In this document: positions 1 to 64,000 of the stretch, in pieces
Numbering within the stretch: position 1 is the first letter of the stretch
Layout of the letters: each line of letters opens with the position of its first letter
DNA from: Methylotenera versatilis 7
GTDB taxonomy: Bacteria > Pseudomonadota > Gammaproteobacteria > Burkholderiales > Methylophilaceae
DNA: 64,000 nt
Direction of reading: 5' to 3'
NCBI RefSeq assembly: GCF_000799165.1
Contig: NZ_JUGF01000002.1
Span: 1,178,001-1,242,000, forward strand
Notes under the pieces: model-generated
What the model saw: the letters and a program-made list of their open reading frames with translations, nothing else
The model's database searches: none
Told to the model about the DNA's origin: nothing
Position numbers and translations under genes: made by a program

Positions 1-1
1 A

Positions 2-112
2 CTGATCTCATATAGCCCGCCAGAAGTTTTGTTTACTGTTGTTTTGGTGTACGCGTTATCTGGTTACTTTTTGTGGGCAAAGTCGCGCGCTGCAAAAAAG
101 CCTACAAATTAG
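2..112 (+). CDS. pssA: CDP-diacylglycerol--serine O-phosphatidyltransferase, C-terminal fragment
   Basis: Partial gene entering from the left edge. The open frame starting at base 2 encodes about 36 residues: one hydrophobic helix (VLFTVVLVYALSGYFLW) followed by a short basic tail and a TAG stop. This resembles the last membrane helix of the phosphatidylserine synthase of betaproteobacteria, an inner-membrane enzyme that joins CDP-diacylglycerol and serine in phosphatidylethanolamine synthesis. The pssA-leuA order is common in this class, which supports the call. Only the tail is visible, so catalytic residues cannot be checked. Confidence 0.6.
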   Translation: MISYSPPEVLFTVVLVYALSGYFLWAKSRAAKKPTN

Positions 113-188
113 ATTGATATAAGGCGCTGTTATATTCAGGTATTGCTAAATTGAAAAAATCGTTTGGCATAAATGCACGATTAACTAC

Positions 189-217
189 TTGAAAAGCCAG
201 TATTAAATACTTATACT
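189..217 (+). promoter_or_regulatory. Sigma70-type promoter of the leuA leader
   Basis: TTGAAA at 189-194 and TATACT at 212-217 are separated by exactly 17 bases and each lies one mismatch from consensus. The predicted start of transcription is near 224, giving a leader of about 300 nt before leuA. It coincides with the ATG of a Leu-rich short ORF. Confidence 0.6.
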
Positions 218-223
218 AATTAC

Positions 224-340
224 ATGTTGAATCATTTCACATTTCAAGCAATCTCTTTTTACGCAGGCTTATTTTTAAGCCTTGCTTTAGCATTGGCTGC
301 GCTACGTCCAGCCATGCTGCTGCGCGTCAGCGCACAATAA
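224..340 (+). CDS. Leu-rich short ORF in the leuA leader (candidate leader peptide)
   Basis: A 38-residue open frame from ATG 224 to TAA 338-340, with 9 Leu codons (residues 2, 16, 18, 20, 22, 24, 27, 32, 33). No Shine-Dalgarno sequence precedes the ATG and the predicted transcription start falls at the same place, so translation would be nearly leaderless. A nested 8-residue frame begins at ATG 314 (Met-Leu-Leu-Arg). Leu-rich leader peptides controlling leu genes by attenuation are established in other proteobacteria. The role here is inferred from position and composition; the Leu codons are scattered rather than consecutive, which weakens the case. It could also be a chance hydrophobic frame. 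Confidence 0.35.
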   Translation: MLNHFTFQAISFYAGLFLSLALALAALRPAMLLRVSAQ

Positions 341-367
341 TCCCCCACCCCATTAAGTAATTTTATG

Positions 368-443
368 CTCACTGTTTTTTTACAGTGTTCAGAGTAGCTG
401 TGATTAATCAATAGTTACTCTGGCTAGTTAACAGTACAGTGAG
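368..443 (+). promoter_or_regulatory. Mutually exclusive hairpins in the leuA leader
   Basis: CACTGT at 370-375 can pair with ACAGTG at 382-387 as a local hairpin. CTCACTGT at 368-375 can instead pair with ACAGTGAG at 436-443, perfect over 8 bp. Between them AGAGTAGCT (391-399) pairs with AGTTACTCT (413-421) with one G-U pair. The same 5' strand in two alternative stems is the hallmark of an RNA switch or attenuator. No U-tract follows any stem, so a classical intrinsic terminator is not evident. Confidence 0.4.
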
Positions 444-523
444 TAAAATGATTGTATTTGTAGCTTTATGCGCAATTGATTCACTCATAATCAAAGCAAG
501 CTACAGCATTAGGAATAAAAAAC

Positions 524-2077
524 ATGAACACAGCAAACCAAACGAATAACCAAATTGTTATTTTTGATACCACTTTGCGCGATGGTGAACAAAGCCCTGG
601 CGCATCGATGACTAAAGAAGAAAAAATCCGTATCGCCCGCCAACTTGAAAAATTGGGTGTCAACGTGATTGAAGCAGGTTTTGCAGCTGCCAGCCCAGGT
701 GATTTTGAGGCGATTTCTGAAATCGCTAAGATAGTGAAAAACTCCACTGTTTGCTCGCTTGCCCGCGCCAGCGAAAATGATGTGCGACGTGCAGGCGAAG
801 CGATTAAACACGCTGCATCTGGTCGTATACATACGTTTATCGCCACCAGCAAAATCCATATGGAAAACAAGTTGCGCATGACGGAAGACCAAGTGGTAGA
901 GCGCGCAGTACAGGCCGTCAAATGGGCATTGGAATATACGCCTGATGTGGAGTTTTCTGCCGAAGACGCTGTGCGTTCCGATATCGACTTTTTAGTGCGT
1001 GTATTTGATGCGGTAATCGAAGCGGGCGCTAAAACCATCAATGTGCCAGATACGGTAGGCTATTCAATCCCGGCGCCATGGGGCGAAACGATGGCGACTT
1101 TAATTAAACGTGTTAAAAATTCAGATAAGGTAATTTGGAGTACGCATTGCCATAACGATTTAGGTATGGCGGTTGCCAACTCATTGGCAGCAGTGATGGG
1201 CGGTGCTCGCCAAGTGGAATGTACCATCAATGGCTTGGGTGAACGTGCAGGTAACGCCAGCTTGGAAGAGGTGGTGATGGCGATCAAAACCCGCAGCGAT
1301 ATTTTTAATTTGACCACGCGTATTGATACTACGCAAATCGTGCCGACTTCTAAATTGGTTTCTACGATTACTGGTTACCCGGTGCAGCCGAATAAGGCAA
1401 TCGTTGGTGCGAACGCATTTGCGCACGAAAGTGGCATTCATCAGGATGGCGTGTTAAAACATCGCGAAACCTATGAAATTATGCGTGCAGAAGATGTGGG
1501 CTGGAATGCGAATAAATTAACTTTGGGTAAATTGTCCGGACGTAACGCCTTTAGAACGCGCTTGAAAGAGTTGGGCATAGAATTGGAATCCGAAGACGCA
1601 ATGAATGCTGCTTTTGCTCGCTTTAAAGATTTAGCAGATAAAAAATCAGAGATTTTTGATGAGGATTTGCACGCTTTAGTTAGTGATGAATTTGTGCATG
1701 AGGCCAGTGAAAATTACAAATTGGTGTATTTGCAAGTTGCATCGCAAACAGGCGAAGTACCACATGCCATTATTACTTTATCTGACAACAGTGTAGAAAA
1801 ACGTGCAGAAGCAGATGGCGGTGGCCCTGTAGATGCGACGTTTAAAGCGATCGAAAGCATGGTCAATAGTGGTGCTGAATTGCAATTATATTCGGTGAAT
1901 AACATTACCAGCGGCACCGATGCGCAGGGTGAAGTGACCGTGCGCTTAGCCAAAGGCGGGCGTATCGTGAACGGACAGGGCGCCGATACCGATATTGTGG
2001 TGGCGTCAGCCAAGGCATACTTGAATGCATTGAATAAATTGCATTCAAAAGACGAAAAGATGAATCCGCAACTTTAA
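524..2077 (+). CDS. leuA: 2-isopropylmalate synthase
   Basis: First committed enzyme of leucine synthesis: condenses acetyl-CoA with 2-oxoisovalerate in the cytoplasm. The protein has 517 residues, the usual length of the long LeuA form. The N-terminal TIM barrel carries [12 protein letters not shown] at residues 15-26 and the metal-binding HCHND at 208-212, then [14 protein letters not shown]. The C-terminal part from about residue 380 is the LeuA allosteric domain that binds leucine, so feedback inhibition is expected. AGGA lies about 10 bases before the ATG. It stands alone behind a long structured leader with a Leu-rich ORF, which suggests leucine-dependent control of transcription. A roughly 100-bp inverted repeat follows the stop. 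Confidence 0.97.
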
Positions 2078-2178
2078 TTTTTTGTAAAATCGACCAAATA
2101 CTTCGTTACTTTTCGCTTGCCGTACTTATTGTACTGTCTGCGCTCAAGTGTCTCGTCTTTGGCCGATATAACAAAAAA
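2078..2178. repeat. Imperfect 21-bp terminal inverted repeat enclosing about 60 bp
   Basis: Bases 2078-2098 and the reverse complement of 2158-2178 agree at 18 of 21 positions (both start TTTTTTGT and end with CCAAA). The T-run on the left and the A-run on the right would make the folded form work as a terminator in either direction. The interior holds a small GTAC-centred dyad around 2122-2133. It fills the whole gap between leuA and the exporter gene. It could be a terminator or a copy of a dispersed palindromic repeat; no second copy was seen here. Confidence 0.45.
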
Positions 2179-2186
2179 TATATGCT

Positions 2187-3068
2187 ATGCATCGTAAAAA
2201 TCAAACTTTATTCATCTTTTTAGCACTGTTTTGCACCTACTTTATCTGGGGTTCAACTTACTTAGCGATTAAGTTTGGCATTGAGAGTTTTCCGCCTTTT
2301 TTAATGGGCGGCATACGTTTTACGGTCGCTGGTGCTTTGTTGTATATGGTGATGCGTTTTCTTGGTTCGCCGAATCCAACAAAACAGCAATGGCTGGGCG
2401 CAACAGCAGTAGGTATTTTGTTGCCAGCACTAGGAAACGGCACGGTCTGTTATGTACAGCAGACGGTTTCCTCTAGCGTCGCGGCGCTTTCTATTGCTAC
2501 TGCGCCGATTTGGATGGCGATTTTTGCATCCATCTGGGGCCATAAAATCACGCGCCGAGAATGGCTGGGTATTGCTGTTGGTTTGGTTGGTATTGTGCTG
2601 CTAAACGTGGGTGGTAGTTTGCATGGCGAAATATTCAGTGCCTTTTTATTGATCTTCGCTGCAGCGACTTGGTCATTTGGTTCTGTATGGAGTAAGTATT
2701 TAAGTATGCCGACCGGGTTAATGGCGCCTGCCTGTCAAATGTTAACAGGTGGTGTTGCTTTATTGATTTTCAGTGCATTGCAAGGTGAGCAGTATCCAGC
2801 TGTGATTAGCTTGAAATCTTGGGCGGCGATGTTGTTTTTAATTGTATTAGGTTCGCTAGTTGCTTACAGCGCCTACCAGTATTTGCTTAAAACTGTGCGA
2901 CCATTGGTTGCCAGTAGCAATACCTTTGTTAATCCCATTGTGGCATTTGGGCTAGGCATCTGGTTGGCAAGTGAGCATGTCACCTCAACTGAATATATTG
3001 CGCTGGCGGTGATTTTAGTTGGTGTATTTTTAGTACTTTCTGCGGGCAATGAAAATATAGAGCAATAG
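2187..3068 (+). CDS. yedA: EamA/DMT-family permease, YedA-like
   Basis: Inner-membrane transporter of the drug/metabolite superfamily with 293 residues, about ten hydrophobic helices and two EamA repeats (roughly residues 10-140 and 150-285). The start, with FIWGSTYLAIKFGIES and PPFLMGGIRF, and the later SWAFGSVWSKY stretch closely follow E. coli YedA. YedA-type proteins are thought to export amino acids or drugs; the substrate here is unknown. Placement after leuA might suggest amino-acid export, but the two are separated by a terminator-like repeat. No clear ribosome binding site precedes the ATG; an out-of-frame ATG lies 5 bases upstream. Confidence 0.85.
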   Translation: MHRKNQTLFIFLALFCTYFIWGSTYLAIKFGIESFPPFLMGGIRFTVAGALLYMVMRFLGSPNPTKQQWLGATAVGILLPALGNGTVCYVQQTVSSSVAALSIATAPIWMAIFASIWGHKITRREWLGIAVGLVGIVLLNVGGSLHGEIFSAFLLIFAAATWSFGSVWSKYLSMPTGLMAPACQMLTGGVALLIFSALQGEQYPAVISLKSWAAMLFLIVLGSLVAYSAYQYLLKTVRPLVASSNTFVNPIVAFGLGIWLASEHVTSTEYIALAVILVGVFLVLSAGNENIEQ

Positions 3069-3151
3069 ATGCAGCAAGCTGCTTTGTTCTTACCTCTGTA
3101 TTCTGATTGTCGTGATGTTTATTTATGGGTTAATTCGTAACGGAGTAAATT

Positions 3152-3814
3152 TTGAATTTAGCTTTATTTGATCTTGATAACACTTTATTAGCAGGTGATT
3201 CAGACTATAACTGGAGTTTGTTTCTAATTGATGAAGGCTTATTGGATGCCAAAACACATCATGACCGCAATGAGCAGTTTTACCTGGATTACAAAAATGG
3301 CAATTTGGATATTTTTGCTTTTTTGAAGTTTCAGTTGCAGCCATTAAGCCAGCATCCTAAAAAATTTCTGGATGAATTGCATGTCAAATATATGGAAAAA
3401 GTCATCAAGCCGATGATGACGGATAAAGCGCAGGCTTTAGTGAGTCAGCATAAAGCGGCAGGTGATTTGTGTGTTGTGATTACTGCCACCAACAGTTTCG
3501 TCACTAAACCAATTGCCGCTGCTTATGGCATTGAGCACTTGATTGGATCAGACCCGGAAATGGTGAATGGTCAATTTACCGGTGGCGTAAGTGGTGTGCC
3601 AAGTTTTCAGGCAGGTAAGGTTACGCGCATCAATCAGTGGTTGGCAGATCAAGGCCAAGCGCTGGGTGATTTTGAGAAAAGTTATTTTTACAGTGATTCA
3701 CACAACGATTTGCCATTGATGAAATTAGTGACGAATCCGGTGGCGGTGGATGCAGATGCAACGCTTACAGCGTATGCGAAAGAGCATGATTGGCCTGCAA
3801 TCAGCTTGCGTTAA
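3152..3814 (+). CDS. HAD-IB family phosphatase (SerB/CicA-like)
   Basis: Cytoplasmic phosphatase of the haloacid dehalogenase superfamily, 220 residues. Motif I is DLDNTL with the catalytic D7 and D9, motif II is the Thr at about residue 111 (VVITATNSF), and motif IV is SDSHNDLP at 181-188 with D182 and D186. An alpha-helical cap lies between motifs I and II, as in phosphoserine phosphatase relatives. The start is TTG at 3152, supported by GGAG about 10 bases upstream; no ATG fits. Family members act on phosphoserine, histidinol phosphate or other small phosphates, and the sequence alone does not decide between them. A GC-rich hairpin follows the stop. Confidence 0.85.
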   Translation: MNLALFDLDNTLLAGDSDYNWSLFLIDEGLLDAKTHHDRNEQFYLDYKNGNLDIFAFLKFQLQPLSQHPKKFLDELHVKYMEKVIKPMMTDKAQALVSQHKAAGDLCVVITATNSFVTKPIAAAYGIEHLIGSDPEMVNGQFTGGVSGVPSFQAGKVTRINQWLADQGQALGDFEKSYFYSDSHNDLPLMKLVTNPVAVDADATLTAYAKEHDWPAISLR

Positions 3815-3822
3815 AATTTAAA

Positions 3823-3843
3823 AGCTCCCTAATTTAGGGAGTT
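3823..3843. terminator. Hairpin after the HAD phosphatase
   Basis: CTCCCTA-ATT-TAGGGAG (3825-3841), extended by one A-T and one G-U pair on the outside, lies 10 bases after the stop codon. There is no U-tract behind it, so it is a weak or factor-assisted terminator, or an mRNA 3' end stabiliser. Confidence 0.4.
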
Positions 3844-3914
3844 GCAAGGTATTTTAAGGTCAATTAATCTAGCTTTGGTTTAAATTTTTTAACTTGAATT
3901 TAAGGTTAAGTTAA

Positions 3915-5090
3915 ATGGCTAAAAACATTGTATTTTGCGCAGATGGTACCTGGAACAGGGCGGGCGATGAAATCGATAGTGATTCCGATGCGCCGTCCAA
4001 TGTCTTTAAATTATTCACACACCTTGCTGGCAAACACATTTCAAAGATACATCATTCCGAAATTACCGGCCGTGTAACGGAATATGAAAAAAGCTTGATT
4101 GTGGATACCAACACGCTACAAATAGCCAAATATATCAATGGAGTAGGCGACTCCAGTGTCAAGTTAAATCGTATTTTAGGTGGTGCATTCGGTTTTGGTT
4201 TAATCGAACGCATCGCCAGAGGATATACGTTCATTTCCAGAAACTATGTTGCAGGCGACAAGATTTACATTGTCGGTTTTAGTCGCGGCGCCTATACGGC
4301 CCGAGCGTTAGCTGGACTGATTACGGCTAAAGGTTTATTAGCCAAAAAATTTAATCAAGGTGAAGCGGCATCGTATGATATGGCTATCCGAGCCTGGTAT
4401 AGCTATCGAGACGGTATTAATCAGACATCCTATCAAAACAGGCTGCAAAATTTATTTATTGCTTTTACCAGCATTAAAAATTTTGTATTAAAAAATACCA
4501 TCACAGATGCAGATTTCATTAAAGATATTCCGATAGAAGCAGTTGCAGTTTGGGATACCGTTGGCGCGTTAGGCATTCCGGATTTTGAGTTCGATGATAA
4601 TCGCGCTGAAATTAGAGATGGCTTTGCATTTGCGGATAATGTGCTGAATGCCAAGGTTAAGTTTGGATTGCATGCGGTGGCATTAGATGAAATGCGTTTG
4701 TTGTTCACCCCGACATTATGGGCAAAGCGCGGTGGTATTAAGCAGGTTTTATTTGCTGGGTCACATTCAGATGTTGGCGGCGGATACAAAGAAGCAGGTT
4801 TGTCCGATTGTGCCCTAAAATGGATGATAGACGAGCTTGGCGATAAAAGCGTTGGCGTAAAATTTATGGATGATGTATTTAAAGTCATTGGCGACTATGC
4901 GGCAATCGCACATACAGAGTGGGCACATTTGGTCGGAATCGCAGGAAAAATGGGCGCCAGGCAATTTAAGCAGTTGGTGCAGAATGGTACGGTAAGTGTG
5001 CATCAATCGGTGTTGGATAGAAAAGCTCTAAAAGCTTTTAGTCAATATTTAGGCGCGCCCGCCAGCCGATATAATCCAACAAATTACTAA
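3915..5090 (+). CDS. DUF2235 alpha/beta hydrolase (Tle1-like phospholipase fold)
   Basis: A 391-residue protein starting with KNIVFCADGTWN, the signature of DUF2235. The nucleophile elbow GFSRG is at 121-125 with Ser123; W213-D214 and SHSDVGGGY at 283-291 give candidate acid and base residues. DUF2235 includes the type VI secretion lipase effectors Tle1, which cut membrane phospholipids. No T6SS genes, VgrG, PAAR or immunity protein lie nearby and there is no signal peptide, so an effector role is not supported; a cytoplasmic hydrolase is equally possible. The stop is one base from the convergent ypjD stop. An AAGG stretch lies just before the ATG. Confidence 0.8.
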   Translation: MAKNIVFCADGTWNRAGDEIDSDSDAPSNVFKLFTHLAGKHISKIHHSEITGRVTEYEKSLIVDTNTLQIAKYINGVGDSSVKLNRILGGAFGFGLIERIARGYTFISRNYVAGDKIYIVGFSRGAYTARALAGLITAKGLLAKKFNQGEAASYDMAIRAWYSYRDGINQTSYQNRLQNLFIAFTSIKNFVLKNTITDADFIKDIPIEAVAVWDTVGALGIPDFEFDDNRAEIRDGFAFADNVLNAKVKFGLHAVALDEMRLLFTPTLWAKRGGIKQVLFAGSHSDVGGGYKEAGLSDCALKWMIDELGDKSVGVKFMDDVFKVIGDYAAIAHTEWAHLVGIAGKMGARQFKQLVQNGTVSVHQSVLDRKALKAFSQYLGAPASRYNPTNY

Positions 5091-5091
5091 A

Positions 5092-5913
5092 CTATTTGTT
5101 GAGTAGTACCTGCAGCACAAAACGACTGCCGATATAAGCTAACAATAAGAGCAAAAAGCCGATCAAGGTCAGGTTGATCGCTTTTCTGCCGCGCCAGCCA
5201 TATTGGTAACGCCCAAATAATAACCAGCCATAAATCATCCAGGACGCAATCGAAAAAAGGGTTTTATGATTGAGTTGCAGCGGTTTTCCAAAAATCTTCT
5301 CGCTAAAGAACACGCCGCTTATTAATGTCAATGTGAGTAGCACAAAGCCAATGGTAATCACGCGAAACAACAGGCTTTCCATCACCATTAATGGAGGGAA
5401 ACTGGGCAGTTTAATTAATGTAGGTTTGTTGTGCAGACTGCGTTCAGCGATTGTCATTAATAGGGCGTGTAAAGCGGCAAATGTAAACAAGCTATATGCC
5501 AGAATCGCAATGCCGATATGCGCCATAAACAAACCTTCGTGCGCAGTGGGTAGATAATGATTTTTGATGGCAAAAGCCGGCAGTAAGACAAAAATCGCTG
5601 CAGGCGGCAATACAAAAGCTTGCAGGCTATGTAATTCGTGTTTTAGATCCGTTAACCAATATACCAATACCGTTAGCCAGAAAATAGCTGACAATGCATA
5701 GTAAAAGCCTAAATTGACACTGCCGGCACTAAAGACATCGCGGTATAAAAGCCAGCCATGCAACATTAAGCCCAAAGCGATCATGGCAGAATGCAATTTA
5801 AGTGATTGCGCATTAGTGGCTGATTTGGCGGTGCGCCAGAAATCTGCTGCTACTGCCAGATAAATAAAAGCCACAACCGAATACGGAATGAAATAGTGCA
5901 CTGAATTTTGCAT
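5092..5913 (-). CDS. ypjD: Cytochrome c assembly-type inner-membrane protein
   Basis: Integral membrane protein of 273 residues with about eight hydrophobic helices, of the CcmC/CcsA/HemX superfamily. It shows a WxxYG-type tail (SWMIYGWLLFGRYQYGWRG) and conserved His in helices around residues 130 and 215 that could bind haem. It lies divergently next to ffh, exactly where ypjD sits in many proteobacteria, which is the strongest support for the name. Its function is poorly defined; a role in haem handling is inferred from the family. The 88-bp gap to ffh must hold both promoters. Confidence 0.85.
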   Translation of the reverse strand: MQNSVHYFIPYSVVAFIYLAVAADFWRTAKSATNAQSLKLHSAMIALGLMLHGWLLYRDVFSAGSVNLGFYYALSAIFWLTVLVYWLTDLKHELHSLQAFVLPPAAIFVLLPAFAIKNHYLPTAHEGLFMAHIGIAILAYSLFTFAALHALLMTIAERSLHNKPTLIKLPSFPPLMVMESLLFRVITIGFVLLTLTLISGVFFSEKIFGKPLQLNHKTLFSIASWMIYGWLLFGRYQYGWRGRKAINLTLIGFLLLLLAYIGSRFVLQVLLNK

Positions 5914-6019
5914 ATGACAATTATGGCAAAACTCGTCTAATTAGCATAGCTTGATGTAAAATTACTGCAAATTCAATTAGCAATATCTTTCAGTATCACC
6001 TTTGAAGGTAACCCCGAAA

Positions 6020-7384
6020 ATGTTAGAAAATTTAACCGGCCGCTTACAGGGCGTCATCAAAAATCTACGTGGTCAAGCACGATTAACTGAAGACAATATC
6101 AGCGACGCGATGCGTGAAGTACGTATGGCATTGCTAGAAGCCGATGTGGCCTTGCCTGTAGTAAAAGACTTTATCAGCCGCGTTAAGGCGCGTGCGCAAG
6201 GTAAAGAGGTATTGCTGAGCTTAACACCAGGCCAAGCCGTCATTGAAGTGGTCAATGATGAATTGACAGAGTTAATGGGCAAAGCCAATGTAGGTTTGAA
6301 TCTAGCCACGCAGCCGCCGGCAATTATTTTAATGGCTGGTTTGCAGGGCTCCGGTAAAACGACTACATCGGCCAAGCTGGCAAAGTTACTCAAGGAACAA
6401 AAGAAAAAAGTGCTGTTGGCTAGTGCGGATATTTATCGCCCTGCTGCGATTGCACAATTGCAAACTTTGGCTAAGCAGCTGGATATAGATTGCTTTGATA
6501 GTAATGCAAATCAAAAGCCGAGTGAAATTGCAGCATTAACTTTAGAACATGCCAAAAAGAACTATTACGATGTTGTGATTTTTGATACCGCAGGTCGCTT
6601 GGGTATTGATGAAGCGATGATGGCAGAAATCAAAGCGCTGCACACGCAACTAAACCCGATTGAAACCTTGTTTGTCGTAGATGCGATGCAGGGTCAGGAT
6701 GCGGTAAATACCGCCAAGGCTTTTGGCGAAACGTTGCCATTAACCGGCGTGGTGTTAACGAAGTTAGACGGCGATGCACGTGGCGGCGCGGCTTTGTCTG
6801 TGCGACATGTGACAGGTCAGCCGATTAAGTTTATCGGTGTGAGCGAGAAGGTCGATGGTTTAGAACCTTTCCATCCTGACCGTATGGCCGGCCGCATATT
6901 GGGCATGGGCGATGTGCTGGGCTTGATTGAGCAAGCGCATAAAAATGTCGATATGGCCGAGGCGCAAAAAGTCGCTGACAAAATTAAATCAGGCAGTAAA
7001 TTTGATCTGGAAGACTTTAAAAGCCAAATGAGCCAAATGCGCAAAATGGGCGGCATGGGTGCGTTAATGGACAAAATGCCGGCACAAATGGCCAGTATGG
7101 CAGCCAAGGTGAACAATGAAGATGCCGATAAATCATTGCGCCGTATTGAAGGCATTATCAATAGCATGACGCCGCTTGAGCGTCGTAAGCCGGAATTAAT
7201 CAAAGCCACACGTAAGAAACGTATCGCCGCCGGTAGCGGTGTGCAAGTGCAAGAAGTGAATCGCTTGCTAAAACAGTTTGAAGAAACGCAAAAGATGATG
7301 AAAATGTTCAGCAAAGGCGGCATGGCAAAAATGATGCGTGGCATGGGCGGCATGATGGGCGGTAAATTGCCGGGTCTGCGTTAA
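6020..7384 (+). CDS. ffh: Signal recognition particle GTPase Ffh
   Basis: Binds 4.5S RNA and the signal sequence of nascent membrane proteins and delivers ribosomes to FtsY. The N domain begins MLENLTGRLQ, the usual Ffh start, so ATG 6020 is preferred over an in-frame TTG at 6002; GAAGG lies at 6004-6008. G motifs are GLQGSGKTT (107-115), DTAGR (189-193) and TKLDG (247-251). The Met-rich M domain follows (MGGMGALMDKMP and the closing Gly/Met tail). Length is 454 residues, normal for the family. It is monocistronic, followed by 300 bases without genes. Confidence 0.97.
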   Translation: MLENLTGRLQGVIKNLRGQARLTEDNISDAMREVRMALLEADVALPVVKDFISRVKARAQGKEVLLSLTPGQAVIEVVNDELTELMGKANVGLNLATQPPAIILMAGLQGSGKTTTSAKLAKLLKEQKKKVLLASADIYRPAAIAQLQTLAKQLDIDCFDSNANQKPSEIAALTLEHAKKNYYDVVIFDTAGRLGIDEAMMAEIKALHTQLNPIETLFVVDAMQGQDAVNTAKAFGETLPLTGVVLTKLDGDARGGAALSVRHVTGQPIKFIGVSEKVDGLEPFHPDRMAGRILGMGDVLGLIEQAHKNVDMAEAQKVADKIKSGSKFDLEDFKSQMSQMRKMGGMGALMDKMPAQMASMAAKVNNEDADKSLRRIEGIINSMTPLERRKPELIKATRKKRIAAGSGVQVQEVNRLLKQFEETQKMMKMFSKGGMAKMMRGMGGMMGGKLPGLR

Positions 7385-7590
7385 GCTGGTTTGCAAAATC
7401 GAAAGTTGTATAAAGCGTTTTAAAATTAAATAAATTAGAACGTTTTAAGCAAGGCGATTTCTATTATTTAGAATATTTCGGATTAATATCTTTAACAGTT
7501 AAATTCCTATACAAATCGCCACAGTTTTAACAACATAATTTCTGCTAAAAAATAAAAATATAAAAAGTTAATTTATTTCGCAGGTTATCA
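7385..7590. other. Intergenic region without a gene
   Basis: AT-rich stretch between ffh and the promoter of the Lys tRNA. No ORF with a ribosome binding site and no convincing hairpin with a U-tract was seen. Confidence 0.6.
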
Positions 7591-7619
7591 TTGACCAAAG
7601 CCCGAGTTTCTTGCATAAT
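7591..7619 (+). promoter_or_regulatory. Promoter of tRNA-Lys
   Basis: TTGACC at 7591-7596 and CATAAT at 7614-7619 with a 17-base spacer. The predicted start near 7626 leaves a 5' extension of about 75 nt to be trimmed before the tRNA. Confidence 0.65.
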
Positions 7620-7701
7620 TGCGCCCTTTCGTAGGTAAAGCAATTAGCAACTTAAATCGCTTACGAAGTCAGTAGGTATCCAGTATTACCCGTTTCACAA
7701 T

Positions 7702-7777
7702 GGGGCGTTAGCTCAGCTGGTAGAGCAGCGGACTTTTAATCCGTTTGTCGTGGGTTCGATCCCCGCACGCCCTACCA
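7702..7777 (+). tRNA. tRNA-Lys (anticodon UUU)
   Basis: A 76-nt cloverleaf. The acceptor arm GGGGCGT pairs with ACGCCCT (first pair G-U), the D arm is GCTCAGCTGGTAGAGC, the anticodon loop is CTTTTAA with anticodon TTT, the T arm is GTGGGTTCGATCCCCGC, and CCA is encoded. It is flanked by its own promoter and terminator, so it is a single-gene unit. Confidence 0.97.
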
Positions 7778-7814
7778 ATTCCATGTTTTAGGCAATCCTA
7801 GAACATACAAAAAA

Positions 7815-7838
7815 ACCAGCCTAAGTGCTGGTTTTTTT
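7815..7838 (+). terminator. Intrinsic terminator after tRNA-Lys
   Basis: ACCAGC (7815-7820), loop CTAAGT, GCTGGT (7827-7832), then a run of T. The A-run before the stem makes it symmetrical, so it may also stop transcripts from the right. Confidence 0.85.
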
Positions 7839-8074
7839 ATTGCTTGTGAGTTTTGTACATTCAACTTCACCTAGTTTGAACTTGAGACTTCAATCCGTTG
7901 GTACTGTATTTCACTCACAGAGGGGCGGCAAAAATAAAGGACTCGGAGAAATCTGGGGCCTTTTTCATTCGCATATCTCAGTGATAATAACTGCTATATA
8001 GATAGGGTGAAGTGGTTGTTAACAGCCGTCATTGGTTTATATCAGCATTTATATTCGCTATAAGCAGGATTTGC

Positions 8075-9673
8075 TCAATATACATCGCGGCGGTATCTGC
8101 CAGACGTAGTTAATATTGATAATGTGGTTTCACCAAGAATTTCAAGCAGCTCGCTATGCACGGCAGGGGCCATGCCGGTTGCGCTGCCACAAACGTAAAT
8201 CGCCGCGCCGTTGTTAATCCATTTTGCTATATCTGTGGCTGATGACTTTACAATATCCTGCACGTATATACGCTCGGCTTGATCTCTAGAGAACGCGGTT
8301 TGTAGCTTGTTTAACAAGCCTTGATTGTGCCAGCCTTGTAATTCATCTTTAAAGTAAAAGTCATATTCAGCATTACGCTCACCAAAAATAAGCCAGTTAT
8401 TATTTTGACCTGATGCTACGCGTGCTTTCAGGTGCGCTCTAAGGCCTGCGATTCCTGTGCCGTTACCGATTAAAATCAGTGGTGTTTCGGCTGGTGGTGG
8501 ATGAAATGCACTGTTCTCGCGTATACGTAAGGCGATATCGCTATTGATTGCGGCATATTGCGTTAGCCAGCCTGAACCAATGCCTAGCCTGCCGTCTGCA
8601 TAATGTGTCTGGCGAATAAGTAGTTCAAGGCCGCTGTCTTGCGGGATAGAGGCAATGGAATATTCGCGATGTGGCAGTGTTTTTAATGTTAACAAAATCA
8701 CTTCGGCATCCATGCCGGTTAAAGCTTGAAAGCCGGCTTCATCATGCGGCAATAATTTATCCAATAATGCTTGTGCAAAAGTCATACTTTCGGAATTAAC
8801 TTTGACTGAACCGTCTAATTCGAGATGGTTGAGAAATATACTCACTGACTTAGGTGAGTTGCGTGGGCCGATTTCTGCGATATCCCCTGCTTGCCAGCGC
8901 ATGCTTTTCTTTTGTGTTGATAGACTCAAATGATAAACAGGTGCACCTACGCTGCCGTCATTAACCTGAGTGCGGCTTTTTAGTTTCCACTGTTGATATT
9001 CCGGTGTTTTCCAATCGGCCATTTCGGTGTCTTTTGCTAAAACACCTAACTGATATTGCCAATGCCTCAATGCGCCATCATCATTGCGGTCGACTTCAAC
9101 TATATCGAATAGTGGCATGGCATGCGTATGTTGTAGCCATGTATCAAGCGTGTGTCCGAATCCACAGTAATGCGTGTAACTTGCATCCCCTAAAGCTAAG
9201 ATGCCATATTTAAGGTTAGGGAAATTTGCATCATTGAGCATTACCTTAGCCAGAAAATCTCTGGCATTGTCAGGTGCATCGCCTTCCCCGGTTGTGCTGA
9301 CGACAAATAGAACACGGGTGAAATGCTGTAGTAAAGCAGTATCGATTGCAGAAAGCTGGTGTATTTCGACCATTAACCCCGCTGCTTTTAGCGATTCTGC
9401 TGTTTTCTTTGCAAGCTGTTCAGCATTGCCAGTTTGGCTGGCATAAGTGACTAGGATGCTATTTTCATCGCGCAGATCTGCGTCTGCGTTAACTTGATTT
9501 TTTTCGCGTAGCGTTTGCGCCGTTCTTTTTTTATAACGCCAGATAATCCAGCCACAAAAGCATAGATAGACTATAACGACAATAAGCGCGTTGATGGTAT
9601 GCGACATGCCAGTGCTGGCTGCATAAGAGGGGCTGGCGATTAACAGGCTTAAACCTGCAAATAGCGTTTTCAT
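8075..9673 (-). CDS. Membrane-anchored flavodoxin/NADPH flavoreductase (CysJ-like)
   Basis: A 532-residue diflavin reductase. A signal-like segment (1-18) and a membrane helix (about 28-46) precede a flavodoxin domain with the FMN loop TYASQTGN at 76-83. An FAD-binding part (REYSIAS) and a NADPH-binding part (GNGTGIAGLRAHL, YVCGSATGM) follow, in the order of sulfite reductase flavoprotein. The catalytic domains are expected on the cytoplasmic side. It is the last gene of the iron-type operon and its ATG overlaps the apbE stop (ATGA). Such reductases, found next to PepSY and ApbE proteins, are thought to send electrons across the membrane to reduce ferric chelates; that role is inferred from context. 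Confidence 0.88.
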   Translation of the reverse strand: MKTLFAGLSLLIASPSYAASTGMSHTINALIVVIVYLCFCGWIIWRYKKRTAQTLREKNQVNADADLRDENSILVTYASQTGNAEQLAKKTAESLKAAGLMVEIHQLSAIDTALLQHFTRVLFVVSTTGEGDAPDNARDFLAKVMLNDANFPNLKYGILALGDASYTHYCGFGHTLDTWLQHTHAMPLFDIVEVDRNDDGALRHWQYQLGVLAKDTEMADWKTPEYQQWKLKSRTQVNDGSVGAPVYHLSLSTQKKSMRWQAGDIAEIGPRNSPKSVSIFLNHLELDGSVKVNSESMTFAQALLDKLLPHDEAGFQALTGMDAEVILLTLKTLPHREYSIASIPQDSGLELLIRQTHYADGRLGIGSGWLTQYAAINSDIALRIRENSAFHPPPAETPLILIGNGTGIAGLRAHLKARVASGQNNNWLIFGERNAEYDFYFKDELQGWHNQGLLNKLQTAFSRDQAERIYVQDIVKSSATDIAKWINNGAAIYVCGSATGMAPAVHSELLEILGETTLSILTTSGRYRRDVY

Positions 9674-10677
9674 TCCATCATCGCCATTAATTGGGGAGAA
9701 AAATGCTCTTTAAAACCGTCTGCTTTGTGTTCAATCAGTAACGCCGCGATGTCTTTCTGTTTTGCATAGGCTAATGCAGCGTCAACGCCCATCACGGTAA
9801 AAGCCGTCGCTAGCGCATCCGCTACCATGCATTCTGCATGCAGCACTGTGACGGAAACCAATGCATTGGATGCGCGATCGATTGGGAAACCTGTGCGCGG
9901 GTCAATGGTATGTGCATAATGCTGACCGTGGTGCTCGAAATAACGTCGATAATCCCCAGAAGTTGCAACTGCCAGACCATGCAACGCAACTACTGATTCC
10001 GTGACAGAGGTGGCGTCGGGCGATGTTTCAAGCGCAATCCACCAAGGCTGTCCGTCTGGTTTGATGCCAGCGCCATATAACTCACCGCCGACTTCTATCA
10101 GGTAGTTTTCTATACTTGCATTTTGTAGTGCGCGTGCAATCCTGTCTACGCTATAGCCTTTTGCGATGCCTGAAAAGTCGACATAAACATTACCAGCTTG
10201 CAAGGCACGCATGCCTTCGCTATCCAGTTTTATTTTTTGCCAGCCACAATAAGTGTGTAAAGCTTTTACTTCAGTAGTATCTGGTGGGGACGTGCGTTGA
10301 CCTTCAGGACCAAACCCCCATAGATTCACCAGTGGGCCAATCGTTGGGTCGAATGCGCCGTTGGTTTCTGCGGCTACTTTTAACGCACAATCCAGCACTG
10401 CAAAGAAAGAAGCAGGTAAGACATGCCATGTATTGGCATCGGCGCGATTGAAAACGCTGAGATTTGAGTCTTCCTGCCATGTGCTCATTTGTGCCACAAC
10501 CAAATCCAGTTCATGCTGAATCAAGGCATGTACAGCATCATTGGATTGTTGATGTGTATTGATATACCGAACAGCCCAGGTTGTTCCCATGGATTGTCCG
10601 GTTATCGTATGCTGCTCCCCCTTAGGTAATTGCGGGGGGAGTGTTTGCAGGTTTTGCGGAATTAATACGCGACGCAT
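9670..10677 (-). CDS. apbE: FAD:protein FMN transferase
   Basis: ApbE attaches FMN covalently to Ser/Thr of target proteins, using FAD and Mg. The 335-residue protein shows GQSMGTTWAVRY at 28-39, DFSGIAKGYSVD at 167-178, GGELYGAGIKPDG near 197-209 and the metal-binding HTIDPRTGFPI at 256-266. Most ApbE proteins are lipoproteins or exported; here the N-terminus (RRVLIPQNLQTLPPQLP) has neither signal peptide nor lipobox, which is odd and suggests action in the cytoplasm or a misplaced start. It lies 4 bases after the DUF4198 gene and overlaps the reductase gene by 4 bases, so the three are probably co-translated. Confidence 0.9.
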   Translation of the reverse strand: MRRVLIPQNLQTLPPQLPKGEQHTITGQSMGTTWAVRYINTHQQSNDAVHALIQHELDLVVAQMSTWQEDSNLSVFNRADANTWHVLPASFFAVLDCALKVAAETNGAFDPTIGPLVNLWGFGPEGQRTSPPDTTEVKALHTYCGWQKIKLDSEGMRALQAGNVYVDFSGIAKGYSVDRIARALQNASIENYLIEVGGELYGAGIKPDGQPWWIALETSPDATSVTESVVALHGLAVATSGDYRRYFEHHGQHYAHTIDPRTGFPIDRASNALVSVTVLHAECMVADALATAFTVMGVDAALAYAKQKDIAALLIEHKADGFKEHFSPQLMAMME

Positions 10678-10681
10678 CAGC

Positions 10682-11494
10682 TTACTGCGGCAATACTTCC
10701 AGCGTCAGCACGTAAGCCAAAGCGCGCTCTTTAGCGAGCTTGTTTGAAACATTGTTATCTTTGAAATCAGCATCTAGCCAATACAAACCAGCATCTGGTA
10801 ACGCTACTTTTACTTTGCCGTTTTTATCCGTTTTGTATTTTTTTTCGTCCAATTTATTTCTATAACGTGTTTGGTTGCGAATCACTTCTACTTCAACGCC
10901 TTCAGTTGGTTTGCCATCCACAAGGAATGTAAGCTCAACAGGTTCACCAGCTACCAAGTCATTGGGGTGAGTGCCCGCAAGCAATTCAAGGCCTTTGCCC
11001 GTTGATTTTAATGCCGAAGGTTTGCCAACGGTGATGAAGTTTTCCATACGGCTGATTGATTCAGTCACTTTCAATTCTTTTGCGTCAGCAGGGACTTCTT
11101 TTGCTAATGCATCAGCTGTGCCCATAAAACGTTTTGGTTTGTCTTCAGCATCTTTCCAGTTTGCACGGAAACCAGAACGCACCATTTCCAAACGATAGGT
11201 ACCAGTTTGCTCAAGCTTTGCATCAAAAACGGTACGTAGCTCGCCTTTCATTACGTTAACAGGCGCAACGTTGCTGCCATCAGGGGCAACGATAACAAGT
11301 GAGTCTATTGCAAGTGGGCGATGATCAATCAGGAATGGTACGCTTGATGACGCAGCGTCAAAAGTCACGAATTGAGGTGCGGATAATACGGTGCTTGAGG
11401 AGGTAATCCAAACCCCATGAGCATGCACAACAGAAGCTGACATGCCGATTGCTAAAGATAGTAAAGCGGACTTGAGTTTTATTTGGAGTTTCAT
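10682..11494 (-). CDS. DUF4198 periplasmic protein
   Basis: A 270-residue exported protein. The signal peptide ends ...ASVVHA and the predicted mature protein begins His-Gly-Val-Trp, so a free N-terminal His is likely. The rest is beta-rich with the DUF4198 pattern (LLAGTHPNDLVAGEPVELTFLVDGKPTEGVEV is split over 170-205, ending GLYWLDADF near 240). DUF4198 proteins occur with iron, nickel or cobalt uptake systems and may bind metals in the periplasm; the exact role is unknown. AAGGA precedes the ATG. It is third in the PepSY operon. Confidence 0.85.
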   Translation of the reverse strand: MKLQIKLKSALLSLAIGMSASVVHAHGVWITSSSTVLSAPQFVTFDAASSSVPFLIDHRPLAIDSLVIVAPDGSNVAPVNVMKGELRTVFDAKLEQTGTYRLEMVRSGFRANWKDAEDKPKRFMGTADALAKEVPADAKELKVTESISRMENFITVGKPSALKSTGKGLELLAGTHPNDLVAGEPVELTFLVDGKPTEGVEVEVIRNQTRYRNKLDEKKYKTDKNGKVKVALPDAGLYWLDADFKDNNVSNKLAKERALAYVLTLEVLPQ

Positions 11495-11520
11495 TGTGAT
11501 TCCTTAAAAGAGTTTAAAAG

Positions 11521-12051
11521 TTAGGGTTTTAGCTCTACAGCAACTTCACCTAGTTCTTCTTGTCCTGTCACTTTAGCGCTAACAGCTTTTTGTGCAGGCC
11601 ATGTGAATGGCACGCGAACCAGTTCGCGACCACCTTTTTCACGGGCAGATTCAACTACAACGTTATATTGTCCCGCCGGTAAATTGTCCAACGGTGATTT
11701 GCCTTCAACAAAGCTTAGCTTATGTTCACCGACAGGGCGAGTTGCGCCTGTGACACCATCCAATGGCATTGCTTGATCGCGACCACTTTTACGCCACCAT
11801 TGACGTAGATCTTTCAGCCATTTATCGCTTTGCTCGCCCTTGTCAGTTTTCTTTTGGCTATACCAAACAGCCAAGTTCTTCTCAACGGTTTGGTCTGGTT
11901 TTTCAATCCAGATAGCCACATAAGGGCGATGATATTCAGCTGTATTGATAGTAGGGAGTGTTACTTTTAGATTAATCTCCCCAGAAACAGCTTGATTGGC
12001 TAACATACCAGCGACTAAAGCCGGAATAAGTGCAGGAACCCATTTACGCAT
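11521..12051 (-). CDS. DUF2271 periplasmic protein
   Basis: A 176-residue exported protein with a signal peptide (about residues 1-24, ending VSG). The mature part has the DUF2271 features: a strand VTLPTINTAEYHRPYVAIWIEK, the tryptophan-rich WLKDLRQWWRKSGRD, and a C-terminal beta sandwich. The family is found almost only beside PepSY and DUF4198 genes in iron-related operons; no biochemical role is established. GGAG lies 11 bases before the ATG. Spacing to the DUF4198 gene is 26 bases. Confidence 0.87.
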   Translation of the reverse strand: MRKWVPALIPALVAGMLANQAVSGEINLKVTLPTINTAEYHRPYVAIWIEKPDQTVEKNLAVWYSQKKTDKGEQSDKWLKDLRQWWRKSGRDQAMPLDGVTGATRPVGEHKLSFVEGKSPLDNLPAGQYNVVVESAREKGGRELVRVPFTWPAQKAVSAKVTGQEELGEVAVELKP

Positions 12052-12095
12052 TGACGATATCTCCTATAACTTAATGAAAAAATAAACTGAATAAA

Positions 12096-12722
12096 TTAGT
12101 GAATAAATAAAATAACTAAAATTAATGGCACTACAACACCCAAACCAACCAATGGCCATGTAGCAGGGCGATTATTCGCATGCATGTTTAGCATGAACAG
12201 CCCTGTGATGCAGAACACTAGCGTGGTAACAGAGAATATATCCAGGAACCAGCTCCAAGCTGTTCCTGTATTTCGACCTTTGTGCAGGTCATTAAAATAT
12301 GAAACCCAACCACGGTCGGTTCGCTCATAACTTACTTCACCACTAACGCGATCTATTACCAGCCACGCATCACCACCCGGTCGTGGTAATGATAAATACA
12401 CTTCGGCATCGGACCATTCTCCAGGCACATCAGCTAACTCGATACCCATCGCGCCACTCACCCAATCAGCAGTTGCTTTGGGTAGCGCGGCCTTGTCATT
12501 CGCAGGTTCTGCTTTAATTTGAGCTAAAAGTTTCTCGGGAATGGTCGCTGATTTTTTGCTAACTACAGGCAATGACTCAATATGTGTTGAGTTATTCAAA
12601 GTGATACCGGTTGAAGCAAAAAGCAGCATGCCGATAAGGCAGGCTGCGGAACTGATCCAATGCCAGCGATATAAATGTTTGAGCCAGAATGCTCGACTTT
12701 TCTGATTTACTTGATTTTGCAT
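12096..12722 (-). CDS. PepSY-associated transmembrane protein
   Basis: A 208-residue inner-membrane protein. A first helix follows the HLYRWHWISSAACL segment (about 15-45), a periplasmic PepSY-type domain (about 60-150) contains DRGWVSYFNDLHKGRNTG, and two C-terminal helices follow. Conserved His in the WHW and NDLHKGR motifs may bind haem or metal. Relatives (PiuB/PepSY_TM) take part in siderophore-iron reduction. It is the first gene of a five-gene operon behind a promoter overlapped by a Fur-box-like sequence. The TonB receptor gene that usually precedes it is absent. Confidence 0.85.
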   Translation of the reverse strand: MQNQVNQKSRAFWLKHLYRWHWISSAACLIGMLLFASTGITLNNSTHIESLPVVSKKSATIPEKLLAQIKAEPANDKAALPKATADWVSGAMGIELADVPGEWSDAEVYLSLPRPGGDAWLVIDRVSGEVSYERTDRGWVSYFNDLHKGRNTGTAWSWFLDIFSVTTLVFCITGLFMLNMHANNRPATWPLVGLGVVVPLILVILFIH

Positions 12723-12811
12723 ATCTGGCTAATTTACATATTTGGGCTTAAATGTTGATTTGATCGTCAAAGTACGAAAAGCTGTTTGTGTTGACACAAT
12801 TCAAATACAAA

Positions 12812-12826
12812 TGAGAACTAATCTCA
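12812..12826. promoter_or_regulatory. Fur-box-like operator
   Basis: TGAGAACTAATCTCA is a 7-1-7 dyad with TGAGA/TCTCA arms, close to Fur boxes of proteobacteria. On the minus strand it begins right after the -10 box of the PepSY operon, so a bound repressor would cover the transcription start. The genes it would control are of an iron-uptake type, which supports the reading. Confidence 0.6.
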
Positions 12827-12854
12827 ATTATAGCAGAAAGGAACGTGCAATCAA
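12827..12854 (-). promoter_or_regulatory. Promoter of the PepSY operon
   Basis: On the minus strand TTGATT (12854-12849) and TATAAT (12832-12827) are separated by 16 bases. The perfect -10 box abuts the Fur-like dyad. Confidence 0.6.
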
Positions 12855-12966
12855 TGTGCGGCCTTTAAACTTACGTAGATTTACAATTCATGCTAAAAAA
12901 TTTACAAAAGCCAGCATTAAAATAACTGTTTCAATTTATCTTAATCTTTAGTCTGGATGCAATCAT

Positions 12967-13701
12967 ATGCTTAACGACATATCACCTAGTTCATCAAATC
13001 GTTCGTTTACGCGCCGCAATATGCTGCAAATCATGATTGCTAGTGGATTCAGCCTGCTAACCAGCTGCGGTATTACACCGCAGAACAAAAGCACCTCAAA
13101 TCTGGCTTGCATTATGACGCCTGAACAAACCGAAGGGCCATATTTTGTGGATGAAAAACTGATGCGTTCGGATATCCGCTTTGACCCCACCGATGGTTCG
13201 ATACAAGAAGGCGTGCCCCTAACGTTAATGATTAACGTTTTCAAAACGGGTAATAGTGCTTGCACACCGATTAAAGATGCGGTTGTTGATATTTGGCACT
13301 GCAATGCCGAAGGCGTTTATTCCGATGCTCGAGATAGAAGTTTTGATACTCGTGGCAGAAAATTCTTGCGCGGTTACAGATTGACAGACGAGGAGGGTGC
13401 GGTGAAATTCTTCACGGTTTACCCAGGCTGGTATAACGGCAGAGCGGTGCATATCCACTTTAAAATCCGTGTCACAGATGTGAGTGGCAAAAACCATGAG
13501 TTCACCTCTCAACTGTATTTCGATGACAAATTGAACGATGAAATTTTTGCGCTGGCGCCATATGCAGGTAAAGGTATGCGCAGAATCAATAACAGCAACG
13601 ACCGTATTTACGAAGATGGCGGCCAGCAATTGATGCTTAAACCCAAAAAAACGGCAGATGGTTATATGGCCAGCTTTGATGTGGGTTTAAATTTCAGTTA
13701 G
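12967..13701 (+). CDS. Exported intradiol ring-cleavage dioxygenase-like lipoprotein
   Basis: A 244-residue protein of the protocatechuate 3,4-dioxygenase fold. The N-terminus has a twin-arginine-like SFTRRNMLQ (13-21) before a hydrophobic stretch and a lipobox LTSC with Cys34, so export and lipidation are likely. The family start TPEQTEGPYF is present. Candidate Fe(III) ligands are Tyr118 (GVYSD), Tyr156, His162 and His164 (HIHFK), all in the expected order. Classical enzymes are cytoplasmic and act on catechols. An exported form may act on aromatic material or catecholate siderophores; the latter is only a guess from the neighbouring iron operon. The substrate is unknown and no aromatic catabolism genes lie nearby. 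Confidence 0.82.
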   Translation: MLNDISPSSSNRSFTRRNMLQIMIASGFSLLTSCGITPQNKSTSNLACIMTPEQTEGPYFVDEKLMRSDIRFDPTDGSIQEGVPLTLMINVFKTGNSACTPIKDAVVDIWHCNAEGVYSDARDRSFDTRGRKFLRGYRLTDEEGAVKFFTVYPGWYNGRAVHIHFKIRVTDVSGKNHEFTSQLYFDDKLNDEIFALAPYAGKGMRRINNSNDRIYEDGGQQLMLKPKKTADGYMASFDVGLNFS

Positions 13702-13882
13702 GACTTTAGTACTGAAAACTGAGAGTAGCTCATTACCAAACTTAATTTTTGCCGGTTAATTTTTATATGCCAGTAAAAAGTCGCTATGAATAGCATTGGG
13801 TAAGTGTGCGTTATCGCACAGACAGCTTATTTTCAAAATAGGTTTAATTGCGGCAAGATAAAAGCGCTTGATATAAACCCGT

Positions 13883-14740
13883 ATGAAAAAATTATGGCTG
13901 CTCATTAAAACCACTATTCAGTCTTGGAATGACGATTACGCGCCAAGTATGGGTGCCGCATTGGCTTTCTACACCCTGTTCTCAATCGCGCCTCTATTGC
14001 TGATTGTACTGTCTATTATCGGATTTATTTTTGGTGAAGAGGCCGCGCGTGGTGAGATAGTCGGGCAATTGCAAAGCTTGATGGGTGAGCAAGGGGCGAG
14101 AGCGGTGCAGGCTTTGCTGCAAAACGTTAATAAGCCAACAGAGGGCATATTTGCCACTATTGTTGGTATCGTGCTGTTGTTAGTAGGAGCTACTAGTGTA
14201 TTTGGTGAACTGCAAAATGCATTAGACCGTATTTGGCGCGTGCCCGAGCGAGTGAAAACTAGCGGGTGGTGGAATTTAATCCATATGCGTCTGTTGTCAT
14301 TCGGCATGATATTAGGTATCGGCTTTATTTCAATGGTGTCCTTATTGTTAAGTGCTGGGCTTTCTGCCATCAACAAATGGTGGTCGCCAATATTAAATCA
14401 CACAGAAAATGAATGGATATTGTTGTTGAGTAGCCTTAATGCACTTTTCAGCTTTCTAATTACAACTGCCATGTTTGCGCTGATATACAAATTGATGCCG
14501 CGTGCAAGAATTCACTGGAAAGACGTATTAATCGGTGCTGTGATTACCTCTATTCTATTCACAGTAGGTAAATCATTAATTGGCATATACATAGGAACCA
14601 GCGCTATTGCCAGTGGCTATGGGGCGGCTGGTTCACTGTTGGTATTGTTAATGTGGGTTTATTATTCGGCACAAGTTTTTTTGATGGGCGCCGAGTTCAC
14701 TTGGGTATATGCCAACATCTATGGTTCGCGTAAAAAGTAG
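13883..14740 (+). CDS. YihY/BrkB family inner-membrane protein
   Basis: A 285-residue protein with about six membrane helices. It shows the family pattern: WNDDYAPSMGAALAFYTLFSIAPLL near the start, GATSVFGELQNALDRIWRVP at about 113-132, and a C-terminal SAYGYGAAGSLL-like stretch (here SGYGAAGSLLVLLMWVYYSAQVFLMGAEFT, split). The family was once annotated as RNase BN, which was wrong; its function is unknown, possibly transport. It is transcribed alone. No strong ribosome binding site is visible before ATG 13883. Confidence 0.87.
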   Translation: MKKLWLLIKTTIQSWNDDYAPSMGAALAFYTLFSIAPLLLIVLSIIGFIFGEEAARGEIVGQLQSLMGEQGARAVQALLQNVNKPTEGIFATIVGIVLLLVGATSVFGELQNALDRIWRVPERVKTSGWWNLIHMRLLSFGMILGIGFISMVSLLLSAGLSAINKWWSPILNHTENEWILLLSSLNALFSFLITTAMFALIYKLMPRARIHWKDVLIGAVITSILFTVGKSLIGIYIGTSAIASGYGAAGSLLVLLMWVYYSAQVFLMGAEFTWVYANIYGSRKK

Positions 14741-14930
14741 GCTTTTGTCCGATATTGCGTTTTTACAGAAAAGCCTCAGTTCTCACAAATTGTTAAATAA
14801 CGTACAGACGATAAGAGATCATTAACGCATGCTTAAAACATACGCTTAATTGATGAAAGTATGTGATGTGATTGAATATCACTCTTTTTAAGCTTTTTTA
14901 ACATTTAATTTTGATAGAAAAGAGTTACTT

Positions 14931-15770
14931 ATGAGCTATATCACCACACAAGACCAAACTAAATTATTTTACAAAGACTGGGGCACAGGTAAGCCAGTGA
15001 TTTTTCTCCATGGCTGGCCGCTGTCATCTGATAGTTGGGATGATCAAGCAATGGCGATTGCTGATGCGGGCTTTCGCTGCATTTCGTATGATAGACGAGG
15101 TTTCGGTCGCTCTACCCATCCGTTTAATGGCTACGATTACAATACTTTAGCTGATGATTTAGCCGCAGTTATTGAACAGACGGGCGCAAAAGACGCAACA
15201 ATCGTTGGATTCTCAATGGGTGGCGGTGAAGTTGCGCGCTATATGTCGCGCCATGCAGGAAAATCAGTTGCTAAAGTTGTTTTGGTGGCATCGATTGTGC
15301 CTTACATGCTTAGAACGGAAGATAATCCAAACGGCACTCCGCAAAAGGTATTTGATGAAATGACAGCAAGCATGAAAGAAGATCGTGCCGCATTCTTTGC
15401 AGATTTCTTTAAAACATTCTATGGCGTGGGACTGCTTTCAACTCCGGTCAGCCAAGAACTTTTAGAGTGGTCACGCAGTGTCGCGATGCAAGCGAATTTG
15501 AAAAGTACGCTCGCTTGCGCGCAAGCATTCGCATCAACCGATTTCCGTCCAGATCTAAGCGCATTTAAAGTGCCGACATTAATCATTCACGGTACAGATG
15601 ATAAAACGGTACCTATCGATGCGTCTGCACGCAAAGCCGCAAAAGGCATTTCACATGCGACGTTAATTGAATATGACGGTGCGGCGCATGGCATTACCGT
15701 GACTGAGAAAGATAGATTAACGCAGGATCTATTGGATTTTTTGCGCAACCAGAGTAGCGCAGGAGTTTAA
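14931..15770 (+). CDS. Alpha/beta hydrolase, non-haem chloroperoxidase/arylesterase type
   Basis: A 279-residue cytoplasmic hydrolase. The oxyanion region is FLHGWPLSSDSWDDQ, the nucleophile elbow GFSMGGGE places Ser95, the acid is Asp223/224 (HGTDDKTVP) and the base His253 (AAHGITVTEKDRL). The sequence matches the cofactor-free chloroperoxidase/arylesterase group, which hydrolyses esters and can make peracids in vitro; the natural substrate is not known. A GAG-containing site lies 9 bases before the ATG. It is convergent with the ModE-type gene. Confidence 0.87.
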   Translation: MSYITTQDQTKLFYKDWGTGKPVIFLHGWPLSSDSWDDQAMAIADAGFRCISYDRRGFGRSTHPFNGYDYNTLADDLAAVIEQTGAKDATIVGFSMGGGEVARYMSRHAGKSVAKVVLVASIVPYMLRTEDNPNGTPQKVFDEMTASMKEDRAAFFADFFKTFYGVGLLSTPVSQELLEWSRSVAMQANLKSTLACAQAFASTDFRPDLSAFKVPTLIIHGTDDKTVPIDASARKAAKGISHATLIEYDGAAHGITVTEKDRLTQDLLDFLRNQSSAGV

Positions 15771-15808
15771 AAGAATTATGCTCAAAATATCGGTCAACTC
15801 AGGGATGT

Positions 15809-16087
15809 TTAAGGTTTGAGAGTGGTGCGCCCGAAATCAGAAAGGTGCGCGCCGCCGCCGTGATGGCCACCGGGCGAACTGATCACCAGCGGTTGTTTGA
15901 AACATTTATTCATCACATCCACTAATTCCCACGCTCTGCGGTAAGACATTTTCATCTGCTTGGCCGCAGATGAAATGGAGCCGTATGCATCAATAGCATC
16001 TAACAGGTCTGCTTTACCGGGGCCCATTGCGATTGCTTTTCCGCTGTCTATTCTTAGTTTTGAGTATTTTATGTCAGTGTCCGACAG
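15809..16087 (-). CDS. ModE-type winged HTH DNA-binding protein, start codon uncertain
   Basis: The part from ATG 16027 encodes 72 residues (GPGKADLLDAIDAYGSISSA, MSYRRAWELVDVMN, GGHHGGGAHLSDFGR), the DNA-binding domain of ModE without the molybdate-binding MOP domains. ModE proteins normally start about 20 residues earlier. The same frame stays open upstream to 16087 and encodes a fitting stretch (KYSKLRIDSGKAIA), but it holds no ATG, GTG or TTG, only CTG and ATA. Either a rare start codon is used, a start has been lost, or the short form is real. Single-domain ModE-like proteins are usually linked to molybdate or formate dehydrogenase genes, none of which is nearby. Confidence 0.7.
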   Translation of the reverse strand: MSDTDIKYSKLRIDSGKAIAMGPGKADLLDAIDAYGSISSAAKQMKMSYRRAWELVDVMNKCFKQPLVISSPGGHHGGGAHLSDFGRTTLKP

Positions 16088-16225
16088 TCAAGTCTGACGA
16101 TAAATTACTGATTTATCTGATATTTGTTCTCTTGTAAAAACGAGAAACTGTGGCTTCTGGCTAATCAACTATTAAGTTGAATACACAGCCCTAATTCGAT
16201 TGCTCTAATTTTTAGGAGAATTTAT

Positions 16226-16684
16226 ATGATTAACAATGACGAAGCTATCTCAGTGCTTAACGGTTTGATTGAGGTTTCCAAAGATGGAGAAGAAGGTTTT
16301 CTTCAATCATCACAAAGTGTGGATGATCCCAAATTAAAAGCTTACTTTTTACATCGCTCGCATGAGGTGAAACAAAGTGTCTATGAGCTTCAGGCGTTGG
16401 TGCGTGAATTGGGTGGAAAACCTGCAGACTCTGCATCAATCGGTGGTTATTTGCATCGCCGTTGGATAGACATTAAAACCGCTATTACCAGCAATGACAA
16501 TCTGGCAGTGTTAAATGAAGTGGAGCGCGGTGAGGATGTTGCGCTGAACGCCTATATAGACGCGTCAAAGAAAACATTGCCAGTGGCTGTGAATCAGCTT
16601 ATTTTGCGCCAGCTTAAAGGTGCGCAACGCAACCATGACGAAGTAAAACAATTGCGTGACACGTTTGAGTTTCAAGCACACTAA
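16226..16684 (+). CDS. PA2169/DUF2383-type four-helix protein
   Basis: A 152-residue soluble helical protein. It starts DEAISVLNGLIEVSKDGEEGFLQ and continues with a helix ending HEVKQSVYELQALVRELGG, then an acidic helix NEVERGEDVALNAYIDA. This is the DUF2383 pattern, a ferritin-like four-helix bundle found in stress-related loci. Function unknown; a stress role is an inference. A strong TTAGGAGAA site lies 8 bases before the ATG and an intrinsic-type hairpin follows the stop. Confidence 0.85.
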   Translation: MINNDEAISVLNGLIEVSKDGEEGFLQSSQSVDDPKLKAYFLHRSHEVKQSVYELQALVRELGGKPADSASIGGYLHRRWIDIKTAITSNDNLAVLNEVERGEDVALNAYIDASKKTLPVAVNQLILRQLKGAQRNHDEVKQLRDTFEFQAH

Positions 16685-16694
16685 AACTCAATAA

Positions 16695-16725
16695 ATCAAA
16701 CCAGCTAGTGAGTGGCTGGTTTGAT
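16695..16725 (+). terminator. Hairpin terminator after the DUF2383-type gene
   Basis: ATCAAACCAGC (16695-16705) pairs perfectly with GCTGGTTTGAT (16715-16725) around a 9-base loop, followed by TTTATATTTT. It lies only 25 bases before the next ATG, so the next gene may depend on read-through or on a promoter hidden in the hairpin region. Confidence 0.7.
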
Positions 16726-16749
16726 TTTATATTTTATTAAGGAGTCAAA

Positions 16750-17148
16750 ATGAATCAATTTATTGCAAGTATCTTTGCAGCAGCAGTAGCCTTTAGCACA
16801 TTCTCGGCGATTTCTGCAACAACGACTGAAAATGCAGATGACGCAAGTAATATTGGTACTTCTGAAACGCCTCAAATTAAACAACAGGATAGACGTGTTG
16901 ATAAAGGCACGATTGAAACCAATACAGGTAGCGTGAATGATCCAGCCAGTAATTTAGGTAATTCTGAATCTCCGCAGATTGTTGAACAAAACAAGCGTGC
17001 TGACAAAGGGCCGGCTCAAAATGTGACTGAAGGTGAGTACACCAAAAAAAGCAGGTTGCTGAAAGAGAAGGAAAAGAACGCTGGTACAACCAAAGGTAAT
17101 AAAGTACAACCGAACCAACCAGAAGGCGCAGCACCAGCGACAAAATAA
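16750..17148 (+). CDS. Small secreted protein with an internal duplication
   Basis: A 132-residue protein of no recognised family. It has a signal peptide (about 1-23, ending AISA). The mature part is hydrophilic and holds two copies of an about 23-residue unit: ASNIGTSETPQIKQQDRR-VDKG at about 37-58 and ASNLGNSESPQIVEQNKR-ADKG at about 71-92. The tail is Lys-rich and then Gln/Pro/Ala-rich, probably disordered. GGAG lies 6 bases before the ATG, and strong terminators stand on both sides, so it is made from its own short transcript. It lacks Cys and aromatic residues are rare. Confidence 0.75.
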   Translation: MNQFIASIFAAAVAFSTFSAISATTTENADDASNIGTSETPQIKQQDRRVDKGTIETNTGSVNDPASNLGNSESPQIVEQNKRADKGPAQNVTEGEYTKKSRLLKEKEKNAGTTKGNKVQPNQPEGAAPATK

Positions 17149-17180
17149 TATTTACACTATTATTGATAAGAGGTATTAAT

Positions 17181-17219
17181 AAAAGCAGGATGACTTTTAA
17201 AGTTATCCTGCTTTTTATT
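17181..17219 (+). terminator. Intrinsic terminator after the small secreted protein gene
   Basis: AAAAGCAGGATGACTT pairs with AAGTTATCCTGCTTTT (one G-U pair) around a 3-base loop and is followed by T-rich sequence. Confidence 0.85.
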
Positions 17220-17353
17220 TTACGGAAATAACCCCTGCATATAAATCGTACCTTTAGATTCCACATCTAAAATGTAGCACTAACGTCGCGCACTTAAATA
17301 GTGCTTACTAACAGTGCATGTTGTAGAATTGCGGCCAATTTTGTCATTGGATA

Positions 17354-18544
17354 TTGCGTGTGAATAAATTTGCAGATTGGATAAAGGGCTTTTCTCCAGA
17401 GCCTATTTCCATTAACTATAAAGAACGCTTGCGCGCCTGCACTGGCGCTTTAGTGGGCATATTGCTGACTGGTTCTGTCACCTATTTAATCGAGGGAAGC
17501 ACCGAAACTCTGCCATATTTAATCGCTCCTTTAGGTGCCTCTGCCGTGTTGTTGTTTGCGGTGCCTTCCAGCCCATTGGCACAGCCTTGGTCTATTATCG
17601 GGGGCAATATTTCTGCTGCGCTGGTAGGTGTGACATGTGCGTTATGGATTAGTAATTTCGCCGTAGCGGCAGCGTTTGCAGTTGGTATAACCATCGCGGT
17701 GATGTTTGCTTTACGCTGTTTGCATCCGCCAAGTGGTGCAGTCGCGCTGACTGCTGTATTAGGCGGGCCAGCCATTATCGAACAGGGCTATGGATTTGTA
17801 CTTTCTCCTGTCGCAATTAACTCCTTCTTACTGCTGAGTGTTGCGCTTATTTTTAATAATCTCACGCGCCGACCTTATCCGCATGCGGTAAAAGTCTTGG
17901 ATTCGCATCAAACAAAAGATATTCCGCCAGAAATGCGCTTCGGGTTTACGCCGGAAGATGTAAACGAAGTGCTGAGGCAATATAACCAGGTGCTGGATGT
18001 GAGTCGTGATGATTTGCAAACCTTGTTGCAACAAACGGAGATGCACGCTTATCGCCGCCGTTTTGGTGAAATCACTTGCGCAGATATTATGTCGAAAGAC
18101 GTTGTCAGCGTGGAGTTTGGCACAGAACTGGAAGAGGCTTGGGGCTTATTAAGAAAGCATAAAATCAAAGCATTACCTGTGATTGATAGGGCGCGTCGCG
18201 TGATTGGTATCATCACTCAAATCGATTTTATGAAAAATGCCGATTTAGAAATATATGAAGGATTTGAAACTAAGCTCAAGCGCTTTATTAAAGCAACCAC
18301 CTCGCTGCATTCAGAAAAACCAGAAGTGGCAGGGCAAATTATGACTTCTCCTGCGGTAACAGCAAATCTTAATATGCACATCATCGAACTGATTCCATTA
18401 ATGACGCATCATCGTGTGCATCATCATATTCCTGTAGTGGATGACAATCGCCGATTGGTGGGTATCGTTACCCAATCTGACTTGGTATCTGCGCTTTATC
18501 ATGGCCGAATTGCTAATACACATACATTGGGCTTATCGTCTTGA
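17354..18544 (+). CDS. HPP-family membrane protein with two CBS domains
   Basis: A 396-residue protein. The N-terminal half has about five hydrophobic helices and the family signature LHPPSGAVAL. Two CBS domains follow: about 235-295 (ADIMSKDVVSVEF to GIITQIDFM) and about 328-388 (GQIMTSPAVTANL to GIVTQSDLVSALY). HPP proteins have been linked to nitrite transport in chloroplasts and cyanobacteria; CBS pairs sense adenine nucleotides, so energy-dependent gating is plausible but inferred. The start is TTG 17354 or GTG 17360; no ATG or clear ribosome binding site is present. Confidence 0.87.
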   Translation: MRVNKFADWIKGFSPEPISINYKERLRACTGALVGILLTGSVTYLIEGSTETLPYLIAPLGASAVLLFAVPSSPLAQPWSIIGGNISAALVGVTCALWISNFAVAAAFAVGITIAVMFALRCLHPPSGAVALTAVLGGPAIIEQGYGFVLSPVAINSFLLLSVALIFNNLTRRPYPHAVKVLDSHQTKDIPPEMRFGFTPEDVNEVLRQYNQVLDVSRDDLQTLLQQTEMHAYRRRFGEITCADIMSKDVVSVEFGTELEEAWGLLRKHKIKALPVIDRARRVIGIITQIDFMKNADLEIYEGFETKLKRFIKATTSLHSEKPEVAGQIMTSPAVTANLNMHIIELIPLMTHHRVHHHIPVVDDNRRLVGIVTQSDLVSALYHGRIANTHTLGLSS

Positions 18545-18643
18545 TATTTTCCGTATTAAATGCTCATAGGTTATATGTCATCTGCATGCGCAATTTATGC
18601 AGTATGATTCAATTTAAATCTTAAGTTTTAGGCGCAAAAAAGT

Positions 18644-19663
18644 ATGGCTATATTAATTACAGGCGGCGCAGGTTATATCGGTTCGCACACTAGTGTGCAA
18701 ATGCTGGCGGCAGGACATGAGATTGTCATTGTGGACAATCTGTCCAACAGTTCGCAAGAGTCGCTCAAGCGCGTGGCAAAAATTGCTGGCAAAACATTTC
18801 CGTTTATTGAAGCGGATATTCGCGATAAACAAGCCATGCGCGCTATTTTTAAAGCGCATGCCATTAGTGCCGTGATACATTTTGCCGGACTTAAAGCGGT
18901 GGGTGAGTCAACTGAAAAACCACAGCTGTATTACGATAATAACGTGGTCGGCAGCCTGAACCTGTTTGAAGTGATGGCTGAATTTAACGTTAAAAATATC
19001 GTATTCAGTTCATCTGCAACGGTGTATGGCGACCCGGCCAGCGTGCCGATTAAAGAAGATTTCCCACTGAGCGCGACCAATCCATACGGTCGTTCTAAGT
19101 TGATGATTGAAGATATCCTGCGCGATTTGCACAAGGCCGATAACACATGGCGCATTGCTTTGTTGCGCTACTTTAATCCGATTGGTGCGCATAGCAGTGG
19201 CTTGATTGGTGAGGATCCCAATGGCATACCCAATAATTTATTACCGTATGTAGCACAAGTGGCGGTGGGGCGTTTGGCAAAACTGCGCGTATTTGGCAAT
19301 GATTACGCCACGCACGACGGCACTGGTGTACGCGACTATATTCACGTGATGGATTTAGCCGATGGGCATGTGGCGGCATTGGATTATTTGGCTAAAAATC
19401 AAAGCATGATTACAGTTAACTTAGGCACAGGCATTGGTTACAGCGTGCTGGATGTGGTGAACGCGTTTGCAAAAAACAGCGCTAAAAATATTCCTTATGA
19501 AATATTGCCAAGACGTTTAGGCGATGTGGCGATTAATTATGCGGATGCAACTGTGGCAAAAGAACTGTTGGGCTGGCAGGCAAGCCGCAGTTTAGAGGAA
19601 ATGTGCGCCGATACTTGGCGTTGGCAATCAAATAACCCGAACGGGTTTAATAAGGCTGGCTAG
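18644..19663 (+). CDS. galE: UDP-glucose 4-epimerase
   Basis: Interconverts UDP-glucose and UDP-galactose with bound NAD+, giving precursors for surface polysaccharides. The 339-residue SDR protein has the NAD-binding GGAGYIGSH at 7-15, the SSSATVYG segment with the catalytic Ser, and Tyr148-xxx-Lys152 (YGRSK). The substrate region RYFNPIGAHSSGLIGEDP and the C-terminal RRLGDVAINYAD are typical. It appears monocistronic and a 10-bp inverted repeat lies downstream. Confidence 0.96.
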   Translation: MAILITGGAGYIGSHTSVQMLAAGHEIVIVDNLSNSSQESLKRVAKIAGKTFPFIEADIRDKQAMRAIFKAHAISAVIHFAGLKAVGESTEKPQLYYDNNVVGSLNLFEVMAEFNVKNIVFSSSATVYGDPASVPIKEDFPLSATNPYGRSKLMIEDILRDLHKADNTWRIALLRYFNPIGAHSSGLIGEDPNGIPNNLLPYVAQVAVGRLAKLRVFGNDYATHDGTGVRDYIHVMDLADGHVAALDYLAKNQSMITVNLGTGIGYSVLDVVNAFAKNSAKNIPYEILPRRLGDVAINYADATVAKELLGWQASRSLEEMCADTWRWQSNNPNGFNKAG

Positions 19664-19683
19664 ATTTCAGTTTGATTAATTGG

Positions 19684-19712
19684 CGTTAAGTTTTAATTGC
19701 TTAAACTTAACG
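19684..19712. terminator. Inverted repeat between galE and the convergent small gene
   Basis: CGTTAAGTTT (19684-19693) and AAACTTAACG (19703-19712) pair perfectly over 10 bp with a 9-base loop. There is no long U-tract on either strand, so termination strength is uncertain. Its position between two converging genes fits a shared terminator. Confidence 0.45.
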
Positions 19713-19724
19713 AATAGAAAAGCC

Positions 19725-19919
19725 TTAAAAAACAAAACGCGTGGATAATCTTTGCTCTTGCAAATTAATATGCTCTAAATTTAAACGAATGATGTCATCT
19801 ACAGTGGCTGCGCCAACGCCGATTGATTCTAAATGCTCATTGTCTGTTTCTGAAAGTTCTGGCGCAAATTGGTCATAGCGCGATTCACGTGATTTGCGTA
19901 GTCTGGTTAAAAGTTTCAT
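19725..19919 (-). CDS. Small hypothetical protein
   Basis: A 64-residue open frame convergent with galE. It has a basic N-terminus (KLLTRLRKSRESRYDQF), an acidic middle (PELSETDNEHLE) and an amphipathic C-terminus (VDDIIRLNLEHINLQEQRL). No family is recognised. A weak GAGAT lies before the ATG. The even use of codons and its sensible amphipathic pattern favour a real gene, but there is no independent proof. Confidence 0.45.
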   Translation of the reverse strand: MKLLTRLRKSRESRYDQFAPELSETDNEHLESIGVGAATVDDIIRLNLEHINLQEQRLSTRFVF

Positions 19920-20055
19920 GGATAATCTCAGTTATTAAAAATAACATTATCACTGTTGAATATGTCAGTTTGATGATGGAAAATTGGGTTTATTCAGAAA
20001 CTTTAGCTAAAAACTAGCACAGCTAATATTGCATTAAAAAGATGATCAACTATTC

Positions 20056-21480
20056 ATGAATATTTTGCCAGTCATTACTTATTTAGACCTTGAAACCACT
20101 GGTGCTACGCCATTGCGCGATCGCATTACGGAAATTGCGCTAGTGCGTTTTGAGCATGGCGTAGAAGTCGCGCGCTGGCAGACTTTGGTTAATCCAGAAC
20201 AACCGATTCCGCTATTTATTCAGCAACTAACCACGATTAATAATGAAATGGTCGCCAACGCGCCTGTGTTTGCGGATGTGGCGGATAAGCTGCTGGGTTT
20301 TTTAGAGGGTTCCGTGCTGGCGGCGCACAATGTACGTTTTGATCACGGCTTTATGAAAGCGGAATTTAAACGCATCGGCATTACTTTTCGGCAAAAAGTG
20401 CTGTGTACGGTCAAGCTTTCGCGCTTGCTTTATCCGCAGCATAAAAGCCACGGTTTAGATGCGATTATGCAGCGGCATAATCTGACAACCATTGCCCGCC
20501 ATCGCGCCATGGGCGATGTGGAGGTGATGCTGACATTTTTGGAGTCGGCTAGATTGGAACTGGGTGAAGCGCCAATTCTGCGTGCCGCGGCACAGTTAAT
20601 GAGCCAGCCAACATTGCCAGCACATCTGGATGCGACATTGCTGGAAGATATGCCAGAAACGCCAGGTGTTTATCTGTTTTATGGCGAAAATGATTTACCA
20701 CTTTATATCGGCAAAAGTGCGAATATCCGCGCACGGGTGTTGTCGCATTTTAGTTCAGATCACGCGTCGACTAAGGAAATGCGGATTTTTCAAGAAATCA
20801 AGCATATTGAGTGGTTAACTACAGCGGGCGATTTTAGTGCTTTGCTGCTCGAGTCTAAGTTGATTAAAGAGCGCCAGCCGATCTATAACCGCCAGCTGCG
20901 CAATGAGCGGCAACTGTATAGCTGGAAATTAAATGTGGATATGCACGCAAAAAGTCTGTTAACGCTAGTGCGCGAAAATGATATCAATCCAATTGAATTG
21001 GATGTGTTATTCGGCACATTTAAAAGTAAACGCCAAGCAGTAGAAGCGCTGCGAAAAATAGCCGATGCGCATCAATTATGCCCGCGTTTGTTAGGTTTAG
21101 AACCAACTGGTAGTGGTGCGTGTTTTTCCAGCCAAACTAAACGTTGTAAGGGCGCATGTTGTGGCCGCGAATCACCCGAGCTGCATTATCTGCGTTTGCA
21201 ACAGGCATTAACGGCTCATAAGTTAAAAACGTGGCCATACGCCGGCAAGATTGGCATACGTGAACAGAATGCCGAAAATGACAAAATACAGTTGCATATT
21301 TTTGAGCATTGGACTTATTTGGGCGCAATCGAGAGTGAATCGGATTTAAGCGAAAAACTGCAGGAAAAGACCGAGTTCAGATTTGATTTGGATACCTATA
21401 AATTGTTATTAAAGGCCTTTAATCATCCCAAAACCCAGATTGTTGAATTGACTGCAAAAACAGATTCTTTACATCGTTAA
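20056..21480 (+). CDS. DnaQ-like 3'-5' exonuclease fused to a UvrC-type GIY-YIG nuclease
   Basis: A 474-residue two-nuclease fusion. Residues about 5-170 form a DEDDh exonuclease (YLDLETTG, AHNVRFDHGF, and HRAMGDVEV with the catalytic His). Residues about 200-285 form a GIY-YIG domain (PGVYLFYGENDLPLYIGKS, then RARVLSHF), as in UvrC and Cho. A Cys-rich patch follows (CFSSQTKRCKGACCG). The fusion is a known architecture in bacteria, related to the Cho repair nuclease; a DNA repair role is inferred. It lies 44 bases upstream of recQ on the same strand, so the two may be co-transcribed. Confidence 0.88.
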   Translation: MNILPVITYLDLETTGATPLRDRITEIALVRFEHGVEVARWQTLVNPEQPIPLFIQQLTTINNEMVANAPVFADVADKLLGFLEGSVLAAHNVRFDHGFMKAEFKRIGITFRQKVLCTVKLSRLLYPQHKSHGLDAIMQRHNLTTIARHRAMGDVEVMLTFLESARLELGEAPILRAAAQLMSQPTLPAHLDATLLEDMPETPGVYLFYGENDLPLYIGKSANIRARVLSHFSSDHASTKEMRIFQEIKHIEWLTTAGDFSALLLESKLIKERQPIYNRQLRNERQLYSWKLNVDMHAKSLLTLVRENDINPIELDVLFGTFKSKRQAVEALRKIADAHQLCPRLLGLEPTGSGACFSSQTKRCKGACCGRESPELHYLRLQQALTAHKLKTWPYAGKIGIREQNAENDKIQLHIFEHWTYLGAIESESDLSEKLQEKTEFRFDLDTYKLLLKAFNHPKTQIVELTAKTDSLHR

Positions 21481-21524
21481 TATAAAAGTCATTTGCCTTA
21501 AAGCAAGCTAGTTCGCGGTGTACA

Positions 21525-23360
21525 ATGCCAACCATGATAGTTTCCCAAGCCCAACAGCGCCTGCACGAAGTATTCGGTTATTCCAGTTTTAGAGGTGAAC
21601 AGCAAGCCATTATTGAACATGTAGTCGCAGGCGGCGATGCACTGGTGTTAATGCCCACTGGCGGCGGAAAATCCTTGTGTTACCAATTGCCGGCTTTATT
21701 GCGTGACGGCGTGGCCATTGTGGTATCACCACTGATTGCCTTGATGCAAGACCAGGTGGATGCCTTACAACAGTTGGGCGTTAAGGCCGCATTTTTAAAC
21801 TCCAGCCTGGACGCTGATGAAGCGCGCCAAGTGACTTCACAATTAATTCAAGGCGATTTAGATATTTTGTATGTCGCGCCAGAGCGACTGTTATTAAGTG
21901 GTTTTTTAGCACAGCTGGAACAAGTCGAAATGCATACTGGCATTGCGCTTTTTGCCATTGATGAGGCGCACTGCGTATCGGAATGGGGGCATGATTTTCG
22001 TCCCGAATATCGCAATTTAACGGCACTGCATACGCGCTTTCCCAATGTGCCGCGTATTGCCCTGACAGCCACCGCTGATGCGCCCACTCGGGCAGAGATT
22101 GTTGAGCGTTTGTCCTTAGAAAACGCGCAGCAGTTTGTCTCCAGTTTCGACCGCCCCAATATACGTTATCGCGTAACGCCCAAACACAAAGCACGCGAGC
22201 AATTAGAAACTTTTTTAGAAACCGAACATGCTAACGATGCGGGTATTGTGTACTGCTTATCGCGTCGAAAAGTGGAAGAAACAGCAGCCTGGTTAAAAGC
22301 GCGCGGCTGGGATGCGCTACCTTATCATGCCGGTTTGGATGCCAGCGTGCGCAATCAGAATCAACGTCGCTTTTTGCGCGAAGAAGGCGTGATTATGGTA
22401 GCAACGATTGCGTTTGGCATGGGGATTGATAAACCGAATGTACGTTTTGTTGCACATCTAGATTTGCCCAAAAGTATGGAAAGTTACTATCAGGAAACCG
22501 GCCGCGCAGGTCGCGATGGTTTGCCAGCGAATGCATGGATGACGTTTGGTGTGGGCGATGTGGTCAGCATGCGGCAAATGCTGGATTCAAGCGATGCGCC
22601 AGCAGCGCGTAAACAAGTTGAACGGCAAAAGTTAGACGCATTGTTGGGCTTCTGCGAATCGGTCAATTGTCGTCATCAAACAATATTGCGTTACTTTGGC
22701 GAGCAGCACGCGGGTAATTGCCAGCAATGTGATAATTGTTTACACCCCGTCGATACTTGGGATGCGACACAGGCCGCGCAAATGGCGCTTTCGGCGGTGT
22801 ATCGTACTGGACAGTGCTTTGGAGTGGTGCATTTAATGGATGTGTTAATGGGTAAATCCAATCCAAAAGTATTGCAGTTTAGCCATCAAACCTTAAGTGT
22901 ATTTGGTGTTGGTAAAGATATCGTCCAATCGCAATGGAGCAGCGTATTCAGACAACTGGTTGCTGGTGGCTTTTTACATGCGGATATTGATTCGCATGGT
23001 GGATTAAAACTCACTGAAGCGGCGCGTCCTGTATTAAAAGGTTTAGCAGAAGTATGGTTAAGGCGTGATGCGGAAACTGAAAATCGTAAAATCAGCAAAT
23101 CAGGGCGTAGCGCAAATGCCAAAGCCGCTTACGACGGATTGGCTGACGATCCGCTTTGGCTAGCACTAAAAGCCAAGCGTTTAGAATTGGCGCGTGAGCA
23201 AGCCGTGCCACCTTACGTGATTTTCCATGACGCCACATTGATTGAGATTTTAAATCGTCGCCCTGGTAGTTTGCTGGAAATGAGCCAAATTATGGGCGTC
23301 GGGCGCGCTAAGTTGGATCGCTATGGGGATGATTTTCTACAAGTGATTGTTGCCAATTAG
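21525..23360 (+). CDS. recQ: ATP-dependent DNA helicase RecQ
   Basis: 3'-5' superfamily 2 helicase that unwinds branched DNA in recombination and repair. The 611-residue length matches E. coli RecQ. Motif I is [13 protein letters not shown], motif [21 protein letters not shown], and motif [12 protein letters not shown]. The zinc site ([12 protein letters not shown] with CQQCDNC), the winged-helix RQC part and a C-terminal HRDC domain (about 530-605) follow. Two ATGs lie at the start (21525 and 21534); the upstream one is used here. It may form an operon with the preceding nuclease gene. Confidence 0.96.
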
Positions 23361-23540
23361 TATGCCGCATCCTTTCAATGATGGTTCACGATCAGGGCGT
23401 TCTGGCTGATTACAAATTACAATTGCGTTAAATGCAGTTAATAATCAATTGCAGTTAATGCGCGACTAATAATCAAGCAATGTCATACACTTCACTACAG
23501 CAAGTCAAAATCGTAGTTAATATAAATAAGAAAAATAGGT

Positions 23541-26315
23541 ATGCAAACACTTTTCTCAGTCAATAAGCAGTTGCTAAAAACAATCTGGCCATTTTGTTTT
23601 ATCGTGGCCTTGTTGCTATTTTTAGGCATTGTTAGCATGCACGTTTTATCGTCAGTTAGAGCCTATGTCAGCGGCGAGAGCTTATGGTCAAAATCACAAA
23701 AAGAGTCGACCTATCATTTAAATCGGTACGCTGTAACACACTCAGAATCCGATTATCAGCAGTTTCTACGTGAGATAGAAATCCCTTTGCAAGATAAAGT
23801 GGCGCGCCTTGCGTTGCAACAGTCGAATCCAGACACACAGGCTGCTTCTGCGGCACTTATAAAGGCAAAAAATAATCCTGATGATGTGCCTGGTTTGGTG
23901 CAACTGTTTTTATATTTTCAGCATACGAGCTTGATGTCGCCTTCGATTAAGTATTGGGTCGAAGGCGACCAGTTGATCGAGCAAACTGTTAAGCTCGCCG
24001 ACCAATTGCATCAGCATATTGCGACAGGAAATATTCATGAAGATAAAGTGAATGAGCTGGTTGATAAAATTAACCAAATCAGTTTGCAGCTGACACCGCT
24101 TGAGGATGCATTTTCTAATGCGTTGGGGGCTGCTTCACGTAAAGCACAGGTTTTGATTGTTAGCTTAATGATTGGAATCACGTTTGTGTTGATGCTAATG
24201 GGTGTTTACCTCACCCGAAGACTGGTGCTTAGAGACGCTACGCTTTTAAGAACTATTCAAATTAACGAGGAGCGCTGGAAGTTTGCACTGGATGGTGCTC
24301 GTGACGGCGTTTGGGACTGGCATGTGATGACTAAACAAGTAACATTTTCTAGTCAGTGGAAAGAAATGTTGGGTTATAGCAATGACGATTCGATTGCCAG
24401 CATTGATGCGTGGGGGAAGTTGTTGCACCCAGAGGATTCCACTAAGGTGCTGGCTGCACTAAAGGCATATGTACATGGGAAAGTGGATCGATATGCGATT
24501 GAGCATCGTATATTGTGTAAAGATGGAAGCTATAAATGGGTACTCAGTCGCGGCAAGATTGTGAGCTTTACCGCTGCGGGGAAAGCGGAGCGTCTTGTTG
24601 GCACATATACTGATATTCATGAAGTTAAGTGCATTGAAGCCGCACTGCGCGAAAGTGATTCAAACCAGCGCGCTTTATTAGAAGCCATGATAGATGGTGT
24701 ATTTGTAGCGCAGGATTATCGTTTTATTTTTAGCAACCCAATTTTGCCCAAGATGTTGGGATACAGCTATGAAGAGTTTATTGGCATGCCTTTTGAGCAA
24801 GTAATCGCACCTGAATATTTGGATATATGGAATGAGCGATTTGCTGCGCGTATTGCTGGCGATGCAGAGTTTCAGAAAAGCTATCAAGTGCGCTTCGTTA
24901 AGAATGGAGGTTTAGAGTTTATTTGGATGGAATTACATGCTTCTAGCGTGGACTTTCGCGGCGCGCGCAGTGTGTTAGGTATTCTGCACGATATCACTAA
25001 GCAGAAAGAAGCAGAAGACTTGATCTGGCAGCAAGCCAATTTTGATGGACTCACTGGTTTACCTAATCGGCGTATGTTTCGTGACCGCTTAGAACAGGAG
25101 CTTAAAAAGTCAGAACGTACCGGCTCGGCATTAGCGGTCATGTATTTAGATTTAGATCACTTTAAAGAAGTGAATGACACGATGGGGCATGATAAGGGTG
25201 ACGCTCTATTAAAAGAGGCAACGCTTAGGCTGAAAGGCTGTGTGCGCGATACAGATACAGTCGCTCGTTTAGGTGGGGATGAGTTCGTGATACTTTTAAG
25301 TGAAATGGATGGTTTAAGTGGGTTGGAGCGTGTCGCCCAAAACATTCTGGAGCAATTACAACAGCCGTTTACACTGGATTTAGAGCCGGTTTATATTTCA
25401 GCAAGTATAGGTATTACCATTTGTCCGGTTGATGCGGCTGATTTTGATACTTTATTAAAAAATGCAGATCAAGCAATGTATGCGGCAAAGGCTGAGGGAC
25501 GTAATCGCTATAGTTACTTCACGCCATCTATGCAGGCGGCTGCACAATTCAGAATGCGTTTAGCCAATGATTTAAGGCACGCCATTAATCGAGATGAGCT
25601 TAAATTAGTTTATCAGCCGATTATCAAGATAAGTAACGGTGAAATACATAAAGCCGAAGCGTTGATTCGTTGGCATCATCCTACGCATGGTTTAATTAAT
25701 CCTGCGCAGTTTATCCCTGTTGCTGAAGATACAGGGATCATTTATGAAATTGGCGAATGGGTGTTTCATGAGGCGGTACAGCAAGTTAAGCAGTGGCGTG
25801 AGTCCTTACATCCCGATTTCCAAATCAGTATCAATAAGTCACCTGTACAGTTTAAAGCTCCTGACTCAACTTGGGTGGAGAGTATGGGAAAAATGGAGCT
25901 TCCCGGTAATAGTTTGGTCATAGAGATTACTGAAGGGTCGCTGCTTGATGCAACGGACAATGTTACAAGTAATCTGATTAAGTTTAGAGATGCAGGCATT
26001 CAAGTGGCGATTGATGATTTTGGTACAGGTTATTCGTCACTATCTTACTTAAAGAAATATGATATTGATTACATTAAGATTGATCAGTCTTTTGTTAAAA
26101 ACATGACGGATAACTCAAGCGATTTAGGTTTGTGTGAAGCGATTATTTTGATGGCGCATAAACTGGATATGCAAGTGATAGCCGAAGGCGTGGAAACGCA
26201 GGGGCAGTACGATTTGTTGGCAGCGGCAGGCTGCGACTATGCGCAAGGTTATCTATTTTCTAAACCAGTAGATGCTGAAGAGTTTGAGGCTTATTCACGC
26301 ATGAAAATAAACTAG
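23541..26315 (+). CDS. Membrane PAS-GGDEF-EAL protein, c-di-GMP turnover
   Basis: A 924-residue inner-membrane signalling protein. Two membrane helices (about 14-36 and 207-228) enclose a helical periplasmic domain. Two PAS/PAC domains follow at about 240-375 and 380-490. The GGDEF domain has an intact GGDEF at 578-582 and an inhibitory RDTD site five residues upstream, so diguanylate cyclase activity is plausible. The EAL domain has E706-A-L, DDFGTGYSSL and the later IAEGVETQ, all as in active phosphodiesterases. It could therefore make or break c-di-GMP; which one dominates cannot be read from sequence. A bidirectional terminator follows. Confidence 0.93.
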   Translation: MQTLFSVNKQLLKTIWPFCFIVALLLFLGIVSMHVLSSVRAYVSGESLWSKSQKESTYHLNRYAVTHSESDYQQFLREIEIPLQDKVARLALQQSNPDTQAASAALIKAKNNPDDVPGLVQLFLYFQHTSLMSPSIKYWVEGDQLIEQTVKLADQLHQHIATGNIHEDKVNELVDKINQISLQLTPLEDAFSNALGAASRKAQVLIVSLMIGITFVLMLMGVYLTRRLVLRDATLLRTIQINEERWKFALDGARDGVWDWHVMTKQVTFSSQWKEMLGYSNDDSIASIDAWGKLLHPEDSTKVLAALKAYVHGKVDRYAIEHRILCKDGSYKWVLSRGKIVSFTAAGKAERLVGTYTDIHEVKCIEAALRESDSNQRALLEAMIDGVFVAQDYRFIFSNPILPKMLGYSYEEFIGMPFEQVIAPEYLDIWNERFAARIAGDAEFQKSYQVRFVKNGGLEFIWMELHASSVDFRGARSVLGILHDITKQKEAEDLIWQQANFDGLTGLPNRRMFRDRLEQELKKSERTGSALAVMYLDLDHFKEVNDTMGHDKGDALLKEATLRLKGCVRDTDTVARLGGDEFVILLSEMDGLSGLERVAQNILEQLQQPFTLDLEPVYISASIGITICPVDAADFDTLLKNADQAMYAAKAEGRNRYSYFTPSMQAAAQFRMRLANDLRHAINRDELKLVYQPIIKISNGEIHKAEALIRWHHPTHGLINPAQFIPVAEDTGIIYEIGEWVFHEAVQQVKQWRESLHPDFQISINKSPVQFKAPDSTWVESMGKMELPGNSLVIEITEGSLLDATDNVTSNLIKFRDAGIQVAIDDFGTGYSSLSYLKKYDIDYIKIDQSFVKNMTDNSSDLGLCEAIILMAHKLDMQVIAEGVETQGQYDLLAAAGCDYAQGYLFSKPVDAEEFEAYSRMKIN

Positions 26316-26331
26316 GTGAAATGAGAAGTTG

Positions 26332-26370
26332 AAAATCAAAGGCCTATGATTTATTTAAGCCTTTGATTTT
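26332..26370. terminator. Bidirectional intrinsic terminator
   Basis: AAAATCAAAGGC (26332-26343) pairs perfectly with GCCTTTGATTTT (26359-26370). It has T-rich sequence on one side and A-rich on the other, between the GGDEF-EAL gene and the convergent fpr. Confidence 0.85.
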
Positions 26371-26455
26371 TAGGTGATAGTTTTTTATTGCGTGAAGAAG
26401 GCTAAGTGAATGGTCAGTTAACCTTCTTTATTCTAGTAACTAGACGTGGCTAGAC

Positions 26456-27232
26456 TTATTTCGCCACAAAAGCGCGTTCAATCACGTAATCACCTGGCAC
26501 GCCGATTCTGGGGGATTCTACAAAACCTCTAGCGTTCAGCAACTCGGACGTATCCGCCAACATTTGCGGGCTACCACAAATCATCGCACGGTCGTTCGCA
26601 GGGTCTAGCGGAGGTAAACCAATATCTTCAAATAACTTACCTGAGTTAATTAAATCGGTTAATCTGCCTTGGTTGCGGAATGGTTCACGTGTAACAGTCG
26701 GGTAGTAGATTAACTTCTCACGTACCAACTCACCGAAAAACTCGTTATTTGGTAACTCTTTTTCAATAAAGTCTGCATAAGCAAGTTCGCTTACATGGCG
26801 CACGCCATGAATCAGTACAACCTTTTCAAATCTCTCATAAACGTCAATATCTTGAATCAGGCTGATAAAAGGCGCCAGACCAGTACCTGTTGATAAGAAA
26901 TAAAGATTTTTTGCTGGTTTTAAATCATGAATAACCAGTGTGCCAGTTGGTTTACGGCCAATCAAAATGTCGTCACCTATTTTTAAATGTTGCAAGCGCG
27001 AAGTGAGTGGGCCATTCTGTACTTTAATGCTGAAAAACTCTAGATGTTCTTCATAGTTTGGGCTGGCAACGCTATAGGCGCGCGCTAAAGGGCGCCCTTC
27101 AACCTCAAGGCCAATCATCACAAACTGGCCATTCTCAAAACGCAAACCTGGGTCACGCGTGGTTTTAAAACTAAACAGGCTGTCATTCCAGTGATGAACG
27201 CTCAAAACGCGTTCGGTAGAGTATTTGCTCAT
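26456..27232 (-). CDS. fpr: Ferredoxin--NADP+ reductase
   Basis: A 258-residue FAD enzyme moving electrons between NADPH and ferredoxin or flavodoxin. The FAD-binding RAYSVASP is at about 50-57, the pyrophosphate-binding GTGLAPF at about 116-122, and CGSPQM near 213. The C-terminus ends VERAFVAK-like (YVIERAFVAK), as in proteobacterial Fpr of the subclass ending in an aromatic-valine-x-lysine tail. It lies downstream of etfA on the same strand with a 54-base gap, so it could be co-transcribed with the ETF genes. Confidence 0.93.
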   Translation of the reverse strand: MSKYSTERVLSVHHWNDSLFSFKTTRDPGLRFENGQFVMIGLEVEGRPLARAYSVASPNYEEHLEFFSIKVQNGPLTSRLQHLKIGDDILIGRKPTGTLVIHDLKPAKNLYFLSTGTGLAPFISLIQDIDVYERFEKVVLIHGVRHVSELAYADFIEKELPNNEFFGELVREKLIYYPTVTREPFRNQGRLTDLINSGKLFEDIGLPPLDPANDRAMICGSPQMLADTSELLNARGFVESPRIGVPGDYVIERAFVAK

Positions 27233-27286
27233 AAGTTAGTGTTTTCTATAGGTAATATTTTATTGTGATAGTCGGCAGCTGTTGCA

Positions 27287-28225
27287 TTAATTGCGGCTAT
27301 TAACCTCTTCTGTTAATTTGGGCACGACGTCAAAAAGATCTGCTACCAAGCCATAATCGGCTACTTGAAAGATAGGTGCATCGGGATCTTGGTTAATTGC
27401 GACTATGATTTTACTATCTTTCATACCATATGTGTGCTGAACTGCACCAGAAACACCAATTGCAAAATAAAGTTCGGGCGCGACCACGACGCCCGTTTGG
27501 CCTACTTGAATATCATTTGGCGCATATCCAGCATCCACTGCGGCACGGGTAGCACCTAAAGCTGCACCAAGCTTAGCCGCTAGTGGTGATAGAACTTCTT
27601 CAAATTTTTCAGCGCTGCCTAATGATCTGCCACCGGATATGACAATCTTAGCGGAACTTAATGCTGGCCTGTGCGATAGGTTATGTGTTTCACTGACCCA
27701 GCGCGTTTTAGTAAAAGCTGCTGGCGCATCAATATTGATAATCTCAGTGTTCGCACCAAGGCTTGCCGCCGCAAAATTACTGCCGTGTATGGTTAAAACC
27801 TGTGTTTTATCAATACTTTGAACCACATAATGCACATTGCCAGCATAGCATGAGCGTGTATAGGTATTGTCCGCCTGAATCGTTAATGCATTTGAAATCA
27901 TCGCCACATCCAATAAAGCACTAACACGCGGCAAGACATTGCGGCTATAAGAAGAATGCGATGCCAGAATGACTTGGTAATCTTCTGCAAGAGATACGAC
28001 TAAATTGGCAATATCCTCCGCAAGCGGGTGTGCCAAGTGCGCGGCATTTGCATGAATCACCCGGGTAACGCCTTGAATTGAAGCCGCTGTTTGCAAAATA
28101 GCATCATTGCCGCCAGCCACCAATAAATCGATAGGCGCTTGCCAAAACTGCGCCGCAGTCACGGCTTGCTGCACTGCAGGGCTGAGTTCTTTGCCGTTAT
28201 GTTCGGCTAGTATTAAAGTTTTCAT
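27287..28225 (-). CDS. etfA: Electron transfer flavoprotein alpha subunit
   Basis: FAD-binding subunit of ETF, which accepts electrons from flavin dehydrogenases. Length 312 residues, normal. The C-terminal FAD domain shows [41 protein letters not shown] and the closing [11 protein letters not shown]. The start ATG overlaps the etfB stop (ATGA at 28222-28225), so translation is coupled. The electron donor dehydrogenase is not in this window. Confidence 0.96.
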
Positions 28226-28974
28226 AGCTGTATACCTTCATGGGCGCGCAATTTACTCACAAGTTCTTCCACGCTATTGACTTTGATGCCAGGTTTTCTA
28301 ACCGGCGGTTCGTTAACTTTTAATAGTGTTAAGCGTGGTTGAATATCTAAACCTAACTCAGACGCGTTAATGCTTTCAATAGGTTTTTTTCTAGCCATCA
28401 TCAAGTTTGGCAGTTTTACAAAGCGTGGTTCGTTAAGGCGCAAGTCAGCAGTAATAACAGCAGGTAAATCTAATGCGATTGTTTCTGTTCCACCATCTAC
28501 TTCACGCGTTACAATCGCTTCGTTACCGTCTAGTTTGATGGTAGAGGCAAAGGTCGCCTGAGGATAGTCTAATAGTGCTGCCAATATTTGGCCCATCTGA
28601 CCAGCGTCATCATCAATTGACTGTTTGCCCAGAATAATGAGATTAGCTTGTTCGCGTAACACAACCGCTTTTAACAGTTTGGCAACGCCTAAAGATTGCA
28701 GTTTTTCCGCGCTTTCAACTAGAATCGCGCGGTCAGCGCCCATTGCCAGCGCATGTCTTAACACGTCATGGTTGGCGGTAGAACCAAATGAAACCGCAAT
28801 AACTTCGGTCGCTTTACCTTGTTCTTTTAAACGTAACGCTTCTTCAATTGCGTTTTCGTCAAACGGATTAACGCCCATTTTTACGCCGGCAATATCCACA
28901 TCAGAACCATCTGGTTTAACACGTACTTTAATGTTGTAATCAACCACTCGTTTGACTGCGACCAGTATTTTCAT
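28222..28974 (-). CDS. etfB: Electron transfer flavoprotein beta subunit
   Basis: AMP-binding partner of EtfA, 250 residues. It starts [19 protein letters not shown] and contains [16 protein letters not shown] and [16 protein letters not shown], the AMP and recognition regions of the family, with [17 protein letters not shown] later. AGGAA-type sequence lies just before the ATG (GGAAGCCGTT on the minus strand). Its promoter must lie in the 121-base gap shared with the divergent LysR gene, which is filled with dyads. Confidence 0.96.
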
Positions 28975-29004
28975 AACGGCTTCCTTAACAATTAGCGCGT
29001 ATTT

Positions 29005-29072
29005 TATAGTAAAATCAACTATATGTTAAATGGATTATAGTGATTATATATATCTGTAATATAGATATATAT
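29005..29072. promoter_or_regulatory. Cluster of dyads between etfB and the LysR gene
   Basis: Three half-sites alternate: TATAGT (29005-29010), ACTATA (29018-29023) and TATAGT (29036-29041). A perfect dyad follows, ATATATATCT (29046-29055), 7 bases, AGATATATAT (29063-29072). LysR-type regulators bind such dyads between divergent genes, so control of etfBA and of the LysR gene itself is likely. The sites are very AT-rich and overlap probable -10 regions. Confidence 0.5.
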
Positions 29073-29095
29073 AATTGGAATATATAAATTAGTGA

Positions 29096-30022
29096 ATGAA
29101 ATATAGCTTAAGACAACTGGAGATTTTTGTGGCTATCAGCCGCACCGCAAGTGTATCGCGCGCGGCGGAAGAGTTGTCATTGTCGCAATCGGCCACCAGT
29201 ACAGCATTGGGCGAGTTTGAAAAACAGTTTGATTTGCAATTGTTTGACCGTGTGAGCAAGTCGCTACGCATTAATGAAGTGGGCCAGCAATTGTTGCCGC
29301 GTGCGGTAGAGTTGCTGGATAGAGCCAAAGAGATTGAAGCATTATTGCAAGGCCATATTAGCTTTGGGCACATGAAGATTGGTGCAACCTTAACCGTGGG
29401 CAATTATCTGGTGACGATATTGGTTGCGCGTTTTTTGCAATCGCATCCCAATAGTCGCATTCAGTTACAGGTGCACAATACCAGTGCCATTGTGCAGAAA
29501 ATTGCCAACCATGAATTGGATTTGGGCATGATTGAGGGCGATTGCGACCATCCTGATATTGAAGTGCAGCCTTGGTTGGCGGATGAGTTAGTGGTTTTTA
29601 GTGCGCCCGATCATCCATTGGCAAGCTTGCGTAAGGTCACAACAGAGCAGTTGTTGCTTGAGTCATGGATATTGCGCGAAAAAGGTTCTGGCACGCGCGA
29701 AACGTTTAATCGCGCTTTTCACAATTATAATGCCAGATTGAATATCCGGCTTGAGCTTGAACACACTGAAGCAATTAAGCTCGCGGTAGAATCGGGTCTG
29801 GGCATCGGTTGTATTTCCCGCTTGGCGCTCAAAGATGCATTCAAGCGCGGTAGTTTGGTGCCGCTTGCCACACCACAACTCGATTTAAGTCGATATTTTT
29901 GCTTTTTATGGCATAAGCAAAAATATCAGACAACTGCCATGCGCGAGTTTCTAACCTTATGCAAAGACCTGACTGCGGGTGTTAAAAGAAGTGATTTGGT
30001 TAATTTGCCAGAAGTTGCCTAA
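29096..30022 (+). CDS. LysR-type regulator of the ETF locus
   Basis: A 308-residue LysR protein. The N-terminal winged helix is SLRQLEIFVAISRTASVSRAAEELSLSQSATSTALGEFE (split over 4-42), followed by the linker helix and a periplasmic-binding-protein-like effector domain (about 92-290). It lies between divergent etfBA and the co-oriented ETF-QO gene, so it probably senses a metabolite of the pathway feeding ETF. No clear ribosome binding site precedes the ATG. Confidence 0.9.
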   Translation: MKYSLRQLEIFVAISRTASVSRAAEELSLSQSATSTALGEFEKQFDLQLFDRVSKSLRINEVGQQLLPRAVELLDRAKEIEALLQGHISFGHMKIGATLTVGNYLVTILVARFLQSHPNSRIQLQVHNTSAIVQKIANHELDLGMIEGDCDHPDIEVQPWLADELVVFSAPDHPLASLRKVTTEQLLLESWILREKGSGTRETFNRAFHNYNARLNIRLELEHTEAIKLAVESGLGIGCISRLALKDAFKRGSLVPLATPQLDLSRYFCFLWHKQKYQTTAMREFLTLCKDLTAGVKRSDLVNLPEVA

Positions 30023-30122
30023 ATAAAGCAAATCTGGCTATAACTAACCCGGTAACGATTCATATAATTAACCAATAGTGATAACAAATAATAATTAAAC
30101 AAGATTCGAACAAGGAAGAATC

Positions 30123-31766
30123 ATGCAACGTGATGTGATGAATTATGACGTGTTGATTGTAGGCGCAGGCCCAGCAGGCTTAGCAGCGGCAATTCGGCTT
30201 AAACAATTGGCGCAAAGCGCAGGTCAGGAATTGAGTGTCTGTGTTTTAGAAAAGGGCGCGGAAGTCGGCGCACATATTCTTTCTGGCGCGGTGATAGATC
30301 CAATCGCATTGAATGAGCTGATTCCAAATTGGCGTGAATTAGGTGCGCCGCTCAATACACCTGTCAGCGATGATGAGTTTTTAATACTAGGTCAAAGTCA
30401 ATCCTGGGCTATTCCACACCGTTTATTGCCGCCGTTAATGAGCAATAAAGGTAACTTTATTGCCAGCCTTGGTGATGTTTGCCGCTGGCTGGGCGAACAA
30501 GCTGAAGGTTTGGGTGTTGAAATCTATGCCGGCTTTTCTGCGCAAGAAGTGCTGTATGAAAATGAGCAAGTGGTGGGCATTATCACGGGTGACATGGGGC
30601 GAGATACCAATGGCGAGCCAACCGCGCAGTTTGTGCAGGGTATTGAAATTCGGGCGCCTTATACCTTGATTGCAGAAGGTACGCGCGGCTCATTAACGCG
30701 TCAGTTAGAAGCACGCTTTAATCTGCGTCAAAACGCATCACCACAAAAATACGGCTTGGGTTTTAAAGAAGTATGGCGTGTTCCTGCTGAACAGCACAAG
30801 TTAGGCTTGGTGCAACATACTCTTGGCTGGCCGCTGAGCGCAGATACCGGTGGCGGTTCTTTTATCTATCATTATGGTGAGCAGTTGGTTTCCATCGGGT
30901 TTGTGGTGCATCTGGATTATGCCAATCCACATTTATCGCTGTTTGATGAGTTTCAACGTTTTAAAACACACCCTAAAATCAAAGCATTATTGCAAGGCGG
31001 AAAGCGCTTAAGTTATGGTGCCAGAGCAATTAGTGAAGGCGGCCTGCAATCGTTGCCCAATTTGATTTTTCCGGGTGGTGCGCTAATCGGTTGTAGCGCC
31101 GGCATGGTCAATGTGCCGCGTATTAAAGGCAGCCACAACGCGATGAAATCTGGCATGCTGGCGGCTGAAGCTGTTTTTGAAGCTTTTAATGGTAGCAAAG
31201 CAAACTTATTAAGCGCGTATCCAGAAGCACTGAAACAATCTTGGATATGGCAAGATTTGCATGCTGTGCGTAATGTAAAACCTTTATTATCAAGATTTGG
31301 CAGTTGGGCCGGTACCTTATTAGGTGGTATCGAAATGTGGTTGTCTGCATTCAAAATCACCATGCCTTGGACTTTGCAGCACAAAAAAGCTGACCATGAT
31401 AGCCTTAAGCCTGCGGCTGAAATGCCTGTGATTCATTATCCAAAACCAGATGGCGTATTCAGTTTTGATAAGCTGAACTCCATTAATTTAAGCAATATTG
31501 CGCATGATGCAAATCAGCCTTGTCATTTAACATTAATAGATGCAAACGTGCCGATTAACATTAACCTGGCAAAATTTGATGCGCCGGAGCAGCGCTATTG
31601 CCCGGCTGGTGTGTACGAAATTGTGCAAAAGGATAATGCGCCGCAGCTGCAAATTAACGCGCAAAATTGCATTCATTGCAAAACGTGTGATATTAAAGAC
31701 CCCACACAGAATATTGTATGGGTTCCGCCTGAAGGCGGCAGTGGGCCTGTTTACACCGGCATGTAA
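30123..31766 (+). CDS. Electron transfer flavoprotein-ubiquinone oxidoreductase
   Basis: Inner-membrane-associated enzyme of 547 residues passing electrons from ETF to ubiquinone. The FAD site is VGAGPAGLAAAIRL near residue 13. A long FAD/quinone domain follows (AEGTRGSLTRQLEARF, GCSAGMVNVPRIKGSHNAMKSG in parts). The C-terminus binds a 4Fe-4S cluster with Cys in YCPAGVYE and CIHCKTCDIKDP, and ends VPPEGGSGPVYTGM. AAGGAAG lies before the ATG. Together with etfBA and the LysR gene it forms a complete ETF branch of the respiratory chain. A 10-bp AT-only hairpin follows (31802-31826). Confidence 0.95.
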   Translation: MQRDVMNYDVLIVGAGPAGLAAAIRLKQLAQSAGQELSVCVLEKGAEVGAHILSGAVIDPIALNELIPNWRELGAPLNTPVSDDEFLILGQSQSWAIPHRLLPPLMSNKGNFIASLGDVCRWLGEQAEGLGVEIYAGFSAQEVLYENEQVVGIITGDMGRDTNGEPTAQFVQGIEIRAPYTLIAEGTRGSLTRQLEARFNLRQNASPQKYGLGFKEVWRVPAEQHKLGLVQHTLGWPLSADTGGGSFIYHYGEQLVSIGFVVHLDYANPHLSLFDEFQRFKTHPKIKALLQGGKRLSYGARAISEGGLQSLPNLIFPGGALIGCSAGMVNVPRIKGSHNAMKSGMLAAEAVFEAFNGSKANLLSAYPEALKQSWIWQDLHAVRNVKPLLSRFGSWAGTLLGGIEMWLSAFKITMPWTLQHKKADHDSLKPAAEMPVIHYPKPDGVFSFDKLNSINLSNIAHDANQPCHLTLIDANVPININLAKFDAPEQRYCPAGVYEIVQKDNAPQLQINAQNCIHCKTCDIKDPTQNIVWVPPEGGSGPVYTGM

Positions 31767-31821
31767 CACTAGATTTTAAGGATACCGAATTAAATTTTCT
31801 TATTAAAACTTAATTAAAGTT

Positions 31822-32043
31822 TTAATCGAAATCATCCGCATCCGTTAATGCCGTTTTAACTGTACAGCCGAATGCATCATATCCTGCTTTCTCTAATTGG
31901 ATGCGATATTCACACGTTGGCAAATGTCCTTCCAGTTTGCCGTTAATCACGGTGGTTTCTTCTTTGCAAAAAACGCAGCGATACCGATGCATCTGGTTTT
32001 CAAAATGTTCTTGTGGAAAATCAATGTAATATGGTTTTTTCAT
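31822..32043 (-). CDS. Small zinc-ribbon-like protein
   Basis: A 73-residue protein with CVFC at about 23-26 and a later HLPTC, arranged like a small zinc-binding CxxC...HxxxC site. The family is not recognised. A GGAG site lies 9 bases before the ATG, which supports expression. It converges with the ETF-QO gene. The acidic tail ends TDADDFD. Function unknown; possibly a nucleic-acid or protein binding small protein. Confidence 0.65.
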   Translation of the reverse strand: MKKPYYIDFPQEHFENQMHRYRCVFCKEETTVINGKLEGHLPTCEYRIQLEKAGYDAFGCTVKTALTDADDFD

Positions 32044-32309
32044 GGTTAATTCTCCGATATGTTCAATCAGATTATAAGACGATTTTTACCCATGCGCATC
32101 CCCGCGCTAAAACCCATCTAAATTTCAAGAGTTAAAGCCGTTAGCATAGGGCGCACTCGTTTACAGTGTGCCGTATGAAAGATGTGAGTTAACTGGATTC
32201 CCGCTGGGAGTGACAAATAAGAAGTAAAGCAATATCAATAAAGCTCATTAACAGAAGTGTTTACAGTATTAATAAAAAATATAAAAACATGAAAAGGTTT
32301 AAATTTTAG

Positions 32310-32624
32310 TTATTTCAAGCCTTCTTTGGCTTCTTCTGCGCTACATTTTGCAAACTGCTGTGCTGCATTTGCGTAGATAATCGCATCTGCGGCGTAGGTG
32401 TTGAGTTTTTTCATATAATCGTTAATTTTATCAATGTAGTTCTCGGCTTCGGTGCTTGAGCAATCGTGCTTGCCTGTACTTTTGTAGCCAGACATGCAAA
32501 TGGGCAGCGATGGTTTTGCGCCAGGCGCATCTGGCGCACCAGGTGTTTCGCATGCGGCGTAAGCATGATGAACACTTAAGCTGAACAACAAGGCGGTACA
32601 TATAGTAGAAATGGTTTTTTTCAT
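32310..32624 (-). CDS. Small secreted Cys-containing protein
   Basis: A 104-residue protein with a signal peptide (1-23, ending AYA before ACETPG). The mature part is Pro/Gly/Ala-rich at first (CETPGAPDAPGAKPSLPIC), then helical (ENYIDKINDYMKKLNTYAADAIIYANAAQQFAKC). Four Cys suggest two disulfides. No family name is assigned. AAGAG lies just before the ATG. It stands alone downstream of the antiporter gene with 62 bases between them. Confidence 0.7.
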   Translation of the reverse strand: MKKTISTICTALLFSLSVHHAYAACETPGAPDAPGAKPSLPICMSGYKSTGKHDCSSTEAENYIDKINDYMKKLNTYAADAIIYANAAQQFAKCSAEEAKEGLK

Positions 32625-32686
32625 GTTGGCTCTTATCTTTTGAATAACATGGTTTTATCGCGGATGATGCGTCAATAAATTACCGC

Positions 32687-34390
32687 TTAAGTATGTATAT
32701 TTTTTGGCGCGTATTGCTTAACAATAAATTCACACATACCTTTTGCGAGTTCCTCTTCACCATAAAACACTTTGCCAATCTTGTCTTCTCTTAAGAATTT
32801 TGATTCGTCTTCATTATGCGTTCTGAGGACAATTTCAATTCCAGGTTGAAGAGTTTTTGCCGTTTCCACCATTTTTCGCACATCAATTGTATCTGGTGTG
32901 GCAATCACCAACATGGACGCATTTGCAATATGTGCTTGGATTAACACGCTTGGCTCAGAGGCATTGCCTGATACAGCGGGCAATCCTTTCTTACGCAAGT
33001 TTTCGACGAGCTCTCTATTTTCTTCGGCTACAACAAAAGGAATGTTGTTATTGGTTAATGCTTCAGCGATGCGTTTGCCCACTCTGCCATAGCCTACCAG
33101 CACCACTTGGCCTTCTAGGTATTTTCGTTCTGTACTCATGGGTAGTTCTGAGAATGGATCGGTGCGCTTTTCAAGGTGGCGAGCCAACTCTGAAAAGCTG
33201 AGCGCCCACTTTTTAAACGGCTTGATCATGGAGAATATCAGTGGATTCATGGCGATTGAAATTAAAGCGCCCGCCAAAATTAAGCTCATGCCTTGCGTGG
33301 GCAGAATGCCTAATGACAAGCCCAAACCCGCTAGAATAAAAGAAAACTCACCAATTTGCGCCAAGCTTGCCGCCACAGTAAGTGCAGTATTTAGTGGATA
33401 GCGGAATGCTAAAGTAATGACCATTGCAGCAATTGATTTGCCTAAAATAATGACAGCGACTACGGCTAATACGTTAAATGGTTGCTCTACTAAAATCGCT
33501 GGCTCAAATAGCATGCCTACCGATACAAAAAACAGCACTGCAAATGCGTCGCGCAACGGCAAAGACTCTTCTGCTGCTCGATGGCTGAATTCTGATTCGC
33601 GCATGACCATGCCAGCAAAAAACGCACCTAGCGCAAATGAAACGCTAAATAAATGGGCCGCGCCAAAAGCAATACCAATGGCAGCAGAAATAACGGCGAG
33701 AGTGAATAGTTCGCGCGAGCCAGTTTTTGCCACATGCCACAACAGCCATGGCAGTAGTCGTTTGCCGACTACTAGCATCAGCACAATAAAGGCGGTTACT
33801 TGTAAAAGGGTAAAGCCAATGGTTTGCCATAACGGGGTGGTAATGGTTTCTGTAGAGGCACCACCTAAAATAGCGGCTAAGGGCGGCATTAAAACTAACA
33901 CTAGCACGGTTAACAGGTCTTCAACCACCAGCCAGCCGATGGCTATTTTGCCATTCATACTATCCAAAATGCCTCTAGATTCCAGCGCTTTTAACAACAC
34001 CACAGTACTGGCGCACGATAGTGCCAAGCCGAATATCAGTCCTTCACCGAGTGTCCAGCCCCACCAGTGTGCGAGTGCCATGCCCAGTAGCGTGGCGAAT
34101 GTCATTTGTACAAGGGCGCCAGGTAATGCAATGCGCCTAACGGACATTAAATCATTAATAGAAAAATGCAAACCAACACCAAACATCAGTAGCATGACGC
34201 CAATTTCAGCTAATTGAGAGGCAATCGCGACATCTGCCACAAAGCCTGGCGTTGCTGGGCCAATGAGAATGCCTGCCAATAAATAGCCGACCAACGCGGG
34301 CAGTTTGCAACGCTCTGCAATGAAACCCAAAATAAGTGCCAGCCCAAAGCCTGCAGAGATAGTGGTGATAAGTGTTAAATTATGATCCAT
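32687..34390 (-). CDS. ybaL: CPA2-family cation/proton antiporter with TrkA-N domain (YbaL-like)
   Basis: A 567-residue inner-membrane protein. About twelve helices with the Na/H exchanger pattern (PALVGYLLAGILIGP, VILLMFGVGLHFS, VSFALGAFFAGMV, SHRAAEESLPLRDAFAVLFFVSVGMLF in parts) are followed by a cytoplasmic NAD-binding TrkA-N domain at about 425-545 (VLVGYGRVGKRIAEAL). It follows E. coli YbaL through both domains. Relatives export K+ in exchange for H+ and are gated by nucleotides or glutathione adducts. No KefF/KefG partner is adjacent. Ribosome binding site weak. Confidence 0.9.
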   Translation of the reverse strand: MDHNLTLITTISAGFGLALILGFIAERCKLPALVGYLLAGILIGPATPGFVADVAIASQLAEIGVMLLMFGVGLHFSINDLMSVRRIALPGALVQMTFATLLGMALAHWWGWTLGEGLIFGLALSCASTVVLLKALESRGILDSMNGKIAIGWLVVEDLLTVLVLVLMPPLAAILGGASTETITTPLWQTIGFTLLQVTAFIVLMLVVGKRLLPWLLWHVAKTGSRELFTLAVISAAIGIAFGAAHLFSVSFALGAFFAGMVMRESEFSHRAAEESLPLRDAFAVLFFVSVGMLFEPAILVEQPFNVLAVVAVIILGKSIAAMVITLAFRYPLNTALTVAASLAQIGEFSFILAGLGLSLGILPTQGMSLILAGALISIAMNPLIFSMIKPFKKWALSFSELARHLEKRTDPFSELPMSTERKYLEGQVVLVGYGRVGKRIAEALTNNNIPFVVAEENRELVENLRKKGLPAVSGNASEPSVLIQAHIANASMLVIATPDTIDVRKMVETAKTLQPGIEIVLRTHNEDESKFLREDKIGKVFYGEEELAKGMCEFIVKQYAPKNIHT

Positions 34391-34626
34391 AGGTTTTTAT
34401 CGTTAGATTTTTTATTAAATTGTGATATTTAGATGATTAATTGCGTTAAGAGTGATTGATTTTTTTTATTATAATCTAGTAAAGGCGTTACCTTTTTATA
34501 AATATATCATCTCAATATGACGCAGTTGTTATAGTGAACAGAATGAAACTGAGTGTTTTTTAAGTTTCTGGTGCTTAGATTTAATGGATAAGTGATTGAT
34601 TTTTAATTGAATAATTAGGTTTTTTG

Positions 34627-35166
34627 TTAATGCGGGCCTTGGTTCTCAATGTTGTGCAATATTGGAATCAGTATTTGTTCAATGGATGGCAGTGTTAGTG
34701 ATAATCGCCAGCAAAACACACTAATTACTGTAACAATAAGCGCGGCTCCTGCGAATCTGCGCCACGTCCAATGCGTGGGCGGTGTATAAGTCGCGAGTAG
34801 TAGAATGCCGCCGATAATCGTCACCGCATCAAAGCTAGCACGTTGCCAATAACTGCCGCCCAAATGCAACCACATGCCAAACTCATCAAAAGTTAACGCC
34901 AAACCTACGCCATAGGTAACTGCAATGACACTTAACCATTTTTTTGAAGGTGTAGTAAATAGCAGCACGGCACCGACCACGGAAAGTAGAAAAATGCCGT
35001 AGTTCAAATGATGAACGTGTGTGCCGCCAATATGCAGAAATAAATCTGGAATATCGCGCGTCATAATTAATAGCACAATAATGCGCGCGCTGGCAAAAGT
35101 GACGACAAAGCTTGTGAGTACAAGTCTTTGAAGGTGTTTAGAAGCGTTAAGGTATTTTTTAAGCAT
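34627..35166 (-). CDS. Conserved-looking membrane protein of unknown family
   Basis: A 179-residue protein with about five membrane helices. Two striking polar motifs lie near membrane boundaries: HIGGTHVHHLNYG at 45-57 and DEFGMWLHLGGSYW at about 94-107 with a following Asp113. The His/Asp/Glu cluster could bind a metal or haem, but no family name can be given from sequence alone. It stands alone; neighbours are an antiporter and an EamA transporter. ATG start with a weak upstream site. Confidence 0.75.
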   Translation of the reverse strand: MLKKYLNASKHLQRLVLTSFVVTFASARIIVLLIMTRDIPDLFLHIGGTHVHHLNYGIFLLSVVGAVLLFTTPSKKWLSVIAVTYGVGLALTFDEFGMWLHLGGSYWQRASFDAVTIIGGILLLATYTPPTHWTWRRFAGAALIVTVISVFCWRLSLTLPSIEQILIPILHNIENQGPH

Positions 35167-35294
35167 GGTTTGAAAGCGTTATCTTAAGCGTTTAATTTAA
35201 GCATTTTATAAAGACAGTTTAACGCTAAATTTTTCTCACTAACGCTATAAGTTGTAATGGTTTGCAAAATCACCACGTATTTCAAAAGCTGCCT

Positions 35295-36182
35295 TTATTC
35301 ACGCGTAATCGTGGGCGCTTTCTTAGCGGTGGCGCTGCCAGAAGATGTGCTATAAGTCACCGCACAAATGACAATAAGCGCCCCCATTAATTGCGCCAAA
35401 TTAGGCGGAATTCCTTCAAAAGTGGCGATGACAATTGAAGTGACAGGGACGAGATTCATAAATATAGCTGCTTTAGCGGGTCCCAGTTTAGCGATGCCTG
35501 CATTCCAGAATAAATAAGACAACACACCGCCGCAAATGCTCATGATAAGTAATGCCGAGCCAGCATGCATGCTAGGTAAAATAAACGCATCACCATGAAT
35601 AACCGCAACCAGCGTTAATGCTAATGCGCCAACCGACATGATGCCTGCGGTGCTGGCGATACTACTGACATCGCTAGGCATAATTTTACGCACCAGCACG
35701 TTATAAAAAGCCCAGCTTAAATTAGCAATAAAGATAAAAATGTCGCCAGTTGATACCCGCAAAGTGGCGCCTGCGCCAAGTACGACAATGGCCACACCAA
35801 TAATGCCAATGGGAAATGCCAGCATTTGCCGATTATTGGGCTTATCCTTTAAGACAAAAAAAGCGATAACGGCTGTTAATAGCGGGTTAAGTGCCATAAT
35901 CAGCGCGCCATTGACGGCTGAAGTTGTTTGCATGCCCATAAAGAAAAATAAATTAAAGCCAAACACGCCAACTATGCCAAGCGTGAGATAGGTTTTGAAA
36001 TAACGCGCAGGAATGCGCTCACCCTTAAATTTCACAATCATCAACATAATGGCTGCCGCCAAAAGATAACGAGTCGCGCCTGCAATATAAGGCCCCATTT
36101 CTGCAACGACTGGTTTTGCCAAGTTAAAATTGGCGCCCCAAAATATGGCGGCAAGTGCGGTTGATAAATAGGTCCTTAACAA
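35295..36182 (-). CDS. EamA-family transporter
   Basis: A 295-residue DMT-superfamily permease with ten predicted helices and two EamA repeats (about 5-137 and 148-282). Typical stretches are AIFWGANFNLAKPVVAEM and IANLSWAFYNVLVRK. Substrate unknown. The frame starts at TTG 36182, no in-frame ATG lies nearby and GGATGATG precedes it, so the exact start is uncertain. The TSUP gene upstream ends 31 bases before it on the same strand, so the two may share a transcript. Confidence 0.87.
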   Translation of the reverse strand: MLRTYLSTALAAIFWGANFNLAKPVVAEMGPYIAGATRYLLAAAIMLMIVKFKGERIPARYFKTYLTLGIVGVFGFNLFFFMGMQTTSAVNGALIMALNPLLTAVIAFFVLKDKPNNRQMLAFPIGIIGVAIVVLGAGATLRVSTGDIFIFIANLSWAFYNVLVRKIMPSDVSSIASTAGIMSVGALALTLVAVIHGDAFILPSMHAGSALLIMSICGGVLSYLFWNAGIAKLGPAKAAIFMNLVPVTSIVIATFEGIPPNLAQLMGALIVICAVTYSTSSGSATAKKAPTITRE

Positions 36183-36213
36183 AACATCATCCCTGTGTCG
36201 TAAATACTTGGTG

Positions 36214-37014
36214 TTAAATAAATGAAAAAGCCATCTTCAAGCTTAAAATCATGAGCAGTACGCCGAATATTTTTTTCAATATTTGAATCGGTAAGCGTTG
36301 CGTGAGCTTTGCGCCCAGCGGCGCAGTAAAGTAACTTGGAATCGCCACCAGCAATACTGCTGGCAAATAAATATAGCCCCAGGTGTGTTCTGCTGTGGTG
36401 TTGTTTAACATGCCATTGATTAAATAACCCAGCGTACCAGCAACCGAAATGTAAAAACCCAATGCTGCGGATGTACCGATTGCGCTTCTAATATCAATAC
36501 CGCGCCAAGTTAAATACGGCACAGTGAGTGAGCCTCCGCCAATGGAGACCAATGCGGAAACTGCACCTATGCCTAGCGTGACCAATCTTAGTTCAGTTTT
36601 ATTAATTTCCCCCGTACTTGACGGCGCTTTGCTTTTTTTAAACATTTGCATGGATACATAAGCCATAAAAACGGCAAAAAATATGGCTAAGGCTTTTGAG
36701 CTTAAGTAAGCGGTTAAAAAAGTGGCTGAAAATGTGCCAACAATCATGCCGATAGACATTATTTTTGCCAGCGACCAAACTACCGCGCCATTTTTATGGT
36801 GCGAGCGCATGCTGGAAAATGAAGTTAAAGCGATGCAAGCCATTGAAGTGCCGAGTGCAAGATGTACAACACTGTCTTTTGGAACACCTTGGTAAATGAA
36901 AATGGAGGTTAAAACAGGCACTAAAATACCGCCACCGCCAATGCCAAGTAAACCTGCCATCACGCCGACAAAAGCGCCCAGCACCACAAATGCGACAATT
37001 AATTCAACGCCCAC
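36214..37014 (-). CDS. TSUP (TauE/SafE) family permease
   Basis: A 266-residue inner-membrane protein with eight helices and the two-repeat glycine-rich signature (GLLGIGGGGILVPVL at about 21-35 and VSIGGGSLTVPYLTWRG at about 156-172). Members carry sulfite, sulfoacetate or other small organic anions, usually outwards or inwards depending on the pathway. The start is GTG with AAGG upstream. It lies between an MFS exporter and an EamA gene on the same strand. Confidence 0.88.
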   Translation of the reverse strand: MGVELIVAFVVLGAFVGVMAGLLGIGGGGILVPVLTSIFIYQGVPKDSVVHLALGTSMACIALTSFSSMRSHHKNGAVVWSLAKIMSIGMIVGTFSATFLTAYLSSKALAIFFAVFMAYVSMQMFKKSKAPSSTGEINKTELRLVTLGIGAVSALVSIGGGSLTVPYLTWRGIDIRSAIGTSAALGFYISVAGTLGYLINGMLNNTTAEHTWGYIYLPAVLLVAIPSYFTAPLGAKLTQRLPIQILKKIFGVLLMILSLKMAFSFI

Positions 37015-37106
37015 TCAATAACCTTTCTAATTTTAATTTAACCGCCAAAACGCTTGTAGATTCTCTGATATTAATGGGTAAAACGGCATTAAGTAGCAAG
37101 TAAGCA

Positions 37107-38510
37107 TTATCTTTTTGACGTCAGAAACAGGCTTAATATTGCACCCGCCAATGCAAATAATGCACCAATCGCAAACGCCAATTGATAACCGCCATTTAGC
37201 GCGGTTACCGCGCTTATCCCATTATCTGCTAAATGGCGTGTGTGCATTGCCGCCAAGCTCGCCAGTATCGCTAAACCTAATGCGCCGCCCATCATGAACG
37301 AAGTATTAATCACGCCAGAAGCCAAGCCAGAGTCACTCGGCTCTACATCGTTCATCGCCGCCAGCAACATCGGGTTAAAGGCGATGCCAGCGCCCAAGCC
37401 AAGCAACAACATGCCTGGTAATACATCGATTGTAAAATTTCCTTCTAATGGCAAGCGAGCAAACAGCGCAAGCCCAATCGCTGCAAATAACAGACCAGAT
37501 GCGAGCGGTATTTTTAAGCCAAAACGCATGATTAACCTGGCTGAAATGCCCAGCGAAAAAGCTGCCATAATTAAGTTGGCAGGTAAAAAAGCCAAGCCTA
37601 CTTGTAATGCACTGTAACCAAGCACCGATTGCATATACAGGGCCGAAATAAAGAACCAGGCAAACATTGACGCTGCCCATAAAACAGCAGTCACATTGGC
37701 TATGGCAAGATTATGCAATCGAAATATACCAAGTGGAATCAAAGGTGTTTTGACGCGCTGCTCAATCAAGATAAAAGCAATCAACAAGGCCGCAGAAAGC
37801 AACAATAGCATAATCGTTTGCATAGAGGTCCAGCCAGCTTCGTTACCATTGACGATAGCATAAACAGCCAACATGAGTGATGCGGTGATTGTGAATGCTC
37901 CGCCCACATCGTGACTTGTTGCGTCTGTTTGTGTTTGATCGCGCGGCAATAATTGCATGCAAAGCACGTATACCGCAATGCCGATTGGTAAGTTCACCAA
38001 AAATATCCAATGCCAGCTGAATGCGCTTGTTAATAAGCCGCCAAGTAATACACCAATACTACCGCCGCCTGCACACACAAAACCATAAACGCCCATCGCT
38101 TTTGCACGCTCATTCGGCTCTGTAAATAAATCCATAATCAGCGATAACGCGACGGCTGAAACCACGGCACCACCTAACCCTTGTATAGCTCTGGCGACGA
38201 TTAACACATTTTGAGAATTCGCAATTCCACAGGCAAGCGATGCAAGGACAAAAAGCGTTAATCCAATGAGAAATACTTTACGATGCCCGTAAAAATCGCC
38301 TAACCGTCCGCCTAACAGCAAAAATCCGCCGAAAGTGAGCATGTACGCATTCACCACCCATACCAATGACGTTTCACTGAAACCTAAATCGATGCGTATA
38401 GACGGCAATGCTACATTGACGATTGTTGTATCCAGCACGATCATTAATTCGCCAAGGCAAAGCACAATAAGCGTTAACCACTGTTTATTATGTGGCGTTA
38501 TTTGTAACAT
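37107..38510 (-). CDS. MFS drug exporter, DHA2 (EmrB/QacA) type
   Basis: A 467-residue permease with 14 predicted helices. The DHA2 motif LDTTIVNVALPSI is at about 26-38, motif A GRLGDFYGHRKVF at about 68-80, and motif C is seen in GGSIGVLLGGLL. Such pumps export drugs or metabolites against the proton gradient. No membrane-fusion (EmrA) partner is adjacent. GGAG precedes the ATG well. Confidence 0.9.
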   Translation of the reverse strand: MLQITPHNKQWLTLIVLCLGELMIVLDTTIVNVALPSIRIDLGFSETSLVWVVNAYMLTFGGFLLLGGRLGDFYGHRKVFLIGLTLFVLASLACGIANSQNVLIVARAIQGLGGAVVSAVALSLIMDLFTEPNERAKAMGVYGFVCAGGGSIGVLLGGLLTSAFSWHWIFLVNLPIGIAVYVLCMQLLPRDQTQTDATSHDVGGAFTITASLMLAVYAIVNGNEAGWTSMQTIMLLLLSAALLIAFILIEQRVKTPLIPLGIFRLHNLAIANVTAVLWAASMFAWFFISALYMQSVLGYSALQVGLAFLPANLIMAAFSLGISARLIMRFGLKIPLASGLLFAAIGLALFARLPLEGNFTIDVLPGMLLLGLGAGIAFNPMLLAAMNDVEPSDSGLASGVINTSFMMGGALGLAILASLAAMHTRHLADNGISAVTALNGGYQLAFAIGALFALAGAILSLFLTSKR

Positions 38511-38673
38511 TTAAAATCTCCTGCGGGCATTTTTTGCTAAAGCGACATCATATATGACTCGCTGATTTGTGTTGTTAGTAGGCGCTGTTTAACGCGTCAT
38601 GCAATGAACAATCTGAACTTAGTGGATAATTGGCTTTCTCAAAGTTATCCATTATTTTTGCACAGGATACTGA

Positions 38674-39204
38674 ATGCGTCGCTATTTACTTGTTTTTACT
38701 TTAACTTCACTCTCATTGGCAGTCAGTGCTAATTCTGCCGAAACTCCGATGAAACCTGGCTTGTGGGAAATGACGACCACTTCTAATCTATTGAGCCTTG
38801 CAGCACAAATTCCACCAGATCAAATGGAAAATATTAATCAATTAGCCAAAGAATACGGTTTTGAAATGCCAGCCATTCAAAATGGCGCAGCAAAGTCGAA
38901 CGCCTGTATTACGCAAGAAATGGCGAATAAAAAAATTATGCCAAGCTCTTTTCAAGAGCAAGCGGGTTGTACAGTCAATAAAGCAACGCAAAACGGCAAT
39001 AGCTATCGTGTGGAATTCGTCTGCAAAAATCCGCAATTAGATGGCAGCGGGGTGGCAGAAGGCACTTTTACCAATACAGAAAACTTTACAGGGCAAACCG
39101 TATTTAATGGAACGGTGCAAGGCAACCCGATTAAGGAACAGGCCAATATGAGTGGTAAGTGGGTTGGTACCAATTGTGGCAGCACAAAGCCGTTGCCACA
39201 ATAA
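38674..39204 (+). CDS. DUF3617 periplasmic protein
   Basis: A 176-residue exported protein with a signal peptide (1-21, ending NSA). The mature protein starts KPGLWEMTTTSN, the family start, and has three Cys-containing parts (NACITQEM, QAGCTVNKA, VEFVCKNP) and a closing WVGTNCG. DUF3617 proteins are common in proteobacteria; the function is unknown. AGGAT lies before the ATG. It converges with the LysR gene with only 5 bases between stops. Confidence 0.88.
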   Translation: MRRYLLVFTLTSLSLAVSANSAETPMKPGLWEMTTTSNLLSLAAQIPPDQMENINQLAKEYGFEMPAIQNGAAKSNACITQEMANKKIMPSSFQEQAGCTVNKATQNGNSYRVEFVCKNPQLDGSGVAEGTFTNTENFTGQTVFNGTVQGNPIKEQANMSGKWVGTNCGSTKPLPQ

Positions 39205-39209
39205 TACAA

Positions 39210-40142
39210 TCAAACCATTTCCCATGTTGCGGGCATTGACGCAATCAAATGACTCACAAATGTTTTTACTTTTAGGGTCATCGCGTGTTGGTCGCGAAAA
39301 CAAGCATAAAACTCCAGAGGTTCGCTGTCGGAATGTGTCGGCAAGCTATTGGCTTTCGATTGTTGAAATAAAGCCACCAATTGACCATTTCTAATTAAAG
39401 GGTTTGCAATAAATTCAGCAAGTCTTGTAATGCCGGCGCCACCAATGGCGAGTTCAGCTAGTGAGTTTATGTCATTGCTGATGATAAATGGTTTAATCTC
39501 AGGTTCAAATCGCAAGGCATCTCGCACAAATCCCCAGTTCATTAGCCGTCCATTCATCGGCATTCTGAACATCAGGCAATCATGATGTTGCAATTCTTCA
39601 GGCGCATTGGGCTGACTTTTCCGTGCAATATAAGCAGGTGATGCACAATATATAACTGGAACAGTGGCAATCTTTCTAGCAACCAGACCAAGCTCCAATT
39701 GTTGCTTGAATCGAATGCTGATGTCGATATCCTCTTTAACATGGTCAACATTGCGGTCTGTCAAAACCAGTTCAATGGATAATCTGGGGTGCAGCGCAGT
39801 GAATGTTGGAACAATCGAAGACAGCACATGGCGACCAAATGCAGCAGATGCTGCTATTTTTAATCGCCCTTGAGGTTCTCCGTGAAATTCAGTGACTAGT
39901 GACTTTGCGCTTTCAATATCACTGATGATGTGACGCACCTTGGCATAATAAATTTCGCCAGCCTCGGTTAAGGCTAGACTACGTGTTGTACGCTTGAGTA
40001 AGCGCGCGTTTAATGACGATTCAAGCCTTAAAATGTTCTGACTCGCTGCCGCTGGGGTGATGCCTTGCATGCGAGCGGCAGCGGCAATGCTTCCACCTTC
40101 AATTGCTTTAACAAAACTTTCAATACTTCTTAATGTATCCAT
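39210..40142 (-). CDS. LysR-type regulator
   Basis: A regulator of about 310 residues with an N-terminal winged helix (TLRSIESFVKAIEGGSIAAAARMQG in parts, LESSLNARLLKRTTRSLALTEAG) and an effector domain typical of the CrgA/AaeR-like group. The frame also offers GTG at 40148, two codons upstream; ATG 40142 is preferred because the GTG lies inside a 9-bp dyad. It is divergent from the DUF2798 gene, the likely target. Confidence 0.9.
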   Translation of the reverse strand: MDTLRSIESFVKAIEGGSIAAAARMQGITPAAASQNILRLESSLNARLLKRTTRSLALTEAGEIYYAKVRHIISDIESAKSLVTEFHGEPQGRLKIAASAAFGRHVLSSIVPTFTALHPRLSIELVLTDRNVDHVKEDIDISIRFKQQLELGLVARKIATVPVIYCASPAYIARKSQPNAPEELQHHDCLMFRMPMNGRLMNWGFVRDALRFEPEIKPFIISNDINSLAELAIGGAGITRLAEFIANPLIRNGQLVALFQQSKANSLPTHSDSEPLEFYACFRDQHAMTLKVKTFVSHLIASMPATWEMV

Positions 40143-40146
40143 ATTC

Positions 40147-40176
40147 ACTATCGAAGTTATATGATTATTCGATAGT
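40147..40176. promoter_or_regulatory. LysR-type dyad at the regulator start
   Basis: ACTATCGAA (40147-40155), 12 bases, TTCGATAGT (40168-40176); the arms are perfect over 9 bp. It lies at the very start of the LysR gene and about 110 bases before the divergent DUF2798 gene, fitting an autoregulatory site. Confidence 0.55.
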
Positions 40177-40285
40177 TTATCTTGTTAATGCATATAGTGT
40201 TAACACTCTACCGGCTCGTAGGTTTTACCATTAAGATTCATGACTTAACTTTTAATCGTTTAAGTTTTAATCAATAAGGGCTCGG

Positions 40286-40522
40286 ATGGAAATAAAAATT
40301 CCCAAGCGCTATACACATTACGTATTTGCGTTCTTTATGGCTGGCATCATGGCATTTTTGATGTGCATGGTGATTGTTGCTGCCAATAGCGGGTTAAGTG
40401 CTGATTATTTACCGCGTGTCATACGCGCCTATACATTGGCGATGCCTGTCGCATTTGTATGTGTGCTGGTTGTTAGGCCGATTGTAGTTAAGCTTGTTAC
40501 TTTAGTAGTGAGAGCGCATTAA
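40286..40522 (+). CDS. DUF2798 small membrane protein
   Basis: A 78-residue protein with two membrane helices (about 11-33 and 48-70) separated by a short loop with NSGLSADYLPRVIRAY. It begins with the basic IPKRYTHYVFAFFM that marks DUF2798. Function unknown; relatives often lie beside LysR regulators, as here. AAGGGCTCGG precedes the ATG. Confidence 0.8.
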   Translation: MEIKIPKRYTHYVFAFFMAGIMAFLMCMVIVAANSGLSADYLPRVIRAYTLAMPVAFVCVLVVRPIVVKLVTLVVRAH

Positions 40523-40596
40523 TGACATTGTTTGCTTAACTTTTCTACACAGTGTTTTTTGCTGGTTTCGTCCATCGATTGATTTTAAAGGTGCTA

Positions 40597-41193
40597 CTAC
40601 TCGTTCAATAGGTGGCCTAATTTATCTTTTTTTGTTTGCAGGTAATGTTTGTTTGATTCGTTTGAGATGATTTTTAGTGGCACAAGGCTATTCACCAACG
40701 TGCCATGTGTTTTTAATGCACCGCATTTGGCTGGATTATTGCTCATTAACCGAATGGATTTAACCTGCAAGTCGTGTAGTATTTCTGCGGCAATATCAAA
40801 TGTACGGCTATCAATAGGCAGGCCAAGTGCAAGATTGGCTTCAACAGTATCCAGACCCTCATCCTGCAGCGCATAGGCACGAATTTTATTGGCTAAACCA
40901 ATGCCCCTGCCCTCATGGTCTCGTAGATAAACAATAACTCCCAAGCCTTCTGCAGCAATTAACTGTTGGGCGAGTTTAAGTTGCTCACCACAATCGCAGC
41001 GTTTTGAAGAGAATATATCCCCCGTTAAGCACTCTGAATGTACCCTGACGAGAACATTCTGTTGCAGGTGAACATTGCCCATTACCAGCGCTACGTGCTC
41101 CGTAGCCGTTGTAAGGTCTTGGTATAAATAGATTAAATAATCTCCAAATGCTGTTGGCAATTTGGATGTTGAAACTCGAGTGATGTTGCTCAT
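40597..41193 (-). CDS. ribA: GTP cyclohydrolase II
   Basis: First step of riboflavin synthesis, opening the ring of GTP. The 198-residue length matches the stand-alone RibA of E. coli. Zinc ligands are Cys55, Cys66 and Cys68 (ECLTGDIFSSKRCDCGEQL). YLRDHEGRGIGLANKI holds the GTP-binding and catalytic residues, and RLMSNNPAKC follows. It lies apart from other rib genes. Riboflavin supply fits the many flavoproteins in this window, but that link is only circumstantial. Confidence 0.96.
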   Translation of the reverse strand: MSNITRVSTSKLPTAFGDYLIYLYQDLTTATEHVALVMGNVHLQQNVLVRVHSECLTGDIFSSKRCDCGEQLKLAQQLIAAEGLGVIVYLRDHEGRGIGLANKIRAYALQDEGLDTVEANLALGLPIDSRTFDIAAEILHDLQVKSIRLMSNNPAKCGALKTHGTLVNSLVPLKIISNESNKHYLQTKKDKLGHLLNE

Positions 41194-41325
41194 TAATTTT
41201 CTTTAAGACTTAATATTTGGCGATTTATTTCAAAAAATTTAGCAATGGTTAGTTTAGTCATTATAAGCTTCAAAAATTAACTGAGTCATTATCTAAAATT
41301 ATTATTTAAAAGCACTTAATTTAAG

Positions 41326-41355
41326 TTGTCTAACGTTCATAATATATTGTAGAAT
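41326..41355 (+). promoter_or_regulatory. Promoter of the tRNA-Val/tRNA-Asp unit
   Basis: TTGTCT at 41326-41331 and TAGAAT at 41350-41355 with an 18-base spacer, about 21 bases before the tRNA-Val 5' end. Confidence 0.5.
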
Positions 41356-41376
41356 GCGCGTCCTGTTAGTTAAGCA

Positions 41377-41452
41377 GGGTGCTTAGCTCAGTTGGTAGAG
41401 CGTCGCCCTTACAAGGCGAATGTCAGCGGTTCGACCCCGTTAGCACCCACCA
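41377..41452 (+). tRNA. tRNA-Val (anticodon UAC)
   Basis: A 76-nt cloverleaf. The acceptor arm GGGTGCT pairs with AGCACCC, the anticodon loop is CTTACAA with anticodon TAC, the T loop TTCGACC is in place, and CCA is encoded. It is followed 86 bases later by tRNA-Asp, probably on one transcript. Confidence 0.96.
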
Positions 41453-41538
41453 TCACTAACATAATCGCCTTATGATTCATTTTAAGGGGTTTAAGTTTTT
41501 GTATTATTTAGATAATACAAATTAAGTAGTAAAAAACT

Positions 41539-41615
41539 GGAGTGGTAGTTCAGTTGGTTAGAATACCGGCCTGTCACGCCGGGGGTCGCGGGTTCGAGTC
41601 CCGTCCACTCCGCCA
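41539..41615 (+). tRNA. tRNA-Asp (anticodon GUC)
   Basis: A 77-nt cloverleaf. The acceptor arm GGAGTGG pairs with CCACTCC, the anticodon loop is CTGTCAC with anticodon GTC, the T arm GCGGGTTCGAGTCCCGT is typical, the discriminator is G and CCA is encoded. Confidence 0.97.
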
Positions 41616-41654
41616 ACAAGTCTGGGTTGAATCAGTGCTGATTCAGCTTAGCGC

Positions 41655-41690
41655 AAAAAGCCCCGTTGTTAACGGGGCTTTTTCTCTTTT
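41655..41690 (+). terminator. Strong intrinsic terminator of the tRNA unit
   Basis: AAAAAGCCCCGTT pairs perfectly with AACGGGGCTTTTT around a GTT loop, followed by CTCTTTTT. Confidence 0.93.
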
Positions 41691-41848
41691 TGAATCTCTG
41701 TAGTGCTTAAAGTTATCTTAATTTTGAATTTAGCTCTTTTCTCGGTGACGCTATTTTAAGAACCTTTAGCCTCTCTTGGACAAGCCCAAGAGTGACTTCT
41801 AAGTATTCCAATCATTAGGAAGCGCCTGTCCTAATGTACATTTTCCCT

Positions 41849-43003
41849 TTACTGAGTTGGATTGTCGGCTTGCAAAAGCTTTTGTGTTTCAATCGCAATT
41901 ACTACGCGGCGATTAGGTTGCAGGCAATCAATTACTTTTTTGCTTCGTGTGCCAGGGCAATTGACGATCGGATCACTCGAGCCTTTTCCGATAGTGCGTA
42001 ATCGACTCTCGGCGACACCTTGATTTACTAGGTACTCTTTAACAGCGTTTGCTCTAGATAAAGAAAGCCTGTCATTTAGTTGCTTGCTCCCCAATCTATC
42101 TGTATGACCTTCAATTGTGACGCTAGTCACTTCTGGGTGCTCGATCATTTTGTTGGCGATTTTTGTTTTTAATTCGTATTTGCCCGTTTCAGATAACGTG
42201 TCGCTGTTCAGTGCAAATAATGCGCTACCGTTAAATGTCTGTTTCTCAAAAATAAGTGGTGCTGGTGGTGGCACAACAGGTGCTGGTTCGTATTTTATTA
42301 CTTCCACTATTTTCTCAACAGGCGCTGCTACAGGTTCTGGCGCAGCAATTATTGCAGGCTTGCCGCCAAACCGATACAGCAGTCCGAAGTTTAATTGATT
42401 GTTCGCTGATGAGCCTTTTGAATGACTTAGCTCACTGGTACCCACTTCTACATCACTGAAGATTCTTCTGAAATCTGCTTGTATACCTAATTTATCATTT
42501 AGTAAGTATTGAAAGCCAATACCAACATTGCCGGCAAAAGAAGTGTTGGAGCCTGTTACTTTGCCTGTTGGTGTAAATCCTGGTGCGATATCGTAATTGA
42601 TTTTATTGTTGGCCGCGCCAATACCGGCTAATAAGAATGGTCTGAATTTATCTCTGCTCAATAAATATAAAGCATCAACAGTAAAGTTTAGTTGTTTGTA
42701 ATGACCGCCGCTAAATGATGGAGAGTCTTCTTTAGTTTTATTGTAGGAAAGGCCGGCCTGTATGTCGATATTGTCAGTTACTTCTTTACCCAGTCTAAAA
42801 TGTACACCTGGCGTGTCATCCTTTGCATCTAAATCTGCATCTGGGTAAAACAGGCCAGAACCACCAATTGCATACCAGGACTCTGTAGAAAATGGGGTGG
42901 CGTCAGCAGCATAAGCATGACCAAAGCTCATTAGTGTGGTTGCAGTTAACGCGACATTGAAAGCTTTTTTGTTAGCAAGCATTAGCTTTTTAAAAGTAAG
43001 CAT
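41849..43003 (-). CDS. OmpA-family outer-membrane protein
   Basis: A 384-residue outer-membrane protein. After a signal peptide (to about residue 32, ending AYA) comes an eight-strand OmpA-type barrel (about 36-215, with FRLGKEVTDNIDIQAGLSY and GIGFQYLLNDKLGIQADFRR). A Pro-rich linker follows (APEPVAAPVEKI, VVPPPAPLI), then a C-terminal peptidoglycan-binding OmpA/MotB domain (about 258-375) with IEGHTDRLGSKQLNDRLS and the SRANAVKEYL helix. It anchors the outer membrane to the cell wall. Its start faces the repeat lipoprotein gene across a 343-base gap with two copies of a shared motif. AGGGAAA lies before the ATG. Confidence 0.92.
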   Translation of the reverse strand: MLTFKKLMLANKKAFNVALTATTLMSFGHAYAADATPFSTESWYAIGGSGLFYPDADLDAKDDTPGVHFRLGKEVTDNIDIQAGLSYNKTKEDSPSFSGGHYKQLNFTVDALYLLSRDKFRPFLLAGIGAANNKINYDIAPGFTPTGKVTGSNTSFAGNVGIGFQYLLNDKLGIQADFRRIFSDVEVGTSELSHSKGSSANNQLNFGLLYRFGGKPAIIAAPEPVAAPVEKIVEVIKYEPAPVVPPPAPLIFEKQTFNGSALFALNSDTLSETGKYELKTKIANKMIEHPEVTSVTIEGHTDRLGSKQLNDRLSLSRANAVKEYLVNQGVAESRLRTIGKGSSDPIVNCPGTRSKKVIDCLQPNRRVVIAIETQKLLQADNPTQ

Positions 43004-43153
43004 AATATTTAGTTTCCCTTATTTAAGTATTTTATTGGAGGCTATCTAAGTAGTGTTTACCGATAAACATTCACACCTCTACTTAAAGCCTGATTAGTTA
43101 ACAGCGGCTTAATAATTCATACAGCTATGATAGCACTATGCATTCAACTAAAT

Positions 43154-43283
43154 AGTAAAAATGATACATCAATTATGATGAATTTTACTAGTTAATACGC
43201 TAATTAAGACATTTCCCCCGTTTTATATATAGTTTTTACAAAAAAAACTTGACCTTTCCTTATTAAATGATAAAAATGATAAT
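43154..43283 (+). promoter_or_regulatory. Two copies of a TGATAAAAATGATA-type motif in the ompA/lipoprotein gap
   Basis: Copy 1 (43154-43168) reads AGTAAAAATGATACA; copy 2 (43268-43283) reads TGATAAAAATGATAAT, preceded by TTCCTTATTAAA. Copy 2 lies 64 bases before the lipoprotein ATG. Near-identical sequences occur at 48542-48557 and 59949-59965. The motif is a direct repeat TGATA-N4-TGATA. It may be an activator site or part of an alternative promoter; TTGACC at 43249-43254 may be a -35 box. Confidence 0.45.
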
Positions 43284-43346
43284 AACGGTGTCTGGGGTTA
43301 ATGGACATTAAAACGGATTGTAGTTTTTACTAAGGGAGTCTTTATC

Positions 43347-45422
43347 ATGGCGATAAAATTAAAGTACAAAGTTATTCCATTGCTTCTATCATCATTATTG
43401 GTGGTCGGTTGCAGTAGTGTGAACAGTGATGGCTTGGGTGCGATTGTTAAACCAACACCAACACCAACACCAACACCAACACCAACACCAACACCAACAC
43501 CAACACCAACACCAACACCAACACCAACACCAACACCAACACCAACACCAACACCAACGCCAACGCCAACGCCAACGCCAACGCCAACGCCAACGCCATT
43601 AACATTGTTGGATCCAATCATTGGTGCCGGTGGGTTGTTGCCGCTAACATCGCCTACAGGAGGCTCACAAACGGTATTAGATCCACTTGTTGGTCCTGGT
43701 GGTTTGTTGCCATTGACTTCAGGTAATACTACTGGCACGACAGGCGCACTATTAGATCCAGTCATTGGCCCTGATGGCTTGTTGCCACTGACTACTCCAG
43801 CTGGGGGTTCACAAACGTTATTAGATCCAGTCATTGGTCCTGACGGCTTGTTACCACTGACTAGCGGAAACACTGGAACTAGCTCACCATTAGATGGTTT
43901 GCTTGCTCCGGCGACAGGTTTATTGGCACCAGTTACTGGCTTGCTAACTCCAGTGACAGGCGCACTAGCTCCAGTTACTGGTGGATTATTAGATCCAATC
44001 GTCGGTCAGGGTGGTTTATTACCATTAACCACGCCAGCTGGTGGGCCATCAGCCTTATTAGATCCAGTTATTGGACCTACAGGCTTACTGCCACTTACTA
44101 GTGGAAGCGCAGGTACCAATTCTCCAGTTACGGATTTGTTAGCGCCAGTAACAGGCTTGCTCACTCCAGTGACGGGCGCACTAACTCCGGTTACTGGTGG
44201 ATTGCTTGACCCAATCGTCGGTCAAGGTGGTTTACTGCCATTAACTACGCCAGCTGGCGGAACTTCGGCACTGTTAGACCCTGTTATTGGCCCTACAGGC
44301 TTACTACCACTTACTAGTGGCAGTGCTGCTGGTGCCAGCTCACCGGTCACGGACTTGTTAGCGCCAGTAACAGGATTACTAGGTGGTAATGGTGCGGGTA
44401 ACGTCCTTGCCCCAATAACTGGATTATTGGGCGGTGCTGGCACAGGCGACTTGCTTGCTCCAGTGACTGGCTTGTTAGGCGGCAATGGCGCAGGAGATTT
44501 ACTAGCTCCAGTGACTGGATTATTAGGTGGTAGCGGTGCCGGTGACTTACTAGCACCCGTAACAGGCTTGCTAACTCCAGTGACAGGCGCACTAGCTCCG
44601 GTTACTGGTGGATTATTGGACCCAATCGTCGGTCAGGGTGGTTTATTACCATTAACCACACCAGTTGGGGGAACTTCAGCACTGTTAGATCCGGTTATTG
44701 GGCCTACAGGTTTACTACCACTCACAAGTGGAAGCGCGGGCACCAGTTCACCAGTTACTAACTTATTAGCACCAGTAACAGATTTACTAGGTGGTGCTGG
44801 CACAGGCGACTTGCTTGCTCCAGTGACTGGTTTGTTAGGCGGCAATGGCGCGGGGGATTTGCTAGCTCCGGTGACGGGATTGTTGGGTGGCAATGGTACG
44901 GGTGATTTACTTGCGCCAGTCACTGGCTTATTGGGCGGCAATGGCGCGGGAGATTTACTAGCTCCGGTGACGGGATTGTTGGGTGGCAATGGTACGGGTG
45001 ACTTACTTGCCCCTGTAACCGGTTTATTAGGCGGTAGTGGTGCTGGCGACTTGCTTGCACCAGTGACTGGTCTATTAGCTGGTAGTGGGGCAGGGAATGT
45101 ACTGGCACCAGTAACAGGTTTATTAACTCCAGTGACAGGCGCGCTAGCTCCGGTTACTGGTGGATTGTTAGACCCAATCGTCGGTCAAGGTGGTTTGTTG
45201 CCATTAACTACACCAGCTGGTGGATCTTCAGCACTGTTAGATCCAGTTATTGGACCTACAGGCTTACTGCCACTTACTAGTGGCAGTGCTGGTACTAGCT
45301 CACCAGCTACAAACTTATTAGCACCAGTCACTGGCTTATTAGGCGGCAATGGTGCGGGTAATGTCCTTGCTCCAGTCACTGGATTATTAGCGCCGGTGAC
45401 AGGTTTATTGGGTGGATTGTAA
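43347..45422 (+). CDS. Repeat-rich surface lipoprotein with a (Pro-Thr)24 stalk
   Basis: A 691-residue protein. The lipobox LLVVGC places the lipidated Cys at 22, with Ser at +2, so outer-membrane sorting is expected. Residues 36-83 are 24 Pro-Thr pairs. The rest is tandem repeats of two kinds: 12 copies of a unit ending GLLPLT (LLDPVIGPTGLLPLTSG and variants), and many copies of LLAPVTGLLGGNGAGD. After residue 35 there is no Lys, Arg, His, Glu, Cys, Met or aromatic residue; Asp is the only charged residue. Such composition suits an extended, protease-resistant surface fibre. It is the first gene of a cassette with a TpsB transporter and a cupin-8 oxygenase, and an intrinsic terminator separates it from the transporter, so it is probably made in excess. 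It lacks the TPS domain of classical TpsA proteins. Confidence 0.8.
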   Translation: MAIKLKYKVIPLLLSSLLVVGCSSVNSDGLGAIVKPTPTPTPTPTPTPTPTPTPTPTPTPTPTPTPTPTPTPTPTPTPTPTPTPLTLLDPIIGAGGLLPLTSPTGGSQTVLDPLVGPGGLLPLTSGNTTGTTGALLDPVIGPDGLLPLTTPAGGSQTLLDPVIGPDGLLPLTSGNTGTSSPLDGLLAPATGLLAPVTGLLTPVTGALAPVTGGLLDPIVGQGGLLPLTTPAGGPSALLDPVIGPTGLLPLTSGSAGTNSPVTDLLAPVTGLLTPVTGALTPVTGGLLDPIVGQGGLLPLTTPAGGTSALLDPVIGPTGLLPLTSGSAAGASSPVTDLLAPVTGLLGGNGAGNVLAPITGLLGGAGTGDLLAPVTGLLGGNGAGDLLAPVTGLLGGSGAGDLLAPVTGLLTPVTGALAPVTGGLLDPIVGQGGLLPLTTPVGGTSALLDPVIGPTGLLPLTSGSAGTSSPVTNLLAPVTDLLGGAGTGDLLAPVTGLLGGNGAGDLLAPVTGLLGGNGTGDLLAPVTGLLGGNGAGDLLAPVTGLLGGNGTGDLLAPVTGLLGGSGAGDLLAPVTGLLAGSGAGNVLAPVTGLLTPVTGALAPVTGGLLDPIVGQGGLLPLTTPAGGSSALLDPVIGPTGLLPLTSGSAGTSSPATNLLAPVTGLLGGNGAGNVLAPVTGLLAPVTGLLGGL
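43452..43595 (+). repeat. Hexanucleotide tract (CCAACA)17(CCAACG)7
   Basis: 144 bases of perfect hexamer repeat: 17 copies of CCAACA (43452-43553), then 7 of CCAACG (43554-43595). Each hexamer adds one Pro-Thr pair, so slippage would change stalk length without breaking the frame. The two homogeneous blocks suggest separate expansions. Confidence 0.95.
43596..45422 (+). repeat. Degenerate tandem repeats encoding LLDP...GLLPLT and LLAPVTGLLGG units
   Basis: Most of the gene body is built from related units at DNA level: six pairs of the GLLPLT unit, with runs of about 48-base LLAPVTGLLGG units between them, longest at 44780-45110. Wording at third codon positions varies, so the units are old or under purifying selection at protein level rather than freshly duplicated. 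Confidence 0.85.
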
Positions 45423-45442
45423 TTAATCTTAACCACTAATCG

Positions 45443-45479
45443 AACCTTAGCGCTGCTTAACAGCGTTAAGGTTTTTTTA
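45443..45479 (+). terminator. Intrinsic terminator between the lipoprotein and transporter genes
   Basis: AACCTTAGCGCTG (45443-45455) pairs with CAGCGTTAAGGTT (45461-45473), 13 bp with one G-U pair, then a T-run. It ends 23 bases before the transporter ATG, with no room for a separate promoter apart from the hairpin itself, so the transporter and oxygenase are likely made by read-through. Confidence 0.85.
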
Positions 45480-45502
45480 TATTAAGTCTAAGAGTTAATC
45501 GC

Positions 45503-47206
45503 ATGATAAAACGCCTCACATCTTTTTTTCAATTTGTTATCTTAGTATCTAGCTTTGTATTTGCTCAGCAGGTATATGCAAACGCTAACCCCGAAGATAC
45601 TTTACCTAAAGTTGAAAGGGCAAAGCCAACTGCAAGTAGTCCTGTTGATATCAAACGCCCAACGGAGTCGGTTGACCCTAAATTACAACAGCTATTGGCA
45701 ACCAAGTTGACTGTTGAAAACTTTGATATTCAAGGAGTTAAATCAATTCCATTTGAAGAAGTGAACGCCGTTTTTAAGCCTTATTTAAATCAATCACTCA
45801 CTTTAAAGGAAGTGATTGATTTAGCGAGTAATGTCACAAAGATTTATGCAAATAAAGGTTATCCACTATCGTTTGCCTATATTCCAGCTCAAGATTTTAG
45901 TCATCACAAAGTGACTGTTTTAGTGATCGAGGGCTACGTTGGCACTGTCAGTCTCAAGGGAGATTTTGGGCCGACAGAAAGTAAAATTCGCTCTATTGTT
46001 GAGCCTATGCTGCAGGAAAAACCGTTAACCCAAAAGACGATGGAGCGCAGCAATAGTTTGCTGTCATTGGTACCTGGTTTGGCTATTCAGGCGTCGTTAC
46101 AGTTACCAGAAAGACGCGATGGCGCATCGGAATTAAAGATTGTAGCCAGCAGAAAATTAATATCAGCAGGCCTTAATCTTGAATCTTTAAAACCTGTAGC
46201 GCGTGCGGTTATAACAGTACAGGGTGGCGGCCAAACTGCAGCCGCAGAGCAGTTTTCATTTTCCACATTAGCATCGCAACAAGATGAGGAATATTACGCT
46301 GCTTCCTATTCGCAAATGATTGGCAGCAAAGGTTTAGTGTTAAGGCTTAATAGCTCCATGTATCAGGGGAATTCTGATGGCCAATTGCCGTCTGGTCTAA
46401 CTCGGGATATCTTTTCCTTAAGGTTAAGCTCATCGTTAAGCTATCCTATATTGATTAATCGGAATGAAAGTTTAATTGGCACCGTTGCTTTATCGACAAC
46501 AAATTACGAAGATAAAATACAGAGTCAGGATACATTTCGCAGCATTACCCAAAAAACAAATTCAAGAGCACTGTCAGTAGGCGCTGCGTACTCTACGTTA
46601 AGCGCATCGCAGAGTCGGCGCTTGCAGCTTACTTTAACCAAAGGCCTTGATATTTTAGGGGCGTCAAAAAGTGCTAAAACCAATTTTGCTTTTAATCAGA
46701 AACTGGTTAATCCTGACAATATCGATTTCACAAAGTTAAATCTTTCTCTCTCACAAAATAATGCTTTTTCATACGGATTAGGTACGGCTATATCGCTTAA
46801 TGCACAGTATAGCGATAATCAATTGCCATTGTCTGAACGTATCCAGTTTGGTGGGTATCAATATGGCCGCGCATTTGCACCTGGCTTTTTATCTGGAGAT
46901 TCCGGCTGGGGTTTAGCGCTTGAGCTGAATAAACAGTTGCCAGTGTTTTATGATTTTTCATATTTCAAGTTGGTGGCGATTCAGCCTTATGCCTTATTCG
47001 AATCAGCCCGAACGATTCAAAATTTCGAGGCAATTGATCGCACGAATATTGAACGCATGACATCGATAGCACTGGGTTTGCGCCTTAAAGCAGACGTAGG
47101 TGGCACGGTGGATCTTTCACTAGCAAAAGCACTCAGTAGTAAAAGCCTGAATAATGCGCCTAATGATGTGACGTTTAGCATGAACTATGGATTACTATTG
47201 AATTGA
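45503..47206 (+). CDS. TpsB-type outer-membrane transporter (ShlB/FhaC/HecB family)
   Basis: A 567-residue Omp85-superfamily protein of two-partner secretion. A signal peptide ends near residue 26 (VYA). A POTRA domain lies at about 72-148 (TVENFDIQGVKSIPFEEV to VLVIEGYVGTVSLKG), followed by a second POTRA-like part and the 16-strand ShlB barrel from about 215. The loop 6 region shows GGYQYGRAF with SGDSGW. The C-terminus ends NYGLLLN, lacking the usual terminal Phe. TpsB proteins export one partner encoded next to them; here the only candidate is the upstream repeat lipoprotein, which has no classical TPS domain. It could therefore be a lipoprotein-surface exporter. This is inference from gene order. 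Confidence 0.88.
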   Translation: MIKRLTSFFQFVILVSSFVFAQQVYANANPEDTLPKVERAKPTASSPVDIKRPTESVDPKLQQLLATKLTVENFDIQGVKSIPFEEVNAVFKPYLNQSLTLKEVIDLASNVTKIYANKGYPLSFAYIPAQDFSHHKVTVLVIEGYVGTVSLKGDFGPTESKIRSIVEPMLQEKPLTQKTMERSNSLLSLVPGLAIQASLQLPERRDGASELKIVASRKLISAGLNLESLKPVARAVITVQGGGQTAAAEQFSFSTLASQQDEEYYAASYSQMIGSKGLVLRLNSSMYQGNSDGQLPSGLTRDIFSLRLSSSLSYPILINRNESLIGTVALSTTNYEDKIQSQDTFRSITQKTNSRALSVGAAYSTLSASQSRRLQLTLTKGLDILGASKSAKTNFAFNQKLVNPDNIDFTKLNLSLSQNNAFSYGLGTAISLNAQYSDNQLPLSERIQFGGYQYGRAFAPGFLSGDSGWGLALELNKQLPVFYDFSYFKLVAIQPYALFESARTIQNFEAIDRTNIERMTSIALGLRLKADVGGTVDLSLAKALSSKSLNNAPNDVTFSMNYGLLLN

Positions 47207-47243
47207 TCGTGTGTATTTGAATATCCATGAAAGATGATTGTTA

Positions 47244-48287
47244 ATGAATCTACCGCAAAAAAATAGTAGTCAGGCAGGCATTCAACCAGTTTTTGATGAC
47301 AGCTGGCGCGTATGGATTGCGCAGAACTTAATGTTAGGTGCGACAGTAGAAAGTCTGCAAGAGATACTTGTTGCTAACGGGTTTAGTAAAATGGTCGCAA
47401 TAAGAGAAATTGGGTTAGCGCAAGCCAGCCCATATTTACATGCAGCCAGCCAGCTTAGTAACAGGCTGGCAAAGCGCGAATGGGCGCTGCAGATTCACCG
47501 CAAGCTAGATAAGTTATTGCCCAACTGGGGGCAAATACAACGTATTCACAAACTTAGTCGCACGGATTTCTTTTATCATTTCTATTCTACTAATCGGCCT
47601 GTGATTATTACAGGCATGATGGATGATTGGCCTGCACTAAAAAAATGGACGCCCGATTATTTCAAAACGCATTTTGGCGAGCGCATTGTAGAGGTGCAGG
47701 CTAAGCGTAACGAGAATCAACGCTATGAAATTGAAAGCCAGCAACATAAGCAGAAAATCGCGCTGGCTGATTTTGTTGATACGATTGTGAATGGCGGTGA
47801 AACGAATGATTTGTATCTTACCGCTAACAATAGTGGGCATAACGCAACTGCGTTACGCGAGCTTTGGGATGATGTCGTGCAGATTCCAGAGTATCTTGAT
47901 GGCAATAGTGCACAGCGTGGTTTTTTATGGTTTGGCCCTAAAGGGACAATTACACCGTTACATCACGATTTGACTAATAACTTTATGGCGCAGGTCTATG
48001 GTAAAAAACTGGTCAGATTGATTCAGTCTAACGAGCTGCCTTATGTATATAACCACCTGCATTGCTATAGCGAGGTCGATCTTGATAACATTGATTACGA
48101 TAGATTTCCGCTGATGCGCCATGTCAATATCATCGATTGTGAGTTAAATGCCGGAGAGATATTGTTTTTACCCGTCGGTTGCTGGCATTACGTTCGCGGG
48201 CTTGATATCAGCATGACCATGTCGTTTACAAACTTTTTGTTTGATAATGATTTTTCATCGATGTATAAAACCTATCATGCAGTTTGA
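47244..48287 (+). CDS. Cupin-8/JmjC-like Fe(II)/2-oxoglutarate oxygenase
   Basis: A cytoplasmic protein of 347 residues from ATG 47244 (an in-frame TTG lies two codons earlier). After a helical N-terminal region of about 105 residues comes the cupin-8 fold. NRPVIITGMMDDWPALKKW is the family start, and the metal triad is His240-x-Asp242 (PLHHD) and His315 (GCWHYVRG). A Lys near 251 (GKKLVRL) may bind 2-oxoglutarate. Relatives include the human asparagine hydroxylase FIH and bacterial peptide hydroxylases. Lying directly behind the TpsB gene, it may hydroxylate the repeat protein (Asp, Asn or Pro residues) before export. That is an inference; the target is not shown by sequence. A hairpin overlaps the stop. 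Confidence 0.85.
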   Translation: MNLPQKNSSQAGIQPVFDDSWRVWIAQNLMLGATVESLQEILVANGFSKMVAIREIGLAQASPYLHAASQLSNRLAKREWALQIHRKLDKLLPNWGQIQRIHKLSRTDFFYHFYSTNRPVIITGMMDDWPALKKWTPDYFKTHFGERIVEVQAKRNENQRYEIESQQHKQKIALADFVDTIVNGGETNDLYLTANNSGHNATALRELWDDVVQIPEYLDGNSAQRGFLWFGPKGTITPLHHDLTNNFMAQVYGKKLVRLIQSNELPYVYNHLHCYSEVDLDNIDYDRFPLMRHVNIIDCELNAGEILFLPVGCWHYVRGLDISMTMSFTNFLFDNDFSSMYKTYHAV

Positions 48288-48298
48288 TAGGTTTATTT
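48268..48298 (+). terminator. Terminator of the lipoprotein-transporter-oxygenase cassette
   Basis: AAACCTATCA (48268-48277) pairs with TGATAGGTTT (48285-48294) around a 7-base loop, followed by ATTT. The stem includes the oxygenase stop codon. Confidence 0.7.
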
Positions 48299-48541
48299 AC
48301 GCTGATACACCATTCAACCGATAACTAGTGCATGAGACTTTAGACAATCCAGAAGCGATTTAGCTTGCTGGCCGATTGATGCCAGACTTTAAAGTTAACG
48401 TCATAAAATCCTGCCGATTTTCACAAGCATAATGTTCAGCCATTTGTAGAGTATGCCGTCCTTACGCTGCTGAATTTCAACCGATATTAACATCATCACT
48501 CAGTGGGAAAATTCGCCTTCGTGCAAATATTCCTTTTAAAA
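48299..48541. other. Intergenic region without a recognised gene
   Basis: About 240 bases between the oxygenase cassette terminator and the motif before the 65-residue gene. Only very short frames without ribosome binding sites were found. No clear hairpin or known RNA family was seen. Confidence 0.5.
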
Positions 48542-48557
48542 TGATAAAAATGATAGT
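48542..48557 (+). promoter_or_regulatory. TGATAAAAATGATA motif before the 65-residue protein gene
   Basis: TGATAAAAATGATAGT, preceded by TTCCTTTTAAAA, matches copy 2 in the lipoprotein upstream region over about 26 of 30 bases. It lies 92 bases before the ATG at 48650. Confidence 0.45.
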
Positions 48558-48649
48558 ATGGATATATAATAATATCTGTAATTGAAGATTAGGTGCTCTA
48601 GTGGCTTAGGATGTCATTAGATCAATATGTGTAAGGAAAGGGTGGTCAC

Positions 48650-48847
48650 ATGAGTGAAGCAGATATGGAAAAAATGATAATCCCTGTGAAGTTAAGTGAT
48701 TTGGATACGTTGGCCTACTACATCGTAGAGATTGATGAGTCAAAGGGTAATCGTAAGGCTACACAGGCATTTATCGATCACGCGCATAAAAAGATTATTA
48801 GCATGCTGGGTGAGCATACTCACCTGATATACCAGCCCGACGATTAA
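48650..48847 (+). CDS. Small orphan protein
   Basis: A 65-residue acidic soluble protein of no recognised family (MIIPVKLSDLDTLAYYIVEID, then NRKATQAFIDHAHKKI). AAGGAAAGGGTGG precedes the ATG, a good ribosome binding site. It lies alone between the surface cassette and the tad locus and carries the shared upstream motif, so it may belong to the same regulon. A small regulator or adaptor is possible but unproven. Confidence 0.65.
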   Translation: MSEADMEKMIIPVKLSDLDTLAYYIVEIDESKGNRKATQAFIDHAHKKIISMLGEHTHLIYQPDD

Positions 48848-48978
48848 TTGAAATGTTTAAATATGGCTCGATTGGTCATATTGATGGCAACTGGCCTAAT
48901 TTTGGTTAGACCCTGTTGCACACTTTAATCAACCAAATATACGGCTTTTTAGCTGCGGCTACATCGCCCTTATTTCAT

Positions 48979-50634
48979 TTATATCACCAGTGAACCAGAG
49001 TTGGTCAGAATCACATCATCTACGGTGACATCCATATTGGCGATACTGATGCCGAGTATTTTAAGTAATGGGTCTAAAAGCAGTTTGCTAATTGAAGTAA
49101 GTAAAGGTGCAACAACAGTACTAACAACTTCATTAACTAATGCAGTCAAAACGCCAAGCAGATCAAGAGCGCCACCAAGTAGCTCAACTTTTAAGGCGCC
49201 TGGTTGTGAAAATAACTGCTCAAATGTGTTGCTTAGAGAGCCATTGACAGTCAATGTTTGTGGGAGGTGATCTTTTACGGGCCTTTCTATTTGCATGATC
49301 GAAGTCCTTGCCGTAGATGAAGGCTGAGGTATATTTAAACCGATATCGGCCAATGGTACTAAACCAGCGAGCAATGAGATTCTGGCAGGCCCAGATCCTG
49401 CTGTATTGGTCAGTGAAGTAGTAAGCAAGCTGGTATTGGTTTCAAAAGCAATATCAGTGGTAGTGTTGCTTCCCTTAATGCTACGTAATGCTGCGCTTCC
49501 ATTAGCCGCTTGAACATTTAGAGCCAAGTCGACTTTAGCAAGACCAAGCACGTTTACAAGTACAGCAACGCCAACCCTTACTTGAGCCGTTTTGGCGAAT
49601 GTGCAAGCCTCAGCATTTTCAACTGCGGGCGGTGGGCCAATGGCCATTTGTGCGGGCTCAATCACATTTACAATGGCATTAACACTGACCAAACCTGGCA
49701 AGTTGACTGCCAATGGGATAGTCACGGCATTCTGACCGTTAGACACACTAGCAATCATATTGACCAAGTTCAGCACGTTTAGCTTGGCATTCAACGCCTC
49801 AGCCTGTGAGTTTTGATTGACATTGAGAAGCTGACCCAAACTGATTTGCGTATTGTGAGCTGCTCCTACAACTAATTTCGATAAAGCCACATTAACCAAG
49901 TCGGGCACAGCGTTCTCAGGTAACTTAACTGCCTCAGAGACTAATGTCAGCAATTGACCCGCACTAAATTGCGTATCCAGTAACTCATCTACAGACAGCA
50001 CAGATCCTTCCACTTTAATCAAATCGGCTAGGGTAATATTCGTGTTAGCCAATCCTTGGTAAGAAACCAAGTCCAACTTGATAGTTGAGCCTAGCAATCC
50101 GCTCAATAAGCCGTCAAGTAGGAGAGAGTCTTCTGTATTAAGCGTTAAAGCCGTGGTGCCAATATTAAAGGCTGCAATGGAAGCATTAGGTAAAGACACT
50201 GCTTCTGCGAAAAGTGTCACGTCGTTACCAAAAACACCTTTTGCAATTAAACTGGCGGGTACTTTTTTAGTCACTTTTACATGCACAGCCCGTGCTGAAC
50301 CGTCTGCAGTAAAGTGACGTCGTCCTGCAACGGTACTGACGCTACCCATTTCTACAATATTCGGTGCGTTAGCGAGATTTTCAGTATAACCATTTGCCAA
50401 CGCGGCCTGGTTGGCTCTGGTAAACACATCGCCTAAGCTGGGGCTACAGCCGCCGAGCCCTCTAGCTGCTTCAATGGCACTCATATCGGCAACGGTTTGT
50501 AGTTGTCGCTTAACCATCCATAACCGCGTACTATCAATTACCAGTGCGGTAAATATAACCAATAATAATAAGGTGAGGGCACCTAGAATACCAATTGCAC
50601 CGCGCTGAAAATGCCTATTTGATTTTGCGCGCAT
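48979..50634 (-). CDS. tadG: Tad pilus assembly protein TadG
   Basis: A 551-residue protein at the end of the tad operon. An N-terminal helix (about 13-32) is followed by the TadE/TadG signature (STRLWMVKRQLQTVADMSAIEAARG). The long remaining part is predicted to be periplasmic and is rich in Leu, Val, Asn and Thr with no von Willebrand A domain, unlike some TadG proteins. TadG is an envelope component needed for Flp pilus assembly or anchoring. Its start overlaps the end of the DUF3613 gene by 20 bases, so translation is probably coupled. Confidence 0.85.
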   Translation of the reverse strand: MRAKSNRHFQRGAIGILGALTLLLLVIFTALVIDSTRLWMVKRQLQTVADMSAIEAARGLGGCSPSLGDVFTRANQAALANGYTENLANAPNIVEMGSVSTVAGRRHFTADGSARAVHVKVTKKVPASLIAKGVFGNDVTLFAEAVSLPNASIAAFNIGTTALTLNTEDSLLLDGLLSGLLGSTIKLDLVSYQGLANTNITLADLIKVEGSVLSVDELLDTQFSAGQLLTLVSEAVKLPENAVPDLVNVALSKLVVGAAHNTQISLGQLLNVNQNSQAEALNAKLNVLNLVNMIASVSNGQNAVTIPLAVNLPGLVSVNAIVNVIEPAQMAIGPPPAVENAEACTFAKTAQVRVGVAVLVNVLGLAKVDLALNVQAANGSAALRSIKGSNTTTDIAFETNTSLLTTSLTNTAGSGPARISLLAGLVPLADIGLNIPQPSSTARTSIMQIERPVKDHLPQTLTVNGSLSNTFEQLFSQPGALKVELLGGALDLLGVLTALVNEVVSTVVAPLLTSISKLLLDPLLKILGISIANMDVTVDDVILTNSGSLVI

Positions 50635-50929
50635 CTTGTTCTGTCATCTGAGGAATCGGGCGACTGAAGCTTTCCTTATAGCGCTCATATACATTTTGCA
50701 TGACTGGCCCAGAAAGTGTTTGCGCATGTGGAGATGCCTGATTACCAGAGCGTTGTAACTCAAGCCATGTTTGGGTTGCAGGCTCTGAGTTTGCGTCTAA
50801 TAGTTTTGTATTATTTGATGATGAATCCGCGGCAACCTGATTACCACTCTCAAGCTCTTCGGCCTGTATGGCTTGCTGGAAAGCCATTGCCAGCAAAATA
50901 GACATTGCTATTGCAAGTTTCTTATTCAT
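50615..50929 (-). CDS. DUF3613 tad-locus protein
   Basis: A 104-residue exported protein with a signal peptide (1-23, ending IQA). The mature part is polar and holds the family motif ATQTWLELQRSGNQASPHAQTLSG (split) and VMQNVYERYKESFSRPIP. DUF3613 is found beside tad genes in beta- and gammaproteobacteria; its role is unknown. It overlaps tadD by 8 bases and tadG by 20 bases. Confidence 0.85.
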   Translation of the reverse strand: MNKKLAIAMSILLAMAFQQAIQAEELESGNQVAADSSSNNTKLLDANSEPATQTWLELQRSGNQASPHAQTLSGPVMQNVYERYKESFSRPIPQMTEQDARKIK

Positions 50930-51824
50930 AAATTTTGCTCCCTAATTCCATTGAAAGTATTCCCGTGCATACGTCAGATGTGCCTAAACAGACTGCTGTA
51001 TTGGTTTTTTTCTCATCTTCAAATGTAACAGCATGCGTTTCTACATCGCTTGTTTGCGCGGCTTTATTATTTGCATCGGCATCTTGCAACTTGGCTGGTT
51101 GTTCTGTATTGGGTGATGTGTCTTGTTTGATTTGTAGATCTTGCTTGACCTTATTAACTTCTACTTCAGAAAGGTTGTAACGTTTTGCAAATTGATTTGC
51201 TTGGTCAATTTGATTGCTCTTATACAGAAGTGCCAAAAGATTATATTTAGCAAGCTGATTTCTACCATCTAACTCAATAGCAGTTAAATATTCATTGAGT
51301 GATGATTTAAAGTCACCTATCGACATTAAGGAAAATCCATAGTCACTTCTTATTGTGCTGTTTATAGGCGCTAATTTGGCGGCTGCTTTTAAATAGTTAA
51401 CAGAGTCTTGGTGTTGACCACGTTGATTGGAGATTAAGCCTAATCCTTGATAGGCAAAGGCGCTGACACAACTTGTTGTTAATTTATTATAAATAGTCGC
51501 TGCTTCGGCTTGTCTGTTCATTTGGCGCAAGCTATTCGCTTTTAGTAACTCAAGCTGGGGTAAATCAATATTAAAAGAGTCGATAAAAGCGAGTGCAGCA
51601 AAGGGCTTTTTTTCGTTTAATAACTGACTAACCATGTTCAAATTAGTATTGTCTTCAGCTGCGAGTTCTGCGCATTTTGAAAGCTGTGTATTCGCTGCAG
51701 CAATTGAAATGTTCGATATTGCCGTCAGCAGGGCGAATGCAAGCAATCTGCTGGTTAGCAAGCGCATGAATAAAACCGTAGTAGTTGTTACCGCTAAAAT
51801 ATTGTTCACCCGGACTGTTTGCAT
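50922..51824 (-). CDS. tadD: Tad assembly TPR protein TadD
   Basis: A 300-residue protein of TPR repeats (about 65-225, such as AFAYQGLGLISNQRGQHQDSV in part and FGFSLMSIGDFKSSLNEYLTAIEL-like stretches). TadD is an outer-membrane lipoprotein pilotin for the secretin in other tad systems. Here the N-terminus is extended: a second Met at residue 20 starts a standard signal peptide (RLLTSRLLAFALLTAISN), so the true start may be ATG 51767. No lipobox Cys is seen at the cleavage site. The C-terminal third is Asn/Thr/Gln-rich and likely disordered. It starts directly after the tadC stop. Confidence 0.8.
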   Translation of the reverse strand: MQTVRVNNILAVTTTTVLFMRLLTSRLLAFALLTAISNISIAAANTQLSKCAELAAEDNTNLNMVSQLLNEKKPFAALAFIDSFNIDLPQLELLKANSLRQMNRQAEAATIYNKLTTSCVSAFAYQGLGLISNQRGQHQDSVNYLKAAAKLAPINSTIRSDYGFSLMSIGDFKSSLNEYLTAIELDGRNQLAKYNLLALLYKSNQIDQANQFAKRYNLSEVEVNKVKQDLQIKQDTSPNTEQPAKLQDADANNKAAQTSDVETHAVTFEDEKKTNTAVCLGTSDVCTGILSMELGSKIYE

Positions 51825-52715
51825 TTATAACTGTCCTTTTAGTGCATCAGAGATACCGATAAAACCTGGCCCGGCAATAAAAATGAGCAATGCTGGGAAC
51901 ATGAAAACAATCATCACAATACTCATTTTGGCCGATAGCTTACTTACATATTCACGCAGGCTGGAAAACTGACGCGTTTCAATCAGAGCAATGTATTGAC
52001 CTAGCGATGCTTGTACATTTCCGCCGTAGCGTGTCACCTGCGCAAGTATGGCAACAGTATCGGTCACTTCTTGAATATTGAGTGCTTTAGCCATATTCAT
52101 TAACGCATCAGATTGATCTTGACCGGCATTTAAATTTAACAACACGCGTTGCAATTGCCTTGAAAAATGTGGAAATAAGTTGCCCGTTTGCTCAACCAAT
52201 ATAATTAATGCGTGTTCAAGCGATAAGCCAGAATTAAACAGCATGCGTAACATATGTAAAAATGGCACAAGCTCTTTTACAATCGCTTTTTCAACAAACG
52301 CTGCGCGCCTGCGCAAAATCATATTGGCCAAAACAAATAGTGATGCAAAAGAAAATACGCCCATTAACAACGCGTTCTGATTGTCATTTCCCAAAGTGAC
52401 CAGCAGGAAATATATCGTTATTGAAGCTACGATGGGTAGAATCCTGCCAAATCCCCAAAACAGCATGCGTGCATGGGGTGTGTCCCAACCTGCTTTAACT
52501 AGTAGTTGGCTTATTTCACCACCATTTTCAAAGCCAGGTTTTAACCGCTTACGAAGCCATGATTCTGATTGGTTCGATGTCTGTTGCTGACTTTGAAGAG
52601 CCTCTTCAAATCGATCGGATAGTTTGTTATTTTTACGCATGCTCATGATATCAATGAGTAAAAACACCGCACTGGCTAGCATTAACACAATAAATATAAG
52701 CGTCAGAGAATTCAT
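51825..52715 (-). CDS. tadC: Tad inner-membrane platform protein TadC
   Basis: A 296-residue member of the type II secretion F family, with helices near 1-22, 95-135 and 265-290. The cytoplasmic T2SF domain (about 150-275) shows ELVPFLHMLRMLFNSGLSLEHAL and NIQEVTDTVAILAQVTRYGGN. It pairs with TadB to form the platform that the TadA ATPase works on. Spacing to tadB is 13 bases. Confidence 0.92.
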   Translation of the reverse strand: MNSLTLIFIVLMLASAVFLLIDIMSMRKNNKLSDRFEEALQSQQQTSNQSESWLRKRLKPGFENGGEISQLLVKAGWDTPHARMLFWGFGRILPIVASITIYFLLVTLGNDNQNALLMGVFSFASLFVLANMILRRRAAFVEKAIVKELVPFLHMLRMLFNSGLSLEHALIILVEQTGNLFPHFSRQLQRVLLNLNAGQDQSDALMNMAKALNIQEVTDTVAILAQVTRYGGNVQASLGQYIALIETRQFSSLREYVSKLSAKMSIVMIVFMFPALLIFIAGPGFIGISDALKGQL

Positions 52716-52728
52716 AATTTGGCGACTT

Positions 52729-53622
52729 TCATATACTTTTTAACATGCGCCAGAACAGAAAAACACCCGTTACTTGCATACCAGCCGTTATCCATAATAG
52801 GGTAACGCCACTTGAGCTAGCCGTCATCATGCTTAAATACCCAGGGTTCATTAACATCATGAATAGCAGGATTGAAATAGGCGTTAAGGTTAGAATTATT
52901 GCTGATACCTTTGTTTCGCCCGTCATGGCAGCCAGTTCACGCCTTGCCTGATCCTGATTGTTAATCATTTGCATCACGCTGGTCAGCATCTCTTTGGGTG
53001 AGCTGCCATAGTTATTACTCATTTTGATACTGAGCGCAATTATTTGAAGCTCATTAATCCGATGCAATGTCGCTTCCTTAACCAATGTCTCGGTAAATCC
53101 TGCTCCTAAATCTGTCGCTCTTACTACTCTGTCTAGCAATAGCCTCAGTGGAGTGGGTGTTTCTTGAGCGACTAGCCTGATTGCTGATTCAAGGCTTCGG
53201 CCTGTACCCAAGCTGCGGATAAGCTGATCAATAAAGAGCGGTATTTGTGCAATCATTAGTTTTTTATGCTTATTTTGGCGATAAATAAAATAAATGAGCG
53301 AAATTACAGCAAATGCAAGCACGATCAATGCAGTGACTTTAAGGCTAAAGAAAATATAAGCGATGATGAAAACTAAGGTAATTAGTAGTAAAAATCTGCC
53401 AATCCATTCGCGCTGAAAATTAAATCCAAAATAATTGGATAAGACATTCGCGATCCAGGCACTAAGCTCTGAGAGTTTTGAGTGTTTATCGGATGGTTTG
53501 ATTTCTACGGGCAAGGCTGCATCAAAGCGACTTTTTACTTTTTTATCTGCAATAGATTGCTTATTTGCTAATAAATAAACAAAAATCACGCAAAGTAATA
53601 ATGGAAGCATCAGTAGCCACAT
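52729..53622 (-). CDS. tadB: Tad inner-membrane platform protein TadB
   Basis: A 297-residue T2SF-family protein and partner of TadC. It has an N-terminal helix, paired helices near 75-110, the cytoplasmic T2SF part (QIPLFIDQLIRSLGTGRSLESAIRLVAQET in parts, NNYGSSPKEMLTSVMQMI) and a C-terminal helix pair. Order tadA-tadB-tadC is standard. Spacing to tadA is 10 bases. Confidence 0.92.
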   Translation of the reverse strand: MWLLMLPLLLCVIFVYLLANKQSIADKKVKSRFDAALPVEIKPSDKHSKLSELSAWIANVLSNYFGFNFQREWIGRFLLLITLVFIIAYIFFSLKVTALIVLAFAVISLIYFIYRQNKHKKLMIAQIPLFIDQLIRSLGTGRSLESAIRLVAQETPTPLRLLLDRVVRATDLGAGFTETLVKEATLHRINELQIIALSIKMSNNYGSSPKEMLTSVMQMINNQDQARRELAAMTGETKVSAIILTLTPISILLFMMLMNPGYLSMMTASSSGVTLLWITAGMQVTGVFLFWRMLKSI

Positions 53623-53632
53623 AGTTAATCTG

Positions 53633-54886
53633 TCAATTACTCTTAAAAAGTGATTTAAGTTTTGGATTCATCGCCGATACTCGGTGGGTTACAAATCGCT
53701 GTTGCTCAACTGAGTAACTATATAGCTCATTGATAACGAATTCATGATCCCGGATACAAACCACTTCAATGATGGATGTGATTTTTCTTTCTCCACTGGT
53801 TAATCGACTGATTTGGATGATGACTTCAACCGAGGCTGCAATCATTTTCCTGAGCGTTAACTCTGCGCCTTGAAAACCCGCAAGACCCGCTAACATTTCC
53901 ATACGTAATAATGCATCGTGCGGATTGTTCGCATGAATAGTACTCATGGAACCTTCATGCCCAGTATTCATGGCTTGCAATACATCAATCACTTCATTAC
54001 TACGAATTTCGCCAAGAATAATGCGGTCTGGACGCATACGTAATGCATTTCTAACCAAGTCACGGGCTGACACCTCACCAGCGCCTTCAAGATTGTTCGG
54101 TCGCGTCTCAAGTCTTATCACATGGTCATGGTTTAGCTGTAATTCAGCTGCATCTTCAATGGTAACAATACGTTGATTGACTGGAATGGAGCGACTTAAC
54201 AGGTTTAACAAAGTCGTTTTACCTGCCCCTGTACCGCCACTCACTAAAATATTGACTTTACTCTCAATCGCACTGAGTAAAAAATCCATCATTTCTCGGT
54301 TAAGGGTTTGAAAGGCGATAAGGTCATGCTCTGTGAAAGGTTCTTTACGAAATTTTCTGATCGAAAGGCACGAGCCATTTAAAGCAAGGGGAGGGATAAT
54401 GATATTAACGCGACTGCCATCGGGTAAGCGGGCATCGACGAGAGGGCTGGACTCATCAACTCTACGTCCAAGTGGTGCCAGGATACGACGAATCACCCGC
54501 AAAACATGATCTTCATCAATAAATCTTAGATTGGTTAACTCTAACTTACCATTTTTCTCAACGAATATGCGGTCTGCACCATTTACCAAAATATCATTAA
54601 TGTATTCGCTCTTGATGAGTTGCTCTAGTGGTCCCCAGCCTGATATTTCGTCAATCATTTCAGAAGTGAGTTTGTTTAAATCATTTAGATTGACCACATA
54701 CTCAATATCCGCGACATATTTCATCACTTTAGCATTGACGTAAGTGCTGATTTGTTGATTGCTCGCTGATGCAATATCAAACTTATCTAACTCGATTTCA
54801 GCAATCAGATAGTTATGCAGCAGGTATTTGATGTCCTGATACTCTATTGAGCTTTTTAGCTCTATTTTATTTGCAGTTAGTCGCAT
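53633..54886 (-). CDS. tadA: Tad secretion ATPase TadA/CpaF
   Basis: Hexameric secretion ATPase of 417 residues that powers Flp pilus assembly. Walker A is GGTGAGKTT at 217-225; the Asp box ITIEDAAELQL-like region, Walker B (RIILGEI) and the His box (GHEGSMSTIHANNP) follow. The N-terminal helical part is as in CpaF. All catalytic motifs are intact. It follows tadZ by 14 bases in the operon. Confidence 0.96.
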   Translation of the reverse strand: MRLTANKIELKSSIEYQDIKYLLHNYLIAEIELDKFDIASASNQQISTYVNAKVMKYVADIEYVVNLNDLNKLTSEMIDEISGWGPLEQLIKSEYINDILVNGADRIFVEKNGKLELTNLRFIDEDHVLRVIRRILAPLGRRVDESSPLVDARLPDGSRVNIIIPPLALNGSCLSIRKFRKEPFTEHDLIAFQTLNREMMDFLLSAIESKVNILVSGGTGAGKTTLLNLLSRSIPVNQRIVTIEDAAELQLNHDHVIRLETRPNNLEGAGEVSARDLVRNALRMRPDRIILGEIRSNEVIDVLQAMNTGHEGSMSTIHANNPHDALLRMEMLAGLAGFQGAELTLRKMIAASVEVIIQISRLTSGERKITSIIEVVCIRDHEFVINELYSYSVEQQRFVTHRVSAMNPKLKSLFKSN

Positions 54887-54900
54887 GGTTCAGCTTTCAG

Positions 54901-56220
54901 CTAGTTTCTTGCAATTAACATATTTTGTAGTTTGGTGATAAAGCCTTTGACGCTTTTTTCTACCTTCACTTCGCCAATGCCGAATAGTTGATGGGCTATT
55001 TGTTTAATGGCTCTCACATAGGTGCTTTTAGGCGAAAATTCAAACATTGATTCACCGGTATTGATGGCGAGTAAACGTAAATGGCCCAATGATGGTAGTT
55101 TGTATAGCAGTGGTATCTCTAGTGATTTTGCAATGCTTTCTGCGTTTGGAATGGCATTTTTCTTGTAACGATCGACAATGAGTTGAGGATTGGGAATTGC
55201 AATCTTTTGCTCACGAATTGATTGCAGAAGATCATAGTTGCGTTTGCAACTAGGCACTGTTTGTTCAACCAAAAATAATGTCGAATTAACGGTTGAAAAT
55301 ACCACTTTCAATAACTCCGTATTGCAAAGTCCGCCATGATTAATGAGTATGTATTTAAAATGACTTTTAAGCGCATGCAATACTAAATAGATTTCGGTTG
55401 GCGTAAGCTCAGCTTCTTCACTATTTTCTGGCATTGGCAGCAGAGTCAATCCTGATGAGTGTTTTGCAAAACCAGTTTGAATTAAGGTTGAGTCTAATCT
55501 GCTACTGTTTTTGATTACATCAAGAAAGTTAAACTTAACTGGAACGCCCATCATTAGCATGATATCTGCGTGTGGAACACCAAGGTCGATTAACAATGTT
55601 GGAGCGGATTCCTGCATCTCAAGTGCAAGATGCATCGCTAATAATGCAGTGCCATCCTCTGCGCGCGCATTTAATAGTGCCGTTACGTGTCCCAGCGCAG
55701 GCTTTTCTGTTTGCTCAAGCACTGGTGTGTGCTTGTTATGTCTGGCAATAATTGCCGAAGTCTCATAAGCCGGCGTGCCTATCTTAATTAGATCACGCGC
55801 ACCTGCCCGCATAATTGGCAGTAACAAAGTATGGTTAATAGTATCAACCAAGCCAATCACTGTTAGTTGTGGTCGGCTATTTAATAGTGACTCTATCATG
55901 GCCAAATCGGCGTTTAATCCTTGTGAAGTCTCATCATTTGAAACTATTCCACCTGATGCTTCTTGCGTCTCAAGGAGAGTGAATATTGCACTGATACCTG
56001 ATGATGCTTCAGCATCAGGCACTAATTCAGTGCTAGAAACTTGCGATAGTAGATGTATTAATACCGCACTTACTTCAACTGAATCAAGTAGGCTATTGAT
56101 GCGCTCTTTATCATCAGGCTCAACAAATATCAAATTGGCTAAACTATCATTTAGGCCATTTAGCCAGCGATAGCAATTGCTTTTGTTTGTGATAACAATG
56201 TAGTTATTTAGCTTGATCAT
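54901..56220 (-). CDS. tadZ: Tad localisation protein TadZ/CpaE, degenerate ATP site
   Basis: A 439-residue MinD/ParA-like protein. An N-terminal receiver-like region ends with VIGLVDTINHTLLLPIMRAGARDLIK at about 124-149. The ATPase-like domain starts near 175, but its Walker A position reads NARAEDGTALLA instead of KGGVGKT, lacking both the deviant Lys and the GK pair. The Walker B-like LLIDLGVPHADIMLMMGV is kept. TadZ places the pilus machine at the pole; a degenerate ATP site suggests a structural role here. Its ATG overlaps the rcpA stop by one base. Confidence 0.87.
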   Translation of the reverse strand: MIKLNNYIVITNKSNCYRWLNGLNDSLANLIFVEPDDKERINSLLDSVEVSAVLIHLLSQVSSTELVPDAEASSGISAIFTLLETQEASGGIVSNDETSQGLNADLAMIESLLNSRPQLTVIGLVDTINHTLLLPIMRAGARDLIKIGTPAYETSAIIARHNKHTPVLEQTEKPALGHVTALLNARAEDGTALLAMHLALEMQESAPTLLIDLGVPHADIMLMMGVPVKFNFLDVIKNSSRLDSTLIQTGFAKHSSGLTLLPMPENSEEAELTPTEIYLVLHALKSHFKYILINHGGLCNTELLKVVFSTVNSTLFLVEQTVPSCKRNYDLLQSIREQKIAIPNPQLIVDRYKKNAIPNAESIAKSLEIPLLYKLPSLGHLRLLAINTGESMFEFSPKSTYVRAIKQIAHQLFGIGEVKVEKSVKGFITKLQNMLIARN

Positions 56221-57587
56221 TATTGCGACATCCCTGTAGATGGCTTTTGCTTGCCATCATTATTGAATAAAAATTCACTAAAAGAGGGTTTGTAATCAGC
56301 GTATCCCTGACCCGGCAATGGCGGTAGTTTTGCATCGCGCGCGATAGGTCTTACCAAGTGAGGCGTAACGATCATCAATAGCTCTTTATCTTCTCTATCG
56401 AATCGTTTCGATTGGAAAAATGCGCCGATGATTGGTAGCTTACCTAAACCCGGAAATTGATCCACATTATTCAGGGCGTTACTGCTTACCATGCCGCTGA
56501 TGACAAAGCTTTCACCGTCAGCCATCGAAACCGAGGTGTCGGTTCGCCTTACTCTAAGCCCCGGAACCGCAACGCCGCCTGTTTGCACTGCATTAGCAAA
56601 GTCAAGCTCACTGACTTCCGGGGATATTTTCATGAATATGCGGTTATTATCAAGCACTGTTGGTGTCAGCATTAAGCGCACACCAAATTCTTTATATTGG
56701 ATACTGACCGAGCTGTCAGCACCGCCGCCTGATCTAATCGGTACAGGGAATTCACCCCCCGCAAGAAAATTGGCTGTTTGGCCAGAAATGGCAGAAAGCG
56801 ATGGCTCTGCCAGCGTGTAAGCAAAACCATTGGATTCAAGAATGCTTAACGTGCCGAGAAATCCAGATTTACTGTTTCCCATGGCAACATTAAATGCGTT
56901 TAGCACAGGTAAAAAGCCTGAAGTACTATTAAATGCAAATGGCTCACCTGAATCTCTTGTAACGCCAGAAAGTGTATTGGGAGAAGATACGGCTAATGCT
57001 CGGGTATCACCATTATTTCTTCCAAGAAAGAGGCCAAACCTTAATACGTTCTTGCGGCTCACTTCTACCACTTTTATATCTATCTGTACGTGATTATCAA
57101 AATTCGATTCGATTGCATCGATGGGCGTTTTGGGATCCTGCTTAAGCGCTGTCATTGCTTGGCTATGCGCTTCCAAAGAATCCGCTTTACCATCAATGCG
57201 TAAAGTATTGCCCGCAGGTTGGATGTCTAGTGTGCTGTTTCCAGAGGCTTTTAACGCCAGTTTTTCCAATGCGTCAGATTGGCTAACCGTTAAATTAATC
57301 TTGGTTGCCGGTTCGCCTGTTTGCTTATTTCCCCATATACTAATCTGAGTAGCGCCTATGGCTTTTGCGGTAATCAACAGCGATTTTGGGCTGAGTATGG
57401 TGACGTTTGCGACCGCTGGATCCGCGATGGCTACCCGGTCAAGCGATTTTTCTTGCTGATAAACCTCTTGTTTGTCTTTTGTAATCGAAATATTCAACTC
57501 GTCAGCCATACTTGTGCCACAAGTTAGGAATGAGCTCAAAATCCCCATACTTAGCAATAATATTGGTTTGAAAGTAGTTTTAATCAT
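56220..57587 (-). CDS. rcpA: Tad secretin RcpA/CpaC
   Basis: Outer-membrane secretin of 455 residues forming the channel for the Flp pilus. A signal peptide ends near residue 28, a BON-like N-terminal domain with VAIADPAVANVTILSPKSL follows, and the secretin domain (about 240-420) carries LSAISGQTANFLAGGEFPVP and GLRVRRTDTSVSMADGESF. The C-terminal tail is polar. Its ATG overlaps the cpaB stop (ATGA). Confidence 0.94.
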   Translation of the reverse strand: MIKTTFKPILLLSMGILSSFLTCGTSMADELNISITKDKQEVYQQEKSLDRVAIADPAVANVTILSPKSLLITAKAIGATQISIWGNKQTGEPATKINLTVSQSDALEKLALKASGNSTLDIQPAGNTLRIDGKADSLEAHSQAMTALKQDPKTPIDAIESNFDNHVQIDIKVVEVSRKNVLRFGLFLGRNNGDTRALAVSSPNTLSGVTRDSGEPFAFNSTSGFLPVLNAFNVAMGNSKSGFLGTLSILESNGFAYTLAEPSLSAISGQTANFLAGGEFPVPIRSGGGADSSVSIQYKEFGVRLMLTPTVLDNNRIFMKISPEVSELDFANAVQTGGVAVPGLRVRRTDTSVSMADGESFVISGMVSSNALNNVDQFPGLGKLPIIGAFFQSKRFDREDKELLMIVTPHLVRPIARDAKLPPLPGQGYADYKPSFSEFLFNNDGKQKPSTGMSQ

Positions 57588-58570
57588 TTTGTACCCTTCG
57601 CAGCAATATTTTTTACCGTCACCAATTCAGTTTTATCGCCAGAGTGGACAGTAATACGTGATGATTGCGCAGCTTGAGTGCTTTTTTTATGTTTAACGGT
57701 AGTGGTGTTGCTCGATGTTGCGTTTTGTACTTTTTCTGTTGGTGCTTTGAGTAGCTCATCATTTTGAATAAAATGGCTATCATATTGATTAGCTTGCGGC
57801 ACAGGATTAAGTTGGGCTGAATCGTCTGCTAATGCAGATGAAGCTAGCGGTTCTTCTCCTCTTAATGCCAATCGTAGTTGCCCGATACTGGCCGCTAACA
57901 TTAATCTTGTGGCATCACTTTCTTTTACCGCCAAAACTGCTGAGCGTGTCGCGCTGCTGGGTTTATCCTGTGGTTTGGATTGTGCTGGATTTAAACTGGT
58001 AGAGATTGGTGTTTGGGTAGAAGAGTCATCAGTCTTGTTAACTTCCTGAATGGTTTCACCAAAACTAATGACGCGTAAATTACTTAAGACCACTTGCGAG
58101 ATACTTCTGCGCTTCATGTCGCGGTCATCATTAGCGAACAATAGTACATCCACAAAATCACCGGGCTTAATGTAGCCACCTACACCAGCAACTTCATCAA
58201 TTTTAACGGCAACTGCGCGTTCGCCGCTTTTGAGTAATTGTGCGGCAGGACCTAATTGCTGCAAGCTGCTACTTAGCACCGCTGTATTGGCAGCGATGTT
58301 TTGATTAAGCACTCTGCCAACAACTGGCGTTGTACTGGCAAAACCAGCAGAGTTAAATTGCGGTACTTGCTCAATACGCAGATCTAACTCATTTAATCGC
58401 TCGCCTGCCTTCGCATCACGATTCACTACGACTTGCGGAACATTGACTATCTTTGGTGGTGCCGCGACAGCAGCGGCTTCAGATTTACTCATCTGATAGC
58501 CAAACCAGCCAACAAACAGGGCGCCAATAAATAGCAGAATGGCAATTGCTCTTAAAAGATTCGTATTCAT
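57584..58570 (-). CDS. cpaB: Tad assembly protein CpaB/RcpC
   Basis: A 328-residue protein with one N-terminal membrane helix (about 6-24) and a SAF domain (about 50-115, DAKAGERLNELDLRIEQVP), then the CpaB C-terminal region with VDEVAGVGGYIKPGDFVDVLLF. The last 70 residues are polar and rich in Ser/Thr/Lys. CpaB/RcpC is a periplasmic partner of the secretin and may bind peptidoglycan. It is 124 bases downstream of tadE, so an internal promoter is possible. Confidence 0.92.
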   Translation of the reverse strand: MNTNLLRAIAILLFIGALFVGWFGYQMSKSEAAAVAAPPKIVNVPQVVVNRDAKAGERLNELDLRIEQVPQFNSAGFASTTPVVGRVLNQNIAANTAVLSSSLQQLGPAAQLLKSGERAVAVKIDEVAGVGGYIKPGDFVDVLLFANDDRDMKRRSISQVVLSNLRVISFGETIQEVNKTDDSSTQTPISTSLNPAQSKPQDKPSSATRSAVLAVKESDATRLMLAASIGQLRLALRGEEPLASSALADDSAQLNPVPQANQYDSHFIQNDELLKAPTEKVQNATSSNTTTVKHKKSTQAAQSSRITVHSGDKTELVTVKNIAAKGTK

Positions 58571-58694
58571 CAGTACAGTCTCTTCGCCTACGTTAACAAT
58601 ACAAGCATTAACAATTTAAGTGATTGATAATGCTTACCAAAAAAATTTAAATAACCACATTTATCTAAAGCTATAAATTTATAGATGGTCTTAA

Positions 58695-59195
58695 TTACAC
58701 CAGTCTCATTACCGCCGACCCTTGAAGATCGCCTGTAGTGGAATATATTGCCCCTATCCCAGGGATGGTGAGCAGTGGTATCAGGGGATTCCCAATATAA
58801 TTGGGGTAAAGCACGCGTACAGTTAAAGTGTTATTAGCATAAGTGACAACAACGTTGCTGTTATTCGTGCCTAATACTTGGTCACGTGCTTTGTTTGGCA
58901 GCCATTGAAGTGTGTTGCCTACGGTTTCACTCACTCTAAGTCTAAGGGCATCTTGATATGCAGAATCATTCGCAAATGCTTGATGGTCGACGGATATGGC
59001 TGATCTTGCGCCTTCGTTAGCGGCATGATGAAAAGAAGTTTTCAATAAGAAAATGATGGAATAACTGACAATTGCATAAAACAAGGTGAAAAAAATCAGA
59101 AACACGAGTGAGAACTCAATTGCTGCCGCACCCAGTTGAAACTTAACTGCAATTTTGTTTTTTTTAAAATCCAGAATCTGCATTAAATTTTCCAA
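58695..59195 (-). CDS. tadE: Tad minor pseudopilin TadE
   Basis: A 166-residue protein with a short cytoplasmic part, then GAAAIEFSLVFLIFFTLFYAIV at about 22-43, the TadE signature with Glu as in processed pseudopilins, and a periplasmic domain. The prepilin peptidase TadV encoded just upstream would process it. It lies 31 bases after tadV. Confidence 0.9.
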   Translation of the reverse strand: MENLMQILDFKKNKIAVKFQLGAAAIEFSLVFLIFFTLFYAIVSYSIIFLLKTSFHHAANEGARSAISVDHQAFANDSAYQDALRLRVSETVGNTLQWLPNKARDQVLGTNNSNVVVTYANNTLTVRVLYPNYIGNPLIPLLTIPGIGAIYSTTGDLQGSAVMRLV

Positions 59196-59226
59196 TGTTT
59201 ATTATTAATTATTTTAAGCTTAGAAC

Positions 59227-59724
59227 CTATGTCAAATTGAATAGTCCCGGTAACAGCAATATCAGTATTAACCCAGCTCCTAATGCAGCACCAAATGGAA
59301 TGTTTTTTTCTTTTGATGTTCTAGCCACTGCAATATTGATGTTAAACGGCAGTATGTGACTCAACCTCTGTGCCTTAACCCACAACAGCCAAAACAGCAC
59401 TACACTTATTGAGGCCACTGCAAAAGTGGTGAGCATCATATTCACGCCGCATAACAAACCAATGGCAGATAGTAATTTAACGTCCCCAGCTCCCAGCACC
59501 TTAAACAGGTAGCCGGGCACTGTCAGAACCATCGCCAGTACAAAGCCTATCAATGCGGAAGAAGCTGGCTGGTGCGTTACCGATAAGCCCGTGACGGCAA
59601 GCACCAGCAAAGCTATTAATAACGCACCTAGGCTAAGAAAGTTAGGGATGGTTCTAGTACAAATATCGTAGCAAATGACAATAAGTGACCATGCTGCTAA
59701 AACAAATGTGGACGACTCTTGCAT
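59227..59724 (-). CDS. tadV: Prepilin peptidase TadV/CpaA
   Basis: A 165-residue inner-membrane aspartic protease (A24 family) that cuts the leader of the Flp pilin and TadE. Catalytic Asp residues lie in YDICTRTIPN (about residue 20) and in GAGDVK (about residue 80). Five to six membrane helices. It starts 6 bases after the flp stop. Confidence 0.93.
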   Translation of the reverse strand: MQESSTFVLAAWSLIVICYDICTRTIPNFLSLGALLIALLVLAVTGLSVTHQPASSALIGFVLAMVLTVPGYLFKVLGAGDVKLLSAIGLLCGVNMMLTTFAVASISVVLFWLLWVKAQRLSHILPFNINIAVARTSKEKNIPFGAALGAGLILILLLPGLFNLT

Positions 59725-59730
59725 TAGAGT

Positions 59731-59910
59731 TTATGCAGCATTTAGTGCGACCGTAATCTTTCCGAAAATACTCACTAAAGCATCTTTTACCCCTGGCATT
59801 AATGCAACAACTACAATCGATACCATTGCAACAATCAGCGCATACTCAATCGCAGTCGCACCCTCTTCATCGACCAATAGATTTTTAATGAAATTTTTAA
59901 AGCTAGTCAT
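59731..59910 (-). CDS. flp: Flp major pilin
   Basis: A 59-residue protein (MTSFKNFIKNLLVDEEGATA start) with the Flp signature GATAIEYALI at 17-26 and a hydrophobic helix after it (VAMVSIVVVALMPG). The peptidase cut is expected at the Gly before ATAIEYALI. It is the first gene of the tad operon, and its promoter must lie in the 251-base gap shared with the divergent regulator, where a copy of the TGATAAAAATGATA motif is found. Short length makes it easy to miss. Confidence 0.93.
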   Translation of the reverse strand: MTSFKNFIKNLLVDEEGATAIEYALIVAMVSIVVVALMPGVKDALVSIFGKITVALNAA

Positions 59911-59948
59911 AATTATTCTCTTTTCTTATTAAGTAGTTTTAAATGATA

Positions 59949-59965
59949 TTGATAAAAATGATACT
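59949..59965. promoter_or_regulatory. TGATAAAAATGATA motif in the flp/regulator gap
   Basis: TTGATAAAAATGATACT, with a nearby extra TGATA at 59944-59948. It lies about 40 bases before flp and about 197 before the HTH-receiver gene. It shares its 14-base core with copies at 43268 and 48542. Confidence 0.45.
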
Positions 59966-60161
59966 CGAGTGTTAGCATACGATAAAGCTCAATAAATTTA
60001 AAAGGACTTTTACACTAAATTTGATTGAACTCTTACTTTATATTAAATAATTATATTGTGCCATTGGATTATAGGATAAATACGACTTTTAACTTTAACT
60101 CAATTTTTGAGAGTATTGAACAAATGATGTATAGCGAAAACTTTGCAGGAATCAACCAGCC

Positions 60162-60776
60162 ATGAGTACAGATATCGCTCCAATCTCTGATAGTTTCGTG
60201 ACAACCAGAGTCGCTGCAAAAATGCTGAATGTTTCGTTAAGAACAATTCAGTTATGGGTTGAATCGGGCATTTTAAATGCGTGGAAAACAGCCGGTGGTC
60301 ATAGGAAAGTATCGGTAATATCCATAGAGGCAGTTCTGCTGTCTCGCCAGGAAGCGCTAAAAACTAGCGAGGTTAAAAATCATTCAGATGAAAAATTTAA
60401 TATTCTGTTGGTAGAAGATGATGAAGGCTTAAGGCAGCTATTCCGTTTCTATTTCACTGATTGGAAATATGATGTGGAGCTGGATCTTGTTAATAATGGT
60501 TTTGATGGATTAATCAGCTTGGGTAGTAAAGTCCCGGACTTGCTAGTGACGGATTTGAATATGCCGGGGATAAATGGCTTTGAGCTATTGCGACATCTTG
60601 GTAAATCGCCGCAGTTTAGTGAGCTGGATGTGATTGTGATTACCGCTCTGGCACCAGAAGACTTTATTGATAATGCTGTTATTACACCTAATATCAAAGT
60701 GTTCTTCAAGCCAATAGATTTTGATGCTTTTGAGGCATACATTTTGCCAATCATAGCTAAAAAAATAGGTGCGTAA
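60162..60776 (+). CDS. HTH-receiver regulator (MerR/excisionase-type HTH, C-terminal REC)
   Basis: A 204-residue protein with an unusual order. An N-terminal MerR/excisionase-type helix-turn-helix (about 12-62: TTRVAAKMLNVSLRTIQLW and the GGHRKVS wing) is followed by a receiver domain (about 77-200) with acidic pocket EDDE, phospho-acceptor Asp131 (VTDLNMPG) and the Lys in FFKPID. Most response regulators have the receiver first. It is divergent from the tad operon and co-translated with the next kinase gene (TAATG overlap), so it is the likely regulator of pilus genes. Confidence 0.88.
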   Translation: MSTDIAPISDSFVTTRVAAKMLNVSLRTIQLWVESGILNAWKTAGGHRKVSVISIEAVLLSRQEALKTSEVKNHSDEKFNILLVEDDEGLRQLFRFYFTDWKYDVELDLVNNGFDGLISLGSKVPDLLVTDLNMPGINGFELLRHLGKSPQFSELDVIVITALAPEDFIDNAVITPNIKVFFKPIDFDAFEAYILPIIAKKIGA

Positions 60777-62698
60777 TGACTCAGTCATACGGGCTTACTG
60801 CACATCATCTAGCTTTACTTTTTCCCTTTCATTTTGTTATTGATCGACGTTTTAGAATCGTTCAGCTTGGGCCAAATATTGGTGCTAAATTTGATAGTGA
60901 TATTTGCTTAAATGCATACATGGATGATTTTTTTTCACTTACAACGCCAGCGTCTTTGCTAAATTGGCGCTATCTACATTCCTTAGAAAATGAGTTTTGT
61001 GTTTTAAGACACAAAAAGACGCAAATAGACTTTAGTGCAAAAATACTGCCATCAAGTCCAGACACCTTACTTTTCTTAATTAAACCGCTTATTAATACCG
61101 AGGCCTATCTTGATCAGTTTGGCTTTGATGCTGCTGATTTCTCCAATCATGATTTGATTAATGACCTGTTTCAGCACGTCAATAAAACTAACAGCAAAAA
61201 AGATATTAATCTAAATGATGCGCTTATTGCGCAAGAGGCTCAGTTGACGGAGATTCGCCAATTACTTGAAACACAAGAGGCTGAATCTCGCAAACTTGCG
61301 CATATTATTTCTCGTTCCTCTTATTGGGTCGTTGTTGCCGATACTAAAGGAAATGTCGAGTGGGTTAATACAGCTTTTTTAGAAAATTCGGGGTTAACGC
61401 AAGAGGCTGTAATCGGTTGTAATCTGAGCCAGTTGCTCACAGAGTCACCTGATCAATTTCAGGTGATTAGAGAGACATTGCTCAATCAGAGTAGCTATCA
61501 AAAAGAAATTTTGCTTAATATCGGCGGTGAAGCCAAATGGATTGATATGGATATCAGGCCGCTTTTTGGCGATGAAGACAGTATCTTGAATTTCATTGCT
61601 ATTGGGCGAGATATTACCGTACAAAAACAAGCTCAGATTCGTTCGTCACAATTAACGGTCGAGTTAAATAGCATTTTTGATTTAAGCGTCGATGGGTTTG
61701 TATCATTTGATGAAGGTGGTAAGGTAAGTCGGGTTAATACAGCATTTTTAACCATGACAGGCCTCAAACAATCTCAGCTTGAGTGCATTGCCATAGATCA
61801 GTTCGAGGTGTTAATTGCCGACATCTCTGAGCGGTTCGAAGATTCTGCAACGAAAGATAGTAGTAGTGTTTCGATTATAAAAATCGTGCAGCCAGATAGC
61901 AATGCTGGAGCCATTACTACAATTAGAAGAACGATAAAACAAGTTTTTGATAGTGATAGCTTGTCGCCACGCGTAATTAATTACTTTCAAGATATCACAC
62001 ATGAATATGAGTTAAGTCGGATGAAAGGTCAGTTCTTATCTACAGCAGCGCATGAATTAAGAACGCCTATGGCCAGTATATTTGGCTTTTCTAACCTTCT
62101 GATTAAGAGAGATTTTAACCCTGCACAAAGTAAAGAAATACTTGAAAATATTTTCAGGCAGGCAACACGCATGACAAAGTTGATTAATGATCTACTTGAT
62201 TTGGCGCGTATTGAGGCAATAGGAAAGCTATCTTTCATTACTGAAACGATAGATGTTGCGAGCCTAATAGATACAGCTCTGCAAGAATTTAAAATTATTA
62301 CGGATAAGCGTGTGGTTGAATTCCAGCATCCTGACAAGGCACTGCCCATTACTGGAAACTTCGACAAACTCATACAGGTACTTCTGAATTTACTAACCAA
62401 TGCGCATAAATACTCTTTTCCAGATAAAGTCATCAAAATCACCATTCTTGAAAGTACGCTTGAAGGTCATGATTATGTTGGGTTTTGTATATTAGATGCG
62501 GGTATTGGCATGACGCGTAGTGACCTTAACAAGTTGTTTGAGCCATTTTTCAGGTCTGCAAGTACTAGTGGAATTCCAGGTACAGGTTTGGGCATGCGTA
62601 TCGTGAAAGAGATTATTGAGCTGCATAATGGGAAAATTGAAGTGGAATCGGAGTTAAACATCGGTACTACGGTCACCTGCTTGCTGCCCAAAGCGTAA
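60776..62698 (+). CDS. PAS-domain sensor histidine kinase
   Basis: A 640-residue kinase without membrane helices. A poorly conserved N-terminal sensor part (1-135) and a coiled helix (about 150-175) precede two PAS domains (about 178-285 and 293-410). The HisKA box STAAHELRTPMASIFGF gives phospho-acceptor His426, and the ATPase part shows LLTNAHKYS (N box), DAGIGM (G1) and GTGLGM (G2). It should phosphorylate the upstream HTH-receiver protein and/or the receiver encoded downstream. Being soluble it probably senses a cytoplasmic cue such as redox or a small ligand. Confidence 0.92.
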   Translation: MTQSYGLTAHHLALLFPFHFVIDRRFRIVQLGPNIGAKFDSDICLNAYMDDFFSLTTPASLLNWRYLHSLENEFCVLRHKKTQIDFSAKILPSSPDTLLFLIKPLINTEAYLDQFGFDAADFSNHDLINDLFQHVNKTNSKKDINLNDALIAQEAQLTEIRQLLETQEAESRKLAHIISRSSYWVVVADTKGNVEWVNTAFLENSGLTQEAVIGCNLSQLLTESPDQFQVIRETLLNQSSYQKEILLNIGGEAKWIDMDIRPLFGDEDSILNFIAIGRDITVQKQAQIRSSQLTVELNSIFDLSVDGFVSFDEGGKVSRVNTAFLTMTGLKQSQLECIAIDQFEVLIADISERFEDSATKDSSSVSIIKIVQPDSNAGAITTIRRTIKQVFDSDSLSPRVINYFQDITHEYELSRMKGQFLSTAAHELRTPMASIFGFSNLLIKRDFNPAQSKEILENIFRQATRMTKLINDLLDLARIEAIGKLSFITETIDVASLIDTALQEFKIITDKRVVEFQHPDKALPITGNFDKLIQVLLNLLTNAHKYSFPDKVIKITILESTLEGHDYVGFCILDAGIGMTRSDLNKLFEPFFRSASTSGIPGTGLGMRIVKEIIELHNGKIEVESELNIGTTVTCLLPKA

Positions 62699-62792
62699 GG
62701 TGTGCAACTTGCCTTGCTGGGATGCAGTTTAATGCACTTTATTAAAACGCTGTTTTTTATATGAATGACATAAAGTAATAAAGGATTCAACG

Positions 62793-63197
62793 ATGAAACC
62801 AACTGAGACGAAACCATCTAGCCAGCGATCTAAAATCGTGATTGTAGAAGACCAGCCAGAAATAAGGCTACTCTTAAGAATGACGCTTGAGATCAACGAC
62901 TATGAAATTTTTGAAGCTGGCGATGCGCAAATGGGTTTGCATTTAATTGAAAGGGTTGAGCCTGACTTGATTTTATTGGATGTCATGATGCCGGGCGAGA
63001 TAAATGGATTCATACTATGCGAGATGCTCAAGTCGACAAGCTGGTCTGAAAATATTCCAATTATCTTTTTAACAGGCGCTGATTCTGATGAGGATCGTAA
63101 AGCAGGCTTGCAATCTGGCGCTAGTCACTACTTGGTTAAACCTTTTTTACCAGAAAAAGTAGTATCACTTTGTGAAGAGATACTTGGTAAAAAATAG
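62793..63197 (+). CDS. Stand-alone response regulator receiver protein
   Basis: A 134-residue single receiver domain (CheY-like) with VEDQPEIR acidic pocket, phospho-acceptor Asp63 (LLDVMMPG), Thr in FLTGAD and Lys in LVKPF. No output domain is present, so it likely acts by protein contact or as a phosphate sink in a relay with the kinase 94 bases upstream. AAAGG lies before the ATG. Confidence 0.92.
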   Translation: MKPTETKPSSQRSKIVIVEDQPEIRLLLRMTLEINDYEIFEAGDAQMGLHLIERVEPDLILLDVMMPGEINGFILCEMLKSTSWSENIPIIFLTGADSDEDRKAGLQSGASHYLVKPFLPEKVVSLCEEILGKK

Positions 63198-63470
63198 GTG
63201 GATCTTGGTTTTTCGGGAGATGAGGCTAATCGTTTTTATTCGCTGACGGGTAATTCTATGAGGTGTCTTTTCTGCGGAAAATCAGGCGCAGAGAGTATCG
63301 AATAAAACATGCTAGCAGTGCTAGTCGCCGAGTTGATAGCATTTGCAAAAAAAGCTCAAGACGTGCCCATTTTCATTTTGTGAGCGTTATTGAAAGCATA
63401 GCTCTTGCTAGTTTAGTGATGGAAGGCGTTGTGATTGGCGTGGCTGTGTGTATAGCCGTATGCCAACACC

Positions 63471-63581
63471 TTAATATGTATCATCCTTCATAAATCTGCC
63501 TAATCTGCTGCCGAGCAGGTATCCGACTGAAATCCATATAGTTGCGATACTCACTACAATTAACCAGTTATTAACATACAT
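63471..63581 (-). CDS. Small single-helix membrane protein
   Basis: A 36-residue frame with a strong ribosome binding site (GGGAGAG, 6 bases before ATG 63581). It encodes one hydrophobic helix (WLIVVSIATIWISVGYLLG) followed by a basic-acidic tail (SRLGRFMKDDTY). The good start signal and clear membrane topology favour a real small protein. Function unknown. Confidence 0.5.
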   Translation of the reverse strand: MYVNNWLIVVSIATIWISVGYLLGSRLGRFMKDDTY

Positions 63582-63843
63582 TTATCTCTCCCGAACTAAA
63601 TCCTTGGGCTCATCAAAGCTATGCAAGTATTCAGTAGTTTTTGATAAAAACATTAACCTTATCTGACAAATGAATATATTTCAAATTTTTCATTTATTTC
63701 ATAAATTTCATTTTATACCAGAATTATTCGTATGGGTGCAATTATTTATCGGCAATTTATATACATTGAGGCTTATTCAACTATCAGGTGAAAAATCATT
63801 TTTCTGAGCATTAATGCTGACGAATACCTAAATTAAATTTATA
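63582..63843. other. Intergenic region without a gene
   Basis: Very AT-rich. It contains a partial match to the shared motif (TTGATAAAAACATTA, about 63640-63655). No ORF with a ribosome binding site was found on either strand. Confidence 0.5.
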
Positions 63844-63872
63844 CAGGTGAGGCCTTTGCATGGCCTCACCTG
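63844..63872. terminator. Perfect 11-bp hairpin
   Basis: CAGGTGAGGCC (63844-63854), loop TTTGCAT, GGCCTCACCTG (63862-63872). It is the most stable hairpin in the window but has no U-tract on either side. It may end a transcript or be part of a structured leader: GGGTTAGCTCCC at about 63919-63930 could form a second small stem. The downstream gene lies outside the window. Confidence 0.5.
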
Positions 63873-64000
63873 GGTATAGATAACTCAACTTGAGCGCTTC
63901 AATTTTTTTGCCGCGATAACGGGTTAGCTCCCTGTTTTCCCTGTTAGATAACTATGTTTAGCAAGGTTGTGATGATTCAGACATTACCAGATGCGATAGG

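Follow-up and report, generated by a model that had tools for sequence, protein, structure and literature searches.

A repeat lipoprotein and a TpsB-type outer-membrane barrel, encoded side by side in Methylotenera versatilis 7, form a unit conserved in several bacterial families. The pair is often found next to Tad pilus genes and may represent an adhesive export system that has received little study. The window (the whole stretch of DNA analysed, 64,000 nucleotides) carries the following features:

41849..43003, minus strand: OmpA-family protein gene, divergent neighbour of the lipoprotein gene
43267..43281, plus strand: 9-bp direct-repeat element ATGATAAAAATGATA, ahead of the lipoprotein gene, with TTGAC 18 nt upstream
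43347..45422, plus strand: repeat lipoprotein gene (691 aa; lipobox VVG-C22, Pro-Thr stalk, DPxxGxxGLLPLT and LAPVTGLL repeats)
43451..43598, plus strand: hexamer ACCAAC, 24.7 copies with 99% matches, encoding the (PT)n stalk
45442..45474, plus strand: intrinsic terminator between the lipoprotein and tpsB genes (14 pairs, 6 GC, T-run)
45503..47206, plus strand: TpsB-type outer-membrane transporter gene (567 aa; POTRA_2 and ShlB barrel; lipoprotein-linked group)
47244..48287, plus strand: cupin_8/JMJD5-like Fe(II)/2OG oxygenase gene (Cupin_8 1.2e-40)
48541..48555, plus strand: the same direct-repeat element, upstream of a 65-aa ORF (48650-48847)
48979..59724, minus strand: Tad locus (TadG-like, DUF3613, TadD-like, TadC, TadB and CpaF, with the further genes TadZ/CpaE, secretin CpaC, CpaB/RcpC, TadE and TadV)
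59731..59910, minus strand: Flp-type pilin gene, 59 aa, from its sequence pattern
59949..59963, plus strand: the same direct-repeat element with 1 mismatch, between the Flp pilin and HTH-receiver genes
60162..60776, plus strand: gene for a MerR/BldC-type HTH (HTH_17) fused to a receiver domain
60776..62698, plus strand: PAS-domain histidine kinase gene
62793..63197, plus strand: single-domain response regulator gene

A preliminary description of this region had proposed a lipoprotein with a Pro-Thr stalk and long repeats, a TpsB-type transporter and an Fe(II)/2OG oxygenase with an intact triad, and all three assignments held. In the lipoprotein, the lipobox cysteine (Cys22) and the (PT)n stalk precede two repeat types, 12 DPxxGxxGLLPLT units and then 15 LAPVTGLL units; changes of the hexamer array in steps of 6 would leave the reading frame intact. 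The mature part has 670 aa (0 Arg, 1 Lys, 95 Pro). The lipoprotein gave weak, low-complexity NCBIfam matches and an unusable fold prediction (model pLDDT 41.2), and the stalks of its relatives differ, being collagen-like GATG, GGTD or poly-G. The transporter has the POTRA domains and BamA-like barrel of a TpsB: POTRA_2 (3.7e-18) and ShlB (3.6e-12) matched, and the best solved fold for its AlphaFold2 model (pLDDT 81.9, pTM 0.75) was CdiB (6wim; E 6.2e-26, TM 0.61 on the query), FhaC, BamA and TamA being matched as well. Its POTRA matches CdiB and TpsB4, one POTRA_2 scoring above cut-off and a second POTRA being visible in the model only. NCBIfam returned no match for either the transporter or the oxygenase. 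RGY is the conserved L6-loop motif of TpsB barrels; by eye, the consensus of the clade of lipoprotein-linked TpsBs reads FGRGYxPG, versus YGRAFAPG in this transporter.

These 28 lipoprotein-linked TpsBs form one group (100/100) against 13 other TpsBs in a tree that omits L041 and L044/L045, which are broken or partly masked, and that flags long branches (L089, L075 and others). TpsBs from Azospirillum and Thalassospira plasmids were rejected as clade members on being placed outside the group, the partner of the Thalassospira one being a haemagglutinin. The 30 clade loci were chosen by TpsB score alone, from 13 Methylophilaceae genomes, 10 genomes of the order, a further 5 drawn from the phylum sample and 2 of the 5 records for Cupriavidus/Caballeronia (L044 and L045 belong to one genome). 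By reading, a repeat lipoprotein lies within about 5 kb of 29 of these 30 TpsBs, in seven families, and at the single locus where none was seen, L037, the contig ends about 280 nt upstream of tpsB. A stricter fixed rule recovered it at 19 of 31 clade locus ids versus none of 48 other TpsB loci, and in a 398-genome phylum sample (two samples of the same size, one cut at 1e-60, treated as one draw) 11 genomes carry both PF15984 and this TpsB, always within 1.3 kb, one has PF15984 only and two have this TpsB only. Further PF15984 genes, distant from this TpsB, occur in G434 and G463.

The TPS domain is generally regarded as the feature that TpsB transporters recognise. The N-terminal TPS domain of a TpsA (PF05860) was found neither by a domain search of the lipoprotein, nor elsewhere in the window, nor at the other 29 clade loci (0/30, 29 of them by tblastn and the window checked separately), which, with the lipobox, supports the earlier claim that the partner is lipidated and lacks such a domain. 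TPS-domain genes were present at 20 of the 22 other TpsB loci of Methylophilaceae (20 hand-chosen loci, together with L046 and L089 as the sources of the two TPS queries) and at no fewer than 15 of the 26 control stretches (27 other ShlB matches in 15 outside genomes), the latter count being a lower bound because the two queries miss diverse TPS domains. One Methylophilaceae control locus, L090, matches the generic receiver protein. The typical fold and POTRA seen here would also suit an ordinary TpsB whose TPS-domain partner is encoded at an unlinked site; nonetheless, the genome encodes 3 TpsBs, and both of the 2 TPS-domain proteins found in it are encoded beside a TpsB of their own, so that an unlinked TpsA is disfavoured, and the failure to match any TPS domain across the clade loci further makes this explanation highly improbable. 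The pair shares with type Vb systems (FhaB/FhaC, CdiA/CdiB) a POTRA TpsB barrel beside the gene for a long repetitive exported protein; unlike them, the partner is a lipoprotein without TPS domain and the TpsB falls in a separate tree group. Our best reading is two-partner secretion in a variant form that dispenses with the TPS domain and is linked to Tad pili, with export by the TpsB presumed.

The preliminary description had picked up neither the Tad locus nor the regulators, nor the direct-repeat element that recurs here. Pfam identified a prepilin peptidase, CpaB, a secretin, TadZ, CpaF and TadE, and the pilin was recognised by pattern; the TadD-like assignment rests on TPR matches and position, TadB and TadC are presumptive names given from position, and we take the 59-aa pilin to be of the Flp family. 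The window thus shares with Tad/Flp (type IVc) pilus loci the Tad gene set with its pilin; to our knowledge, descriptions of Tad components do not include the lipoprotein-TpsB pair. Tad/Flp genes lie near 16 of the 30 clade loci (3/13 in Methylophilaceae and 13/17 outside, L034 being scored on CpaE and CpaF only), and near none of 48 other TpsB loci (0/22 in Methylophilaceae, 0/26 in the outside genomes); within the same 15 outside genomes the contrast is 11/15 clade TpsBs versus 0/26 others. Within the stretches fetched, 14 of the 30 clade loci, 10 of the 13 Methylophilaceae ones among them, showed no Tad genes. The frequent proximity of Tad genes, and the match of the TpsB model to BamA and TamA too, would fit a TpsB that aids assembly of the Tad machine (secretin, pilus tip or OmpA-like protein), with the lipoprotein as cofactor or bystander; we regard this as unlikely, given that the lipoprotein is found at 29 of the 30 loci, including 13 of the 14 Tad-less ones, the 14th (L037) being cut by the contig end. 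The best explanation of the findings as a whole, held with modest confidence, is that the lipoprotein and its TpsB form a pair devoted to surface export and working with the Tad/Flp pilus.

The regulator trio (HTH-receiver protein, PAS kinase, response regulator) also adjoins the pair in L034-L036, L038, L039 and L045. In the HTH-receiver protein HTH_17 scored above cut-off, and MerR reached 27.5 bits versus 28.2. The accessible text of PMC5859096 describes 9-bp direct repeats bound by BldC; the regulator encoded here resembles the BldC family in its MerR-like HTH and in the presence of 9-bp direct repeats as putative binding sites, and differs in carrying a receiver domain fused to the HTH and in being encoded with a PAS kinase. 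The direct-repeat element occurs at 3 sites in 2.5 Mb at <=1 mismatch, all within the island (1 site for a reversed-pattern control). At <=2 mismatches it occurs in none of the clade loci outside Methylophilaceae, nor in L037, L041, L042 and L043; the table at this threshold has 24 rows, some overlapping by 9 bases, of which two are located within predicted ORFs (at 48665 in the window and at 4025 in L038, the latter in an ORF drawn with a long start) and 19 entered the TTGAC count. The PAS kinase and the BldC-like protein would act on the repeats that precede the lipoprotein gene and on those between the pilin and regulator genes, so that fibre and pilus would be switched together. Promoter-like sites were not enriched (12 found versus 13.5 expected). 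It could be argued that repeats, transporter and pilus are chance neighbours without functional tie, low-complexity proteins evolving fast and being easily mistaken for relatives, but the co-occurrence and adjacency of lipoprotein and TpsB across families, the lack of Tad genes at the 48 control loci and the restriction of the element to the island leave this scarcely credible, with the proviso that the Fisher values calculated ignore shared ancestry.

The intrinsic terminator between the first two genes had likewise been overlooked. The lipoprotein may be made in excess of its transporter because this terminator separates their genes, as the sequence would suggest. A terminator 3' of the lipoprotein gene was discarded as a general feature, since a terminator-like hairpin occurs in just 11 of 22 corresponding gaps, two of which exceed 1 kb, the L041 hairpin being weak and the L070 gap ending at a second repeat gene rather than at tpsB.

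The oxygenase starts at TTG 47238 or, more likely, at ATG 47244 and stops at 48287, the end given previously (48298) lying 11 bases further. It has the HxD...H triad of Cupin_8 proteins (H242-x-D244, H317), as do JMJD5-type oxygenases, JMJD5 being its best solved relative (E 2.7e-39); unlike JMJD5, it has 98 N-terminal residues beyond the match and a neighbouring mature lipoprotein without arginine. The three co-oriented genes do stand together in this genome, as first described, but not elsewhere: tblastn at 1e-4 did not recover the oxygenase from any of the remaining 29 clade loci. Among 187 Methylophilaceae genomes there was, apart from the gene itself, a single weak match (5e-23; 185 genomes had none at E 1e-3), and a search of 200 phylum genomes at 1e-30 returned nothing but the gene itself; we discarded the three-gene cassette as a conserved unit. 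Of the distinct two-partner system proposed earlier, and of the three-family co-occurrence suggested as its check, the lipoprotein-TpsB linkage stands (29/30 loci; 11/12 PF15984 genomes), and inclusion of the oxygenase is not supported. From 35 records matched by the oxygenase, four relatives on named plasmids were inspected; two lie beside NRPS genes, one beside a biosynthetic-looking gene set and the fourth has a radical SAM gene and one for a 2OG oxygenase as neighbours, with no annotated TpsB near any of the four. A three-part system with hydroxylation of the repeats by the oxygenase, either ahead of export or in its course, would be in line with its intact active site, its ATG just 37 nt past the tpsB stop with no terminator-like site reported between, the Asp, Asn and Pro available in the repeats, and the lack of a signal peptide by eye, a Sec substrate transiting the cytosol first. 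However, the lack of matches at the other clade loci and in 185 of the 187 Methylophilaceae genomes, the naming of JMJD5 as an arginyl hydroxylase when the mature lipoprotein holds no Arg, and the settings of the plasmid relatives make such a system decidedly improbable, and the oxygenase looks like a local extra beside the lipoprotein-TpsB pair.

Outside Methylophilaceae, the lipoproteins belong to an established class, Collagen_mid, whose occurrence next to the flp locus of B. cenocepacia has been pointed out before. As here, in the Burkholderia cepacia complex repeat lipoproteins (PF15984; BCAL1523, BCAL1524) are encoded next to the flp operon and the gene of an outer-membrane protein, BCAL1522, according to the accessible parts of PMC10224339, PMC10303873 and PMC7970998. 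In PMC10224339, BCAL1522 is given as an exported protein related to heme utilization, the accessible text containing neither 'ShlB' nor 'hemolysin'; in that of PMC7970998, flp genes and BCAL1520/1523/1524 are co-induced and the transporter gene BCAL1522 is not named among the induced genes; and PMC10303873, whose accessible text holds neither 'two-partner' nor 'TpsB', reports lower autoaggregation upon BCAL1524 deletion. The localisation of BCAL1524 in OMVs does not prove surface exposure. In the mostly open-access literature searched, no text identified the outer-membrane protein encoded next to these lipoproteins as a TpsB. L066 shows the gene order, transporter gene length (1686 nt) and gaps (144 and 40 nt) described in the accessible sources for the B. 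cenocepacia flp locus, a likeness in arrangement and lengths. The Methylophilaceae lipoproteins differ in that none of 12 matched PF15984 at E 0.01, versus 4 of 5 proteins scanned from other families, the fifth (L070:5672-6508) being a repeat protein without obvious lipobox; their kinship with the others therefore rests on lipobox, LAPVT repeats and position.

Returning to the dedicated export pair, the lipoprotein would cross the inner membrane by Sec, be lipidated and reach the outer membrane, where the TpsB barrel would thread or place the repeat chain outside without a TPS domain. By analogy with BCAL1524, the disordered Gly/Leu/Pro/Thr chain on its swappable stalk may promote cell-cell or cell-surface adhesion alongside Tad pili, the oxygenase probably being a local add-on. 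It is tempting to speculate that a separate TpsB lineage exports lipidated TPS-domain-less fibres which, with Tad pili, make up a shared surface machine in several proteobacterial families, that in Methylophilaceae a BldC-like response regulator switches it along with the pilin, and that in this strain an acquired oxygenase further modifies the fibre, although these parts taken jointly are a tentative and rather doubtful proposition. If true, a conserved TpsB group tied to TPS-less lipoproteins would imply another recognition rule, a possible route for lipoproteins onto the outer surface, and a transporter for a widespread class of collagen-like putative adhesins, both tied to Tad pili. As a minor observation, an OmpA-family gene also adjoins the lipoprotein-TpsB pair in loci L033, L034 and L044.

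The lipoprotein, TpsB and oxygenase genes lie in a row and in common orientation within a genome of 2.5 Mb, and all three bear out, at gene level, the preliminary description of a repeat lipoprotein, a TpsB and a cupin_8 oxygenase with an intact triad. The 691-aa lipoprotein presents a lipobox followed by a Pro-Thr stalk and two types of Gly/Leu/Pro/Val/Thr repeats, the second gene specifying a TpsB-type transporter. The stalk is encoded by 24.7 copies of a hexamer (43451-43598), a nearly perfect array likely to change in length from strain to strain without frameshift. Divergent from the lipoprotein gene, an OmpA-family protein is encoded at 41849-43003 (-); it also adjoins the pair in three relatives (loci L033, L034 and L044).

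TpsB orthologues were picked by score alone from 187 genomes of the family, 399 of the order, 398 of the phylum and a plasmid collection, and the surroundings of 30 TpsB loci (hereafter clade loci) were read. These represent seven families: Methylophilaceae (13 loci), five more of Burkholderiales and one of another order of Gammaproteobacteria, possibly Pseudomonas; the two named records are Cupriavidus metallidurans and Caballeronia insecticola. By reading, a repeat lipoprotein was found at most about 5 kb from TpsB in 29 of the 30 loci, the remaining one being cut by a contig end, whereas a fixed, stricter rule recovered it in 19/31 clade locus ids versus 0/48 other TpsB loci. In the 398-genome phylum sample, the Collagen_mid domain (PF15984), which Pfam found in four scanned lipoproteins from families other than Methylophilaceae, occurs in 12 genomes and a TpsB of this group in 13; both are present in 11, always within 1.3 kb of each other, the exceptions being G917 (PF15984 only) and the Methylophilaceae G000 and G053 (TpsB only). 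The lipoprotein-TpsB linkage is therefore well supported by genome comparison, and the conserved unit consists of these two genes. Behind the lipid anchor the stalk is swappable, being Pro-Thr in the window, collagen-like GATG in L033, L042 and L043, Gly/Thr/Asp in L034 and Gly-rich or Asn-Pro in other loci. In clade locus L070, a second repeat protein of like composition and with no obvious lipobox is encoded between both genes (5672-6508).

The proposed linkage of three families thus held for lipoprotein and TpsB but not for the oxygenase, which had no match in the other clade loci and is an extra outside the conserved unit. Within the 187 family genomes it was present in the window's genome only, plus one weak match elsewhere. 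Four relatives inspected on named plasmids share 27 to 32% identity; two sit beside NRPS genes, one beside a biosynthetic-looking set, and the last has a further 2OG oxygenase gene and a radical SAM gene as neighbours. Among solved structures JMJD5 is the nearest, and the iron-binding triad is present. The enzyme may hydroxylate Asp, Asn or Pro of the lipoprotein; arginine, the residue for which JMJD5 is named, is absent from the mature protein.

In a tree of 41 TpsBs, some of them long-branched, the 28 lipoprotein-linked sequences are separated from all others by a branch supported at 100/100. A TPS-domain gene was found in none of the 30 clade loci, versus 20/22 stretches around other TpsB loci of Methylophilaceae (two of which supplied the query) and 15/26 around other ShlB-family genes of 15 outside genomes. 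The window's genome carries three ShlB-family transporters and two TPS-domain proteins; since each of the latter adjoins its own transporter, no conventional partner is left for the third. These classical systems, a TpsB with a long TPS-domain protein, lie elsewhere in the genome (L089:7048-15162 and L046:2413-8604). TpsB-dependent display of a lipoprotein devoid of TPS domain would be the most likely mechanism. As the system lacks a TPS domain, one of the defining features of two-partner secretion, we regard it as a variant acting in the manner of such systems rather than as one of them.

In the window the pair is part of a Tad pilus island, whose pilus genes are:

48979-59724, opposite strand, downstream of the pair: Tad locus
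59731-59910, opposite strand, downstream of the pair: Flp pilin

A 104-aa DUF3613 protein is encoded within the Tad locus (50615-50929, -), flanked by TadD-like and TadG-like genes. Tad genes occur near 16/30 clade loci (3/13 in Methylophilaceae, 13/17 outside) and near none of the other TpsB loci in Methylophilaceae (0/22) or in outside genomes (0/26), although 11/15 clade loci of these same outside genomes have them nearby. The 26 outside control stretches agree with both lipoprotein linkage and Tad company, the latter being, by genome comparison, well supported as a frequent feature of the pair.

A parallel exists in the Burkholderia cepacia complex, where lipoproteins with PF15984 have been reported as putative adhesins, with bcal1520, 1522, 1523 and 1524 as a possible operon adjoining the flp pilus operon (PMC10224339). 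BCAL1520, 1523, 1524 and flp genes reportedly rise jointly upon contact with host-membrane vesicles, BCAL1522 not being named among the induced genes in the available portion of that report (PMC7970998). BCAL1524 is described as detected in outer-membrane vesicles, and its loss as reducing autoaggregation (PMC10303873, available text). Clade locus L066 equals bcal1522-1524, as far as the accessible record describes them, in gene order, transporter gene length (1686 nt) and two gaps; therefore, BCAL1522 very likely belongs to the lipoprotein-linked TpsB group.

Beyond the pilin, 60162-63197 encodes an HTH-receiver protein, a PAS kinase, which also matches HNOBA, and a single receiver protein. 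This trio also adjoins the pair in L035, L036, L038 and L039, relatives without nearby Tad genes. A direct-repeat element, ATGATAAAAATGATA, lies upstream of the lipoprotein gene in the window, where its 16-base form has four sites with up to two mismatches (0.14 expected); genome-wide, up to one mismatch yields three sites, all within the island, versus one for the reversed-pattern control. With up to two mismatches, it precedes the lipoprotein gene in the Methylophilaceae relatives L033-L036, L038-L040 and L044, lies upstream of a regulator gene, or at its start, in L034, L035, L036, L038, L039 and L045, and occurs 27 nt upstream of the pilin in L033. In total, the clade loci (528 kb) yielded 24 hits, some of them overlapping and every one from Methylophilaceae, versus 3 from the control loci of that family (342 kb). 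At 11/19 sites examined, TTGAC is found precisely 18 nt before the element, which may therefore be part of a promoter, a regulator site, or both. Its position before one trio gene in relatives suggests autoregulation. BldC, a MerR-like regulator, is described in the available text as binding 9-bp direct repeats head-to-tail (PMC5859096); the HTH of the HTH-receiver protein is related to that of BldC, and we infer that this protein binds the element. A 65-aa ORF with no Pfam match (48650-48847, +) has an exact copy of the element about 95 nt upstream (48541-48555), which makes it a possible third target of that regulator.
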